Assembly: GCA_022844405.1 (NCBI GenBank)
Contig: JALHLV010000030.1
Location: 1 to 47,492 of the forward strand
Direction of reading: 5' to 3'
Source: Sphingomonadales bacterium
GTDB lineage: Bacteria > Pseudomonadota > Alphaproteobacteria > SMXS01
DNA length: 47,492 nucleotides
The translations under genes and the position numbers were made by a program. Of the stretch, positions 1 through 47,492 are shown one piece after another. Numbering within the stretch: position 1 is the stretch's first letter; the number at the start of each line of letters is the position of its first letter. The notes beneath the pieces are model-generated. The model searched no databases. It had not been told where the DNA came from and saw only the letters and a list, made by a program, of their open reading frames with translations.

Positions 1-859
1 GCGGCGGCGCGGCTGCGGGTGGCGCGGCGGCAGCCGGCAGGGCTGCCCCGGCCGCCATCGGCTGGCTTGCGTCGTAAAGCACCTGCATGGTCGCATAGGT
101 CGCCATGTTGCGGGCGGCGTCCTCCGGCGACAGATCCTGGCTGGCCAGTGCCTGGGCCTTGTCGGTCTTCCCCAGCAGACCGTAAAGCAGCGCCAGGTTC
201 TGCCTGTGCTGGACGGTCGAGGCGCCCGACGCCTGGATGCGCTCGAGAATGGCGACCGCTTCCGCCGCTTTGCCGGACAGGGCATACGACATCGCCAGGT
301 TGTTCTGCACCGCCAGGTCATTGGGCGCCTGGCTCGTGGCAAGCTTGTACTGGGCCTGCGCGGCGTCGTGCCGTCCCAGCATGTCGAGAGCGACGCCGCG
401 CCCGTTCATGGTCCTGACGTCGAGCGGGCTCCTGGCCAGCGCGGCGTCATACTGGATCAGCGCCGCGTCCGGCTGCGACAGCCACGCAAGCGCCCTGCCA
501 TAGCCCCGCCGGATGATCAGGCTGTCGAAACCCGCCTTGAGCGCCGACGCGAACACCGCCGCGGCTTCCTGGGGGGCGCCCAGCGTCAGCAATATCTCGC
601 CGCGTCGCTCGTAGATCTGTCCGCTTGCGTGGCCGTCGGCGATCAGCCGCCCGTAGTATCCCTGCGCCGAAACCAGATCGCCGGATCGCTCCGCGGCACT
701 TGCCAGCGTGGCGGTGACCAGGCCCCTGTCCGGCTGGCGCAGCGGCTGCTTCCTTGCCTGGGGCGCGGAGCCGGACTGGCAGCCCGCCAGCGCCAGCGCG
801 CACACCACGATCCAGACTCCCACATACGAACCCGCCCCGCCGTCCCGTCCAGATGCCAC
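1..859 (-). CDS. TadD-like TPR lipoprotein, Tad pilus assembly (3' end outside window)
   Basis: The protein starts with a lipoprotein signal: a charged start, a hydrophobic stretch and the lipobox LALAGC about 26 residues in. Helical repeats of about 34 residues follow, with TPR-type Ala/Gly/Leu/Tyr spacing (for example GRGVALDMLGRHDAAQAQY). The visible C-terminal part turns into an Ala/Pro-rich tail that runs off the window. TadD proteins are outer-membrane-linked TPR lipoproteins needed to assemble Flp pili, and the divergent TadE/TadG-like genes support this role. The start chosen is GTG at 859, preceded by GGGGAG about 10 bases upstream; GTG at 823 would leave the signal peptide without its Arg. 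The overlapping minus-strand frame starting at 929 is a shadow. Another TPR lipoprotein is the main alternative. Confidence 0.75.
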   Translation of the reverse strand, partial: MASGRDGGAGSYVGVWIVVCALALAGCQSGSAPQARKQPLRQPDRGLVTATLASAAERSGDLVSAQGYYGRLIADGHASGQIYERRGEILLTLGAPQEAAAVFASALKAGFDSLIIRRGYGRALAWLSQPDAALIQYDAALARSPLDVRTMNGRGVALDMLGRHDAAQAQYKLATSQAPNDLAVQNNLAMSYALSGKAAEAVAILERIQASGASTVQHRQNLALLYGLLGKTDKAQALASQDLSPEDAARNMATYATMQVLYDASQPMAAGAALPAAAAPPAAAPP

Positions 860-1359
860 GTTCGTACCGCTCCCCGATGACCGCGATCACACTATCCTGA
901 CTCTCCGGGGCTAGAAAGCGCCGACGCACCGCTGTCGCGCATCAGGCGGCGGTTCCGGGCGTCGCACCGCCCGATACCGCGCAAATCGAACGGCGTGGCA
1001 TGCCGGGCCGAAAACCGATAAAAATTGAAATATACCCGCGGCGGTCTGCCGCGCCGCCGAAAAGGTCACGATGAATCGTAGACTGGGAAAATTCCCAAGG
1101 CGTATTAGGCAGAAGACTGAGTCCATAAACCTTGGTCCGGCTGCCCGATTCCCCGACAGGTCATTGTCACCCGCAGACATCTGGCCGCCAATGCCATATT
1201 TTTGCCTCACTTATAATCTTTGTTACTGTTGATTGTCAGCTTTCATCCCGTCCATATATTGTCGGTTTACATTGCGGCGAATTTTCAGAGTCACGAAATT
1301 GATGGATTTCCTGAAATATTGTATTTATTGTGGCGACATTACGAATCGGTTCAGCAAAA
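860..1359. other. Intergenic region between divergent Tad-type genes
   Basis: This stretch of about 500 bases separates the TadD-like and TadE-like genes. From about 1020 to 1360 it is clearly richer in A+T than the flanking genes, as expected for divergent promoters. Open frames cross it but show no domain signature and no convincing ribosome binding site. No terminator, repeat or RNA gene was recognised. Confidence 0.5.
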
Positions 1360-1845
1360 ATGCCGGTACAAATTCGACGCAGGCTGCTTGCCGCCATCAT
1401 GGCTCCGGCTCTCCGCTTCAGGCGCGAGGCAAGGGGGTCGGCCGTCATCGAGTTCGCGCTGCTGGCGCCGGTGCTGTTCATGCTGTTGATCGGCATGTTC
1501 CAGTTCGGCATCCTGATCAACAACTACATCCAGCTGACCGAGGCCGTGCGTGTCGGCGGCCGGACATTGGCGATCTCGCGCGGCTCCACCACGCCGGTGA
1601 CGACGACCAATAATGCGATCTACGCCTCGGCGCCCGGCCTGAGCCAGGGCAGCATGACCATTACCAGGACGGTCAACGGCACCCCGTGCAATGCCGATGG
1701 CGCCTGCAAGACCACGTTTGACACCGCCCAAGGTACGCAGGCTACAATTACCGTCAGCTATTCGATCTGCAACGCGATCATCTACGGGAAGAACTATTTG
1801 CCCAGTTGCAACCTGTCCAGCACGACCAGCGTGAGGGTGGAATGA
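1360..1845 (+). CDS. TadE-like pseudopilin
   Basis: This 161-residue protein has a short basic N-terminus (RFRREARGS) followed by the TadE/TadF signature RGSAVIEFALLAPVLFMLLI, in which the conserved Glu lies at the start of one transmembrane helix (about residues 25-50). The rest is a Thr/Ser-rich extracytoplasmic domain with four cysteines in pairs (CNADGAC, SICN...SCN) that may form disulfides. TadE-like proteins are minor pseudopilins processed by a prepilin peptidase and needed for Flp pilus assembly. ATG 1360 was chosen; GTG 1330 and ATG 1399 are also in frame and none has a strong ribosome binding site. The stop overlaps the start of the next gene, so the two are probably translated together. 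Confidence 0.8.
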   Translation: MPVQIRRRLLAAIMAPALRFRREARGSAVIEFALLAPVLFMLLIGMFQFGILINNYIQLTEAVRVGGRTLAISRGSTTPVTTTNNAIYASAPGLSQGSMTITRTVNGTPCNADGACKTTFDTAQGTQATITVSYSICNAIIYGKNYLPSCNLSSTTSVRVE

Positions 1846-3140
1846 TGGCCACGAAATCTTTCCTGCGGGAAGCCTGCGCCGACCAACGCGGCGCCGTCGC
1901 GATCATCGTGGCCGTCGCCATGGTCGCTCTCATCGGCGTCGCCGCCGTCGTCATCGACATCTCCTACATCTACAACGTCCGCCGCCAATTGCAGAACGCC
2001 ACGGACCAGTCGGCCCTCGCCGGCGCGGGGAACGTGTATCAGGGGACGGGCATCGCCACCGCCAACAGCTACAGCGCCACGACTGGCAACAAAAACGTCG
2101 CCCCGGGCATCACCGTGACCATGGTGAGCGGCTATCCGATGCTGCGGTGTCTCAGCTCGCTCAACCTGCCATGCAGCGGCTCGCCGTCGGCCAACGCCGT
2201 CACCGTGATGCAAACCGCGACGGTCCCGACATTCTTCGCCCGCATCTTCGGCAAGGATACCGTCACCATCACGGTCCAGGCGACCGCCGCGGCCGCCGGC
2301 AACCAGCCGAAGCCGTACAACATCGTGCTGATCATCGACACCACCGGGTCGATGGACACCAATGACGGCTACTGCAACGGCTCGACCCGGACGCGCATCG
2401 CCTGCGCCAAGCTGGGCGGCCAGCAGCTCCTGAAGGGCATGTACCCGTCGATGGACAAGGTCTCGCTGATGACCTTCCCCGGCGTCAGCTCGGCCACCAA
2501 GAGCATGCACCACGACTGCTTCAGCTCCGAGCCCACCTCGGTGGCGTACAACGCCTCGCCCACCTACTCGATCATCTCGCTCGCCAACGACTACAAGTCG
2601 AGCGACACGGCGACCACCCTCGTGACCGGCTCGAACATCGTGAAGGCGTTCGGCGGCGGCGCCTCGGGTTGCACCCAGGGCATGGGCACGCCGGGCGGTC
2701 AGGGCACCTATTTCGCCGACGCGATCACCGCGGCGCAGGCCGAGCTGGCGGCCAACACCAGCACCGGCGTTCAGGCCGTCATGATCCTGCTCAGCGACGG
2801 CGACGCGGGTGCGACGCTGGCCAAAGTCGGGACCGCCAAATACGACGACCAGTGCGCGCAGGCGGTTACCGCCGCCAACGCCGCGAAGGCGGCATCGACG
2901 AATACCTGGATCTACGCCGTCGCCTACAGCGCGCCCACCTCGGGCGGCTGCAGTACAGACAGCCCGGCGATCACCCCATGCAACACCATGAAGGCGATCG
3001 CATCGAGTGACGCCAAGTTCTTCGCCAGCGGCGGCAGCTGTACCTCGACGGTGAACAACGTCTCCGACCTGGTGACCATCTTCGCGCGCATCCAGTCGAG
3101 CCTGACCTCGCCGCGCCTGGTCCCGGACAACACGACCTGA
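1842..3140 (+). CDS. TadG-like protein with von Willebrand factor A domain
   Basis: This 432-residue protein has the TadG N-terminus: a basic segment, then RGAVAIIVAVAMVALIGVAA as a single membrane helix at about residues 16-40, then a DxSxxxxxRxxLQNATDxxALAGA-type stretch. A vWA domain follows, with the MIDAS motif DTTGS at residues 166-170 and a later LSDGD. Multiple cysteines in the exported part suggest disulfides. TadG proteins anchor or stabilise Flp pili at the envelope, and the vWA fold usually binds a divalent metal and a protein partner. ATG 1842 overlaps the TadE-like stop and is preceded by GAGGGTGG; ATG 1845 is also possible. Confidence 0.8.
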   Translation: MMATKSFLREACADQRGAVAIIVAVAMVALIGVAAVVIDISYIYNVRRQLQNATDQSALAGAGNVYQGTGIATANSYSATTGNKNVAPGITVTMVSGYPMLRCLSSLNLPCSGSPSANAVTVMQTATVPTFFARIFGKDTVTITVQATAAAAGNQPKPYNIVLIIDTTGSMDTNDGYCNGSTRTRIACAKLGGQQLLKGMYPSMDKVSLMTFPGVSSATKSMHHDCFSSEPTSVAYNASPTYSIISLANDYKSSDTATTLVTGSNIVKAFGGGASGCTQGMGTPGGQGTYFADAITAAQAELAANTSTGVQAVMILLSDGDAGATLAKVGTAKYDDQCAQAVTAANAAKAASTNTWIYAVAYSAPTSGGCSTDSPAITPCNTMKAIASSDAKFFASGGSCTSTVNNVSDLVTIFARIQSSLTSPRLVPDNTT

Positions 3141-3266
3141 TACCTCCTGAACGTTTCACGGACGCTCGACCGCTGAATTGACTTGCCGGGCTCCCATCGC
3201 CGTTGTTCACTCGGCTGGCGACCCGGGGTCGCCGACCGTTTGTGTTTGAAGAAAGATTGAGCGGCG

Positions 3267-3719
3267 ATGCAGAGCCAGCAACACGTTGAAAAGCAGCGTA
3301 TTCTTGTCGAAGTTCAGCTCACGACCGGCGTCAGCCTGTTCGGTTACATGTATGCGGGACGCGGCACGCGCGTGTCCGACGTGCTGAACGACCAGCGCGC
3401 GTTCCTGCCCTTCGAGAACGTCGACGGCAAGACCACGCTGCACGCCAAGACCTCCATCCTGCAGGTATTCGAGATCTGCAATGTCAGCCACTACATGTCG
3501 CAGAACGACCCGTATTTCCTGCTGGGGGTCCGCCGCAGCGACGAGATGGAGGCCATCCAGCGCGCCTTCCACCAGCAGATTTCGATCAGCCATCCCGATC
3601 ATTTTCTGCACCGCAACCCGCCGCCGGCGCTGATGAAGGTGCTGGCCGACATCTCCCAGCGGCTCAACACGGCCTACCAGACCATCAAGTCCGAGCGCCG
3701 GGTGCCGGGCGACGGCTGA
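3267..3719 (+). CDS. Small protein with C-terminal J-domain-like region
   Basis: The 150-residue product has two parts. Residues 10-70 form a beta-rich domain (VEVQLTTGVSLFGYMYAG, then LHAKTSILQVFEI) that I do not assign to a named family with confidence. Residues 80-145 resemble a DnaJ J-domain: DPYFLLGV, a helix with AFHQQ, the diagnostic HPD tripeptide at 109-111, and a final helix LNTAYQTIKSERR. J-domains recruit and stimulate DnaK-type Hsp70. There is no Gly/Phe-rich or zinc-finger region, so this is a class III-like J-protein. It lies 126 bases after the TadG-like gene on the same strand, so a link with pilus assembly is possible but inferred. Confidence 0.7.
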   Translation: MQSQQHVEKQRILVEVQLTTGVSLFGYMYAGRGTRVSDVLNDQRAFLPFENVDGKTTLHAKTSILQVFEICNVSHYMSQNDPYFLLGVRRSDEMEAIQRAFHQQISISHPDHFLHRNPPPALMKVLADISQRLNTAYQTIKSERRVPGDG

Positions 3720-3890
3720 ACCGGCCGCCGCGCGCCGGCCGCCACGCACCCACGATCCGCGATGGCGTTGTCCGGCGCGGCGGGAATGGCTACTCTCGGC
3801 GGAGGGCGGCAACCGTTCCGGAGGCTCGGGGACTTGCAACAGGTGCAGGACGGCGGCGGCGGCATCAACTCGACGGATTCCGCGCGCGCC

Positions 3891-5423
3891 ATGACACGCC
3901 GCCGTCTCATGCCCGCTCCGCCTGAGTTTCTGGTGCTGCTGGCCGCCGCCTTCGCGATCAGGCTGGCGGTCTATTTCCTGCTGCCCAACATCGTCTTTCC
4001 CGACCAGATCTTCCAGGTGACCGAACCGGCGCACCGCCTGGCATTCGGCACCGGGTTGATGAGCTGGGAATGGCATGTCGGCATCCGGTCATGGCTGCTC
4101 CCCGGCGTCTTCGCCGCGCTGATGTGGCTGGGCGGCCTGATGGGCGATGCGCCCTGGCTGGTCAACCTGCCCATCGCCATCTTCATGGCCGCCTTCTCCT
4201 GCGTGCCGGTGGCATGCGCGTATGGCTGGGGCCGGAGCGTGTCGGGCCGCGCGGGCGGCTTCGTCGCCGCCGGCTTTTGCGCCGTGTGGATCGACCTGGT
4301 CTACATGTCTAACCACACGCTCACCGAGGTCGTCGGCGCCAACTTCATGGTCCTGGGGCTGTATCTGGGCTATGCGGGCGGCGGCATCGCGGTTTCGCGG
4401 CGGCGGCTTTTCTGGTCCGGCGTCATGTTGGGGATGGCGTTCGTCCTGCGCTTCCACCTGTCGCCGGCGCTCGCCGTCGCGGCGCTCGGCATCTGCGGCG
4501 TGACGCGCGGCTGGCGGCCCTGGGCGGACTTCGCCGCCGGCGCCGCGGTCCCCGTCGCGCTCGCGGCCGGGCTGGATTGGGTCACGCTGGGCCTGCCGCT
4601 GCAATCCATCTGGCTCAATTTCTGGCTCAACGTCGTGGTCGGCGTCAGCAAGGGCGCGGGGGTCAGCCCGTTCGCCACGCTGTTGCTGATGCCGCTGCAG
4701 ATCTGGGGTCCGATCGGGTTCCTGCTGGTCGCTGGCGCCATCGGCTTCGGCGTCCGCCGCCTGCCGCTGCTGCTGTTCGTCGCGCTGGTGATCTTCCTGA
4801 CCCATTCGTTCGTCGCCCACAAGGAGTACCGGTTCATCTATCCGGCGATCCCGCTGCTCGCGGTGCTCGCCGGCGTCGGCACCGCCCGCATCGTCCAGCG
4901 CGTGCAGGAGAGCCGTTCGCTGCGCGGCCCCGGCCGTGCCGTCCTCGCGGGCGGGCTGGTCCTGGCGTGGTCGGCACTGTCGCTGTCGATCGGCGCGTCG
5001 GACGTCTTCAAGGTGCCGTGGACCCGGGCCCGCTCGCAGGTCCTGGCCTTCGCGGAGATATCCCGCGATCCGACGGTCTGCGGCGTCGGCGTCTACGAGA
5101 TGTTCTGGACGACGACGGGCGGCCACACCTGGCTGCCGCTCGGTGTCCGGCTCTACGACTCGACTCCCGACCGGCTCACGAAGGAGTCCGCGGCCTACAA
5201 CATGATCGTCGCCGAGCGCGGCACGATCCTTCCCGATCCGGCATACGAGGTGGTGGCCTGCTTCGCCGGCGACCGGGACCATACCGGGAAGGCGCACCGG
5301 CAGGACTGCGTGTGGCGCCGGCCAGGCCGCTGCGATGCCGCCGCGGCCCCGGAGCCGGGACCCATCTGGTACAGGTTCGAAGCCGCGCGGCAGTACCTGC
5401 CCGAACGCCGGGAGATGCCGTGA
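3891..5423 (+). CDS. GT22-like membrane mannosyltransferase
   Basis: This is a polytopic protein of about 510 residues with some ten hydrophobic helices and a soluble C-terminal part. Near the N-terminus it carries the pattern typical of GT22 (the ALG9/PIG-B family): FPDQIFQVTEPAHRLAFG, then SWEW and RSWLLPG. Family members use polyprenyl-phosphate sugars and act on the extracytoplasmic side of the membrane. The usual acidic pair in this motif appears as Asp-Gln here. ATG 3891 was chosen because the helices begin just after it; the frame is open from 3762 and ATG 3909 is another option. Its stop overlaps the start of the epimerase gene (GTGA), which suggests a shared task in building a glycan. 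The exact sugar is unknown. Confidence 0.7.
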   Translation: MTRRRLMPAPPEFLVLLAAAFAIRLAVYFLLPNIVFPDQIFQVTEPAHRLAFGTGLMSWEWHVGIRSWLLPGVFAALMWLGGLMGDAPWLVNLPIAIFMAAFSCVPVACAYGWGRSVSGRAGGFVAAGFCAVWIDLVYMSNHTLTEVVGANFMVLGLYLGYAGGGIAVSRRRLFWSGVMLGMAFVLRFHLSPALAVAALGICGVTRGWRPWADFAAGAAVPVALAAGLDWVTLGLPLQSIWLNFWLNVVVGVSKGAGVSPFATLLLMPLQIWGPIGFLLVAGAIGFGVRRLPLLLFVALVIFLTHSFVAHKEYRFIYPAIPLLAVLAGVGTARIVQRVQESRSLRGPGRAVLAGGLVLAWSALSLSIGASDVFKVPWTRARSQVLAFAEISRDPTVCGVGVYEMFWTTTGGHTWLPLGVRLYDSTPDRLTKESAAYNMIVAERGTILPDPAYEVVACFAGDRDHTGKAHRQDCVWRRPGRCDAAAAPEPGPIWYRFEAARQYLPERREMP

Positions 5424-6469
5424 CGCCGCAAGGATTCAGCCTGTTCCAGCGTGACCTGGACCACATCGCCGACACCGTCGCGCCGCTGCGGAGCGCGCTG
5501 GCGGACGCCTCGATCCTGATCACCGGCGGCACCGGCTTCTTCGGCATGTGGCTGGTCGAGGGGCTGCTGTGGGCGGACAGGGTGCATGGCCTTGGCCTGC
5601 GGCTCGCCATCCTCAGCCGCGACGGCGACCGTTTCCTGGCGGGCCGCGGCCACCATCTGCGCGGCAATCCGAGCCTGATGGTCCTGACCGGCGACGTCGC
5701 CTCGTTCGACCCTAGCGGACACCGGTTCACCCACATCATCCACGCCGCCAACCAGGGCGACGCCGGGCATTCGGCCAGCCGCCATCTCGACGCCGCCCTC
5801 GGCGGCACCCGGCATGTCGTGGAACTGGCCGCGGCGCACGGCACGAAGGCGGTGCTGCTGACGTCTTCGGGCGCGGTCTACCGGCCCATGGACCCGCCAT
5901 CGTCCGGCGCCAGCGCGGAGGGCCCGGCAGGAGCGGCCGACTACACCGCCTACCGCCCGGTCTACGCCGAAGCCAAGCGGATGATGGAGACCCTGCTGGC
6001 CGCCGGCAGCGAACGGCATGGCTTCCGCGCCGCCATCGCCCGCTGCTTCGCCTTCACCGGCGCCTGGCTGCCGCTCGACGGCGGGCTGGCCATGGGCAAC
6101 TTCATCCGCGACGCGCTCGCCGGCCGCGACATCGTCATCGCCGGCGACGGCACCGCCATCCGGTCCTACCTCTACGGCGCCGACCTAGTGACGTGGCTGC
6201 TGACCGTGCTGGTGCGCGGCGAAAGCTGCCGGCCCTACAATGTGGGCGGCGCCGAAGCGGTCACCGTCGCCGACCTGGCCAGGCTGGTCAGCACCGAGGC
6301 GGGCCGCCCGGACGGCGTAGCCATCCGCGCGGCGGCCAAACCGGGCGGGCCGCACGACATCTACCTGCCGGACCTGACGCGGGCCATGGGCGAGCTCGGT
6401 CTCGGCGCCGCCATCGATCTTCGGGAAGCGGTCCGCCGCACGCTGGACTGGCACCGGGCGCGGCAATAA
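5420..6469 (+). CDS. NAD-dependent epimerase/dehydratase (extended SDR)
   Basis: The 349-residue product is an extended short-chain dehydrogenase. It has the Rossmann motif GGTGFFG near residue 36, a strand ending TSSGAVY near 150, and the catalytic YxxxK in YAEAK near 182. A C-terminal substrate lobe contains DGTAIRSYLYGADLV and YNVGGAEAVTV, which are typical of nucleotide-sugar enzymes. Such proteins epimerise, dehydrate or reduce NDP-sugars in the cytoplasm. The GTG start at 5420 overlaps the stop of the GT22-like gene, and translation is probably coupled. The substrate cannot be read from sequence. The gene converges with the histidine kinase, with 9 bases between stops. Confidence 0.8.
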   Translation: MTPQGFSLFQRDLDHIADTVAPLRSALADASILITGGTGFFGMWLVEGLLWADRVHGLGLRLAILSRDGDRFLAGRGHHLRGNPSLMVLTGDVASFDPSGHRFTHIIHAANQGDAGHSASRHLDAALGGTRHVVELAAAHGTKAVLLTSSGAVYRPMDPPSSGASAEGPAGAADYTAYRPVYAEAKRMMETLLAAGSERHGFRAAIARCFAFTGAWLPLDGGLAMGNFIRDALAGRDIVIAGDGTAIRSYLYGADLVTWLLTVLVRGESCRPYNVGGAEAVTVADLARLVSTEAGRPDGVAIRAAAKPGGPHDIYLPDLTRAMGELGLGAAIDLREAVRRTLDWHRARQ

Positions 6470-6478
6470 CCGGCGCCG

Positions 6479-8362
6479 TCAGGCGATCCCGGTCTGCCGG
6501 GGCGCGTGACGGCCGACCTTGGCGGCCAGGTCGTCCTTGGTGAACGGCTTGAGCAGGACGCTGGCGTGATCGCCCATATCCGTGAGCTCCTTGTCGAACT
6601 TCTCGGCGTAGCCGGTGGTGATCACCACCCGAAGGTCCGGCTTGGCCTTGATGGCGCGATCGGCGAGCTGCAGCCCGTTATAGGCGCCGGGCATGGAGAC
6701 ATCGGTGAGCAGAATCTCAACCTCGGGATGGCGCTGCAGGAAAAGCAGCCCCTCGACCGCGTTGTCCTTCGAGTAGGCCTTGTAGCCGATGGATTCGACC
6801 ATCTGCACCATCATGTTGCGGACATCGTCGTCATCGTCGACGACCAGCACGGTTTCCTCCATCGGCCGGCGAACCGTGGCGGACGCCGACGCGACGGCGG
6901 CTTCACCGCCCCGCTCGGACTCCGGCAGCCACAGGGTGAACGTCGTGCCCATGCCCGGCGTGCTGTCGACCCGGATGACGCCCCCCGAGCGCTGGACGAA
7001 GCTGTAGACCATGGCGAGTCCCAGGCCGCTGCCGACGTCATGGGCCTTGGTGGTGTAGAACGGCTCGAAGATTCGCTGCTTGACCTCCTCGGTCATGCCC
7101 ATGCCCGTGTCGCGCACCGTGAGCACGATGTAGTTGCCCGGCGCCAGCCCCGGCACCGCGCCGGAATCGCCTTCGGCGACCGCTTCGCGACGGCTGGTGA
7201 TGCTCAGCAGGCCGCCCTTGGGCATGGCGTCGCGCGCGTTGACCGCCAGATTGAGCAAGGCGTTCTCGAGCGCGTTGGGGTCGATCACCGCATTGCCGAG
7301 CCCGTCCGCGAGAGTCTCGCTGATCCTGATCTGGCTGCCCAAGGACCGCTCCAGCAACGGCATGACGCCCCTGATCAGCCCGTTGACGTCGACGGGCACC
7401 GGATCGTCGGGCTGGCCCTTCGAGAAGGCCAGCAGTCGGCGGGTAAGCTGGGAGCCGCGCTCGCCCGCCATCTTGATCTGCTTCAGGAACCGGGCGGGCG
7501 GCGAGTCATCGGCTTCCTTCCCGTCGAGCAGGAAGTCGACATTGCCCATGATCACCTGCAGCAGGTTGTTGAAGTCATGGGCGATGCCGCCGGCAAGCTG
7601 GCCGACCGCCTCCAGCTTCTGCGCCTGCGCCAGTTGCTGCTCGATGTCGCGGTGCTTGCGTTCGAGCTCGCGCTCGTCGGTGATGTCGCGAAACCACAGG
7701 ATGGCGCCGTCCACCTTGCCGTCCTTGCCTTGCAGCGGCACCGCGGATTCGAGCAGGCGCACGTCGCGCTCCGAGTTCGGCAACGCCAGCAGCAGCTCTT
7801 CCTCCAGCACGGTCATGCCGGCGAGCGCCAGCGTCGACGGCCGCTTGCTCTTGGGAAGCTGGGCGCCGGTGTGCGGATCCACGTAACGCGCCGCTTCCAG
7901 GAACTTGTCGCGGAACAGGCCGATGTCGATGTAGCGGCGAGCGGCGCGGTTGGCATAGAGCACGGTCTTGCGCGCGTCGATGATCACCAGGCCTTCGCTG
8001 AGGCCTTCGATCGCCTGGGTCAGCAGGAACGTCTTGCGGGCATTGTCGGCGTTGAGCGCATCGAGCTGCCGGCCCTGTATCGTGCTCTTGGTGCGGTACT
8101 GCACCGCCAGCAGGATGGCGAACAGCATGGGGATGCTGCTCGCGGCCAGGAAGGCCCGGCTGATGTTCGAGGTGGGACCCGGCACGGCGATCAGGCCGGT
8201 CTGGACGGCCAGGCCCAGCGCGATCAGCACCACCGAGATGGTGCCGAACAGGATGCGCAGGGTCCGGACAGTAATCAGCAGGTAAAGCGACAGGAAAGCC
8301 GTGGCGCCCCAGACAACGGCGCCGCCGACGTCCAATCCCGCCAATGACTCAGTAACGAGCAC
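6479..8362 (-). CDS. Hybrid sensor histidine kinase with C-terminal receiver
   Basis: The 627-residue protein starts with three hydrophobic segments (about residues 12-30, 36-60 and 70-88) and little periplasmic sequence. A PAS-like domain follows (about 110-230, ending LWFRDITDERE). The HisKA domain holds the phosphoacceptor His262 in GGIAHDFNN. The ATPase domain has N375 (N box), DTGMGM at 418-423 and GSGLGLA. A receiver domain fills 505-620, with phosphoacceptor Asp554 in LTDVSMPG and Lys605. The order predicts a phosphorelay sensor. No separate phosphotransferase or DNA-binding regulator lies next to it, so its output is unknown. The start is GTG 8362, with a G-rich stretch upstream. Confidence 0.88.
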   Translation of the reverse strand: MLVTESLAGLDVGGAVVWGATAFLSLYLLITVRTLRILFGTISVVLIALGLAVQTGLIAVPGPTSNISRAFLAASSIPMLFAILLAVQYRTKSTIQGRQLDALNADNARKTFLLTQAIEGLSEGLVIIDARKTVLYANRAARRYIDIGLFRDKFLEAARYVDPHTGAQLPKSKRPSTLALAGMTVLEEELLLALPNSERDVRLLESAVPLQGKDGKVDGAILWFRDITDERELERKHRDIEQQLAQAQKLEAVGQLAGGIAHDFNNLLQVIMGNVDFLLDGKEADDSPPARFLKQIKMAGERGSQLTRRLLAFSKGQPDDPVPVDVNGLIRGVMPLLERSLGSQIRISETLADGLGNAVIDPNALENALLNLAVNARDAMPKGGLLSITSRREAVAEGDSGAVPGLAPGNYIVLTVRDTGMGMTEEVKQRIFEPFYTTKAHDVGSGLGLAMVYSFVQRSGGVIRVDSTPGMGTTFTLWLPESERGGEAAVASASATVRRPMEETVLVVDDDDDVRNMMVQMVESIGYKAYSKDNAVEGLLFLQRHPEVEILLTDVSMPGAYNGLQLADRAIKAKPDLRVVITTGYAEKFDKELTDMGDHASVLLKPFTKDDLAAKVGRHAPRQTGIA

Positions 8363-8598
8363 TGCCGCCCCCCCGCCGTGCGACGAGGGCGTGAGTCAGC
8401 GCATCGCCAGGAGCGGGGCGAACCCGCCGCCAGTTTCCACCACATTTACTCAATCGGAGCGCCCAAATCGCCCATAACAGTTGCAGAGTAGCATGAGGCC
8501 ACAAGCCTCTGAAGTTTCTCTGCACCTATTGTGGGTGCTAAGCCTCGTTTATGGCATTATCGGGGCGAGGGTGGTTTGGGAATCGAGGAGGTTATCGC

Positions 8599-10041
8599 GT
8601 GGCATTGGGCGAAGAACTGGTCAAGGCCGGCTATATCCGGCCTGAAGACGTCGATCGTGCGCTCGAGTATCAGCGCGCCAGCGGCCGGCCACTGGGCGAA
8701 TGCCTGCTGGAGATCGGCGCCATTACCAGCGAGCGCCTCGACAGCTTTTTCAACTACTCGGTCCCGCCGGTTGCCAGGATCGAGGACACCGGCCTGAACC
8801 GGTTCTTCGTCCTCGATCTGATGCTGAAGATCATGTTCTCGTACGGCCACGAGACCAAACGGGCCGTCGCCGAAGAGATCAAGCTGCCGCTCGCCATCGT
8901 CGACAAGCTGATGGACCTGGCGTATGAGCGCCGCCTGGTGGAATCCATGGGCGCCACGGATCAGACCCGGCTGTCGTCGGAGCTGCGTTACGGGCTGAGC
9001 GAGCAAGGCCGCAATGCGGCGGTCCGCGCGCTGGAGTTGTCGAATTACGCCGGACCGGCGCCCGTCACGCTCGAACAGTTCTCGGCCCAGGTCGAGCGCC
9101 AGCGCATCATCAACGACCGCGTCGACACGGTACGGCTGAAGAAATCGCTCTCGCGCCTCACGCTGCCGCCCGGCCTGGTCGAGCGCCTGGGTCCCGCGGT
9201 CAATTCCGGCCGGTCGCTGCTGCTCTATGGCGAGCCCGGCAACGGCAAGACGTCGATCGCCGTGGCGGTGGCCGACAGCTTCGAGCAGTACATCTACGTC
9301 CCCTACGCCCTGTCGGTCGGGTCGCAGATCATCAACATCTATGATCCGTCGCTGCACCAGCCCATCTCCGACCGAACGGCCAAGGCCGACGGCGATCCGC
9401 GCGCGGCCGGCCTGGTGTCGCCGCCCGAGGATCCGCGCTGGCTGCGCTGTCACCGGCCGATCGCCATCACCGGTGGCGAACTGACCATGAAGATGCTCGA
9501 CATCAATTACAACGAACAGCTCCGCTACAGCGAGGCGCCGCTGCATCTGAAGGCGGTCAGCGGCGTGCTGCTGATCGACGATTTGGGCCGCCAGGAAGCG
9601 CGCGTCGAGGACATCCTGAACCGCTGGGTGTTTCCGCTGGAGCGCGGCACCGACTTCCTGACCCTGCATACCGGCAAGAAGTTCGCCGTGCCGTTCGGCG
9701 GCCTGATCATCTTCTCGACCAACAAGCCGCCGTCGCAACTGGTGGACGAGGCGCTGCTGCGCCGCATTCCGTACAAGTACTATATCGGCCCGCCGACGAT
9801 GGACGAGTACATCAAGATCTTCAAGGAGGTCTGCGAGGACGCCAACCTGAATTACTCGCAGGAGCTGGTGGACGACCTGATCCGCACATTCTATCCGAAA
9901 TACAATCTGCAGCTTGCCCGTTTCCATCCGGGCTTCATGATCCGCCACATCATGGCCAGCTTCCGCTACGAGGGAAAAAGCGCGCAGCTGAACGCGGAGG
10001 TGCTGTTCGAGGCCGCCGAACATCTCATCGTCAAGGACTGA
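8599..10041 (+). CDS. AAA+ ATPase with MshEN/GspE-N-like N-terminal domain
   Basis: The 480-residue protein has a clear P-loop, GEPGNGKTS, at 211-219, a Walker B LLIDD near 324-328, and a sensor-1-like FSTN near residue 372. Arg residues follow in EALLRRIP. The first 55 residues carry two copies of the LGxxLVxxG-type repeat known from MshEN / GspE-N domains (LGEELVKAGYI and LGECLLEIGAI), a fold that in some family members binds cyclic di-GMP. The central ATPase is of the AAA+ type rather than a secretion-ATPase type. GTG 8599 was chosen because GAGGAGGT lies 6 bases upstream; the frame is open from 8551. The gene diverges from the histidine kinase. Its function is not known to me. Confidence 0.7.
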   Translation: MALGEELVKAGYIRPEDVDRALEYQRASGRPLGECLLEIGAITSERLDSFFNYSVPPVARIEDTGLNRFFVLDLMLKIMFSYGHETKRAVAEEIKLPLAIVDKLMDLAYERRLVESMGATDQTRLSSELRYGLSEQGRNAAVRALELSNYAGPAPVTLEQFSAQVERQRIINDRVDTVRLKKSLSRLTLPPGLVERLGPAVNSGRSLLLYGEPGNGKTSIAVAVADSFEQYIYVPYALSVGSQIINIYDPSLHQPISDRTAKADGDPRAAGLVSPPEDPRWLRCHRPIAITGGELTMKMLDINYNEQLRYSEAPLHLKAVSGVLLIDDLGRQEARVEDILNRWVFPLERGTDFLTLHTGKKFAVPFGGLIIFSTNKPPSQLVDEALLRRIPYKYYIGPPTMDEYIKIFKEVCEDANLNYSQELVDDLIRTFYPKYNLQLARFHPGFMIRHIMASFRYEGKSAQLNAEVLFEAAEHLIVKD

Positions 10042-10069
10042 CGGCCGCGTGACCGCGCCGTCAATTCTT
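10040..10069 (+). terminator. Weak hairpin after the AAA+ ATPase gene
   Basis: GACGGCCGCG (10040-10049) can pair with CGCGCCGTC (10054-10062) with one bulged base, and a short T-containing tail follows. The run of T is poor, so termination here is only a possibility. Confidence 0.3.
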
Positions 10070-10075
10070 TGCTTG

Positions 10076-10125
10076 TTGACACATGAAGCAACTCTTCGAT
10101 GATTCTTCATGCTTCAAATTTGACA
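10076..10125 (+). promoter_or_regulatory. A+T-rich control region upstream of the glycan operon
   Basis: This A+T-rich island holds two exact TTGACA hexamers, at 10076-10081 and 10120-10125. Between them is a small inverted repeat, TGAAGCA (10084-10090) and TGCTTCA (10110-10116). After the first TTGACA, 17 bases lead to ATGATT, a poor but possible -10. The region precedes the NeuB-like gene by about 140 bases. A promoter with an operator or attenuator-like hairpin is an inference. Confidence 0.35.
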
Positions 10126-10266
10126 AATATTGGGGACTATTCGACCGGGTCGGGCAATCCGGTTGTGCGGGGCGCGCGTTGTTCTGTATTATGACGTGCC
10201 GCGACATGGGCTGGGCCAACGGCACGCGACGCGGCAGCCATGTCTCGTGCAACAGGATGTGAACGC

Positions 10267-11397
10267 ATGAACAGTGCGATTTTCGAGGACCTCTTCGTCC
10301 TCGAGCTTGCCAACAACCATTGGGGGTCGCTGGAGCGGGGGCTGAAGATCATCGGCGACTTCGGCCAGGTGGTCCGCTTCAACAACGTCCGCGCGTCGAT
10401 CAAGCTGCAGTTCCGCGACGTCGACAGCTTCGTGCACAAGGATCACCGCCAGCGCGAGGACGTCCGCTACATCAAGAAGACCATCGCCACGCAGATGCCG
10501 TGGGAGTCGCTGCGCGCCATGGTCAAGGCGGTGCGCGCCCAGAGCATGCTCACCATGGTGACGCCGTTCGACGAGACCTCGGTGGACAAGGCCGTCGAGT
10601 TCGGCGTCGACATCCTGAAGCTGGCGAGTTCGGACATCCGCGACTGGTTCCTGATCGAGAAGATCGCCGCGACCCGCCGGCCGGTGATCGCCTCGACCGG
10701 CGGCTCGTCGCTGCGCGATATGGACGACCTGATCACCTTCTTCAACCGGCGCGGCATCCCGTTCGCGCTCAATCACTGCGTGTCGCTGTACCCGTCGCAG
10801 GATTCCGAGATCGAGCTGAACCAGATCGATTTCCTGAAGAATCGCTATCCCGACAACGTCATCGGCTTCTCGACCCACGAATGCACCGACTGGCAGTTCT
10901 CGGTGATGATGGCCTATGCCAAAGGCGCCCGCACCTTCGAGCGCCATGTCGACATCGATTACCAGGGCGTGCCGGTGTCGCCCTATTGCACCCTGCCCGA
11001 GCAGGCGGACCAGTGGTTCAAGGCGTTCAAGAAGGCGCAGGAGATGTGCGGCGCGCCGGGCACGGCCAAGCGCATTCCGCCGGAACGGGAAATCACCTAT
11101 CTGAACGAGCTGGTGCGCGGCGTCTATGCCAGGACCGATCTGCCGGCGGGCCACGCGCTGACCGACAAGGACGTCTACCTGGCGATCCCGCTGCTCAAGG
11201 GCCAGCTCTCGTGCCGCGAGCTGATGCGCGGCGAGGTGCTGCGGGCGCCGGTGAGCAAGGATGCGCCGCTCAACATGGCCGACATCGACAGCCCCTATTC
11301 GGCGGACTCGGCGCTGCGCAGGATGATCGACCAGCGGGGCGTGTCGCCGCTGCCTGCCGAGCCCGATGCGCGCCTGCGGCTGGCGTCCAAGGACTGA
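10267..11397 (+). CDS. NeuB-family (sialic-acid-synthase-like) protein with SAF domain
   Basis: The 376-residue product matches the architecture of N-acetylneuraminate synthases. A TIM-barrel runs from ELANNHWG near residue 13 through LKLASSDI, the strand IASTGG near 143 and HCVSLYPS near 172. A C-terminal SAF (antifreeze-like) domain at about 295-345 includes AGHALTDKDV. NeuB enzymes condense phosphoenolpyruvate with a hexose to give nonulosonic acids. It departs from true NeuB in several segments, for example the N-terminal KLQFRD region, and no sialic acid activation genes (CMP-transferase, epimerase) are nearby. Its substrate is therefore open. ATG 10267 follows an AGGA sequence; it heads a same-strand cluster of six genes. 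Confidence 0.75.
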   Translation: MNSAIFEDLFVLELANNHWGSLERGLKIIGDFGQVVRFNNVRASIKLQFRDVDSFVHKDHRQREDVRYIKKTIATQMPWESLRAMVKAVRAQSMLTMVTPFDETSVDKAVEFGVDILKLASSDIRDWFLIEKIAATRRPVIASTGGSSLRDMDDLITFFNRRGIPFALNHCVSLYPSQDSEIELNQIDFLKNRYPDNVIGFSTHECTDWQFSVMMAYAKGARTFERHVDIDYQGVPVSPYCTLPEQADQWFKAFKKAQEMCGAPGTAKRIPPEREITYLNELVRGVYARTDLPAGHALTDKDVYLAIPLLKGQLSCRELMRGEVLRAPVSKDAPLNMADIDSPYSADSALRRMIDQRGVSPLPAEPDARLRLASKD

Positions 11398-11461
11398 TGT
11401 CCGGCCGCCGGCAACCAGTGCCCCGATGACCGACCGACCGTCCCAGCCGACTGGAAAGACC

Positions 11462-13303
11462 ATGCGCGTTGCCGACTACATCGCCCAGCGCCTCGCCGAC
11501 GCGGGGCTGACCCATGTGTTCATGGTGACGGGTGGCGGCGCCATGCACCTGAACGACGGCTTCGGCCGCCAGAAGCGGCTGACCACGGTCTGCTTCCATC
11601 ATGAACAGGGTTGTGCCATGGCGGCCGACGGCTATGCGCGCCTTGGCGGCAAGCCGGCGATCCTCAACGTCACCACCGGTCCCGGCGGCATCAACGCGCT
11701 GAACGGCGTGTTCGGCGCCTACACGGACAGCCTGCCGATGATCGTGGTGTCGGGGCAGGTCCGCCGCGAGACCATCGCCGGCAACTTCCCCATCGGCCTG
11801 CGCCAGCTCGGCGACCAGGAGGTGGACATCGTGCGGATGGCCGGCGGCATCACCAAATACGCGGTCATGGTGCAGGACGCCTCACGCATCCGCTACGAGC
11901 TGGAACTGGCGATCCATCTGGCCACCTCCGGCAGGCCCGGGCCGGTCTGGATCGACGTGCCCATCGACATCCAGGGCGCCCAGATCGATCCCGACGCGCT
12001 GGAGGGCTTCGATCCGGCGACTGGACAGGACCGCATCGCCGCGATCACCCCGACCGAGGCCGGCGCGCTCGATGGCGAGGCGCTGCGCCGGGCCGCCCGC
12101 CAGGTCGTCGACGGGCTGCGCGGCGCCGCGCGCCCCTGCATCATGCCGGGAACCGGCGTGCGCATCGCCGGCTGCGCCGGACTGTTCCGCGAGGTGGCCG
12201 AGCGCATCGGCGCGCCGGTCGCCACCGCGTTCAACGCCCACGACCTGGTGCCCAACGACCATCCGCTCTATGCCGGCCGCCCCGGCACCGTCGGCGACCG
12301 GCCCGGCAACTTCGCGGTGCAGAACGCCGATTTCCTGCTGGTGCTGGGCTGCCGGCTGAACATCCGGCAGATCAGCTACAACTGGGGCTCGTTCGCCCGC
12401 GCGGCCACGATCGCCATGGTCGATATCGACCGCGCCGAGCTGCAAAAGCCGACCCTCACCGTCGACCTGCCGATCCACGCCGACCTGACCGCGTTCCTGA
12501 ACGTGCTGCGCGAGGAGCTGGCCGGCTATGAGCCGCCCGCGGCGCATGCCGGCTACCTCGCCTGGTGCAAGCAGCGGCTGGCGCGCTATCCGGTGGTGCT
12601 GCCCGAGTACCGCAAAAACACTGGACTGGTGAACCCCTACTGCTTCGGCGAAGCCTTGTTCGCCAACATGTCGGATGACGACGTCGTGGTGACCGGCGAC
12701 GGCACGGCCTGCGTCGTCACCTTCCAGTCGGCGGACATAAGGGGCACCCAGCGGCTGTTTTCCAATTCAGGCAGTGCCTCGATGGGATACGACGTCCCCG
12801 CCGCCATCGGCGCCCATTACGCCAATGGCGGCAGGCGGGTGATCAGCCTGGCGGGCGACGGCAGCATCATGATGAACCTGCAGGAGTTGCAGACCATCGC
12901 CGGCCTGAACCTGCCGGTGAAGGTGTTTGTGCTGAACAACAATGGCTATCTGTCGATCCGCCAGACCCAGCAGAACTATTTTTCCGACAACATCATCGGC
13001 TGCGACCCCGAGAGCGGCGTCACCTTCCCCGATTTCATCAAGCTGGGCGCCGCGTTGGGCTTCGGCGTGCGGCGCATCTCCAGCATCGACGAGCTCGACC
13101 GGGGCGTGGCCGCGACGCTGACGGCGGACGGCCCGCAGCTCTGCGAGGTGATGCTCGACCCGGACCAGGCGTTCGCGCCCAAGCTCAGCTCGCGCCGGCT
13201 CGACGACGGCCGCATGGTGACCTCGCCGCTCGAGGACCTGGCGCCGTTCCTGCCGCGAGACGAACTGGCCGAAAACATGCTCATTCCGTTGCTGGAGCCC
13301 TGA
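11462..13303 (+). CDS. ThDP-dependent acetolactate-synthase-like enzyme
   Basis: The 613-residue product has the three-domain fold of the acetohydroxyacid synthase/pyruvate oxidase group. The ThDP-activating Glu is E48 in FHHEQG, followed by AADGYARLGGKPAILNVTTG. The C-terminal ThDP-Mg motif is GDGSIMMN..., with NNNGY about 28 residues later. Its neighbours are sugar-nucleotide genes, and no small regulatory subunit (IlvH) is present, which argues against branched-chain amino-acid synthesis. By analogy with YerE, which adds a two-carbon unit to a CDP-4-keto sugar, it may make a branched sugar; this is inference. ATG 11462 follows GGAAAG and matches the expected family N-terminus; ATG 11426 is in frame. 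Confidence 0.8.
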   Translation: MRVADYIAQRLADAGLTHVFMVTGGGAMHLNDGFGRQKRLTTVCFHHEQGCAMAADGYARLGGKPAILNVTTGPGGINALNGVFGAYTDSLPMIVVSGQVRRETIAGNFPIGLRQLGDQEVDIVRMAGGITKYAVMVQDASRIRYELELAIHLATSGRPGPVWIDVPIDIQGAQIDPDALEGFDPATGQDRIAAITPTEAGALDGEALRRAARQVVDGLRGAARPCIMPGTGVRIAGCAGLFREVAERIGAPVATAFNAHDLVPNDHPLYAGRPGTVGDRPGNFAVQNADFLLVLGCRLNIRQISYNWGSFARAATIAMVDIDRAELQKPTLTVDLPIHADLTAFLNVLREELAGYEPPAAHAGYLAWCKQRLARYPVVLPEYRKNTGLVNPYCFGEALFANMSDDDVVVTGDGTACVVTFQSADIRGTQRLFSNSGSASMGYDVPAAIGAHYANGGRRVISLAGDGSIMMNLQELQTIAGLNLPVKVFVLNNNGYLSIRQTQQNYFSDNIIGCDPESGVTFPDFIKLGAALGFGVRRISSIDELDRGVAATLTADGPQLCEVMLDPDQAFAPKLSSRRLDDGRMVTSPLEDLAPFLPRDELAENMLIPLLEP

Positions 13304-13306
13304 GCC

Positions 13307-14113
13307 ATGGCTGACGCAACGGAACGTCCGATCAAGACCGTGATCCTGGCAGGCGGCCGCGGCACGCGGCTGAGCGAGGAAACCGCCAACAAGCCCAAGC
13401 CCATGGTCGAGGTCGGCGGCCGGCCGATCCTGTGGCACATCATGAAGATCTACGCCGAGGCGGGCATCAGGGACTTCATCATCTGCCTGGGCTACAAGGG
13501 CACCCTGATCAAGGAATACTTCTTCAACTATGCGCTGCACGCCAGCGACGTCACCATCGACCTGCGCTCGGGCATCACCGTGCACCGGAGCGAGGCCGAG
13601 GACTGGCGGGTGACGCTGGTCGATACCGGCCTGGAGACGCAGACCGGCGGCCGGTTGCGGCGCATCCGCGACTATCTGGGCGACGACGCGCTGTTCTGCA
13701 TGACCTATGGCGACGCCGTCGCCGACATCGACATCGCCGCCGAGATCGCCTTCCACCGCAAGCACGGCAGGCGCGCTACTGTCGCCGCCGTCTCGCCGCT
13801 GGCCCGCTTCGGCGCGCTGCACCTTGACGGCGACAAGGTCGACCGCTTCGAGGAGAAGCCGAGCGGCGAAGGCGGGCTGATCAGCGGCGGCTTCTTCGTG
13901 CTGGCGCCGTCGGCGCTGGACCTGGTGGCCGAAGACTCGACGGTGTGGGAACACGAGCCCATGCAGACCCTGGCGCGCGACGACGACCTGATGGCGTATC
14001 GCCACACCGGATTCTGGCAGCCCATGGATACGCTGCGCGACCTGACCCACCTGCAGCACTTGTGGGACAGCGGCGATGCGCCATGGCGCACCTGGCCAAA
14101 GGACGCACCATGA
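13307..14113 (+). CDS. rfbF: Glucose-1-phosphate cytidylyltransferase
   Basis: The 268-residue enzyme begins with the nucleotidyltransferase signature LAGGRGTRLSEETANKPKPM. It continues with the RfbF-like stretch ILWHIMKIYAEAG, CLGYKGTLIKEYF and a late FWQPMDTLRDL. RfbF makes CDP-glucose from CTP and glucose-1-phosphate, the entry point to CDP-3,6-dideoxyhexoses and branched CDP-sugars. Length and motifs agree with the family. It starts 3 bases after the ThDP enzyme and its stop overlaps the next small ORF. The CDP-glucose 4,6-dehydratase that normally follows was not found in this window. Confidence 0.9.
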   Translation: MADATERPIKTVILAGGRGTRLSEETANKPKPMVEVGGRPILWHIMKIYAEAGIRDFIICLGYKGTLIKEYFFNYALHASDVTIDLRSGITVHRSEAEDWRVTLVDTGLETQTGGRLRRIRDYLGDDALFCMTYGDAVADIDIAAEIAFHRKHGRRATVAAVSPLARFGALHLDGDKVDRFEEKPSGEGGLISGGFFVLAPSALDLVAEDSTVWEHEPMQTLARDDDLMAYRHTGFWQPMDTLRDLTHLQHLWDSGDAPWRTWPKDAP

Positions 14114-14274
14114 GCACGAAGCCGGACGGCAAATCCGAAGCCGAGGCGCGGCCGAACTCCAATCCGTCCTGGTTCGGTTTCTCGAGCACCGAGCGACGTG
14201 GCACGTCCGTCACCCGTGACGGTATGTTCGCCCAGCCTGGCGCCGAGCGGATCGGCGCCTGTTGCCGGAAATGA
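14110..14274 (+). CDS. Small coupled ORF of unknown function
   Basis: This 54-residue frame starts at an ATGA overlap with the end of rfbF and ends at an ATGA overlap with the GT87-like gene. That arrangement is what a real coupled gene would show. The peptide is hydrophilic, with a SNPSWFGFSSTERRG segment, no signal peptide and no membrane helix. I recognise no family. It could be a small adaptor, a relic of a lost larger gene, or a leader that passes ribosomes to the next gene. Confidence 0.4.
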   Translation: MSTKPDGKSEAEARPNSNPSWFGFSSTERRGTSVTRDGMFAQPGAERIGACCRK

Positions 14275-15644
14275 TCCCGGCCGAGGCCGAGACGCGCGAC
14301 GCGGGGCGCCTGAAAGCCCTGGTCTTCCGCTTCGGCCCGAGCGCGGCGGGATTGCTGGTGTTCGCCGCCATGGCCGCGCTGTTCCGGTTCGGCGACCAGG
14401 ACCTGTATTTCCGGCTGCTGAAGGGCTGGGGCATCCTGCCCTTCGCGCGCCCGTTCCTCGACACGGAATCCGTGCTGCGCGCCATCGAGTGCTGGGGCCA
14501 GGGGTTCGACGTCTGGCGCCCGACGCCCTGCATGAATGGCGGCCGGTACAGCTATTCGCCGCTGCTGCTGCACGCGGCGCCGCTCGGCATCGGCCCCGCC
14601 GACCGCCTCGCCTTCGGGTTCCCGCTGGTCATCGCCTTCCTGCTGTCGCTGTCGGCGCTGCCGCCCTGCCGGTCCTGGGGCGAGCTCGGCGCGCGCGTCC
14701 TGGCGGTGCTGTCGGCGGCGACGGTGTTCGCCGTCGAGCGGGCGAACCTGGACGTCGTCGTCTTCCTGCTGGCGATGCTGGGGGTGTGCCTGGCCGTGCG
14801 CCGCGACGCCTGGCGCTACGCGGGATACGGTGTGTTCATCCTGGCGGCGATCCTGAAGTTCTATCCGGCGGTGCTGCTGCTGCTGGCGTTGCGCGAACAC
14901 CCAAAGATTGTCGCGGCGACCGGGGCAGCCGCCGCCATCGCCGCCGCCGTCCTGCTGTTTCCGTCGGGCGGCGGCGCGGCCGAGGCGGTGAAGCTGCTGC
15001 CGGTGGGATCGCCCTACACCGACATGTTCGGCGCCATGAACCTGCCGCTGGGCCTGATCGTGCTGCCCATGGCGCCGACCGGCGTGCCGTGGGAAGAAGT
15101 GCTGCGGATGCCGTTTCCGGCCGCGGCCCAGGTCATGCTGGGCGCGCTGATCCTGATCGCCGCCGTGATCGCCTGGCGCAACGTGCGCCACGACCTGGCG
15201 CGCTGGTCCGCGCTGACGCCGGCGCAGGCCGCCTTCCTGGTCGCGGGCGCGGCGCTCATCGTCGGCTGTTTCTTCGCCGCCCAGAACATCGCCTATCGCG
15301 GCATCTTCTTGCTGATGACCCTGCCCGGCCTGGCCGCCCTGGCACGGGCCGATGGCGGACGGCGCCGGTCGAGCATGCTGCTGATCGCCGGCGTGCTGCT
15401 CGTGATGTGGGGGGAGTTCTTCCACCACCAGGCAACGGCGCTGCAGCCCGCGATGGCCAACGTCATCCTCCCGGCCGCCGCCGAATTCACGGTCTGGCTG
15501 ATCCAGGAGGCCGTCTGGTGGTGGGTGATCGCTCGGCTGGCGGCGCTGCTGGCAGCGTTCGCGCTGTCGACGCCGTTGGGGGCCGTGGTTCGAGTCATCC
15601 TCAATAAGCAACTGAGTCGGGTTTTCCCGCTGCCCGATCAATGA
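14271..15644 (+). CDS. GT87/DUF2029-like polytopic membrane glycosyltransferase
   Basis: The protein of about 457 residues contains roughly ten hydrophobic helices. A conserved-looking N-terminal loop follows the first helix (FRFGDQDLYFRLLKGWGILP), then a second loop with NGGRYSYSPLLLHAAPLG, an arrangement seen in DUF2029/GT87 mannosyltransferase-like proteins. A later EFFHHQAT loop is also polar. Such enzymes take sugars from polyprenyl phosphate in the membrane. ATG 14271 overlaps the stop of the small ORF before it; TTG 14262 is upstream in frame. Other polytopic GT-C families are possible. Confidence 0.65.
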   Translation: MIPAEAETRDAGRLKALVFRFGPSAAGLLVFAAMAALFRFGDQDLYFRLLKGWGILPFARPFLDTESVLRAIECWGQGFDVWRPTPCMNGGRYSYSPLLLHAAPLGIGPADRLAFGFPLVIAFLLSLSALPPCRSWGELGARVLAVLSAATVFAVERANLDVVVFLLAMLGVCLAVRRDAWRYAGYGVFILAAILKFYPAVLLLLALREHPKIVAATGAAAAIAAAVLLFPSGGGAAEAVKLLPVGSPYTDMFGAMNLPLGLIVLPMAPTGVPWEEVLRMPFPAAAQVMLGALILIAAVIAWRNVRHDLARWSALTPAQAAFLVAGAALIVGCFFAAQNIAYRGIFLLMTLPGLAALARADGGRRRSSMLLIAGVLLVMWGEFFHHQATALQPAMANVILPAAAEFTVWLIQEAVWWWVIARLAALLAAFALSTPLGAVVRVILNKQLSRVFPLPDQ

Positions 15645-15731
15645 TTGCACAATTTGCCAGACTCTCGAGCGTTCTCGGGCATCGCATGGATGCTGGAGCT
15701 GGAACTTACAGAACTCGAGCAGGAGACGTTA

Positions 15732-16571
15732 GTGGCGACTGAACAGCAATCCGGAGACCTTCAGTCGGTCAAGGGGGCCGCAAGCAAACCCGCGTCCCTG
15801 CGACGGTTCCTGTCATCGACCCTCAACCGCTTCCTAAACCGCTTCGGCTATGCATTCGTTCGTCTCGACGGCGAACGGCAGCCGACCATGTTCTCCTGGG
15901 AGGGCGGACGACCCTATGCCTATGAGCACATTCTGGTTCCCGACACATTCTCGCCGTGGGCCATTGACGACACGTTCCTGGCGCTGTGGGAGAAAGTCCG
16001 CAACCATACGCTTGCCGACCTGTATCGCTGCTACGAACTGCGCGAATTGGTGCGCGAGGTTGCCCATATTCCGGGCGACATTCTGGAAGTAGGCGTATGG
16101 CGCGGCGGCACCGGCGTTTTGCTGGCGGCGGCGGCCGCCCAGTGGAAACCGGGTTCGAGCGTGTGGCTTTGCGATACCTTCGAGGGCGTGGTGAAGGCTG
16201 GCCCCCATGACCCTTCCTACAGCGGCGGCGAGCATTCGGACACGTCACGCGCAATCGTTGAGGGACTGATGTCCAGAATGGGACTGGACAACGTGACCGT
16301 CGTCGTTGGCACCTTTCCCGACGAAAGTGGTGGCGCGGTAGAGTGCAATGCAATTTCCCTGTGTCACATCGACGTCGACGTCTACCAGTCGGCTGCGGAT
16401 ATCGTTGGCTGGGCACTGCCGCGCATGGAGCGGGGTGCGATCATGGTATTCGACGACTATGGCTTCTCGACATGCAAAGGCATAACCCGATTGGTCGATG
16501 AGCTTCGAGACAGCGGCGACTGGCAGTACATCTATAATCTGAACAAACACGCTATCCTGATCAGGCGCTGA
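15732..16571 (+). CDS. TylF/macrocin O-methyltransferase-like protein
   Basis: The 279-residue product has the SAM-binding motif EVGVWRGGTG near residue 118, then CDTFEG, and the metal-binding acidic residues of the TylF family in HIDVDVYQSA (near 213) and VFDDYG (near 240). Family members methylate sugar hydroxyls in macrolide and surface-glycan pathways. GTG 15732 was chosen because AGGAGA lies 5-7 bases upstream; the frame is open from 15645 without a good binding site. The gene is richer in A+T than its neighbours and may have joined the cluster separately. It probably decorates the glycan made by this locus. Confidence 0.8.
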   Translation: MATEQQSGDLQSVKGAASKPASLRRFLSSTLNRFLNRFGYAFVRLDGERQPTMFSWEGGRPYAYEHILVPDTFSPWAIDDTFLALWEKVRNHTLADLYRCYELRELVREVAHIPGDILEVGVWRGGTGVLLAAAAAQWKPGSSVWLCDTFEGVVKAGPHDPSYSGGEHSDTSRAIVEGLMSRMGLDNVTVVVGTFPDESGGAVECNAISLCHIDVDVYQSAADIVGWALPRMERGAIMVFDDYGFSTCKGITRLVDELRDSGDWQYIYNLNKHAILIRR

Positions 16572-16580
16572 CACCGGCGA

Positions 16581-17870
16581 TCAGCTGGCGTGCTGAATGA
16601 CCCGCATGGACCGGAAGAAGAAATATCCGTAGAGCGACATGAACATTACCCCGGTCACCAAATAGGCCACGGCGAACGCAAGGGCGCCACGGTCGGCCGA
16701 GAGGAATAGCGCGATGAGGGCCGGGACGGCCAGCAACAGGTTGGGGATCACGACGGGATCCCGGCGCTGGGCGCGGACCGCCATGGCCAAACAATTGCTG
16801 AGATGTCCAATCGGCGCCGCAGCGAGGATGATCCAAAGCACCACCGAGTCCGGAAGGCGGGCCGCCATGTGGGCGCTGCCGGCCTTCAGCAACTCGCACA
16901 CCACTCCGCCGCCAATCACCAGCAGCACGGACAGGACGGAGCTCGCCAGGAACGTCTGGCGGATAATCGACTTGAACTCGCGGTACTCGCCGCGATGATA
17001 ATAGCCAGCATACAAAGCTGTCTGGCTGAGCGGCCAGACCGATGAGGCCGTGGTCACGAGATAACCAAGCGCTAACACGAGGCCGGTCTGACCCGCGACA
17101 ACCGAGCCCTGCGCGACCAGCAGCAAGGGCGTGAGCAGCCTGGTCGTCGACACGCCGACAAGGGTGTTGACCAGCGTCTTCCACTGCATGGGCCAGAGTT
17201 GGTCACGCCACAGCGCGAAGCGGGAAAAGCCGCCAACCCGCGCCGGAAGGTCGAAGCACCAGACAAACAGCAGCACGATCAAAACCACGCGCACAACGGC
17301 GCTAGCGGCAACAGCCCACAGCTCCACCTGCGCCGCGACCGCGGCGATGAACGCGACGCCAGCGGCAACCTCGATCCAGAAATTGGCCTTCCAGGCGGCA
17401 TGGCGTCCGCCGGTGCCTTCCACATAGGTCAGCCCGAGCGTCAGCACGAGCTGAGCGCTGGAGACGGCGCAGAAGGCGATCCATGGCCAAAGCCACCTTG
17501 CCCGCTCGACATCGCCCCCCATCAGGAAGAACGATCCGCCAATGAACATCACCACGCTCGTGGCCAGCACGGTCGGGACCGCGGCCGCGAACGCCGCCCA
17601 GGCAACCGCGGGCGCTTCGTTGGCGGGGCGCGACGACACCGCAAGGAGAAGCGAATAGGTCAGGCCGAGGTCGGCGACGGCGGAGAAGCCCGCCAGGCTG
17701 GTGAACGAGAGAAAGACGCCGATGCGGCCCGGGTCGAACAGCGCCAGAATGAGAATACCGCCGACGAAGGATACCGCCGCTGCGACCACGCGCGTGCCGA
17801 CGGCATAAAGCCCGGTGGGCGAACCCTCTCCGCGCAGCCGCGTCAACACGCCGACGATCCAGGCGCTCAC
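16581..17870 (-). CDS. Wzx-like polysaccharide flippase
   Basis: The 429-residue protein is almost wholly hydrophobic, with about twelve predicted helices and short basic loops (RGEGSPTGLYAVGTRVV at the start, RAQRRDPVVIPN late). This is the pattern of MATE/MOP-superfamily O-antigen or polysaccharide flippases, which move lipid-linked repeat units across the inner membrane. GTG 17870 overlaps the stop of the GT2 gene before it. It converges with the methyltransferase gene, 9 bases apart. No Wzy polymerase was recognised, so the polymerisation route is unclear. Confidence 0.7.
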   Translation of the reverse strand: MSAWIVGVLTRLRGEGSPTGLYAVGTRVVAAAVSFVGGILILALFDPGRIGVFLSFTSLAGFSAVADLGLTYSLLLAVSSRPANEAPAVAWAAFAAAVPTVLATSVVMFIGGSFFLMGGDVERARWLWPWIAFCAVSSAQLVLTLGLTYVEGTGGRHAAWKANFWIEVAAGVAFIAAVAAQVELWAVAASAVVRVVLIVLLFVWCFDLPARVGGFSRFALWRDQLWPMQWKTLVNTLVGVSTTRLLTPLLLVAQGSVVAGQTGLVLALGYLVTTASSVWPLSQTALYAGYYHRGEYREFKSIIRQTFLASSVLSVLLVIGGGVVCELLKAGSAHMAARLPDSVVLWIILAAAPIGHLSNCLAMAVRAQRRDPVVIPNLLLAVPALIALFLSADRGALAFAVAYLVTGVMFMSLYGYFFFRSMRVIQHAS

Positions 17871-18868
17871 GTGGTCCGTCCCGCGGCACGCGCCTGCCGC
17901 CGGGCATGGGCGAGAACCCTGTTTTCAACGGCAGGTCGGGGCAAGACAATGACGCCGCCGACACGGACGATCGCATGCACGTTGCGCAGGATGATCCCGG
18001 CCAAGCGGAAGAACGACCGGATCAGGGTCCCCTTCCCGGCGCCGCGCAAGGCATTCCAGGCGAACTGGTTCGATACGGTCAACGACAGAAACTTCGTGGC
18101 AAGCCGATCGACGCTGGCCTTGTCGCGGGTGTTACGCGGATCGGCCAGGATGAGGGCGCGGATTCGTGCGGCAACCTCACGGCTCTCGCGCGCCCAGTTC
18201 ACGACCGTGTTGCGGTTGGTCTCCGACGTCATCCCGGGACGGTAGAAAAAATAGTTGGACAGGTGCCGGGCGTCGCAGCCAACAACGCCGCCGCTTTCGA
18301 GAGCCTTGGTCCAGTAGTACATGTCTCCGATCAAGACGTTGTCGGGTTGCCGCCCCGTCTCGCGCAGGCCCCGCGTGCGGAAAGCCGTCGCGCACATGCA
18401 GATGTTCCGCTTGCCGTCCATGAAGCTGAACAGGAAGTCGGGCGCGTTCTCGAAGCGCGGCCCTACATGCCCTGGCACCGCCACGTCGGCATAGAGCAGG
18501 TCGCAGCCGGTATAGACGAAAGCGACGTCCGGCTTCTCTTCGATCAGTCCGACGACACCGGCTGCGAAACCGGGCTCGAGAAAGTCGTCGTCGGAAAGGA
18601 AAACCGTCCACTCGGTCCGCACCTGCGAAAGCATGAACCAGCCATGGTCCTGCACGGGCATGGTCGGCGCGTGGCGGAACCGCCGGACATGGGCGGGAAG
18701 ATCGAGCGACGGCAGCACCGTCTCCGTTCCATCGGAAGAGCCGTTGTCCGACACGATGATGTCCACTGGAACCGTCTGTGCGAGCGCGCTGGCGAGCGCC
18801 TTCCGGAACAGCTCCAGCCGGTTCACGGTGGGAATGACGATCGTCAGAAGCGGCAGGGAGTTGCTCAA
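17867..18868 (-). CDS. GT2 family glycosyltransferase
   Basis: The 333-residue protein opens with the GT-A fold signature: LTIVIPTVNR, then VSDNGSSDGT at 39-48, and the metal/nucleotide-binding triad FLSDDDF with Asp93-95. A C-terminal basic segment may touch the membrane. GT2 enzymes transfer sugars from nucleotide donors on the cytoplasmic side. TTG 18868 overlaps the stop of the upstream gene (TTGA), and the next gene overlaps in turn, so the three form one operon. The sugar is unknown. Confidence 0.85.
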   Translation of the reverse strand: MSNSLPLLTIVIPTVNRLELFRKALASALAQTVPVDIIVSDNGSSDGTETVLPSLDLPAHVRRFRHAPTMPVQDHGWFMLSQVRTEWTVFLSDDDFLEPGFAAGVVGLIEEKPDVAFVYTGCDLLYADVAVPGHVGPRFENAPDFLFSFMDGKRNICMCATAFRTRGLRETGRQPDNVLIGDMYYWTKALESGGVVGCDARHLSNYFFYRPGMTSETNRNTVVNWARESREVAARIRALILADPRNTRDKASVDRLATKFLSLTVSNQFAWNALRGAGKGTLIRSFFRLAGIILRNVHAIVRVGGVIVLPRPAVENRVLAHARRQARAAGRTT

Positions 18869-20139
18869 GCCCGCCCCGCAATCTCAGCCCGCCGCCCCAT
18901 CAACTCCCGCCGCGCGTGCAGCACCGCGAGGGTGAGCAGCGTGAGCGCGGCGAGCGGGCCGAGCGGGACGTGCCAGGCCATGCCGAACGGAAAGCGCGAC
19001 ACCAACGGCGTGATCAGCACCAGCGCCAGCAGGGTCTTCTCCCAGGGCAGCCAGCCGGTCTGCCGTGAGGCGCGGATCAGCCAGAAGAAGGCGATGGCCG
19101 ACAGCACCATGTCGTAGAGCAGCGCCACGTGGACGGCGACCGGCACGGCCGCGCACAGCACCGCGGCGCGGATCGGCAGGCTGGCCTTGCGCCGCCAGAC
19201 CCATCCCACCGCCACCGCCGCCGCCACGGTGACTGTCACCTGCAGGCCGTAGGCGACCGGCACCGGGATGCCGATCAGCCGCGCGCCGCCGAACGGGGTG
19301 ATGAACGCGGCCAGGTCGATGTCGCCATGCTCGTAGGAACCGCTGGCACCGAGGAACAGCACCAGATAGTCGTTCCAGGTCTGCCAGCCGAACAGCAGCA
19401 GCGACAGCGCGATCAGCCCCAGCACCGAGACCGCCGCGCCGCCGAAGGCGCGCCAGTGCCCACCCGCCGCCAGCGCCACGGGGATCAGCAGGCCGAAATG
19501 CGGCTTGTAGCAGACCAGCCCGAACAGCAGCCCGGCGAGGAACGGCCGCTTGTCGACCAGCAGCAGCGCCCCGCCGAACGCCGCCGCCGTCAGGAACGCG
19601 TTCTGCCCCAGCCCCAGCGTCCAGTAGACGGCCGGGCTGGCGAGAAGCAGCAGCCAGCCCATCGCGCCCTTCTCCCGCAGTATGGCGCGCCCGACGACCA
19701 GATAGGCCGCCAGGGTGACCGCCTGGAACAGGTAGAACGCGGGCAGGTAGGGCAGCACCGCGAACGCCGCGCAGATCAGCAGGAATACCGGCGGATAGTA
19801 GTAATAGATGTAGTCGATGCCCGGCGCGGTCACCCGCCGGATCGCATCCAGGTGAGCGGCCTGATCGTAGACGAGCTGGGGCACGCCTTCGACGGCCAGC
19901 AGCCCGGCGGCGTAGAAGCTGGCGAAGGTGGTTGTCACCGGCGCGCTGAGCTCGACGATCAGGCCGTTGGTGCCCAGGATGAGGAAGATCAGCAGCAGGA
20001 TCTCCAGCCCCACCAGGATTCCGGCATACGACGTCGCACGGTCGCGGGTCAGCCACGCACCAGTCCTCAGTCCGCCGATCAACGTCACGTCCGCCCCATC
20101 GTTTGCATGGCCTTTGAGGATTATGGGTCGACTTGTCAC
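18865..20139 (-). CDS. GT87/DUF2029-like polytopic membrane protein
   Basis: The protein of up to 424 residues has about ten helices. After the first helix comes a periplasmic-type loop, FASFYAAGLLAVEGVPQLVY, followed by DYIYYYYPPVFLL, which fits the DUF2029/GT87 pattern of polyprenyl-phosphate-mannose-using enzymes. It is a distant relative in type of the plus-strand membrane enzyme at 14271-15644. GTG 20139 is used; GTG 20088 is a good alternative just before the first helix. It is the first gene of the convergent glycan operon. Confidence 0.65.
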   Translation of the reverse strand: MTSRPIILKGHANDGADVTLIGGLRTGAWLTRDRATSYAGILVGLEILLLIFLILGTNGLIVELSAPVTTTFASFYAAGLLAVEGVPQLVYDQAAHLDAIRRVTAPGIDYIYYYYPPVFLLICAAFAVLPYLPAFYLFQAVTLAAYLVVGRAILREKGAMGWLLLLASPAVYWTLGLGQNAFLTAAAFGGALLLVDKRPFLAGLLFGLVCYKPHFGLLIPVALAAGGHWRAFGGAAVSVLGLIALSLLLFGWQTWNDYLVLFLGASGSYEHGDIDLAAFITPFGGARLIGIPVPVAYGLQVTVTVAAAVAVGWVWRRKASLPIRAAVLCAAVPVAVHVALLYDMVLSAIAFFWLIRASRQTGWLPWEKTLLALVLITPLVSRFPFGMAWHVPLGPLAALTLLTLAVLHARRELMGRRAEIAGRA

Positions 20140-20221
20140 GGGCCGCCAAGCGGTTTCCCGGCAAGGCGTTCGCGGACCGGGCCATGGCGGGCGACGCTGC
20201 CGGCGCAGGTCCCGGCCTCGG

Positions 20222-21001
20222 TCACGGATCGCCGACGCGCTCCCACGGCACGGTCACCCGCTGTCCGTCATGGACATGGTGGATGACCGCCACCCGGTAG
20301 GCGGCGCGGACGTTCTCGTCGACCAGCACCTCGGCCGGCGGGCCGTCGGCGAGCAGCCTTCCCTCGCGCAGCAGCAGCAGACGGTGGCAGAATCGTTCGG
20401 CCAGGGTCAGGTCGTGCAGCACGGCGATCACCAGCGCGCCCGCCTCGGCATAGGCGCGCAGCACTTCCATGATCTCGATCTGGTGATACGGATCGAGCGC
20501 GGCGATGGGCTCGTCGACCAGCAGCACGGGCGCTTTCACCGCCAGCGCCCGCGCCAGCAGCGCCCGCGCCCGCTCGCCGCCCGACAGGGTGTCGACCGGC
20601 CGCGACGCGAAGCCGGTCATCGCCGCCAGCGCCAGCGCCTCGTCGATGGCCGCCTGGTCCGCCCCCGACAGGCCCTGGAACGCGGCGCGGTGCGGCAGGC
20701 GGCCCAGCGCCGCCAGGTCGCGAACGCTGAACGGCCAGTGCACCGGCTGGCTCTGCGCCAGATAGGCGACCGTGCGGGCGAAGGCGCGGCGGCCGATCCG
20801 GCGGACCGGCCTGCCGTCCAGCTCGACGGCGCCGCCGAACGGCACCAGGTCGGCGAGCGCCCGGATCAGGCTGGTCTTGCCGGCGCCGTTGGGGCCGATC
20901 AGGCCGACGAGCGCGCCCGGCCCCGCCGCGAAGCTGACGCCCGAGACCGCTGGCAGGTCGCCGAAGGAAACCGTAACGTCCGTGGCGCGGATCGACGTCA
21001 T
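20222..21001 (-). CDS. btuD: Cobalamin/iron-complex ABC transporter ATP-binding protein
   Basis: The 259-residue protein has Walker A GPNGAGKTS near residue 37, the ABC signature LSGGERAR, Walker B VLLVDEP and the H-loop LHDL. It belongs to the FecE/BtuD/HmuV group that powers uptake of metal chelates. It is the last gene of an operon whose leader has a cobalamin riboswitch, so vitamin B12 is the likely cargo. ATG 21001 overlaps the stop of the permease gene. The frame open upstream to 21886 is a shadow of the permease. Confidence 0.9.
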   Translation of the reverse strand: MTSIRATDVTVSFGDLPAVSGVSFAAGPGALVGLIGPNGAGKTSLIRALADLVPFGGAVELDGRPVRRIGRRAFARTVAYLAQSQPVHWPFSVRDLAALGRLPHRAAFQGLSGADQAAIDEALALAAMTGFASRPVDTLSGGERARALLARALAVKAPVLLVDEPIAALDPYHQIEIMEVLRAYAEAGALVIAVLHDLTLAERFCHRLLLLREGRLLADGPPAEVLVDENVRAAYRVAVIHHVHDGQRVTVPWERVGDP

Positions 21002-21990
21002 GCGCCGCTCCGCCGTGTTTTCAGGATCAGGTGCAGGAAGAACGGCGCGCCGATCAGCGCGGTCACCACGCCCAGCTTCAGTTCCGGCCCGCGCATCGGC
21101 ACCCGCACCAGGATGTCGGCGGCCAGCAGGACCGCAGCACCCGCCAGCGCGCTGGGCAGCAGCAGGCGGCTGGGATGATGGCCGATCACCGGCCGCAACA
21201 GGTGCGGCACCACCAGCCCGACGAAGCCGATCATGCCGGTGACCGACACCACGGCGCCGACCGCCAGGCCGGTGCCCAGGATCACCTTCACGGTGGCGGC
21301 GCGCGGGCTGAATCCCAGGCTGCGGGCGGTGTCCTGGCCCAGGCTGAGGGCATCGAGCGCCCTGCCCGACGTCAGCACCAGCGCCATCCCGGCGACGGCG
21401 AGGGGCGCGGCGAAGATCACGTGGCTCATGCCGCGGTCGGCCAGCGAGCCCAGCATCCAGAACACGATCTCCAGCGCCGCCCACGGGCTGGGCGCCAGGT
21501 TGAGGGCGAGCGACGTCAGCGCCCCGGCGAAGGCGTTCACCGCCACCCCCGCCAGGATCAGGGTCATGACGTCGACGCCGCGGCCGGCCAGCGCATAGAG
21601 CAGCGCCAGCGCCGCCATGGCGCCGATGAATCCGCCCACCGGCACCGCGAGCGCGCCGCCGAACAGGCCGAAATAGAACACCACGACGGCGCCCAGCGCC
21701 GCGCCGCTCGAGGCGCCCACCAGCCCCGGCTCGGCCAGCGGGTTGCGCAGCAGCCCCTGCAGCGCGGCGCCGCACAGGCCCAGCGCCGCGCCCGCCATCA
21801 GGCCCAGCAGGGCGCGCGGCAGGCGCACCTGGTAGAGGATGATCTCGGTCACGCCCGGGTCGAGATCGCGGCTCGCGGGCAGCCATTCGCCGCCGCGGCC
21901 GACGAAGATGGACAGCGCGAACAGCACGGCCACCGCCGCCGCGAGGCCAGCGCAGACCAAGGCCATGCGGGTGTTGCTGGCCGGGGTCAA
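20998..21990 (-). CDS. btuC: Cobalamin/iron-complex ABC transporter permease
   Basis: The 330-residue protein has about ten helices and the FecCD family landmarks: RLPRALLGLMAGAALGLCGA, LLRNPLAEPGLVGASSGAAL and GLVVPHLLRPVIGHHP. These permeases import B12 or siderophores across the inner membrane. TTG 21990 overlaps the stop of the binding-protein gene (TTGA); ATG 21966 is in frame just before the first helix, and the frame is open to 22068. The length matches the family from the TTG. Confidence 0.9.
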   Translation of the reverse strand: MTPASNTRMALVCAGLAAAVAVLFALSIFVGRGGEWLPASRDLDPGVTEIILYQVRLPRALLGLMAGAALGLCGAALQGLLRNPLAEPGLVGASSGAALGAVVVFYFGLFGGALAVPVGGFIGAMAALALLYALAGRGVDVMTLILAGVAVNAFAGALTSLALNLAPSPWAALEIVFWMLGSLADRGMSHVIFAAPLAVAGMALVLTSGRALDALSLGQDTARSLGFSPRAATVKVILGTGLAVGAVVSVTGMIGFVGLVVPHLLRPVIGHHPSRLLLPSALAGAAVLLAADILVRVPMRGPELKLGVVTALIGAPFFLHLILKTRRSGA

Positions 21991-22832
21991 TGGCGCCTCG
22001 CCAGCGGCCGGACCTGGTCGCGCAAGGTCAGCGCCGCCTGCGCCAGAGAGGGCGTGCCGCAGTTCCACAGGGCGGTCGGGACGCTGACCACCGGCCGGTC
22101 GCGGCGCATGGTGTCGAGCGCCGGATGCTCCAGCACCAGATTGGCCATGGAGGGCGAGCCCATGCGGTATTCCCCGAGGATGAGAAGCTGCGGCTCGGCG
22201 CGCAGCACGTCCTCGACGGTCATGCTGACCCAGCCGGATTGGCCCGGCCTGGCGGCGATGTTGACCAGGCCCAGATGAGTGAGCACGTCGTCGAACAGGC
22301 TAGGGATTCCGGCCGAGAAGCCGTTGGCGCCGTAGACCAGCGACCGGTAACGGAGGTCGGCCAGCGAGCCCTTGGTCTTCGCCAGCTCGGCGTCGAAGGC
22401 CGCGACCAGCGCCTCGCCCCGCTCCTTTTCGCCCAGCGCGGCGGCGATCCCGCTTATGTTGGCGCGAACGCCGCCGAAGGTGTCGGCGACCGGCACCGTG
22501 ACCACCGCGATGCCCTGGCGTTTCAGCATGGCGACCGCGAGCGGCGAGTTGCTGCCATCGGCGAACACCATGTCGGGCCGCAGCCGCAGCACTTCCTCGG
22601 CCAGGCCGTGATTGGGCACATAGCGCGCCGCCTGCCGCCACATGGCGGAATCCTCTTCATCCTGGGTAACCCAGTGGACCGACACGATGGTGTCGGGATC
22701 GGCGAGCAGCATGACGAGCTGGTCGGTGCACAGCCCCATGGAGACGATGCGCTTGGGCGCCGCGCCGGCGGACGCGGCGGACAAGGCGGCGAGCAGGCCG
22801 AACAGGATGCCGTACCAGCCCGCCGCCCTCAT
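21987..22832 (-). CDS. btuF: Periplasmic cobalamin-binding protein
   Basis: The 281-residue product has a signal peptide (MRAAGWYGILFGLLAALSAA, cleavage expected near SAGA-A) followed by a BtuF/FepB-type class III binding fold. It starts with RIVSMGLCTDQLVMLLADPD and contains LRPDMVFAD and LGLVNIAA. The protein should carry the cobalamin from the outer-membrane receptor to the permease. ATG 22832 lies 4 bases after the receptor stop. The riboswitch on the leader supports B12 over siderophore as substrate. Confidence 0.85.
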   Translation of the reverse strand: MRAAGWYGILFGLLAALSAASAGAAPKRIVSMGLCTDQLVMLLADPDTIVSVHWVTQDEEDSAMWRQAARYVPNHGLAEEVLRLRPDMVFADGSNSPLAVAMLKRQGIAVVTVPVADTFGGVRANISGIAAALGEKERGEALVAAFDAELAKTKGSLADLRYRSLVYGANGFSAGIPSLFDDVLTHLGLVNIAARPGQSGWVSMTVEDVLRAEPQLLILGEYRMGSPSMANLVLEHPALDTMRRDRPVVSVPTALWNCGTPSLAQAALTLRDQVRPLARRH

Positions 22833-22836
22833 GCCG

Positions 22837-24804
22837 TCAGTCTCCCAGTTTCGCCCGCAGGCCGCCGAAGGCGCCGATGCCGGGCGACCGGTAGGAGAAC
22901 ACTTCCTCGTAGTCCTGGTCGACCAGATTCTCGACCCGGCCATAGATCTCGAGATGGTCGGTGATCCGGTAGCTGGCCGCCAGGGTGATCAGCACATAGT
23001 CGCGCAGCGTGACGACGGACTCCGGCGTGGCGGTCACGAACTCGTTGTCGAGCTGCTTGCCATTATAGGAAACGTCCAGGTTGGCGTTGCCCTTGCCGCC
23101 CGCGAACACGTAGTTGACGTTGAAGCTGCCCAAGTGCTTGGGCCGCCGCACCTCGTGCGCGCCGTCGGGCTGGCGGGAGTTGGTGTAGGTGTAGCTGCCG
23201 CCGACGGACAAATTCTCGCTGAGCTGGGCCGACAGCATCACCTCGATGCCGTCGCGCGTGCTGGTGCCGACCAGATTATCGACGGTGCTGAGAAAGGTGT
23301 TGAAGTCGAAGACGGTGACGATCTCGTTCTGCAGGTTGGCGTGGAACCAGGTCACGTCGAGGGTCAGCCTGTCGCCGAAGAACTTCTGCTCGACGCCGAC
23401 GTCGACGCTGCGGGATTCTTCGGGCTTCAGGTCGGGGTTGCCCAGAAAGAAGTCCGGGAAGAAACCGAACAGCTCGAAAAAGCCCGGATTGGTGACGGCG
23501 GTGCCGTGGCTGGCATGCAGCCGTGTGCCGATCTCCTTGAACTGCCAGGCCGCCGCGAGCCGGTACGTCGTGGCATTCCTGAACATGCGGTTATCGTCGT
23601 GACGCACGCCCGCGGAGAGGAACAGCCGGTCGGCGAAGCCAACGCGGTATTCGCCGATATAGCTGTTCTGCGGTTCCGACCGCTCCTGGTTCTCCAGCGC
23701 GTCGGGCACGGCGCCGCGATTGACGAAATCCTGCTCCTCGCGCTGGAACGCCACGGTGACATGGTGCTCGGCGTCGAGGAACGAGGGCGTCCGGAAGTTC
23801 ACCGTGTTCTGATAGGCGACCTTCAGCCGCTGGCCGTGATTGCCGGTCAGGTCATTGCTAGGGCTGATGTATTCGCGCTTTGTGTCGGCATACTGCACCG
23901 AGCCCTGGTGCACCCAGTGATCGTCGAACAGCGACAGCTCGCCCTGCACGCGGCCATAGAACTGGCGGTTCTTCTGCTCGTCGAGAGTGTCGATGATCAG
24001 GCCGTTGGTCGCGGTCGGCGGGAAATCGAAATCCTGAGCGTCGGTGTCGTTCCTGCTGGTCACGTAGCGGGCGACCGCGTCGAGGCGGAAGTTCTCGGTG
24101 ACCCGGGCCTTGCCCTTGCCGCTGAAGGTGAAGACGCGGGCGCCGTCCTTCTCGGCGCCGAAGCGCGACAGGTTGATGCCGCCCGTGCCGAAATAGCCGG
24201 CCGAGACGGCGCCGTTCACCCGTTCCGTGCCACCGGAAGCGAGCGCCGTCAGCTGCCGCTCGGCGAACGAGCCGCCTTCGGCCGAGCCCTCGAAGCGGAA
24301 TCCCGGATGGCCGCTCTTGGTGATGATGTTGATGACGCCGCCCAGCGCGTCCGAGCCATGGAGCGCGCTCTGGGCGCCGCGCAGCACCTCGATGCGCTCG
24401 ACGCCGACGGCCATCAGCCCGGCATAGTCGAACTCGCCGTTGAAGTTCAGCTCGTTGGCCTCGACGCCGTCGATCAGCACCAGCGTGTGGTTGCCCTCGG
24501 CGCCGCGCATGCGGACCTGGGTGAGCTGGCCGGGTCCGCCCGAGCGGCTGACGGCGATGCCGGGCACGCTGCGCAGCAGGTCGGAGACGACCGGGTTCTG
24601 ACGGCGCTCGATGTATTGCTCGTCGAGCACCGAGATGGCGTTGCCGATGGTGTAGGCCGCCGCTGGTGTCATGGTCGCGGTGACGAACACCGTGTCGCCG
24701 GGCAGCACGCCGTCCTCGGCAACGGCAGGGGCGGCGATCAGGCCGGCCAGCGCGGTGGCAATCAGCAGGGTGGGCGTTTGTCGGTGGGTCCGGTTGTCGG
24801 GCAT
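22837..24804 (-). CDS. btuB: TonB-dependent outer-membrane receptor, BtuB-like
   Basis: The 655-residue protein has a signal peptide (MPDNRTHRQTPTLLIATALA), a TonB-box-like segment TVFVTATMT, a plug domain with VSDLLRSVPGIAVSRSGG, RMRGAEGNHTLVLIDG and ALGGVINIITK, and a 22-strand-type barrel ending in the BtuB-like VENLVDQDYEEVFSY and a short C-terminus. ATG 24804 follows GAGGAAACAG, and the upstream open frame to 24921 lies in the leader. The cobalamin riboswitch directly upstream makes vitamin B12 (or another cobamide) the likely ligand. TonB/ExbBD are not in the window. Confidence 0.9.
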   Translation of the reverse strand: MPDNRTHRQTPTLLIATALAGLIAAPAVAEDGVLPGDTVFVTATMTPAAAYTIGNAISVLDEQYIERRQNPVVSDLLRSVPGIAVSRSGGPGQLTQVRMRGAEGNHTLVLIDGVEANELNFNGEFDYAGLMAVGVERIEVLRGAQSALHGSDALGGVINIITKSGHPGFRFEGSAEGGSFAERQLTALASGGTERVNGAVSAGYFGTGGINLSRFGAEKDGARVFTFSGKGKARVTENFRLDAVARYVTSRNDTDAQDFDFPPTATNGLIIDTLDEQKNRQFYGRVQGELSLFDDHWVHQGSVQYADTKREYISPSNDLTGNHGQRLKVAYQNTVNFRTPSFLDAEHHVTVAFQREEQDFVNRGAVPDALENQERSEPQNSYIGEYRVGFADRLFLSAGVRHDDNRMFRNATTYRLAAAWQFKEIGTRLHASHGTAVTNPGFFELFGFFPDFFLGNPDLKPEESRSVDVGVEQKFFGDRLTLDVTWFHANLQNEIVTVFDFNTFLSTVDNLVGTSTRDGIEVMLSAQLSENLSVGGSYTYTNSRQPDGAHEVRRPKHLGSFNVNYVFAGGKGNANLDVSYNGKQLDNEFVTATPESVVTLRDYVLITLAASYRITDHLEIYGRVENLVDQDYEEVFSYRSPGIGAFGGLRAKLGD

Positions 24805-24984
24805 CTGTTTCCTCGCAGCCACTTGGTTGGAGGCTGGACGCACGGGATGCCGCGGCGCGAAAGCGCTGCCGGTCATTGCTTGCCAGGACTTCGATGGTCC
24901 CATCCGCGGCGTCCAACCCATTCACAGGTGTCGCCACAGCGGAAACCCGCACCACCCACTACCCCGGTAGCTGGAAGGACGACG

Positions 24985-25145
24985 CGATGGCAGGTCTCCT
25001 GGCTGGCGGGTCGTCGCCCCGATACGCCTTCCCAGGACGGATCCCAGTGGCTCTTCGTATCGGAACTCGCCGCTTACAGTTGCGGGGACAGCCACGGCTG
25101 GAGCGCGCTGTGCTCTTCCGTGTTCCCTTTGAAGCCCTTTCGGGC
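24985..25145 (-). ncRNA. Cobalamin riboswitch
   Basis: Read on the minus strand, the leader has the conserved B12 elements in order: CTGTCCCCGCAACTGTAA (about 25073-25092), GCCACTG (about 25050), GGGAAGGC (about 25030), and the B12 box AGCCAGGAGACCTGCC at 24990-25005. It lies about 180 bases upstream of the receptor gene, and the intervening stretch, mostly structured G+C, can hold the expression platform. Binding of adenosylcobalamin would lower expression of the uptake operon. The boundaries are approximate. The remaining 420-base gap has no gene. Confidence 0.93.
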
Positions 25146-25222
25146 ACCATCGCGGCGCAAACTACGCCCGTCGCCCGGCAAACGCAATTGCGCAGAATTC
25201 GCGGGCTGGCCTGCGGAATTCC

Positions 25223-26773
25223 TCAGGCAGGGCGCCGGGAGGCGGAGGCGGAAACCAGCGGCAGGATCAGCAGACCCACGACCATGAACCCGGTCAGCAT
25301 GGCCCAGGCCTCGTTGATGGCCAGCACCATGCCCGCCTTCTCGACCAGCGGCCGGGCGAAGTCGACGGCCGAGGACTCCAGGTTCTCCAGCTTCACGCCC
25401 TTGAAGAATTTGAGCGGCAGGCCGACGAATTCGGCGGCTTCGCGGCTGCCCGCCATCAGTTCGGCGGCGAGGCGCCTGCCATGGCCTTCGGCGCGGCCGT
25501 AGATCACCGTATCGATCAGCGCGATACCGATCGCGCCGCCCAGGTTACGCATCAGGTTGAACAGGCCGCTGGCGTCGGCGACCCGGCCCGGCGGCAAGTG
25601 GCCCAGCGCCAGGCGGGTGGGCGGCAGCAGGCACAGCATGATCGCCGAGCCGCGCACGATCTGCGGCCACAGCATCTCGTCGAAGCCGGATCGCGGCGTC
25701 TGGAAACAGCTCATGCCCATGCCGGCGGCGAACAGCAGGAAGCCACAGGCCGTCAGCACCCTGGCATCGAACCGGCGCTCCAGTTGCACGACGATGGGCG
25801 CGGTCGCCAACTGGGCGAGCCCCGTCACCAGCATGACCTCGCCGATATCGAGCGGGCCGTAGCCGCGCACGAAACCGAGGAACACGGGCATCAGATAGAC
25901 CGAGCCATAGAGCCCGACACCAAGCAGGAAACTCAGGCCGCAGCCGACGGCGAAGGCCCGGTCGCGAAATTCACGCAGCTCCACGATCGGCCGCGCGCGG
26001 CCCAGGGTGCGGCGCACGAATGCCGCGCCGCTGGCGGCGCTCAACGCCAGCAAGGCCAGCACCAGCCCGGACGCCCAGCCGCGCTGCGGCGCTTCCTTCA
26101 GGCCGATCTCCAGCGCGGCGAGCGCCAGCGCCATCAGCAGCAGCGCCACGGCATCGACGCCGCGGACATGGCCCAGGTCGGGCCGCTCGCGCGGCAGGAA
26201 GGCCAGCGCCACCGCCGCCGCCACAAGGCCCGGCCCGATATTGATCAGGAACAGCCAGTGCCAGGAGAACGTCTCGGTGATCCAGCCGCCGACCAGCGGT
26301 CCGACGGTCGGCGCCAGCACCGCCAGCACGCCGCCGACGGTGGTGGCGAGCCCCTGCAGCCGGAACGGGAACATCAGGAACACGGCGGCGAACACCAGCG
26401 GGATCAGCACGCCGCCGGCGAATCCCTGCACCACGCGCCAGGCGACCAGTTCGGCGAAGCTCTCGCTGAGCGCGCAGCCCAGCGAGGCGGCGCTGAACAC
26501 GATGATGGCGGCAAAGAACAGGCCCCGCATCGTCAGCACCCGCGTCAGCAGCCCGGTCAGCGGGATGGCGATGATCTCGGCGATCAGGTAGGCGGTCTGG
26601 ATCCAGCTCATGCGCTCGGGCGCGATGCCCAGCGCGCCCTGGATGGCGGGCAGCGACGTCACCACCACCTGGATGTCCAGGATCGCCATGAACATGCCCA
26701 GGCACATGGCGGCGAAGCCGGCCCAGGTTTTCAGGGAAACCGGACGGTCGTCGGCGGGCGACAGCGGGGTCAC
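25223..26773 (-). CDS. MFS drug/metabolite exporter, EmrB/QacA (DHA2) type
   Basis: The 516-residue protein has fourteen predicted helices. Landmarks are FMAILDIQVVVTSLPAIQ in helix 1 (motif D1 of the 14-TM family), RVVQGFAGGVLIPL, and GPLVGGWITETFSWHWLFLI. DHA2 exporters usually expel hydrophobic drugs or metabolites with proton exchange. GTG 26773 overlaps the stop of the methyltransferase gene (GTGA), so it belongs to the polyketide operon and may export its lipid product or an intermediate. The frame upstream to 27085 is a shadow. Confidence 0.85.
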   Translation of the reverse strand: MTPLSPADDRPVSLKTWAGFAAMCLGMFMAILDIQVVVTSLPAIQGALGIAPERMSWIQTAYLIAEIIAIPLTGLLTRVLTMRGLFFAAIIVFSAASLGCALSESFAELVAWRVVQGFAGGVLIPLVFAAVFLMFPFRLQGLATTVGGVLAVLAPTVGPLVGGWITETFSWHWLFLINIGPGLVAAAVALAFLPRERPDLGHVRGVDAVALLLMALALAALEIGLKEAPQRGWASGLVLALLALSAASGAAFVRRTLGRARPIVELREFRDRAFAVGCGLSFLLGVGLYGSVYLMPVFLGFVRGYGPLDIGEVMLVTGLAQLATAPIVVQLERRFDARVLTACGFLLFAAGMGMSCFQTPRSGFDEMLWPQIVRGSAIMLCLLPPTRLALGHLPPGRVADASGLFNLMRNLGGAIGIALIDTVIYGRAEGHGRRLAAELMAGSREAAEFVGLPLKFFKGVKLENLESSAVDFARPLVEKAGMVLAINEAWAMLTGFMVVGLLILPLVSASASRRPA

Positions 26774-27255
26774 CGCGCCAGCGCCCGGTTCTCGGCGGTG
26801 ATGCGGATGGCGAGGACGGCGGCGTTGAGGATGGTGAAGACGACGCCGTACCAGACCAGCCCGAACGCCAGCGGCAGCACCAGGATTTCCCCGACCACGA
26901 CGCAATAGTTCGGGTGGCCGAGGAATCGGTACGGCCCGGCGCGGACCAGGGGCTCGCCCGGCAGCACGACGATCCGGGTCGTCCAGCGCGGCCCCAGCGT
27001 GACCAGTACCCAGACGCGCAGAAGCTGCAGCACGGCGAAGACGGCGAGCCAGGCCAGGTCCACGTCGCGACCGAGGCCGAACCACCAGAGACCGGCGAGC
27101 CAGGCCGCGTGCAGGCCGACGACCAGCGGATAATGTCCCGGCGCCACTTCGACCGCGCCGCGCGCCATCAACCGCGCGGTGTTGCGCCGTGCCAGCACCA
27201 GTTCGCCCAGCCGCTGGGCGGTCACGAGCAGCAGGATGACGAGCGCCAGGCTCAC
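26770..27255 (-). CDS. Isoprenylcysteine carboxyl methyltransferase (ICMT)-like membrane protein
   Basis: The 161-residue protein has four to five membrane helices and the ICMT/PEMT-family catalytic motif AGPYRFLGHPNYCVVVGE (His114, Asn116), followed by a C-terminal helix with TAENRAL (Glu155). In bacteria this family does not act on prenylated proteins. It is often paired with type III polyketide synthases and methylates the hydroxyl or pyrone of the alkyl product, as in the SrsB and YpbQ proteins. GTG 27255 overlaps the stop of the polyketide synthase. Function inferred from context. Confidence 0.8.
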   Translation of the reverse strand: MSLALVILLLVTAQRLGELVLARRNTARLMARGAVEVAPGHYPLVVGLHAAWLAGLWWFGLGRDVDLAWLAVFAVLQLLRVWVLVTLGPRWTTRIVVLPGEPLVRAGPYRFLGHPNYCVVVGEILVLPLAFGLVWYGVVFTILNAAVLAIRITAENRALAR

Positions 27256-28343
27256 GCGGCCCTCGCCAGCGCCGGCCTCGCCAGCGACAGGCAGCCGCAG
27301 GTGAAGCCCGGACCCAGCGCCGTCATCACCGCGCGCCCGGGCATGCCGGCCTTCAGCACCCGGTCCAGGACGAACAGCACGGTGGGCGCCGACATGTTGC
27401 CATGGCCCGACAGCACCGCCCGCTCGTGGTCGAGGGCGCCCTGCTCGAGGTGCAGCGTCTGTTCGAGCGCGGTGACCACCTTGGAGCCGCCGGGATGGCA
27501 GACGAACCGGTCGATGCTGTCGCGCTCGACGCCGATGCGCGTCAGGATGCCATCGATGGCCGGCCCGACATTGTCGCGGGCGAAGGGCGGGATCTCGCGG
27601 TCGAACACCACGCCGAAGCCGATCTCGTCGATATTCCAGCCCATGATGCCGAGCGTGTCGGACCAGAGGTGCTCGCCCGCGCCTTCGATCCGGGCGATGC
27701 CTTCCTCGCCGACGCGCACCACGGCGGCGGCGGCGCCGTCGCCGAACAGGGCGGTGGCGACGATGTTGGCCTTGGTCAGCTTGTCGAGCCGGAAGGCGGC
27801 GGAACAGATCTCCACCGCGACCAGAAGCACGACCGAACCGGGGCGCGCGCGCGCCAGCCGGTCGGCGATGGCGAGACCCTGGACGCCGCCCGCGCAGCCG
27901 AGGCCGAAGACCGGCACCCGCTCGACGTCGGGCCGGAAGCCGACGCGGCCGGCGGCGCGCGCCTCCAGGCTGGGCGTGGCGATGCCGGTGGAGGAGACGC
28001 TGACCACCGTATCGACATCGGCGCCGGTCAAACCGGCCGCCGTCAGCGCGTTCTGCGCGGCGTCGACGAACAGGTCGCAGGCGCCGGCCAGGTAGGATTC
28101 GGTCCGCTCACCCCAGCCGCGCTGCTCCAGATACCAGTCCATGGGCTGTACGAGGTGCCTGGTCGCGATACCCGTGGAGGCAAAGACGCGGGCCAGCCGG
28201 TCGAAGTCGGGATAGCGCGGCGAAAACACGTCGCGGGCGATGCGGGAAGCGTCGGCCTGGGTCAGCAGATGGGGCGGGACCGCGGTCGCGAGCGACAGCA
28301 GGCTTGCCTGGACTCCGTCAAGCGGTCCGGTCGATCTCTGCAT
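27252..28343 (-). CDS. Type III polyketide synthase
   Basis: The 363-residue protein is a chalcone/stilbene-synthase-type enzyme. The catalytic triad is complete: Cys150 in FGLGCAGG, His283 in CHPGGSK and Asn316 in SGHGNMSAP. GPGFTCGCLSL near the C-terminus is also typical. Type III synthases extend acyl-CoA with malonyl units to give alkylresorcinols or alkylpyrones. The next two genes, an ICMT-like methyltransferase and an MFS exporter, overlap it by 4 bases each, suggesting production, methylation and perhaps export of a phenolic lipid. ATG 28343 was chosen; the frame is open to 28475. No flavin hydroxylase follows. Confidence 0.88.
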   Translation of the reverse strand: MQRSTGPLDGVQASLLSLATAVPPHLLTQADASRIARDVFSPRYPDFDRLARVFASTGIATRHLVQPMDWYLEQRGWGERTESYLAGACDLFVDAAQNALTAAGLTGADVDTVVSVSSTGIATPSLEARAAGRVGFRPDVERVPVFGLGCAGGVQGLAIADRLARARPGSVVLLVAVEICSAAFRLDKLTKANIVATALFGDGAAAAVVRVGEEGIARIEGAGEHLWSDTLGIMGWNIDEIGFGVVFDREIPPFARDNVGPAIDGILTRIGVERDSIDRFVCHPGGSKVVTALEQTLHLEQGALDHERAVLSGHGNMSAPTVLFVLDRVLKAGMPGRAVMTALGPGFTCGCLSLARPALARAA

Positions 28344-28558
28344 GGCGATGACCTTATCAGCGGCGGCTTGCGCCGGCCGGGTGGTATCTGGTTGACGTGC
28401 CCGATACGCTTTAGAAGTATCGCGTGCACCGGCACTGTCAACGCCGGACGGCCGCCCTTGGTGCCCCCCACGCAAAAGGACATGGCGATTTCAACAGGAT
28501 TCGGAAACAGGCAACCGTGGCTGGTCCATGGATGTCGATGACGGACGACGCCTGACAC

Positions 28559-29434
28559 CTACCGCGCGTCGTATCCGATACTGTCGGGCGTTACATAGAG
28601 CGGCGCGCGCTCGGGCTCCAGCACCGTCGGACGGCCATGGCACAGGTTGATGGTTTCGCCCGTGCGCCCACCCGGACCCTCCTTGATGATGTCGACGACG
28701 ACCTGCGCCGAATCCTCGGGCCGCATCCAGGTGGCGGCGAGCTCGGGGGTCACGGCATCGCCGAGGAAGTTGCGCAACATCGAGGTGTCGGTGGCGCCCA
28801 TGGCCATGCAGTTCACCCGGATGCCGTGCGGCCGCAGCGCCTTGGCCCAGGCGAAGGTCAGCGCGTAGGTGCCGTATTTGCTGGCGTCGTAGATGTCGAA
28901 GACGATGCTGCCGCCGGTGGGCCGGGGCGACTCCGCCCACGGGCAGCTGTCCAGACGCGGGCACAGCTCGCGCGGCGAGCCGCAGGTGACGCCGTGGTCA
29001 GTGCCGATGTTGACGATGTTGCCGCCGCCGCGCGCGATCATGCTGGGGATCGCCGCCCGGCCCATCAGGTACTCGCCCTTCAGGTTGGTGCCGACCATGC
29101 CGTCATAGTCGGCCAGGGTCTTGTCCAGGTCGTCATGCGACGAGCTGACCCAGCACTTGCCGGCGTTGTTGATCAGGATGTCGACGCCGCCGAAGCGGGC
29201 GATAACATCGTCAACGAAATTGCGCGCCACTTTCGGATCGGACACGTCGCCGACGACGGCCGTGGCCTTGACGCCCCGCCGCTCCAGTTCCTTCGGCAGG
29301 TCGAGCACCTCGGACATGAGGTCGATGACCGCCACGTTGCAGCCCTCGCGCGCCAAGGCCCGGGCATAGGCGCGGCCGATGCCGATGGCCGCACCGGTGA
29401 CGATGGCGGTCTTTCCGATAAGCAACTCGGTCAT
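28559..29434 (-). CDS. Short-chain dehydrogenase with extended cysteine-containing insert
   Basis: The 291-residue SDR has TGAAIGIG at 13-20, NNAG near 91, and Ser169, Tyr182 and Lys186 as catalytic residues (IYDASK). An insert sits before Ser169 and includes a Cys pattern CX6CX5C: Cys151, Cys158, Cys164 in TCGSPRELCPRLDSC. The tail reads GETINLCHGRPTVLEPER. It is a close paralogue of the SDR at 30251-31144. The start ATG 29434 follows GGAGAAAGCC. It is last in the molybdoenzyme operon, and its substrate is unknown. Confidence 0.85.
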   Translation of the reverse strand: MTELLIGKTAIVTGAAIGIGRAYARALAREGCNVAVIDLMSEVLDLPKELERRGVKATAVVGDVSDPKVARNFVDDVIARFGGVDILINNAGKCWVSSSHDDLDKTLADYDGMVGTNLKGEYLMGRAAIPSMIARGGGNIVNIGTDHGVTCGSPRELCPRLDSCPWAESPRPTGGSIVFDIYDASKYGTYALTFAWAKALRPHGIRVNCMAMGATDTSMLRNFLGDAVTPELAATWMRPEDSAQVVVDIIKEGPGGRTGETINLCHGRPTVLEPERAPLYVTPDSIGYDAR

Positions 29435-29466
29435 GGCTTTCTCCCCGCCGGCGGTCCGGCCTTGCC

Positions 29467-30258
29467 TCAGGCCACGCCCGAGATGCGTTTGTGCGGCGCC
29501 TTGCGCGGGCCCAGTTCGACCGGATAGCCGACCCAGGCGCCGATATTCTCGCCGGTGCGGCCGTCCTTGAACAGGTCGATCATCTGCTGGGCGATCTGCT
29601 CGGGCTTCATCACCTGTTTGGCCATGTCCGGCGGCAGCTGCTTGTCCGGGAACAGGCCGCGCAGCATCGGCGTGTCGGTGGCGCCCATGCACAGTGCGTT
29701 GACCCGGATGTTGAACTCGGCGAGCGCCTTCGCCCAGGAATCGGTGAAGCCGTTCAGCGCCCATTTGGAGGCGTTGTAGAGGTCTGTGTCCGGCTGGTTG
29801 GTGCCGTCGCTGCGGGCCGGCAGCACGTAATAGGTGCTGATGTTGACGATGTCGCCCGAGCCGCGGGTCTTCATCTGCGGGACGGCCGCGCGGGTCAGCA
29901 TCAGCAGGCCCTTGAAGTTGGTGTCCATGATGAAGTCCCAGTCGGCGACCGCCTGCTCCCAGGACGAATCGATCGGCGTCTTCTTCCAGGTGCCGGCGTT
30001 GTTGACCAGGATGTCGATGCCGCCCAGAGCGGCGGCGGCCGCGACCACCTTCTCCACGTCGGCGCGCTTGGAGATGTCGGCCTTCAGGCCGACCACCTTG
30101 GCGCCGGTTTCGGCGGCGATGCTCTTTGCGACATCGGCGATCTTGTCCTGCACGTCGAAGGCGAGGACGGTCGCGCCTTCCTGCGCCAGCCGGCGGGCGA
30201 AGGCCTCGCCCAGTCCCTGCGCCGCGCCGCTGACGATGGCGATCTTTCCCTTAAGCAT
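29467..30258 (-). CDS. Short-chain dehydrogenase/reductase
   Basis: The 263-residue classical SDR has a modified nucleotide loop SGAAQGLG (residues 10-17), NNAG near 87, and Tyr161/Lys165 in YNASK. Its C-terminal tail GRTGENIGAWVGYPVELGP resembles the tails of the two paralogues beside it, but it lacks their cysteine insert. The start overlaps the end of the upstream SDR by 8 bases, so translation is coupled. It likely acts on a step in the same catabolic pathway. Confidence 0.85.
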   Translation of the reverse strand: MLKGKIAIVSGAAQGLGEAFARRLAQEGATVLAFDVQDKIADVAKSIAAETGAKVVGLKADISKRADVEKVVAAAAALGGIDILVNNAGTWKKTPIDSSWEQAVADWDFIMDTNFKGLLMLTRAAVPQMKTRGSGDIVNISTYYVLPARSDGTNQPDTDLYNASKWALNGFTDSWAKALAEFNIRVNALCMGATDTPMLRGLFPDKQLPPDMAKQVMKPEQIAQQMIDLFKDGRTGENIGAWVGYPVELGPRKAPHKRISGVA

Positions 30259-31144
30259 CGACGGTCTCCCTCGCAGTGTAGCCGACGCTCTCGGGCGTCA
30301 CGAAGATGGGCTTGCGTTCCGGCTCGAGCACGGTAGGCCGGCCGACGCAAAGATTGATGGTCTCTCCGGTGCGGCCCTTGGGACCTTCCTTGAGGATATC
30401 GACGACCACCTGGGCCGAGTTTTCGGCGGTCATCCAGGTGGCGACTTCCTCGGGCGTTGCCCGGTCGCCATAGAAGTTGCGGATCATCCAGGAGTCCGTC
30501 GCGCCCATGCACATGCAGTTGACGCGGATATTCTGCGGCTTCAACGCCTTCGCCCAGGCGAAGGTCAGGGCATAGGTGCCGTATTTGCTGGCGTCATAGA
30601 TGTCCATGACGGTACCGCCGCCGGTCGGCCGTGGCGAATCGCCCCACGGACAGGCCGACAGGTGCGGGCACAGCTCGCGGGGCGAGCCGCAGGTGACGCC
30701 ATGGTCTGTACCGATATTGACGATCTCGCCGCCACGGCCCTGCTTCAGCAGTTGCGCAATCACCGCGCGGCCCATCAGGTATTCGCCACGCAGATTGGTG
30801 CCCACCATGCTTTCATAGTCGGCTTCGGTCTTGTCCAGATCGTCATCGACCAGGCTGACCGAACACTGGCCCGCGTTGTTGATCAGGATGTCGATGCCGC
30901 CGAATCTGCCGATCACGTCATCGACGAATTTGCGCACGGTCGCCGGCTGCGACACGTCACCCCGCACGGCAAAGGCCTTGACCCCGTGCTTCTCCAGTTC
31001 CCCAGCCAGATTGGTGATCTCGGCCCGGAGGTCGATCACTGCCACGTTGCAGCCTTCCCTGGCCATGGCCTTGGCATAGGCATTGCCGATGCCCACGGCG
31101 GCGCCGGTGACGATGGCGCTCCGGCCTTTCAATGACACACTCAT
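30251..31144 (-). CDS. Short-chain dehydrogenase with extended cysteine-containing insert
   Basis: The 297-residue SDR is the paralogue of the enzyme at 28559-29434: TGAAVGIG at 13-20, NNAG near 92, and Ser170, Tyr183 and Lys187. The same insert is present, with Cys152, Cys159 and Cys165 (TCGSPRELCPHLSAC), and the same tail GETINLCVGRPTVLEPER. Conservation of all three cysteines between the paralogues suggests they matter, perhaps in metal binding or disulfides. ATG 31144 overlaps the stop of the preceding SDR by one base (TGATG). Confidence 0.87.
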   Translation of the reverse strand: MSVSLKGRSAIVTGAAVGIGNAYAKAMAREGCNVAVIDLRAEITNLAGELEKHGVKAFAVRGDVSQPATVRKFVDDVIGRFGGIDILINNAGQCSVSLVDDDLDKTEADYESMVGTNLRGEYLMGRAVIAQLLKQGRGGEIVNIGTDHGVTCGSPRELCPHLSACPWGDSPRPTGGGTVMDIYDASKYGTYALTFAWAKALKPQNIRVNCMCMGATDSWMIRNFYGDRATPEEVATWMTAENSAQVVVDILKEGPKGRTGETINLCVGRPTVLEPERKPIFVTPESVGYTARETVDA

Positions 31145-31911
31145 CAGCGTCCTCCCGCGACGTCAAGGAACTGGCCCGTCGTCCATTCGGCGGCGGGCGA
31201 AGCAAAGAACACCGCCGCCGCGGCGACGTCTTCGGGATAGCCGGTGCGGCCCAGCGGCGTCGCGTCGGCGGCCATCTTCAGCGCCTGATCGTTCGTCATG
31301 TTCAGGGTTTCCTTGAACATGTCGGTGACGACGATGCCCGGCGCGATGCAGTTGACCGTGATCTTCTTCGGCGCCAGTTCGACCGCCATGGTGCGGGTGA
31401 ACGCGATCATGCCGTTGTTGGCCGAGGAATAGGCGCCGAAGCCCGGCGATGCGTTGTGCGCGGCGACGGAGATGATGTTGATGATGCGGCCGCCGTTGGT
31501 CATCCGCCTGGCGGCCTGCTGCGACCCCCAGAACTTGGTCTTCATGTTGAGGTCGATCTGCTCGTCCCACTTGTCGATGGAAATCTCGGGCAGCGGGTAC
31601 ATCTTGCGGTCCAGATTGCCGCCGGCGTTGTTCACCATGATGTCGAGGCCGCCGAGCTCGGCGACCACGCGGTCGAGCGCCTTGGGGATGGCGGTCCAGT
31701 CCATCACGTCCGCGGAAATCGCCAGGCTCTTGCGGCCCAGCGCCCTGATTTCCTTTGCCACGTCGTCCACGTCCGCCTGACGGCGGGCGAGCACGGCCAC
31801 ATCCGCACCGCATTCGGCGAACGCGATGGCGATGCCCTTGCCGATGCCCCTGCCGCCGCCGGTGACGACCGCGACCTTGCCGTCCAAGCGGAACCGCTCG
31901 TGCATTCCCAT
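31144..31911 (-). CDS. SDR-family protein with Asn in place of the catalytic Lys
   Basis: The 255-residue protein is a classical SDR in fold: GGGRGIG near residue 18, NNAG near 95 and Ser148 in NIISVAA. Tyr161 is present, but the usual YxxxK reads YSSAN, so Lys165 is Asn. The C-terminus ends with the usual GQFLDVAGG. ATG 31911 was chosen because GGGGAG lies 6 bases upstream; TTG 31914 is in frame. The change could mean altered chemistry, a hydratase or isomerase role, or an inactive partner of the neighbouring SDRs. It is the gene next to the molybdoenzyme. Confidence 0.85.
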   Translation of the reverse strand: MGMHERFRLDGKVAVVTGGGRGIGKGIAIAFAECGADVAVLARRQADVDDVAKEIRALGRKSLAISADVMDWTAIPKALDRVVAELGGLDIMVNNAGGNLDRKMYPLPEISIDKWDEQIDLNMKTKFWGSQQAARRMTNGGRIINIISVAAHNASPGFGAYSSANNGMIAFTRTMAVELAPKKITVNCIAPGIVVTDMFKETLNMTNDQALKMAADATPLGRTGYPEDVAAAAVFFASPAAEWTTGQFLDVAGGR

Positions 31912-31927
31912 CAATATCTCCCCTGTA

Positions 31928-34099
31928 CTACTGGGCTGCGATGCTCTGGTCGACCCGCGTCAGGTTGACCGGGATGGCGCTCATGCGCGGCATGCCGGTG
32001 CGCGGGTCGTAGTCCTTCTCCACGTTCGTCAGCCGGCCCGTGTTGGAGCCGATGAAGAACACCTGCTTGTCGAACTCGGGCGCGTCGCCGAACGAGTGCG
32101 CCATGGAGATCACGCCGCGCTTCACGTCCGGCGCTTCCTCGATGATGCCGAGGATGGACGCATGGTCCGACGAGATCTTCACCACATCGCCCGGATTGAG
32201 GCCCAGCGCCGCGATGTCGCCCGGGTTCATGAAGGCCGGGTTGTAGCTGTGGTTACGCACCAGCGCCGGAATATCGCGGCCCGACGAGTTGTAGACGTCG
32301 TTCATGCGGCGGCTGACCAGGCGGTGGGTGAATCGCACGGCGGTATAGCCGGCATGGTCGGTGACCGGCTCGGCCATCACCTGGGCCAGTTCCGCCATCA
32401 TGTCGGCGTTGCCGATATCGAGCTTCTCCTCGCAGTCCTCGTCCTTCGGCAGCACCAGGATGGTCGGGTCGTCGAAGATGTGGCCGTGCGGGTACTTCTT
32501 CACCTCGGACAGCGGTATCCGCGACCCCTTGCAGAGAATCTCGAAGATGTCGTCGGTCGATGGCTTGTTGACCATGTCGAGTTCGGTGCCGTTCACCCGG
32601 AGCTGCAGGCCCATGCGCTGCGCGAGGCCGTAGAAGAATTCCCACTCCTCGACCAAGTCCGCGCCGGCCGGGTCGTCGACGATCTTCGGCTGGTACATGG
32701 CGTAGGGCTCGGGATAGCCCGTCGAGAAGCCATAGAACCAGATGAACTCGTTCGGCTGGGTGATCGCCGGGGACTCCAGGCCGAGGCGCGGCGGGATCAC
32801 GTAATCCGCCAGCTTCGCCGTCGCCGACATCTTGATGTCGAGGGTGACGTTGAGCTCGAGCTTCTTCATCGCCTCGTAGGTCTTGAGCTGGTCGGGCCAG
32901 GCGGCCATCGGGTTGCCGCCGACGCTGATCAGCGCCTTCACCTGGCCGTCGCCGTCGAGCAGGATCTCGTCGGCGAGCGCGGCGGCGGTCAGGCCGCTGA
33001 CGTTGTCGCCCAGATCGCGGACGCGCAGCTTCTCGCCATAGCCCCATGCCTGCTTCGGCCTGGCCTCGGCCTGCGCCTTGCCGCGGCGTTCCGGGATCAG
33101 CACGAACGGATTGGGCATCTTCTCGCCCTCGCGCAGCCAGCGGCCGCACAACGTGTTGATGACCAGCACCATGTATTCGGTCAGCGTGCCGCGGGGCGCC
33201 ATGTTGGGTCCGGTGCCGGCCGTCGTCATGCCGCGCTTGCCGGACGCATAGACCCGCGCCGCCTGGATCAGCAATTCCTCGGGAACTTCCGCCCGCTTCG
33301 AAACGTAGTCGGGGGTGAAGGGAGCGACGGCCTGCTTCAGTGCCTCGAACCCTTCGACGTCGGTGTCGAGGAACTCGCGGTCGTACAGGCCTTCCTCGAT
33401 GATGATATGGGCCAGGCCGGCCAGGATCGTGGGATCTTCGCCCGGCTTGCACTGCAGGTGGATATGAGCCTTTTCGGCACATTCGGTCTTTCGGGGATCG
33501 ATCACAATCAGCTTCATGCCGCGGCGCAGGGCGTCGTGCAGCCGTTTGGCCGGGTTGTACTGCGGAATGCCGCCCCATTTGGACACAACAGGGTTGGCGC
33601 CGACCAGCATCCAGGTGTCCGAATCGGAGAACGGCTGCGGACCGGCGCTCCAGCGCCCGTGGAACGCGATGGCCATGGGCTTGCCCGGCTGGTCGATGCT
33701 GCCCGACGAAAATTTCATCGGCGAGCCGATCGCCTGCATGAACGCGCCCGCCACGGCCGAGCCCGCCGGATACGGGAACGAGTAGGTCGCGGTGTACAGG
33801 GCGACCGCGCGCGGGCCATGATCAGCGATCAATTGCTTCAGCCGCGCCGCGATATCGTCGAGTGCCGCGGCCGAAGTCACAGTTTCGTGAGCGCCGGAAA
33901 CCTTGCGCTGCGGCCGAAGAACCCTTTCGGGATTGTAATGTTGCTGCGGCAACTGTCGGCCCTTGACGCAGGTATATCCGAAATACATCGGATTTTCCTT
34001 GTCGCCGATGACTTTTACGGCTCTGCCATCCTCGACTGTTACTTTAATGCCACAGAAAGAGTGGCAAAAACGGCAGATCGCCGTTTGCGTCTCAGCCAT
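31928..34099 (-). CDS. Molybdopterin (DMSO reductase family) oxidoreductase
   Basis: The 723-residue protein has an N-terminal [4Fe-4S] site CX2CX3CX27C at Cys9, Cys12, Cys16 and Cys44, then the molybdopterin-binding domains (VGANPVVSKWGG, VIDPRKTECAEKAHIHLQ, SVGGNPMAAWPD) and a C-terminal dinucleotide-binding domain (NPGDVVKISSDHASILGIIE). No Tat or Sec signal is visible, so it is probably cytoplasmic. Where the molybdenum ligand is expected (FSSGSIDQPGK, about 130-140), there is no Cys; Ser134 or Asp136 could be the ligand. It heads the operon with four SDRs. Substrate unknown; a hydratase or hydroxylase of the acetylene-hydratase type is possible. Confidence 0.85.
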   Translation of the reverse strand: MAETQTAICRFCHSFCGIKVTVEDGRAVKVIGDKENPMYFGYTCVKGRQLPQQHYNPERVLRPQRKVSGAHETVTSAAALDDIAARLKQLIADHGPRAVALYTATYSFPYPAGSAVAGAFMQAIGSPMKFSSGSIDQPGKPMAIAFHGRWSAGPQPFSDSDTWMLVGANPVVSKWGGIPQYNPAKRLHDALRRGMKLIVIDPRKTECAEKAHIHLQCKPGEDPTILAGLAHIIIEEGLYDREFLDTDVEGFEALKQAVAPFTPDYVSKRAEVPEELLIQAARVYASGKRGMTTAGTGPNMAPRGTLTEYMVLVINTLCGRWLREGEKMPNPFVLIPERRGKAQAEARPKQAWGYGEKLRVRDLGDNVSGLTAAALADEILLDGDGQVKALISVGGNPMAAWPDQLKTYEAMKKLELNVTLDIKMSATAKLADYVIPPRLGLESPAITQPNEFIWFYGFSTGYPEPYAMYQPKIVDDPAGADLVEEWEFFYGLAQRMGLQLRVNGTELDMVNKPSTDDIFEILCKGSRIPLSEVKKYPHGHIFDDPTILVLPKDEDCEEKLDIGNADMMAELAQVMAEPVTDHAGYTAVRFTHRLVSRRMNDVYNSSGRDIPALVRNHSYNPAFMNPGDIAALGLNPGDVVKISSDHASILGIIEEAPDVKRGVISMAHSFGDAPEFDKQVFFIGSNTGRLTNVEKDYDPRTGMPRMSAIPVNLTRVDQSIAAQ

Positions 34100-34302
34100 G
34101 ATCGTCTCCCCGCTTCAGGCCACGCGCGAACATGCATGCTTGAAGGTGGAGCCTACGACGCCATTCCGGCCTTGACAAGGGGCGAGGGAAACCAAGACTC
34201 TACTCGGCGCAAGCTGCGAATAAACTTTCATTTTTCGCCGCACATATGCGATATATATCAACGGAGCTGGGCTATGGGTGAAACGCAAGGAGGGTTGTGC
34301 GT

Positions 34303-35247
34303 ATGAACCGAATGGGAAAATATGTCGTGCTCGGACTGGGCGTTTTGACGCTCGGTGCCTGCGCCACGACGGACAACTTGGACACTTACAATAAAGCCAA
34401 GGGCGCGTGCACGGCCGGATCGGCGTTCAATGCGGCCTTGTGCAGTGGTTACAATCAGCTCGCCACGGAAGAACAGACTCCGTACGAGCCTTACGTCATT
34501 GATCCGCGCGACCGCGACTACTACGCGACGAAGGCCTCGGCTGCTGGCGCTGGCCAGACGCCGCTGCCGTCCAACGTCGCCGGTCCGCTGCCGCCGGAAG
34601 GCTGCGGCCCCGATCAGCAGGGGGCGCCTTGCGTCGCCGTGCCTGACAGCCGCCCGATTCCGGGTGAGGCGATCGCCGAGGTTACCGATGGCCGTGCCCG
34701 CCTGATGGCGGCGTTCGACGCCGGTGGCCGCGAGAAGGCGCCCGATCCGGCCGCCCGCGCCCAGACCCAGTTCGATTGCTGGCTGGAGCAGCTGGAAGAG
34801 AACTACCAGCCGCAGGATATCGCGCGCTGCCGCCAGGGCTTCCTGGATGCGTTGGCCGAGCTCGAAAAGGCTCTGATGCCGCCGCCAGTGGCCGCTCCGG
34901 AACCCGGTAAGCCGGAACCGTTCCTGGTGTTCTTCGACTTCGACAAGTCGAACATCACCCCGGAATCGGCTCAGGTCATCTCCGAGGCCGCCCGCAAGGC
35001 CAAGGATACCGGCGCCGTCGCGATCCAGGTCATCGGTCATGCCGACCGGTCTGGCCCGCCTGGCTACAACGACAGGCTCTCCATGCGCCGCGCCAACGCG
35101 GTGAAGGACGAGCTGGCGAAGAACGGCATCGACGCGTCGACCGTTACGGTCGAAGGCCGCGGCGAGTCCGATCCTCTCGTCCCGACCGCAGACGGTGTGC
35201 GCGAGCCGCAGAACCGGCGTGCGGAAGGCATCTGGATCTACCGCTAG
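34303..35247 (+). CDS. OmpA-like peptidoglycan-binding lipoprotein
   Basis: The 314-residue product starts with a lipoprotein signal peptide ending in LTLGAC (Cys20 as the lipid-bearing residue). A Cys-containing linker region (about 30-190) follows and has no recognised fold. The C-terminal 110 residues are an OmpA domain: FFDFDKSNIT, VIGHADRSGPPGYNDRLSMR and a final NRRAEGIWI. The domain binds the peptidoglycan diaminopimelate, linking outer membrane and wall. ATG 34303 follows AAGGAGGG, a very strong ribosome binding site. A terminator lies 26 bases after the stop, and the A+T-rich 34200-34290 upstream likely holds the promoter. Confidence 0.9.
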   Translation: MNRMGKYVVLGLGVLTLGACATTDNLDTYNKAKGACTAGSAFNAALCSGYNQLATEEQTPYEPYVIDPRDRDYYATKASAAGAGQTPLPSNVAGPLPPEGCGPDQQGAPCVAVPDSRPIPGEAIAEVTDGRARLMAAFDAGGREKAPDPAARAQTQFDCWLEQLEENYQPQDIARCRQGFLDALAELEKALMPPPVAAPEPGKPEPFLVFFDFDKSNITPESAQVISEAARKAKDTGAVAIQVIGHADRSGPPGYNDRLSMRRANAVKDELAKNGIDASTVTVEGRGESDPLVPTADGVREPQNRRAEGIWIYR

Positions 35248-35272
35248 TATCCAGAGCTGACGCCAAGATCGA

Positions 35273-35301
35273 GGGCGCGTGCTTCGGCACGCGCCCTTTT
35301 T
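35273..35301 (+). terminator. Intrinsic terminator after the OmpA-like gene
   Basis: GGGCGCGTGC (35273-35282) and GCACGCGCCC (35287-35296) form a perfect 10-pair stem closed by a TTCG tetraloop, followed by five T. It should end transcription of the OmpA-like gene before the acetyltransferase gene. Confidence 0.93.
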
Positions 35302-35320
35302 CTTGATGGGAGCCTGATCG

Positions 35321-35854
35321 ATGCAGCCGACCATCGAGACCTTGCGGTTGGTGCTGACGCCGGCGGTTCCCGGCGACGCCGCCCGCCTGCACGCCTTGCT
35401 CGCCGCACCCGATGTGCGGCGGTTCCTGTGCGACGACCGTGTCCTGAGCATGGACGAGGTCTCCGGACTGATCGCCGAAGCGCTCGCTCTGGCGGCGGAC
35501 GGATTGGGTTTCTGGATGCTGACGACCAAGTCCGGCGCGTTCGTCGGGCTGGCCGGGCTGATGCCGGTGTTCGAGGGCGCCGTCGCGACGTTCCCGGAGT
35601 TCGCCGGCGACATCGAGCCCACCATCGCGCTGGCGCCGGAAACCTGGGGCCAGGGCTACGCCGGGGAAGCTCTCGCCGCCGCCATGGCCCATGCCGGCGC
35701 GCTGGGCCGCCGCCGCCTCGCCGCGCTGGTCGACGCGCCCAACATGCGCTCGCACCGGATGGTGGAGCGCGCCGGTTTCGCCATGATCGGCACCACGCCC
35801 GGTCCCCGGCACACGCTCGTCGCCTATGTGGCCGAGATCGGCCGCCCGGGCTGA
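35321..35854 (+). CDS. GNAT family N-acetyltransferase
   Basis: The 177-residue protein resembles RimJ/RimL-type acetyltransferases: TLRLVLTPA at the start, FWMLTTK, EPTIALAPETWGQGYAGEAL (the acetyl-CoA-binding A motif QGYAGEA), and NMRSHRMVERAGF. Such enzymes acetylate N-terminal residues or small amines. ATG 35321 follows GGGAG. It is transcribed after the terminator of the OmpA-like gene, so it has its own or a read-through promoter. Substrate unknown. Confidence 0.85.
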   Translation: MQPTIETLRLVLTPAVPGDAARLHALLAAPDVRRFLCDDRVLSMDEVSGLIAEALALAADGLGFWMLTTKSGAFVGLAGLMPVFEGAVATFPEFAGDIEPTIALAPETWGQGYAGEALAAAMAHAGALGRRRLAALVDAPNMRSHRMVERAGFAMIGTTPGPRHTLVAYVAEIGRPG

Positions 35855-35869
35855 TCGCGGGCCTGATGC

Positions 35870-36787
35870 CTATTTGTTGAGGAAGTTGAGCGGCAGGCCC
35901 GGGCGCGGCCACGCGCAGCTCACCAGCTTGCCGGTGGTCGACAGAGTGACGAACGCCGTCTTCAGGCCCTTGCCGCCGAAGCAGATATTGGTGGTGAGAA
36001 TGTCGGGAAACGGGAAGTGCTCGGTGCCCGAGCCGTCCGCCCTGAAGCTGGTGACGCCGCCATTGATCAGCGTCGCCACGCAGATGTTGCCGTCGGCGTC
36101 GACCGCCATGGAATCGAGCAGCTGGTGGCCCGGCAGGCCGTGCACCAGCCGGTGCGGCTGGCCGTTCGGCTGCTTCCTGGGCTTGCCCGGAGCGTCGAGA
36201 TCGACGGCCCACAGGCGGCCGGTGGTCGTTTCGGCGAAGTACAGACTCTTCTCGTCGGGCGACAGGGCGCAGCCATTGGCGGTGATGACGCCGTGCACGA
36301 TCCGCGTGATCGAACTGCCGTCCGGCCTGGCGTAATAGACCGAGCTCAGGTCCATGTCCCACTGGCGGCGCTTGCCCAGATCGGTGAAGTAGAAGCCGCC
36401 GGAGCGGTCGAACACCAGGTCGTTCGGCCCTTTCAGCTTCTGGCCGTCGCATTCGGTGTAGAGCACCTTCACTTCGCCGGTGTCCGGGTTGACCTTCTCG
36501 ATGCGGCCGCCCTTGTAGTCGTCGGACTGGTTGCCGGGCATCAGGCCGCCGTCGGGCAGCGTGTGCCAGGCGAAGCCGCCATTGTTGCAGATATAGATCC
36601 AGCCGTCCGGCCCCATGGCCGCGCCGTTGGGGCCGCCGCCGACGGTGGCGATGACCTCGATCTTGCCGCCCGGCAGGACCCGCGACAGCGCGCCGCGCTC
36701 GATCTCCACCAGGATGACCGAGCCGTCCGGCATGGCGATCGGGCCTTCCGGAAACCGGAGCCCGGATGCGATTTCGGTGATCTTCAT
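35870..36787 (-). CDS. SMP-30/gluconolactonase-like hydrolase
   Basis: The 305-residue beta-propeller protein carries the family metal ligands: Glu14 in RFPEGP, Asn171 in ITANGCAL and Asp225 in LDSMAVD; Asn122 in KGPNDLVFD is also conserved. These enzymes hydrolyse sugar lactones. ATG 36787 follows GGGAGGGCGAC. It follows the EthD-like gene by 25 bases and completes the MobA-VOC-EthD-SMP-30 run, suggesting a role in catabolism of an aromatic or lactone compound. Gene-order linkage is inference. Confidence 0.87.
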   Translation of the reverse strand: MKITEIASGLRFPEGPIAMPDGSVILVEIERGALSRVLPGGKIEVIATVGGGPNGAAMGPDGWIYICNNGGFAWHTLPDGGLMPGNQSDDYKGGRIEKVNPDTGEVKVLYTECDGQKLKGPNDLVFDRSGGFYFTDLGKRRQWDMDLSSVYYARPDGSSITRIVHGVITANGCALSPDEKSLYFAETTTGRLWAVDLDAPGKPRKQPNGQPHRLVHGLPGHQLLDSMAVDADGNICVATLINGGVTSFRADGSGTEHFPFPDILTTNICFGGKGLKTAFVTLSTTGKLVSCAWPRPGLPLNFLNK

Positions 36788-36812
36788 GTCGCCCTCCCCG
36801 TGCGGCGCCCGC

Positions 36813-37151
36813 CTAGGCGAACGCGATCTCTTCCTGGTACCAGCCGGCGCCGATGATCTTCATGGACTGGTTGTTCGGCTGGCGCTTGTCCCAGCCCTTG
36901 GGATCGGCCTGATAGGCGTCGAGCACCTTCTGCGCCGCGACCGCGTCGTCGCCCTCGAATTCATAGATGGTGATGTAGCCGGCCGGCGGCTCGCCCAGAA
37001 AACCCTTCAGCGACTTGAAGCAGCGCACCGCGGTGACGTTCGGGCAGTTGAAGGTGTCCTCGACGTGATTGCCCAGATACCAGTCCTTGAATGCCTGGAT
37101 ATGGTCGTCGGTCTTCGGCTCGATCAGGCCGATCAGAACAAGCTTGCCCAT
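36813..37151 (-). CDS. EthD-like dimeric alpha/beta-barrel protein
   Basis: The 112-residue protein has a ferredoxin-like layout with a strand-helix-strand repeat: KLVLIGLIEP, FKDWYLGNHVEDTF (the motif of the EthD/stress-response A/B barrel group), and YITIYEFEGDD. A C-terminal tail includes NQSMKIIGAGWYQEE. Such small proteins often accompany oxidative degradation pathways. No catalytic residues can be named. Start ATG 37151 follows GGGAGAG. Possible alternatives are a monooxygenase-like or a cyclase-like protein. Confidence 0.6.
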   Translation of the reverse strand: MGKLVLIGLIEPKTDDHIQAFKDWYLGNHVEDTFNCPNVTAVRCFKSLKGFLGEPPAGYITIYEFEGDDAVAAQKVLDAYQADPKGWDKRQPNNQSMKIIGAGWYQEEIAFA

Positions 37152-37225
37152 GGTGACTCTCCCGTTTCATTCATGTGTGAAGGTCGCGGGAGCGTAGGCG
37201 AGCCCCACCGGTTTGACAAGCGAGG

Positions 37226-37762
37226 CTACAGCACGACCTCGCGCACCGGGTCCGAGCCGTCCCAGCCGGTGGCGGCGTTGATCAGCATGGTCTGGAAGTC
37301 GACCAGATCCTGGCGTTTTTCCACCAGCTCGACCATCACGCCCAGATCGGCGCGGGTATCCATGTAGGCGAAGCGGCCGCCGATGTCGGGCGCGCCGCCG
37401 GTGGTGACCGCCGGATAACCGAGCAGCTCGTATTTCAGCTTCACCGCGTCGAAGTCGTCGACCCAGACGCCGACATGGTGGAAGCCGCCCTTGTCAGGGC
37501 CGAACACGTCGCGGTAGGCGCTGGGGCTGTCGTCGTGCTGCTGGATCAGCTCGATCTCGATGTCGCCGGCCTGTGCCAGCGCGAACGAGGCGTCCAGCTT
37601 GCCCGGTTTGCCGCGATAGGTGATCTCGCCGGCGTCGAGATGCCGGTAGATGTAGAACGGCCCGACGCCGAGCTTGCCGGTCCAGCGCTGCAGCGCCGCG
37701 TCGATATCCGGCACCACGTAGGAATTCTGGAACACCTTCAGGCCCAGCGGCAGGTCGATCAT
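37226..37762 (-). CDS. VOC family (glyoxalase/dioxygenase-like) protein
   Basis: The 178-residue protein holds two vicinal-oxygen-chelate modules: one from YVVPDIDAALQRWTGKLGVGPF and one from GGFHHVGVWVDDFDAVK. Glu in ELIQQHDD and Glu in MVELVEK are candidate metal ligands, with the His in FHHVGV. The fold is used by glyoxalases, epimerases and extradiol dioxygenases. ATG 37762 follows GGGGAG by 7 bases; the frame is open to 37777. It lies between mobA and the EthD-like gene on the same strand. Substrate unknown. Confidence 0.8.
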   Translation of the reverse strand: MIDLPLGLKVFQNSYVVPDIDAALQRWTGKLGVGPFYIYRHLDAGEITYRGKPGKLDASFALAQAGDIEIELIQQHDDSPSAYRDVFGPDKGGFHHVGVWVDDFDAVKLKYELLGYPAVTTGGAPDIGGRFAYMDTRADLGVMVELVEKRQDLVDFQTMLINAATGWDGSDPVREVVL

Positions 37763-37785
37763 CGGTCGTCTCCCCATTTCCGCGC

Positions 37786-38400
37786 TCAGTCTAAGCCCAG
37801 CCGCTCGGCCTCGGCCAGTTCTTCAGGCGTGTTGATGTTGAAAAACGGATCGATCGGCACTGTCGGAAAGTCCACCGCCCGGGCGCAGACGCGCTCGGCC
37901 CATTCCCCCGCCTTGCGCCCGCCGCCCGCCAGGAAGTGCGACAGGCCGCCATGCAGCCGCATGTGGAACAGGCCGGCGACCGGATGCAGCCGGCCGCCCG
38001 AGCGCGCCACCGCCGCCGGCGCGTCGCCCACGGCCGCGTGCAGCCGCGCCACCATGTCGCGCGGCAGGAACGGCGAATCGCACGGCGCGGTGACGACCCA
38101 GCCGAGCGACGGCGCATGGACCGCCGCCCACTCCATGGCGGCGAGCAGGCCGGCGAGCGGTCCGGGATAGGCATCGACCGTGTCGCCGATCACCGGCAGC
38201 GCGAAGCGCTTCCAGCGGTTCGGGTTGCCATTGGCGCTCAGCATCAGCCGGTCCACCTGCGGCGCCAGCCGGTCGATCACATGGCGCAGCACCGGCTTGC
38301 CGGCGAGCGGCAGCAGCGCCTTGTCGCCGCCGCCCATGCGGCGCGACAGGCCGCCCGCGAGGATGACGCCGAGCACGCCGCTTGTGGCTGTATTTTCCAT
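37786..38400 (-). CDS. mobA: Molybdenum cofactor guanylyltransferase
   Basis: The 204-residue protein has the nucleotidyltransferase signature LAGGLSRRMGGGDKALL (Lys27), LSANGNP, GPLAGLLAAME, PCDSPFLP with the metal-binding Asp, and a final FFNINTPEEL. MobA attaches GMP to molybdopterin to make the guanine dinucleotide cofactor used by DMSO-reductase-family enzymes, such as the one at 31928-34099. It diverges from mobB across 102 bases. ATG 38400 was chosen; the frame is open to 38481. Confidence 0.92.
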   Translation of the reverse strand: MENTATSGVLGVILAGGLSRRMGGGDKALLPLAGKPVLRHVIDRLAPQVDRLMLSANGNPNRWKRFALPVIGDTVDAYPGPLAGLLAAMEWAAVHAPSLGWVVTAPCDSPFLPRDMVARLHAAVGDAPAAVARSGGRLHPVAGLFHMRLHGGLSHFLAGGGRKAGEWAERVCARAVDFPTVPIDPFFNINTPEELAEAERLGLD

Positions 38401-38502
38401 GAGTGGCAGTCTTTTTCGTCGCGGCTTTCGGACGGCAAGGCGATACCGCCTTGCCTGAAAGCGCTTTAGGATACGCCCCAACTATAGCGGGGAGCGGCCC
38501 TG

Positions 38503-39012
38503 ATGCACGTGATCGGTATCGTCGGCTGGAAGAACAGCGGCAAGACCACGCTGGTCGTCGAGCTGGTGCGCCTGCTGACGGCACGCGGCCTGAAGGTGGC
38601 GACGGTCAAGCATGCCCACCACGATTTCGACATCGACCATCCCGGCAAGGACAGCTACCGCCACCGCGAGGCGGGCGCCACCGACGTGATCGTCGCCTCG
38701 GGCGCGCGCTGGGCGCAGGTGCACGAGCTGCGCGGCAGCCCCGAGCCGGAGCTGGCCGACCTGCTGCCGCGCCTCTCGCCCGATACCGACATCGTGCTGG
38801 TGGAAGGCTTCAAGCGCGACCCGCACGACAAGATCGAGGTGGTGCCGGCCGATTTCGACGGCCGGCTGCTGACGCTGGACGACCCGCATGTGATCGCCCT
38901 CGCCAGCGACGCGCCGGGCCTGCCGCCGGTCGCCGTGCCGGTGCTGCGCCGGTCGGACCCGGCGCAGGTGGCGGCGTTCATCCTGGCGCATCTGGGTCTC
39001 GGAACCGTTTGA
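38503..39012 (+). CDS. mobB: Molybdopterin-guanine dinucleotide biosynthesis adaptor
   Basis: The 169-residue P-loop GTPase begins MHVIGIVGWKNSGKTTLVVE, with the Walker A GWKNSGKTT. HAHHDFDIDHPGKDSYRHREAG follows in MobB fashion, then VLVEGFKRDPHDKIEV. MobB assists MobA in placing the cofactor. The neighbouring mobA supports the name. A NifU-like gene follows 32 bases later in the same direction. Confidence 0.92.
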   Translation: MHVIGIVGWKNSGKTTLVVELVRLLTARGLKVATVKHAHHDFDIDHPGKDSYRHREAGATDVIVASGARWAQVHELRGSPEPELADLLPRLSPDTDIVLVEGFKRDPHDKIEVVPADFDGRLLTLDDPHVIALASDAPGLPPVAVPVLRRSDPAQVAAFILAHLGLGTV

Positions 39013-39044
39013 CGGCCGGGGACCGGCGCCTATATCAACCGGCC

Positions 39045-39512
39045 ATGCTCGACGCCCTCTACAACAAGGACGTGCTGCGCCGCGCCGCCACCATCGGCCG
39101 GACCGGACGCCTTGCCGCGCCCGACGCCAGCGTCACCCGTGTCTCGCCGGTCTGCGGCAGCCGGATCACGGTGGACGTGACGATCAAGGACGGCGTGGTG
39201 AGCGACTACGCCCAGGACGTGCACGCCTGCGCGCTGGGCCAGTCGTCGGCCGCCGTGCTCGCCGAGAAAATCGTTGGGCGCGAGATCGCCGAGTTGCGCG
39301 AAGTGGCCGGCAAACTGCGCGCCATGCTGGTCGACGGCGCGCCGCCGCCCGACGGCGACTGGGCCGGTCTCGCCATCCTAGTGGCGGTGCACCAGCACAA
39401 GACCCGCCACGGCGCGGTCATGCTGCCCTTCGAGGCGGTGATCGACGCGATCGCGGAAGTGACGGGCGAGGATGCGGTTGCTGCCGGCGAACAGTTAACC
39501 AAGCGGTCGTAG
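39045..39512 (+). CDS. NifU/IscU-like iron-sulfur cluster scaffold
   Basis: The 155-residue protein resembles the IscU-type scaffold fold: YNKDVLRRAA, the first Cys in SPVCGSRITVDV (Cys37), and the second in HACALGQSSAAVLA (Cys62). The third expected Cys, which in IscU lies in a late R-x-x-C segment, is absent: the corresponding stretch reads RHGAVMLPFEAV. Such scaffolds assemble Fe-S clusters; the molybdoenzyme needs one. Its follow-on from mobB supports a shared operon. The missing Cys may be a trait of this subfamily. Confidence 0.75.
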   Translation: MLDALYNKDVLRRAATIGRTGRLAAPDASVTRVSPVCGSRITVDVTIKDGVVSDYAQDVHACALGQSSAAVLAEKIVGREIAELREVAGKLRAMLVDGAPPPDGDWAGLAILVAVHQHKTRHGAVMLPFEAVIDAIAEVTGEDAVAAGEQLTKRS

Positions 39513-39513
39513 G

Positions 39514-39627
39514 CACCCCTCACCCTAACCCTCTCCCACAAGGGGAGAGGGGATTCGGCCGGAGCATCATAGGACCCTTCGCCCCTTGTGGGAGAAGGTG
39601 GCCGCGCAGCGGCCGGATGAGGGGTCG
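39514..39627. repeat. REP-like palindromic element with nested inverted repeats
   Basis: The gap between the scaffold gene and the acyl-CoA synthetase gene holds nested inverted repeats. The inner arms are CTCTCCCACAAGGGG (39531-39545) and CCCCTTGTGGGAGAAG (39582-39597). An outer pair is ACCCCTC near 39515 with GAGGGGT near 39620. The motif CCCTCACCCTAACCCTCTCCC is shared with the element at 44582-44618. A structured RNA or convergent terminator role is possible. Confidence 0.7.
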
Positions 39628-39650
39628 CCGCGCAAGCGGCTCCCTTCCGG

Positions 39651-41249
<1,599 letters not shown>

Positions 41250-41379
41250 GACAGCCGCTGCTCCCGTTAAGTCCGTCTTCCCCTGAGGCGGGATTTTAGC
41301 GAGATGTCGCCGGGCCGCAACCAGCTACCTCGCATGTTCCCGTTCGCCCTGATATGTAGCGAGTCGAGGGAGAAATACC

Positions 41380-42348
41380 ATGAATCTGCTGATCTACGCG
41401 CCAGCTTACGAACGCATCCGCGCCCGGATGCCGGAAGGCGTCACCCCGCTGCTGCTGCACCCCGACGAGTCGCTGACCCTGAACGGCCGGAAGGTGGCGC
41501 CGGAAGACGCGCGCTTCGACATCGCCTGGGCCTCGACCGACCTCTACGTCAAGGGTCCCGGCCGCGCCGCCTTCGGGCTGCTGACCGCCGCCAAGGGGCT
41601 GAAATGGTTCCAGTCCGGCGCCGCCGGATTCGACCACCCGATCTTCGCCAGGGTCGCCGCCACCGGCACCATCATGACCCGCAGCGACGCCCAGGGCATC
41701 GCCATCGCCGAGTACGTGCTGGCGCGCACGCTCGAGGCGTTCCAGGACGCCGCCGGCCGCGCCGCCAAACAGAAGGCGCACAACTGGGGCCGGCATGAGT
41801 TCCGCGACGTCTGGGGCACCACCTGGCTGGTGATCGGCTATGGCGCCATCGGCCGCGAGATCGGCATCCGCGCCCGCGCCTTCGGCGCGAGGGTGATCGG
41901 CGTCCGCCGCACGCCGTCGGCCAATGACCCGGCCGACGAGATGATCACGCCCGACCAGGTGCTGGCCGCCGTGCCGCGCGCCGACGTGGTCGTGCTGGCC
42001 GCGCCCCATTCGGACGGCACCGACAAGCTGGTGAACGCCGGATTCATCGCCGCCATGAAGGACGACGCTGTGTTGGTCAACATCGCCCGCGGCCGGCTGG
42101 TCGACGAGGCGGCGCTGCTGGCCGGTCTCGACGCGGGCAAGCCGGCGACGGCCATCCTCGACGTGTTCGAGAAGGAGCCGCTGCCCACCGACAGCCCGTT
42201 CTGGGATCATCCGCGCGTCATGCTCAGCGCCCACTGCGCCGCCGACAGCCCCATGAACGTCGCCCGCGGCGACGAGGTTTTCCTCGGCAACCTGACGCGC
42301 TATCTGAAGGGCGAACCGTTGCGGCTGGTGGTGGACTTCAACGGTTGA
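41380..42348 (+). CDS. D-2-hydroxyacid dehydrogenase family protein
   Basis: The 322-residue protein has the NAD motif VIGYGAIGREIG near residue 150, catalytic Arg in NIARGRLVDEAAL, Glu in VFEKEPLP and His in MLSAHCAAD, which are the family landmarks. It would reduce a 2-oxoacid or oxidise a D-2-hydroxyacid with NAD(H). ATG 41380 was chosen. It precedes the class II aldolase by 89 bases on the same strand, and a separate promoter lies in the gap. Confidence 0.9.
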   Translation: MNLLIYAPAYERIRARMPEGVTPLLLHPDESLTLNGRKVAPEDARFDIAWASTDLYVKGPGRAAFGLLTAAKGLKWFQSGAAGFDHPIFARVAATGTIMTRSDAQGIAIAEYVLARTLEAFQDAAGRAAKQKAHNWGRHEFRDVWGTTWLVIGYGAIGREIGIRARAFGARVIGVRRTPSANDPADEMITPDQVLAAVPRADVVVLAAPHSDGTDKLVNAGFIAAMKDDAVLVNIARGRLVDEAALLAGLDAGKPATAILDVFEKEPLPTDSPFWDHPRVMLSAHCAADSPMNVARGDEVFLGNLTRYLKGEPLRLVVDFNG

Positions 42349-42375
42349 CGCGATAGAGCCCGCCGGGAGCATCGG

Positions 42376-42404
42376 TTGACGCTGTTGGCGGGCAGGCTCA
42401 CAAT
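42376..42404 (+). promoter_or_regulatory. Candidate sigma-70-type promoter for the aldolase gene
   Basis: TTGACG at 42376-42381 and CACAAT at 42399-42404 are 17 bases apart, the ideal spacing, and lie 34 bases before the aldolase start. The -10 has two mismatches to TATAAT. A second GGTTGACGC occurs just before it, at the end of the dehydrogenase gene. Confidence 0.4.
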
Positions 42405-42437
42405 AGGACGACCTCAGGGACTCTGGAGACGAGACAG

Positions 42438-43241
42438 ATGGCACAGCAGCAATCCGTGGCGATCAAGGTGGACGGCGCCACCCTGGCGCCCTTCGACCGC
42501 GGCACGATCTCGGCGGCGGAATGGCAGATCCGCGTCGACCTGGCCGCCACCTACCGGCTGGTCGCGCTGTATGGCTGGGACGACCTGGTGTTCACCCACA
42601 TCTCGGCGCGGGTGCCGGGGCCGGAGCATCACTTCCTGATCAATCCTTACGGCCTTGGCTTCGACGAGATCACCGCGTCGAGCCTGGTGAAGATCGATCT
42701 GGAGGGCAAGCCGCAGCATTCGACGCCGCACTACGTCAACGCCGCCGGCTTCACCATCCACAGCGCCATGCACATCCACAGTCCCGATGCCAACTGCGTC
42801 ATCCACACCCATTCGCCCGACGGCGCGGCGGTGGCGGCGCAGGACCACGGACTGTTGCCGGTGTCGCAGAACGCCATGGTGCTGTGGGGCGACATCGCCT
42901 ATCACGACTATGAGGGCGTGGCGCTGGACATCACCGAGCGCGAGCGGCTGGTCGCGGACATGGGCGCCAAGCACTGCATGATCCTGCGCAACCACGGCCT
43001 GCTGACCATGGGCAAGTCATGTTCGGACGCGTTCATGCGGCTGTATTACCTGGAGCGCGCCTGCACCTATCAGGTCCGCGCCCTGTCGGCCGGTGTCGCG
43101 CACCTGAACATGCCGAACCAGGGCGTGCCCGAGCACACGGCGGAAATGGTGCAGTGGAGTTTCGACGGCGGCACCGCCAAGATCGGCTGGCCCGCGCTGC
43201 TGCGCAAGCTCGACCGCGAGAACCCCGGCTACGACGCCTGA
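42438..43241 (+). CDS. Class II aldolase/adducin family protein
   Basis: The 267-residue protein has the zinc-binding His pattern of the family: HIHSPDANCVIHTHSPDGAAV and, later, LRNHGLLTMG. An N-terminal helix holds EWQIRVDLAATYRLVALYGW. Class II aldolases cleave phosphorylated sugars, but many members of this adducin-like branch have unknown substrates. ATG 42438 follows GGAGACGAGAC. It may act with the hydroxyacid dehydrogenase upstream. Confidence 0.88.
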   Translation: MAQQQSVAIKVDGATLAPFDRGTISAAEWQIRVDLAATYRLVALYGWDDLVFTHISARVPGPEHHFLINPYGLGFDEITASSLVKIDLEGKPQHSTPHYVNAAGFTIHSAMHIHSPDANCVIHTHSPDGAAVAAQDHGLLPVSQNAMVLWGDIAYHDYEGVALDITERERLVADMGAKHCMILRNHGLLTMGKSCSDAFMRLYYLERACTYQVRALSAGVAHLNMPNQGVPEHTAEMVQWSFDGGTAKIGWPALLRKLDRENPGYDA

Positions 43242-43262
43242 CCGGGCTGGTCGCCGGCGCGG

Positions 43263-43288
43263 AAAAAAGGGGAGCCGCGAGGCTCCCC
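43263..43288 (-). terminator. Intrinsic terminator after the first entericidin-like gene
   Basis: On the minus strand, GGGGAGCC pairs with GGCTCCCC around a TCGC loop and is followed by six T (43263-43268). It lies 26 bases past the stop of the lipoprotein gene at 43315-43476. It may also slow transcription from the aldolase side. Confidence 0.85.
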
Positions 43289-43314
43289 TTCATTGCATCA
43301 CCCGATGCGTCCGA

Positions 43315-43476
43315 TCACTTCTTGTCGACCGGCTTGTCCTGGGCCTTGTCCATCTCGCGCTCGCCGGCCTTGCCGACGCTCTCGACGTCCTTGCCCGCGC
43401 CCTGCACCGTGTTGCAGGCGCCCAGCGCCGCGACAACGGCCACGATCATCAGCTTCTTGATGGTATCCGACTTCAT
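43315..43476 (-). CDS. Entericidin-like small lipoprotein
   Basis: The 53-residue product begins MKSDTIKKLMIVAVVAALGAC, a lipoprotein signal with lipobox ALGAC. It continues with NTVQGAGKDVESVGKAGER, the core of the entericidin (EcnA/EcnB) family. These small outer-envelope lipoproteins are linked to stress and cell lysis control in other bacteria. AGGAGG lies 8 bases upstream of the ATG. It is too short for a typical gene caller and is a tandem paralogue of the gene at 43632-43781. Confidence 0.88.
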   Translation of the reverse strand: MKSDTIKKLMIVAVVAALGACNTVQGAGKDVESVGKAGEREMDKAQDKPVDKK

Positions 43477-43631
43477 GATTCAACCTCCTGGAATGTAACG
43501 GTGGTGTCGCCGCCACGTCCCGTCAGGGCGGCAGCATGAAGCGATAACGCCGCGAGACGCCAAAAAGTTCGAGGCAGATGAAAATATCGCGGTACCCCGG
43601 CACCAGGGAGAGTCCGCGCGGGTGGCGCGGC

Positions 43632-43781
43632 TTACAGGCCTTCCTTGGCCTTGTCCAACGTCCGCTCGCCGGCCTTGCCGATGCTCTCGACGTCCTTGCC
43701 GGCGCCCTGCACCGTGTTGCACGCGGCGACCAGGGTCACCAGCGCGGCGACGGCCAGCTTCTTGACGGTTTCGGTCTTCAT
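43632..43781 (-). CDS. Entericidin-like small lipoprotein (tandem paralogue)
   Basis: The 49-residue product MKTETVKKLAVAALVTLVAAC carries the same lipobox (VAAC) and the same NTVQGAGKDVESIGKAGER core as the neighbouring gene. GGAGGG precedes the ATG. The longer open frame to 43910 adds unrelated upstream sequence. The two copies differ mainly in the C-terminal dozen residues. They are probably one duplication with 155 bases between start and stop. Confidence 0.88.
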   Translation of the reverse strand: MKTETVKKLAVAALVTLVAACNTVQGAGKDVESIGKAGERTLDKAKEGL

Positions 43782-43930
43782 GTCGTGCCCTCCAGGGTTG
43801 CTTCTTGTAACGAACCCCGAAACTGTGGGGCACGCGAGGCCGGCGATCAACGCCGCTATTGCACCACCGGTTCTCCTTCGCGAAAACTTTAGGCTAGAGT
43901 GGTGCCGCAAACGAGGAAGTGGAGGCGGAA

Positions 43931-44563
43931 TTGGACGTTTTTGAGGCGATGGAAACCTGCCGGGCCGTGCGGTTCTTCAAGAAGGACCCGGTGCCGGACG
44001 AGATGGTCGACAAGATCCTGTACGCGGCCACCCGCGCGCCCAGCCCGGGCAACTCGCAGGGCTGGGACTTCATCGTGGTCACCGACCGGGCGATCAAGCA
44101 GAAGCTGTCGGAGAAGGTCACCGAGGTGATCGACGCCACCGTGGCCGGCATCCAGAAGAGCATGGGCGGCCTCGACGCGCTCGACGACGTCAACCGCCGC
44201 ATGCTGCAGGGCACGCAGAACATGGCGCGCACCCTGGGCGACATCCCGGTGATCATCCTGGTGTGCGGCAAGAAGATCTACCCGCCGCAGGCGCCCAGCG
44301 AGCAGTTCGTCTGGTCGGCGCTCTACCCGGCGGCGCAGAACATCACGGTGGCGGCGCGCGCACTGGGCCTGGGCAGCTGCTTCACCACCTATCAGAACAC
44401 CTGCGAGACGGAGCTGCGCGAGCTGCTCCACATCCCGCCCGACGTGTATATCGCGGCGTTCATCCCGGTCGGCTGGCCGGCGATCAATTTCGGCCCGCTG
44501 GCGCGCCGCCCGGTGAGCGATTTCGTGCACCGGAACGGCTGGCAGGGCGATTTGCGGGGGTAG
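43931..44563 (+). CDS. Nitroreductase family protein
   Basis: The 210-residue product has the FMN-binding nitroreductase layout: CRAVRFFKKDPVPDEMV near the start, TRAPSPGNSQGWDFIVV, LYPAAQNITVAARALGLG and VYIAAFIPVGWPA. It would reduce nitro groups, quinones or flavin-dependent substrates with NAD(P)H. TTG 43931 was chosen because GGAGG lies 5 bases upstream and the protein then begins as DVFEAME, as in relatives. GTG 43919 is an in-frame alternative without a good site. It diverges from the lipoprotein gene. Confidence 0.85.
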   Translation: MDVFEAMETCRAVRFFKKDPVPDEMVDKILYAATRAPSPGNSQGWDFIVVTDRAIKQKLSEKVTEVIDATVAGIQKSMGGLDALDDVNRRMLQGTQNMARTLGDIPVIILVCGKKIYPPQAPSEQFVWSALYPAAQNITVAARALGLGSCFTTYQNTCETELRELLHIPPDVYIAAFIPVGWPAINFGPLARRPVSDFVHRNGWQGDLRG

Positions 44564-44581
44564 TCCGTCACGCCGAGGGTT

Positions 44582-44618
44582 CCCCCTCACCCTACCCTCT
44601 CCCCGGCGGGGAGAGGGG
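44582..44618. repeat. Short palindromic repeat, REP-like
   Basis: CCCTCTCCCC (44595-44604) and GGGGAGAGGG (44608-44617) form a perfect 10-pair hairpin with a 3-base loop. The preceding CCCTCACCCTA matches the element at 39514-39627, so these are two copies of one intergenic repeat. Confidence 0.7.
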
Positions 44619-44622
44619 CGCG

Positions 44623-44706
44623 ATTAATACAGGGACATAATACCTATTTCGTCGTATGGCTCAGGCTGGAGCAGGGTTGAAATATGTATTATGTCCCCGC
44701 ATTAAG
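44623..44706. repeat. MITE-like inverted repeat element
   Basis: A 27-base arm at 44623-44649 and its inverted partner at 44680-44706 match at 23 of 27 positions, with 30 bases between them. The core is GGGACATAATAC, an unusually A+T-rich motif for this genome. No transposase gene is present. It resembles the ends of small non-autonomous elements or REP pairs mobilised by Tyr transposases (RAYT). Confidence 0.7.
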
Positions 44707-44741
44707 GGGAGGGCCAGGCCGCGCCGCCCTGTAATGCTCTC

Positions 44742-45719
44742 CTACCCGAACTTGCGGCGCAGCCACGGGATCATGATGTCGCACAGCTCGTCCGGGCGCT
44801 CGTGGCCGGTCCAGTGGCCGCAATCCTGCAGCACCGCCACGTCCAGGTCCGCCACATAGGGCTTCATGGGCTCGGCGCAGCCGGGCGGGCCGGACGGATC
44901 GTCCGTCGCCTCGATCATCAGGCAGGGCACATCAATGTTCGGGTCCAGGTCCTTCACCGCGCGCCAGTTGGCCGAGATGTTGCGGTACCAGTTGAGGCCG
45001 GGCGTGATGCCGGTGCGGCGGAAGGCGGCGAGGAAATAGTCCAGCTCGTCGTCGGTCAGCACGAACTCGCCGCGCGGTTTTTCGGCGAACACCAGGTTCT
45101 CCATGGTCAGGATGCGCTTTTCCTTCGGCAGCGCCTGGAAGTCGCTCATCTTGAACAGCGCCTTGCGGTACAGGCCGGTGAACAGCTTGTCGAGATGGGC
45201 GTTGAACTTGGCGTCGGACGAGTCCGGGTTGTCCGGCCCCTTGTTGTGGAAGTTCACGATGTACTGCCCGTCGCCCCACTCGTCCTTCAGCATCTGCAGC
45301 GGATCGCGCGGAATGAGCGGCGCCGCCCGGTAAGGCGTGTTGACGCCGACGACGCCGGCCACATGCGCACGCTGCAGCAGCGCCGACGACCAGACCACGG
45401 GTCCGCCCCAGTCGTGGCCGACATACACCGCCTTGGCGAGCCCGAGCGCGTCGAGCAGGCCCGCCATGTCGGCGGCCAGTTCGCTGACCGCGTAGTCCTC
45501 GGTGCGCGGCGGGCAGTCGCTGCGGCCATAGCCGCGCTGGTCGGCGGCGATGGCGCGGAACCCGGCCTCGGCAAGCCGCGGCATCACCCGGTGCCACGAA
45601 AACGCCAGCTCGGGAAAGCCATGGCACAGCAGCACCGGCACGCCCTCGCCCATCTCGTAATAGGCGATGCGGATGCCGTTGGTGTCGGCGAATTTCGGTT
45701 CCGGAAAACTGGCGGCCAT
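44742..45719 (-). CDS. Alpha/beta hydrolase, epoxide-hydrolase-like
   Basis: The 325-residue protein has the oxyanion motif CHGFPE, DQRGYGRSD, the nucleophile elbow GHDWGG (Asp103) and the catalytic His302 in CGHWTGHE. An Asp nucleophile points to epoxide hydrolases or haloalkane/fluoroacetate dehalogenases rather than esterases. A cap domain lies between. It stands alone between the repeat elements and the iron transporter. Epoxide hydrolase is the best guess. Confidence 0.85.
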   Translation of the reverse strand: MAASFPEPKFADTNGIRIAYYEMGEGVPVLLCHGFPELAFSWHRVMPRLAEAGFRAIAADQRGYGRSDCPPRTEDYAVSELAADMAGLLDALGLAKAVYVGHDWGGPVVWSSALLQRAHVAGVVGVNTPYRAAPLIPRDPLQMLKDEWGDGQYIVNFHNKGPDNPDSSDAKFNAHLDKLFTGLYRKALFKMSDFQALPKEKRILTMENLVFAEKPRGEFVLTDDELDYFLAAFRRTGITPGLNWYRNISANWRAVKDLDPNIDVPCLMIEATDDPSGPPGCAEPMKPYVADLDVAVLQDCGHWTGHERPDELCDIMIPWLRRKFG

Positions 45720-45789
45720 CGGACTCCCCTTCCCTGGCGTGAGCCGAGAGCATGGGCGAGCCGGAAAACCGAATCAATCGCGCAGTGAT

Positions 45790-46805
<1,016 letters not shown>

Positions 46806-46809
<4 letters not shown>

Positions 46810-47492
46810 GACGGCTCCGCCGCGCCGGCGCGGCGCCCCAGCAGCCCGCTGAGGATCACCGCCGGGATGAGACCCGCGAGAGCGAGGACCAGCGCCGGGG
46901 CCGCCGCCTCGCCATAGCGCTCGTCGGACGCCAGGGTATAGACCGAGGTGGCCAGGGTTTCGAAGTCGAAGGGCCGCAGCACCAGCGTGGCGGGCAGCTC
47001 CTTGAGCACGTCGACGAACACCAGCAACCCTGCGGTCAGCAGCGCGCCCCGCAGCAGCGGCAGGTGTACGCGGCCCAGCGTCGCCGCCGCGCCCCGGCCG
47101 AGGGTCCGCGCCGCCATGTCGAGCGACGGGCGGATGCGCTGCAGTCCCGCTTCCAGCGTGCCGTGGGACAGGGTGAGGAAGCGGACCAGATAGGCCGACA
47201 GCAGCGCGAAGACGGTGCCGGAGAGCAGCAGGCCGGTGGCAATGCCCCAGCGGTCGCGCAGCACGTCGCCAACGGCGCGATCGAAGGCGCCGAACGGCAT
47301 CATGACGCCGATCGCCAGCACCGCGCCCGGCACGGCATAGCCGAACGACGCGATCCGCGCGGCGGCCCGGGCGAGCCGCGACAGGCCGAGCCGGGCCGCG
47401 TAGGCGAGACCGAGCCCGACCGCCAGGACGAGCGCGGTGGCCGCGCCCGCCAGGCCGAGGCTGCGCGCGACCACGGCGGCGAACTCCGGTCC
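46806..47492 (-). CDS. fbpB: Ferric-iron ABC transporter permease (5' end outside window)
   Basis: The visible 228 residues run off the end of the window on the 5' side. They form about six helices with the ABC permease EAA-like motif DMAARTLGRGAAATLGRVHLP in a cytoplasmic loop and YAVPGAVLAIGVMMP. FbpB-type permeases have two such halves, so this is the C-terminal half. Its stop overlaps the start of fbpC. The frame is open through to the window edge. Confidence 0.8.

Follow-up and report, generated by a model that had tools for sequence, protein, structure and literature searches.

An aspartate-bearing, cytoplasmic-looking molybdoenzyme encoded with short-chain dehydrogenases: a candidate component of oxygen-dependent catabolism in an uncultured bacterial family

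A 2023 survey of the MopB superfamily places the Asp-ligated enzymes in a single, almost wholly periplasmic lineage, and Cys seems to be the residue used by the main novel branches that it reports (PMC10100899). As tabulated there, the type II enzymes (NarG, ClrA/PcrA, the ethylbenzene and steroid C25 dehydrogenases) are mostly periplasmic and some hydroxylate hydrocarbons, the Asp-ligated members that act on ethylbenzene, p-cymene and the steroid C25 position being hydroxylases (PMC10100899). Acetylene hydratase of Pelobacter acetylenicus (2e7z), which has the MopB fold and one [4Fe-4S] cluster, is listed in the same table as cytoplasmic (PMC10100899), and the catechol dehydroxylases are described as acetylene hydratase-related MopBs that act on organic compounds (PMC7028382, PMC11574389). 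The molybdoenzyme described here, referred to as MopB, shares fold, cluster and apparent location with acetylene hydratase, from which it differs in carrying Asp136 in place of the Cys ligand.

In the window (the whole 47,492-nucleotide stretch of DNA that was analysed), the genes for MopB and four short-chain dehydrogenases (SDRs) share one strand (Table 1), and the tight spacing reported in a preliminary description was borne out by analysis of reading frames and starts, with overlaps of at most 8 bases and gaps of at most 32. MopB and SDR1 are 16 bases apart (13 if counted from the TTG at which the list of reading frames begins, one codon ahead of the ATG start), SDR1 and SDR2 overlap by 1 base and SDR2 and SDR3 by 8, and a gap of 32 separates SDR3 from SDR4. 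The mechanical SDR4 reading frame (28559-29764) is 110 codons too long relative to the homologous start at 29434, immediately 5' of which stands GGGGAGAAAG. Because the order MopB-SDR1-SDR2-SDR3 recurs in all nine other genomes of the family compared, and dN/dS values of 0.065-0.218 across three genome comparisons indicate purifying selection on all five genes, the arrangement goes beyond chance, and the expected stable linkage of molybdoenzyme and SDRs was found when the operon was sought elsewhere. The family that carries it consists of uncultured bacteria. SDR2 and SDR3 also adjoin MopB in three further, distant metagenome-assembled genomes (MAGs; L069, L070 and L088). The count of four dehydrogenases given earlier reduces to three conserved SDRs and a genus-specific duplicate, SDR4, which was seen only in the window's genus (five of its six other genomes, the sixth contig stopping short of the site) and was not downstream of SDR3 in three genomes of the family's other two genera.

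Table 1. Positions of the operon genes, the Asp136 codon and neighbouring genes in the window.
Feature	Position	Strand	Basis and remarks
MopB, 723-aa partnerless molybdopterin oxidoreductase	31928..34099	-	Pfam PF04879, PF00384, PF01568; AF2 model
Asp136 codon GAC, Mo-ligand position (candidate)	33692..33694	-	codon checked; alignment
SDR1	31144..31911	-	Pfam adh_short/adh_short_C2; TGGGRGIG, Ser kept, Tyr161, Asn165
SDR2	30251..31144	-	Pfam adh_short/adh_short_C2; Asp38, Thr146/Tyr183/Lys187, insert H148, C152, C159, C165
SDR3	29467..30258	-	Pfam adh_short/adh_short_C2; Thr at Ser site, YxxxK kept
SDR4, tandem duplicate of SDR2	28559..29434	-	Pfam adh_short/adh_short_C2; 73% identical to SDR2
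SMP-30/gluconolactonase-type lactonase (SGL)	35870..36787	-	Pfam SGL; conserved neighbour
VOC/glyoxalase-4 protein	37226..37777	-	Pfam; two of three genera
MobA-like NTP transferase (molybdenum cofactor)	37786..38481	-	Pfam PF12804; 8/8 family loci reaching it
MobB (molybdopterin guanine dinucleotide synthesis protein B)	38503..39012	+	Pfam PF03205; 8/8 family loci reaching it
AMP-binding acyl-CoA ligase	39651..41249	-	Pfam; NF004837 over cut-off; 8/8 family loci reaching it

The three domains Molybdop_Fe4S4, Molybdopterin and Molydop_binding all exceed their Pfam cut-offs in MopB, which places it in the MopB/DMSO reductase superfamily, and none of its 24 NCBIfam matches reaches the cut-off. 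The AF2 model (pLDDT 93.9) shows the four-domain MopB fold and matches 8rqz_C with a VIA Z of 34.3 and an rmsd of 2.9 over 605 residues; the scores of NapA, FDH and Psr lie within about 3 Z of that of acetylene hydratase (VIA Z 32.3, rmsd 3.0, 646 residues). The [4Fe-4S] motif reads C9-x2-C12-x3-C16-x27-C44, and the alignments place Asp136, not Cys, in the Mo-ligand column, in accordance with the earlier observation of an Fe-S motif without the usual Cys; Asp occupies this column in 105 of 105 aligned rows (97 distinct loci, the window included). The same column holds the ligand Cys in acetylene hydratase (2e7z) and in 2vpw, and the ligand Cys/Sec in formate dehydrogenases, and Asp136 is the likely Mo ligand; the cofactor is expected to be of the bis-MGD type. 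Since the first Fe-S Cys is already residue 9, too few residues precede it for a signal peptide, in line with the lack of an export signal in the preliminary description, and a scan of the 16 other window genes around MopB found none for a partner Fe-S subunit. To judge from its sequence, MopB is thus a cytoplasmic-looking, partnerless molybdoenzyme.

Compared with the type II enzymes NarG and ClrA, which have Asp in the same Mo-ligand column, MopB lacks the His of their Fe-S motifs (THGVNCTGSC in NarG, MTHSNGCVAGC in ClrA, against C-x2-C-x3-C) and their partner subunits (NarH and ClrB were seen), and it scores 96.9 bits against TIGR03479, for which the cut-off is 984.75. Nor does MopB show the formate dehydrogenase pattern: FdhF and FdnG have C(Sec)-H at the ligand position where MopB has D-Q, and TIGR01591 gives 186.6 bits against a cut-off of 666.25. 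In the reference tree, which includes no dehydroxylase sequences, the sister branch of MopB is, with weak support, acetylene hydratase (84/87), a long and partial row, and MopB stands apart from the clade of Asp-ligated NarG and ClrA. Enforcing a joint Asp clade of MopB and the type II enzymes costs 37.2 lnL (p-AU 0.0052, in a test with long branches, three type II rows and a group chosen after the first tree had been inspected), and a common Asp lineage with NarG/ClrA is rejected at that value. Given the position near acetylene hydratase, apart from NarG/ClrA, and the rejection of the joint clade, Asp at the Mo-ligand position probably arose twice independently. Seven distant MopBs of 28-30% identity (from Deinococcus, Streptomyces, Mycobacterium branderi, Novosphingobium and three further genomes) all have the Asp and share a supported clade with the window MopB (100/96).

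The sister position, the place of acetylene hydratase among the three profile matches at E<=1e-60 and near the top by fold, and the lack of an encoded electron-transfer partner in the operon would fit a redox-neutral hydratase that acts, like acetylene hydratase, on a pathway alkyne, allene or activated alkene. This is improbable, however: the sister support is weak given the long, partial row, the Cys ligand is replaced, and MopB may have a redox-active role. Furthermore, the catalytic Asp13 of acetylene hydratase, which follows the second Fe-S Cys, corresponds to His13 of MopB, in a column of mostly His or Ser (of the 105 rows, 66 have His, 19 Ser and 20 other residues).

A close rival to the hydroxylation or hydration that we favour, fitting the same facts nearly as well, is that MopB draws on ferredoxin to dehydroxylate its substrate reductively (or acts as some other deoxygenating reductase), taking off a hydroxyl group activated by the SDRs or P450s, like the Mo-dependent catechol and corticoid dehydroxylases of gut bacteria. 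Among known MopBs the catechol dehydroxylases, to which MopB is likened here by description only, are reported to be closest to acetylene hydratase, next to which MopB branches, and a Streptomyces homologue essential for CC-1065 production is described as likely performing a reductive dehydroxylation (PMC7028382); as that homologue is reported from an aerobe, one objection to such a role falls away, and this shifts the balance slightly towards it and away from the favoured reading. Corticoids, too, are described as dehydroxylated by a gut MopB (PMC11574389). MopB can probably exchange electrons, since it retains the [4Fe-4S] cluster as well as Lys46 (K in 100 of the 105 aligned rows); an FdxA-like ferredoxin is encoded in a P450 cluster of the same genome, and the distant Asp-type MopB of Streptomyces L213 sits in what is likely a biosynthetic cluster. 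The gut enzymes, on the other hand, are said to have electron-transfer proteins as partners and, in Eggerthella, to be exported by the TAT route (PMC7028382); MopB has neither feature, and we consider a dehydroxylase possible, if doubtful.

The TGxxxGxG and YxxxK motifs of classical SDRs are present in SDR2 and SDR4, and SDR3 keeps YxxxK with a glycine motif that reads SGxxxGxG in 12 of 13 rows; YxxxK takes the form YDAGK in L178 and L180. The catalytic Ser is replaced by Thr146 in 14 of 14 SDR2/SDR4 rows and by Thr in 13 of 13 SDR3 rows, Ser in the L177 SDR3 being the exception. SDR2 and SDR4 also carry a His/Cys insert, beta-2 of SDR2 ends in Asp38, which points to NAD, and SDR3 directly follows SDR2 wherever an SDR2 orthologue of at least 50% identity was found and read. 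In SDR1 the classical catalytic Lys is replaced by Asn165, with YxxxN in 12 of 12 orthologues (Y-S-[SAT]-A-N in 10/10 family genomes and 2/2 gammaproteobacterial orthologues). The earlier proposal of alcohol oxidations by the SDRs therefore needs qualification for SDR1, which may be no typical alcohol dehydrogenase.

Outside the family the linkage loosens. Since five gammaproteobacterial MAGs (G482, G483, G484, G489 and G490) carry SDR2-SDR3(-SDR1) and MopB on different contigs, the case foreseen earlier, in which the SDRs belong to other operons, is partly realised beyond the family; the genes nevertheless still co-occur. This separation, and the varied neighbourhoods of MopB relatives of 37-58% identity, would suit a MopB that reduces an oxyanion or an S- or N-oxide and shares no substrate with SDRs serving only a P450 pathway. 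We regard this as quite improbable in view of the gene order in the family, the close linkage in three other MAGs and an Acidimicrobiia MAG (G491) in which a like SDR (42-44%) is the immediate upstream neighbour of a distant MopB (28%) with the same Asp (STVDQMPKH). Moreover, among 16 genomes with MopB relatives, SDR2 occurs in nine, namely 9 of 11 in which MopB is at least 59% identical and 0 of 5 below (Fisher p 0.005, a value that overstates independence because the genomes were chosen by the author among 80 loci and share ancestry). None of the phylum's 397 other genomes yielded SDR2 at E<=1e-60 (best five candidates per genome scored), nor was it found in G485 and G488, MAGs with a 75% identical MopB in which the sequence may be missing. 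Four plasmid stretches with distant Asp MopBs contain no SDR2-SDR3 pair, and L213 has one unpaired SDR, 38% identical to SDR3.

A P450 gene lies near the SDR cassette in four of the five gammaproteobacterial MAGs, and the one adjoining SDR2-SDR3-SDR1 in G484 has orthologues of about 70% identity in all but one of the ten family genomes, among them the window's own. At 62% identity or more, this P450 occurs in 8 of the 16 MopB genomes; none of the phylum's 397 others has it (best four candidates per genome scored). In the window's genome its orthologue lies within 11 kb of sequence that also encodes the ferredoxin, two P450_B/P450-like pairs and a Rieske oxygenase. The operon set appears to belong to an oxygen-requiring pathway in which cytochrome P450s also take part. 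Close to the operon, SGL matches the solved 7ris ('beta-propeller lactonase') and 8djf ('gluconolactonase') over the whole chain (E about 1e-103). Eight of nine family loci have it; in the other, G003, it is absent from the 1.5 kb that remains of the contig. The VOC/glyoxalase-4 gene is found in 6 of the 8 family loci that extend to its position, and 42-45% relatives lie upstream of MopB in L065, L066, L068 and L071; the acyl-CoA ligase is partly cut in L040.

We tentatively favour a water-using hydroxylase or hydratase step in an aerobic P450/Rieske-type route that breaks down a cyclic compound resembling a terpenoid or steroid, a terpenoid having been one of the possible substrates suggested earlier; the wider associations with P450s, ferredoxin, Rieske oxygenase, lactonase and SnoaL-like proteins fit such catabolism. 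The attack would be begun by the oxygenases encoded elsewhere, after which MopB would add water-derived oxygen, either hydroxylating an activated carbon or hydrating a double bond. The alcohol would be oxidised with NAD+ by SDR2/SDR3 and the duplicate SDR4, as ethylbenzene dehydrogenase, too, works with an SDR; SDR1, with its altered site, would catalyse a further step, perhaps NADPH-linked, and a later lactone would be opened by lactonases such as SGL. The common substrate of MopB and the SDRs and its chemical class are inferred, as are the cofactors, the SDR2/SDR3 pairing and the direction in which MopB works. This reading draws on the family gene order, the linkage in L069, L070 and L088, the SDR beside MopB in G491, the co-occurrence of SDR2 and the P450, the P450/Rieske cluster, the invariant Asp, the listing of Asp-ligated MopBs that act on hydrocarbons as hydroxylases (PMC10100899), and MobA and MobB near the operon. 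Against it stand the separate contigs of the five MAGs, the failure to find SDR2 in G485 and G488, the position of MopB outside the Asp clade that holds the known hydroxylases, and His13 in place of the catalytic Asp of acetylene hydratase; hydroxylation would also depend on an electron acceptor, for which the operon has no gene.

A bolder and somewhat unlikely proposal is that these proteins form an independent Asp-ligated Mo (or W) family on the acetylene-hydratase branch, cytoplasmic and without partner subunits, which works in P450 pathways that need oxygen and not in anaerobic respiration, and whose SDR-linked form, with an SDR2/SDR3 heteromer (bearing a metal-binding His/Cys insert) and a Lys-less SDR1, handles a compound class without described degradation. 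The Asp is common to a broad group of 'molybdopterin-dependent oxidoreductases' in mycobacteria, streptomycetes, deinococci, myxobacteria and sphingomonads. If a separate Asp lineage of partnerless enzymes close to acetylene hydratase serves aerobic catabolism, the cofactor would have broader uses than those now known, and the gene set of MopB, SDR1-3, P450_A, and P450_B with its Cys-less partner allows the substrate to be sought as that of one pathway.

The five genes follow one another with overlaps of 1 or 8 bases and gaps of 16 and 32, and their positions agree with those of the preliminary description, which had proposed a tight operon of a molybdoenzyme (MopB) and four short-chain dehydrogenases (SDR1 to SDR4). 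A purine-rich, Shine-Dalgarno-like stretch is present at every one of the five starts, the listed reading frame of SDR4 being 110 codons too long, and the three MopB domains and the SDR domains all score above their cut-offs in Pfam (the SDR4 query in the Pfam and NCBIfam scans was without its first ten residues). In comparisons with three congeneric genomes, dN/dS is low for all five genes (0.065-0.218), and all five are therefore maintained. A promoter and terminator scan gave 1 promoter-like and 5 terminator-like sites, with no excess over shuffled sequences (0.8 and 4.0, respectively). The window spans contig C30 completely, one of the 41 contigs of a 3.78-Mb genome.

Positions of the operon genes and of the block downstream of them.
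Feature	Positions	Strand	Basis	Place
MopB	31928-34099	minus	ORF/start analysis	
SDR1	31144-31911	minus	ORF/start analysis	after MopB
SDR2	30251-31144	minus	ORF/start analysis	after SDR1
SDR3	29467-30258	minus	ORF/start analysis	after SDR2
SDR4	28559-29434	minus	ORF/start analysis	after SDR3
TonB receptor (BtuB-like), MFS, ICMT-type methyltransferase, type III polyketide synthase	22837-28475	minus		downstream of SDR4

The order MopB-SDR1-SDR2-SDR3 is identical in 9/9 other genomes of the family, six of them congeneric and three from two further genera. SDR4, a tandem duplicate of SDR2 as judged from their 73% identity, is found in 5 of the 6 other genomes of the genus, the contig of the sixth stopping before the SDR4 position, and was not found downstream of SDR3 in the three genomes of the other two genera; an independent activity for SDR4 was set aside on account of this duplication. 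Near the operon, MobA, MobB, a NifU-like protein and an acyl-CoA ligase are encoded in all eight family loci that reach that far, an SMP-30-type lactonase is kept in 8/9 (in genome G003 the 1.5 kb left before the contig end do not contain it) and a VOC protein in 6/8. The NifU-like protein follows directly after MobB in the window (38503-39509, plus strand), a pair that is conserved in the family. Within the genus, the polyketide synthase-ICMT-MFS-TonB block recurs after SDR4 in the five genomes, out of six besides the window's own, whose contigs extend that far; it was not found in the stretches examined in the other two genera. A single conserved transcript spanning operon and block was set aside, the block being seen only in the window's genus, and it looks like a separate secondary-metabolite module.

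As had been noted earlier, MopB lacks a cysteine at the usual molybdenum-ligand site. The position is held by Asp136, and Asp occupies this column in 105/105 alignment rows (97 distinct loci including the window; 37-100% identity), and likewise in 78/78 and 65/65 rows of two further alignments, A2 and A3. The copy at locus L081, split by a frame change, was excluded from the 105-row residue counts; a separate MopB tree left out this copy together with eight duplicate rows of loci already included, while the copies at L076 and L103, which contain stops, were kept with X in the residue counts and that tree and excluded from A2 and A3. The [4Fe-4S] cysteines C9, C12, C16 and C44 are invariant in the 105 rows and Lys46 is present in 100 of them; of the other window genes that were scanned, none was recognised as encoding an Fe-S or membrane partner subunit.

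MopB matches 24 NCBIfam models, none of them near its cut-off, and the labels formate dehydrogenase, nitrate reductase and thiosulfate reductase were rejected on scores far under the cut-offs. The nearest solved sequences are PsrA/PhsA, F420- and hydrogen-linked formate dehydrogenases and acetylene hydratase, whose Cys or Sec at the Mo-ligand position contrasts with Asp136 of MopB in the alignment. A further difference concerns the catalytic Asp of acetylene hydratase, in place of which (column of His13) the MopB rows contain His (66), Ser (19) or other residues (20; n=105). The AF2 model of MopB (65 sequences, pLDDT 93.9) has the MopB fold. By VIA Z it is nearest to formate dehydrogenases, acetylene hydratase, NapA and PsrA (31-34 for the best of each), followed by DMSO reductases (26-27) and perchlorate reductase PcrA (5ch7_C, 25.4); these scores rank the candidate families and exclude none.

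Other MopB genes were also observed. A second MopB, 72-76% identical to that of the operon, is encoded at another place in four genomes of the genus (L046:8935-11100, L047:2989-5157, L048:8960-11128 and L049:8891-11059), with thiolase-, SnoaL- and KstD-like proteins, as judged by eye, among its neighbours; none was seen in the window's own genome, and a fifth paralogous copy, in G003 (L050:9124-11291, the place of L081), is split into two overlapping frames. A distant Asp-type MopB on a plasmid of Streptomyces sp. NBC_00887 (L213:2971-5157) lies amid acyl carrier protein, SDR and aminotransferase genes, likely a biosynthetic cluster. On a plasmid of the sphingomonad Sphingopyxis macrogoltabida (L031:11986-19897), a 43% relative adjoins an AMP-binding protein, two 2-hydroxyacyl-CoA dehydratase-family genes and an activase.

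According to a survey of the superfamily, the Asp-ligated enzymes comprise NarG, the perchlorate, chlorate and selenate reductases, haloarchaeal DMSO reductase, and the dimethyl sulfide, ethylbenzene, p-cymene and steroid C25 dehydrogenases, all periplasmic except that NarG may be cytoplasmic; the Asp-coordinating members form one lineage there, with Cys apparently the ligand in the main novel branches it reports (PMC10100899). Our reference tree contained 24 close MopBs (window included) and 7 distant ones (28-30% identical), E. coli and Thermus NarG, ClrA, FdhF, FdnG, NapA, DmsA and a haloarchaeal enzyme, and partial rows of acetylene hydratase and PsrA. A search of 249 phylum genomes with TIGR03479 found nothing at E<=1e-250, and type II enzymes (NarG/ClrA-like) are therefore represented only by the two NarG sequences and ClrA. 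The 31 Asp-type MopBs, including the distant relatives with Asp in 7/7, form one clade (100/96) adjoining acetylene hydratase (84/87), a link that is weak. NarG and ClrA form another (100/99), which the haloarchaeal enzyme, its row not aligned with Asp at the ligand column, joins at 98/88 and DmsA at 99/96. A tree constrained to unite all Asp rows is worse by 37.2 log-likelihood units (p-AU 0.0052), and because a joint Asp clade is thereby disfavoured, two or more separate origins of Asp at the ligand position are probable, as read from a tree with long branches and three type II rows.

For the chemistry of MopB, a hydroxylation or hydration using water would have a precedent in the Mo-dependent steroid hydroxylases of the other Asp lineage, which hydroxylate hydrocarbons according to the portions available of two papers (PMC6016249, PMC11061730). 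The main rival is that MopB acts reductively, as a dehydroxylase. In the accessible part of one study, catechol dehydroxylases are reported as closest to acetylene hydratase and a Streptomyces homologue likely dehydroxylates a late CC-1065 intermediate (PMC7028382), and a corticoid-dehydroxylating gut MopB is known from a source likewise available in part (PMC11574389). Since the Streptomyces case places such chemistry in an aerobe, we raised our estimate for a dehydroxylase, to a possible though doubtful account, and slightly lowered that for the water-using step.

Among the dehydrogenases, SDR1 has YxxxN for YxxxK in 10/10 family genomes and in both gammaproteobacterial orthologues. The end of its strand beta-2 is A-R-R, not Asp, which suggests that SDR1 uses NADP(H). 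In polyketide ketoreductases Lys and Asn are swapped, and by analogy a Lys-rich helix in SDR1 (LN-x-KTK) may compensate for the lost Lys; SDR1 may also be inactive as a dehydrogenase. YxxxK is kept in SDR2, SDR3 and SDR4, which have an Asp after beta-2 (NAD-like) and Thr at the catalytic-Ser site, with the exception of the L177 SDR3 (Ser). An insert after this Thr in SDR2/SDR4 contains H148, C152 and C165 (14/14) and C159 (13/14); in L181 the His and the two outer Cys remain, and the 42% relatives at L182 and L183 have no such Cys-rich insert. Judged by its residues the insert might bind a metal; in the SDR2 AF2 model (mean pLDDT 66.9), confidence falls below 50 at residues 147-162 and 164-183, which cover the insert. 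SDR3 directly follows SDR2 in nine family genomes and at L069, L070, L088 and L176-L181, and we infer a functional pair or heteromer.

Among 398 genomes drawn evenly from the phylum Pseudomonadota, SDR2 was matched at E<=1e-60 only in the window's own genome (best 5 candidates per genome), and MopB at E<=1e-100 in one other, at 42% identity (best 2 candidates per genome). In the phylum searches, scoring was confined to the top 5 (SDR2), 4 (P450) and 2 (MopB) first-look candidates of each genome, which makes them less sensitive controls; searches in 16 MopB genomes, picked from 80 loci and spanning MopB identities of 49-75%, scored nearly all candidates. SDR2 was found in 9 of the 16, the lactonase in 7 and a VOC relative in 11. 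SDR2 occurs in 9/11 genomes at MopB identity of at least 59% and in 0/5 below (Fisher p 0.005, kinship ignored); eight of the nine matches are at least 50% identical and that in G491 is 45-46%. The SDR2-SDR3 genes adjoin MopB in L069, L070 and L088 and lie on other contigs in G482, G483, G484, G489 and G490, MAGs whose short contigs could hide some SDR-MopB proximity; SDR1 (74-75%) comes next after them in G483 and G484. A second case of SDR-MopB pairing is found in G491, an Acidimicrobiia MAG, where an SDR2/SDR3-like SDR (42-44%) lies directly upstream of a different MopB (28% identical, same Asp; L182:1500-4610).

A P450 gene is found near SDR2-SDR3 in G482 (one of two copies), G483, G484 and G489, and none was identified on the short G490 contig carrying the pair. 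A Cys-less P450-like protein, ferredoxin, Rieske oxygenase, phosphotriesterase-family protein, CurA-like reductase and ThuA also occur near the pair in at least one of these loci, these neighbourhood counts being lower bounds from crude ORF picking in high-GC DNA, without a background set. The G484 P450 (L178:3711-4988) has a ~70% orthologue in 9/10 family genomes (the tenth is 78% complete), that of the own genome lying at G000:C12:44225-45487, and an orthologue of at least 62% in 8 of the 16 MopB genomes; no other of the 398 phylum genomes matched at E<=1e-110 (best 4 candidates per genome). Of the 16, 7 have both SDR2 and the P450, 3 have only one of the two and 6 have neither (Fisher p 0.04). 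The own-genome stretch on contig C12 encodes a ferredoxin (61%), a Rieske oxygenase, the P450 and two P450_B/P450-like pairs (67 and 53%; 73 and 54%), and the matching stretch of G007 additionally a thiolase, a PhyH-type dioxygenase and relatives of CurA, SnoaL and VOC.

The P450-like proteins directly after a normal P450 are without the heme-ligand Cys (FGLGKPSKHP versus FGVGPHMCPG). They are encoded at L197:10797-12164 and 13774-15150 (own genome, contig C12), L178:2313-3638, L199:16954-18378 and L203:8736-10151, and the pair recurs in distant genomes; the Cys-less protein is possibly an auxiliary or differently ligated P450.

The outline of the preliminary description, a hydroxylation or hydration followed by alcohol oxidations, survives in part, but the operon by itself is insufficient to show a single shared substrate. 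The literature searched, with subscription journals mostly outside it, yielded reviews and precedents only, and no description of the MopB-SDR gene set in the texts available. Against a water-using MopB step coupled to SDR2/SDR3 stand the separability of the SDR cassette from MopB, two MAGs with a close MopB and no SDR2, an electron acceptor that is not encoded in the operon, and an SDR1 that may not work as a dehydrogenase; the counts behind it rest on related genomes and incomplete MAGs. The co-occurrence counts together with the own-genome P450 stretch indicate that MopB, SDR1-3 and the P450 set are inherited or kept as a group, the principal new result on the role of the operon. The company of P450, Rieske, SnoaL, thiolase, FAD_binding_2 flavoprotein and lactonases suggests the chemical class, and the reading we favour, though tentatively, is that oxygenases would initiate a pathway acting on a cyclic terpenoid- or steroid-like compound, within which the water-using step of MopB would be followed by NAD+ oxidation by SDR2/SDR3.
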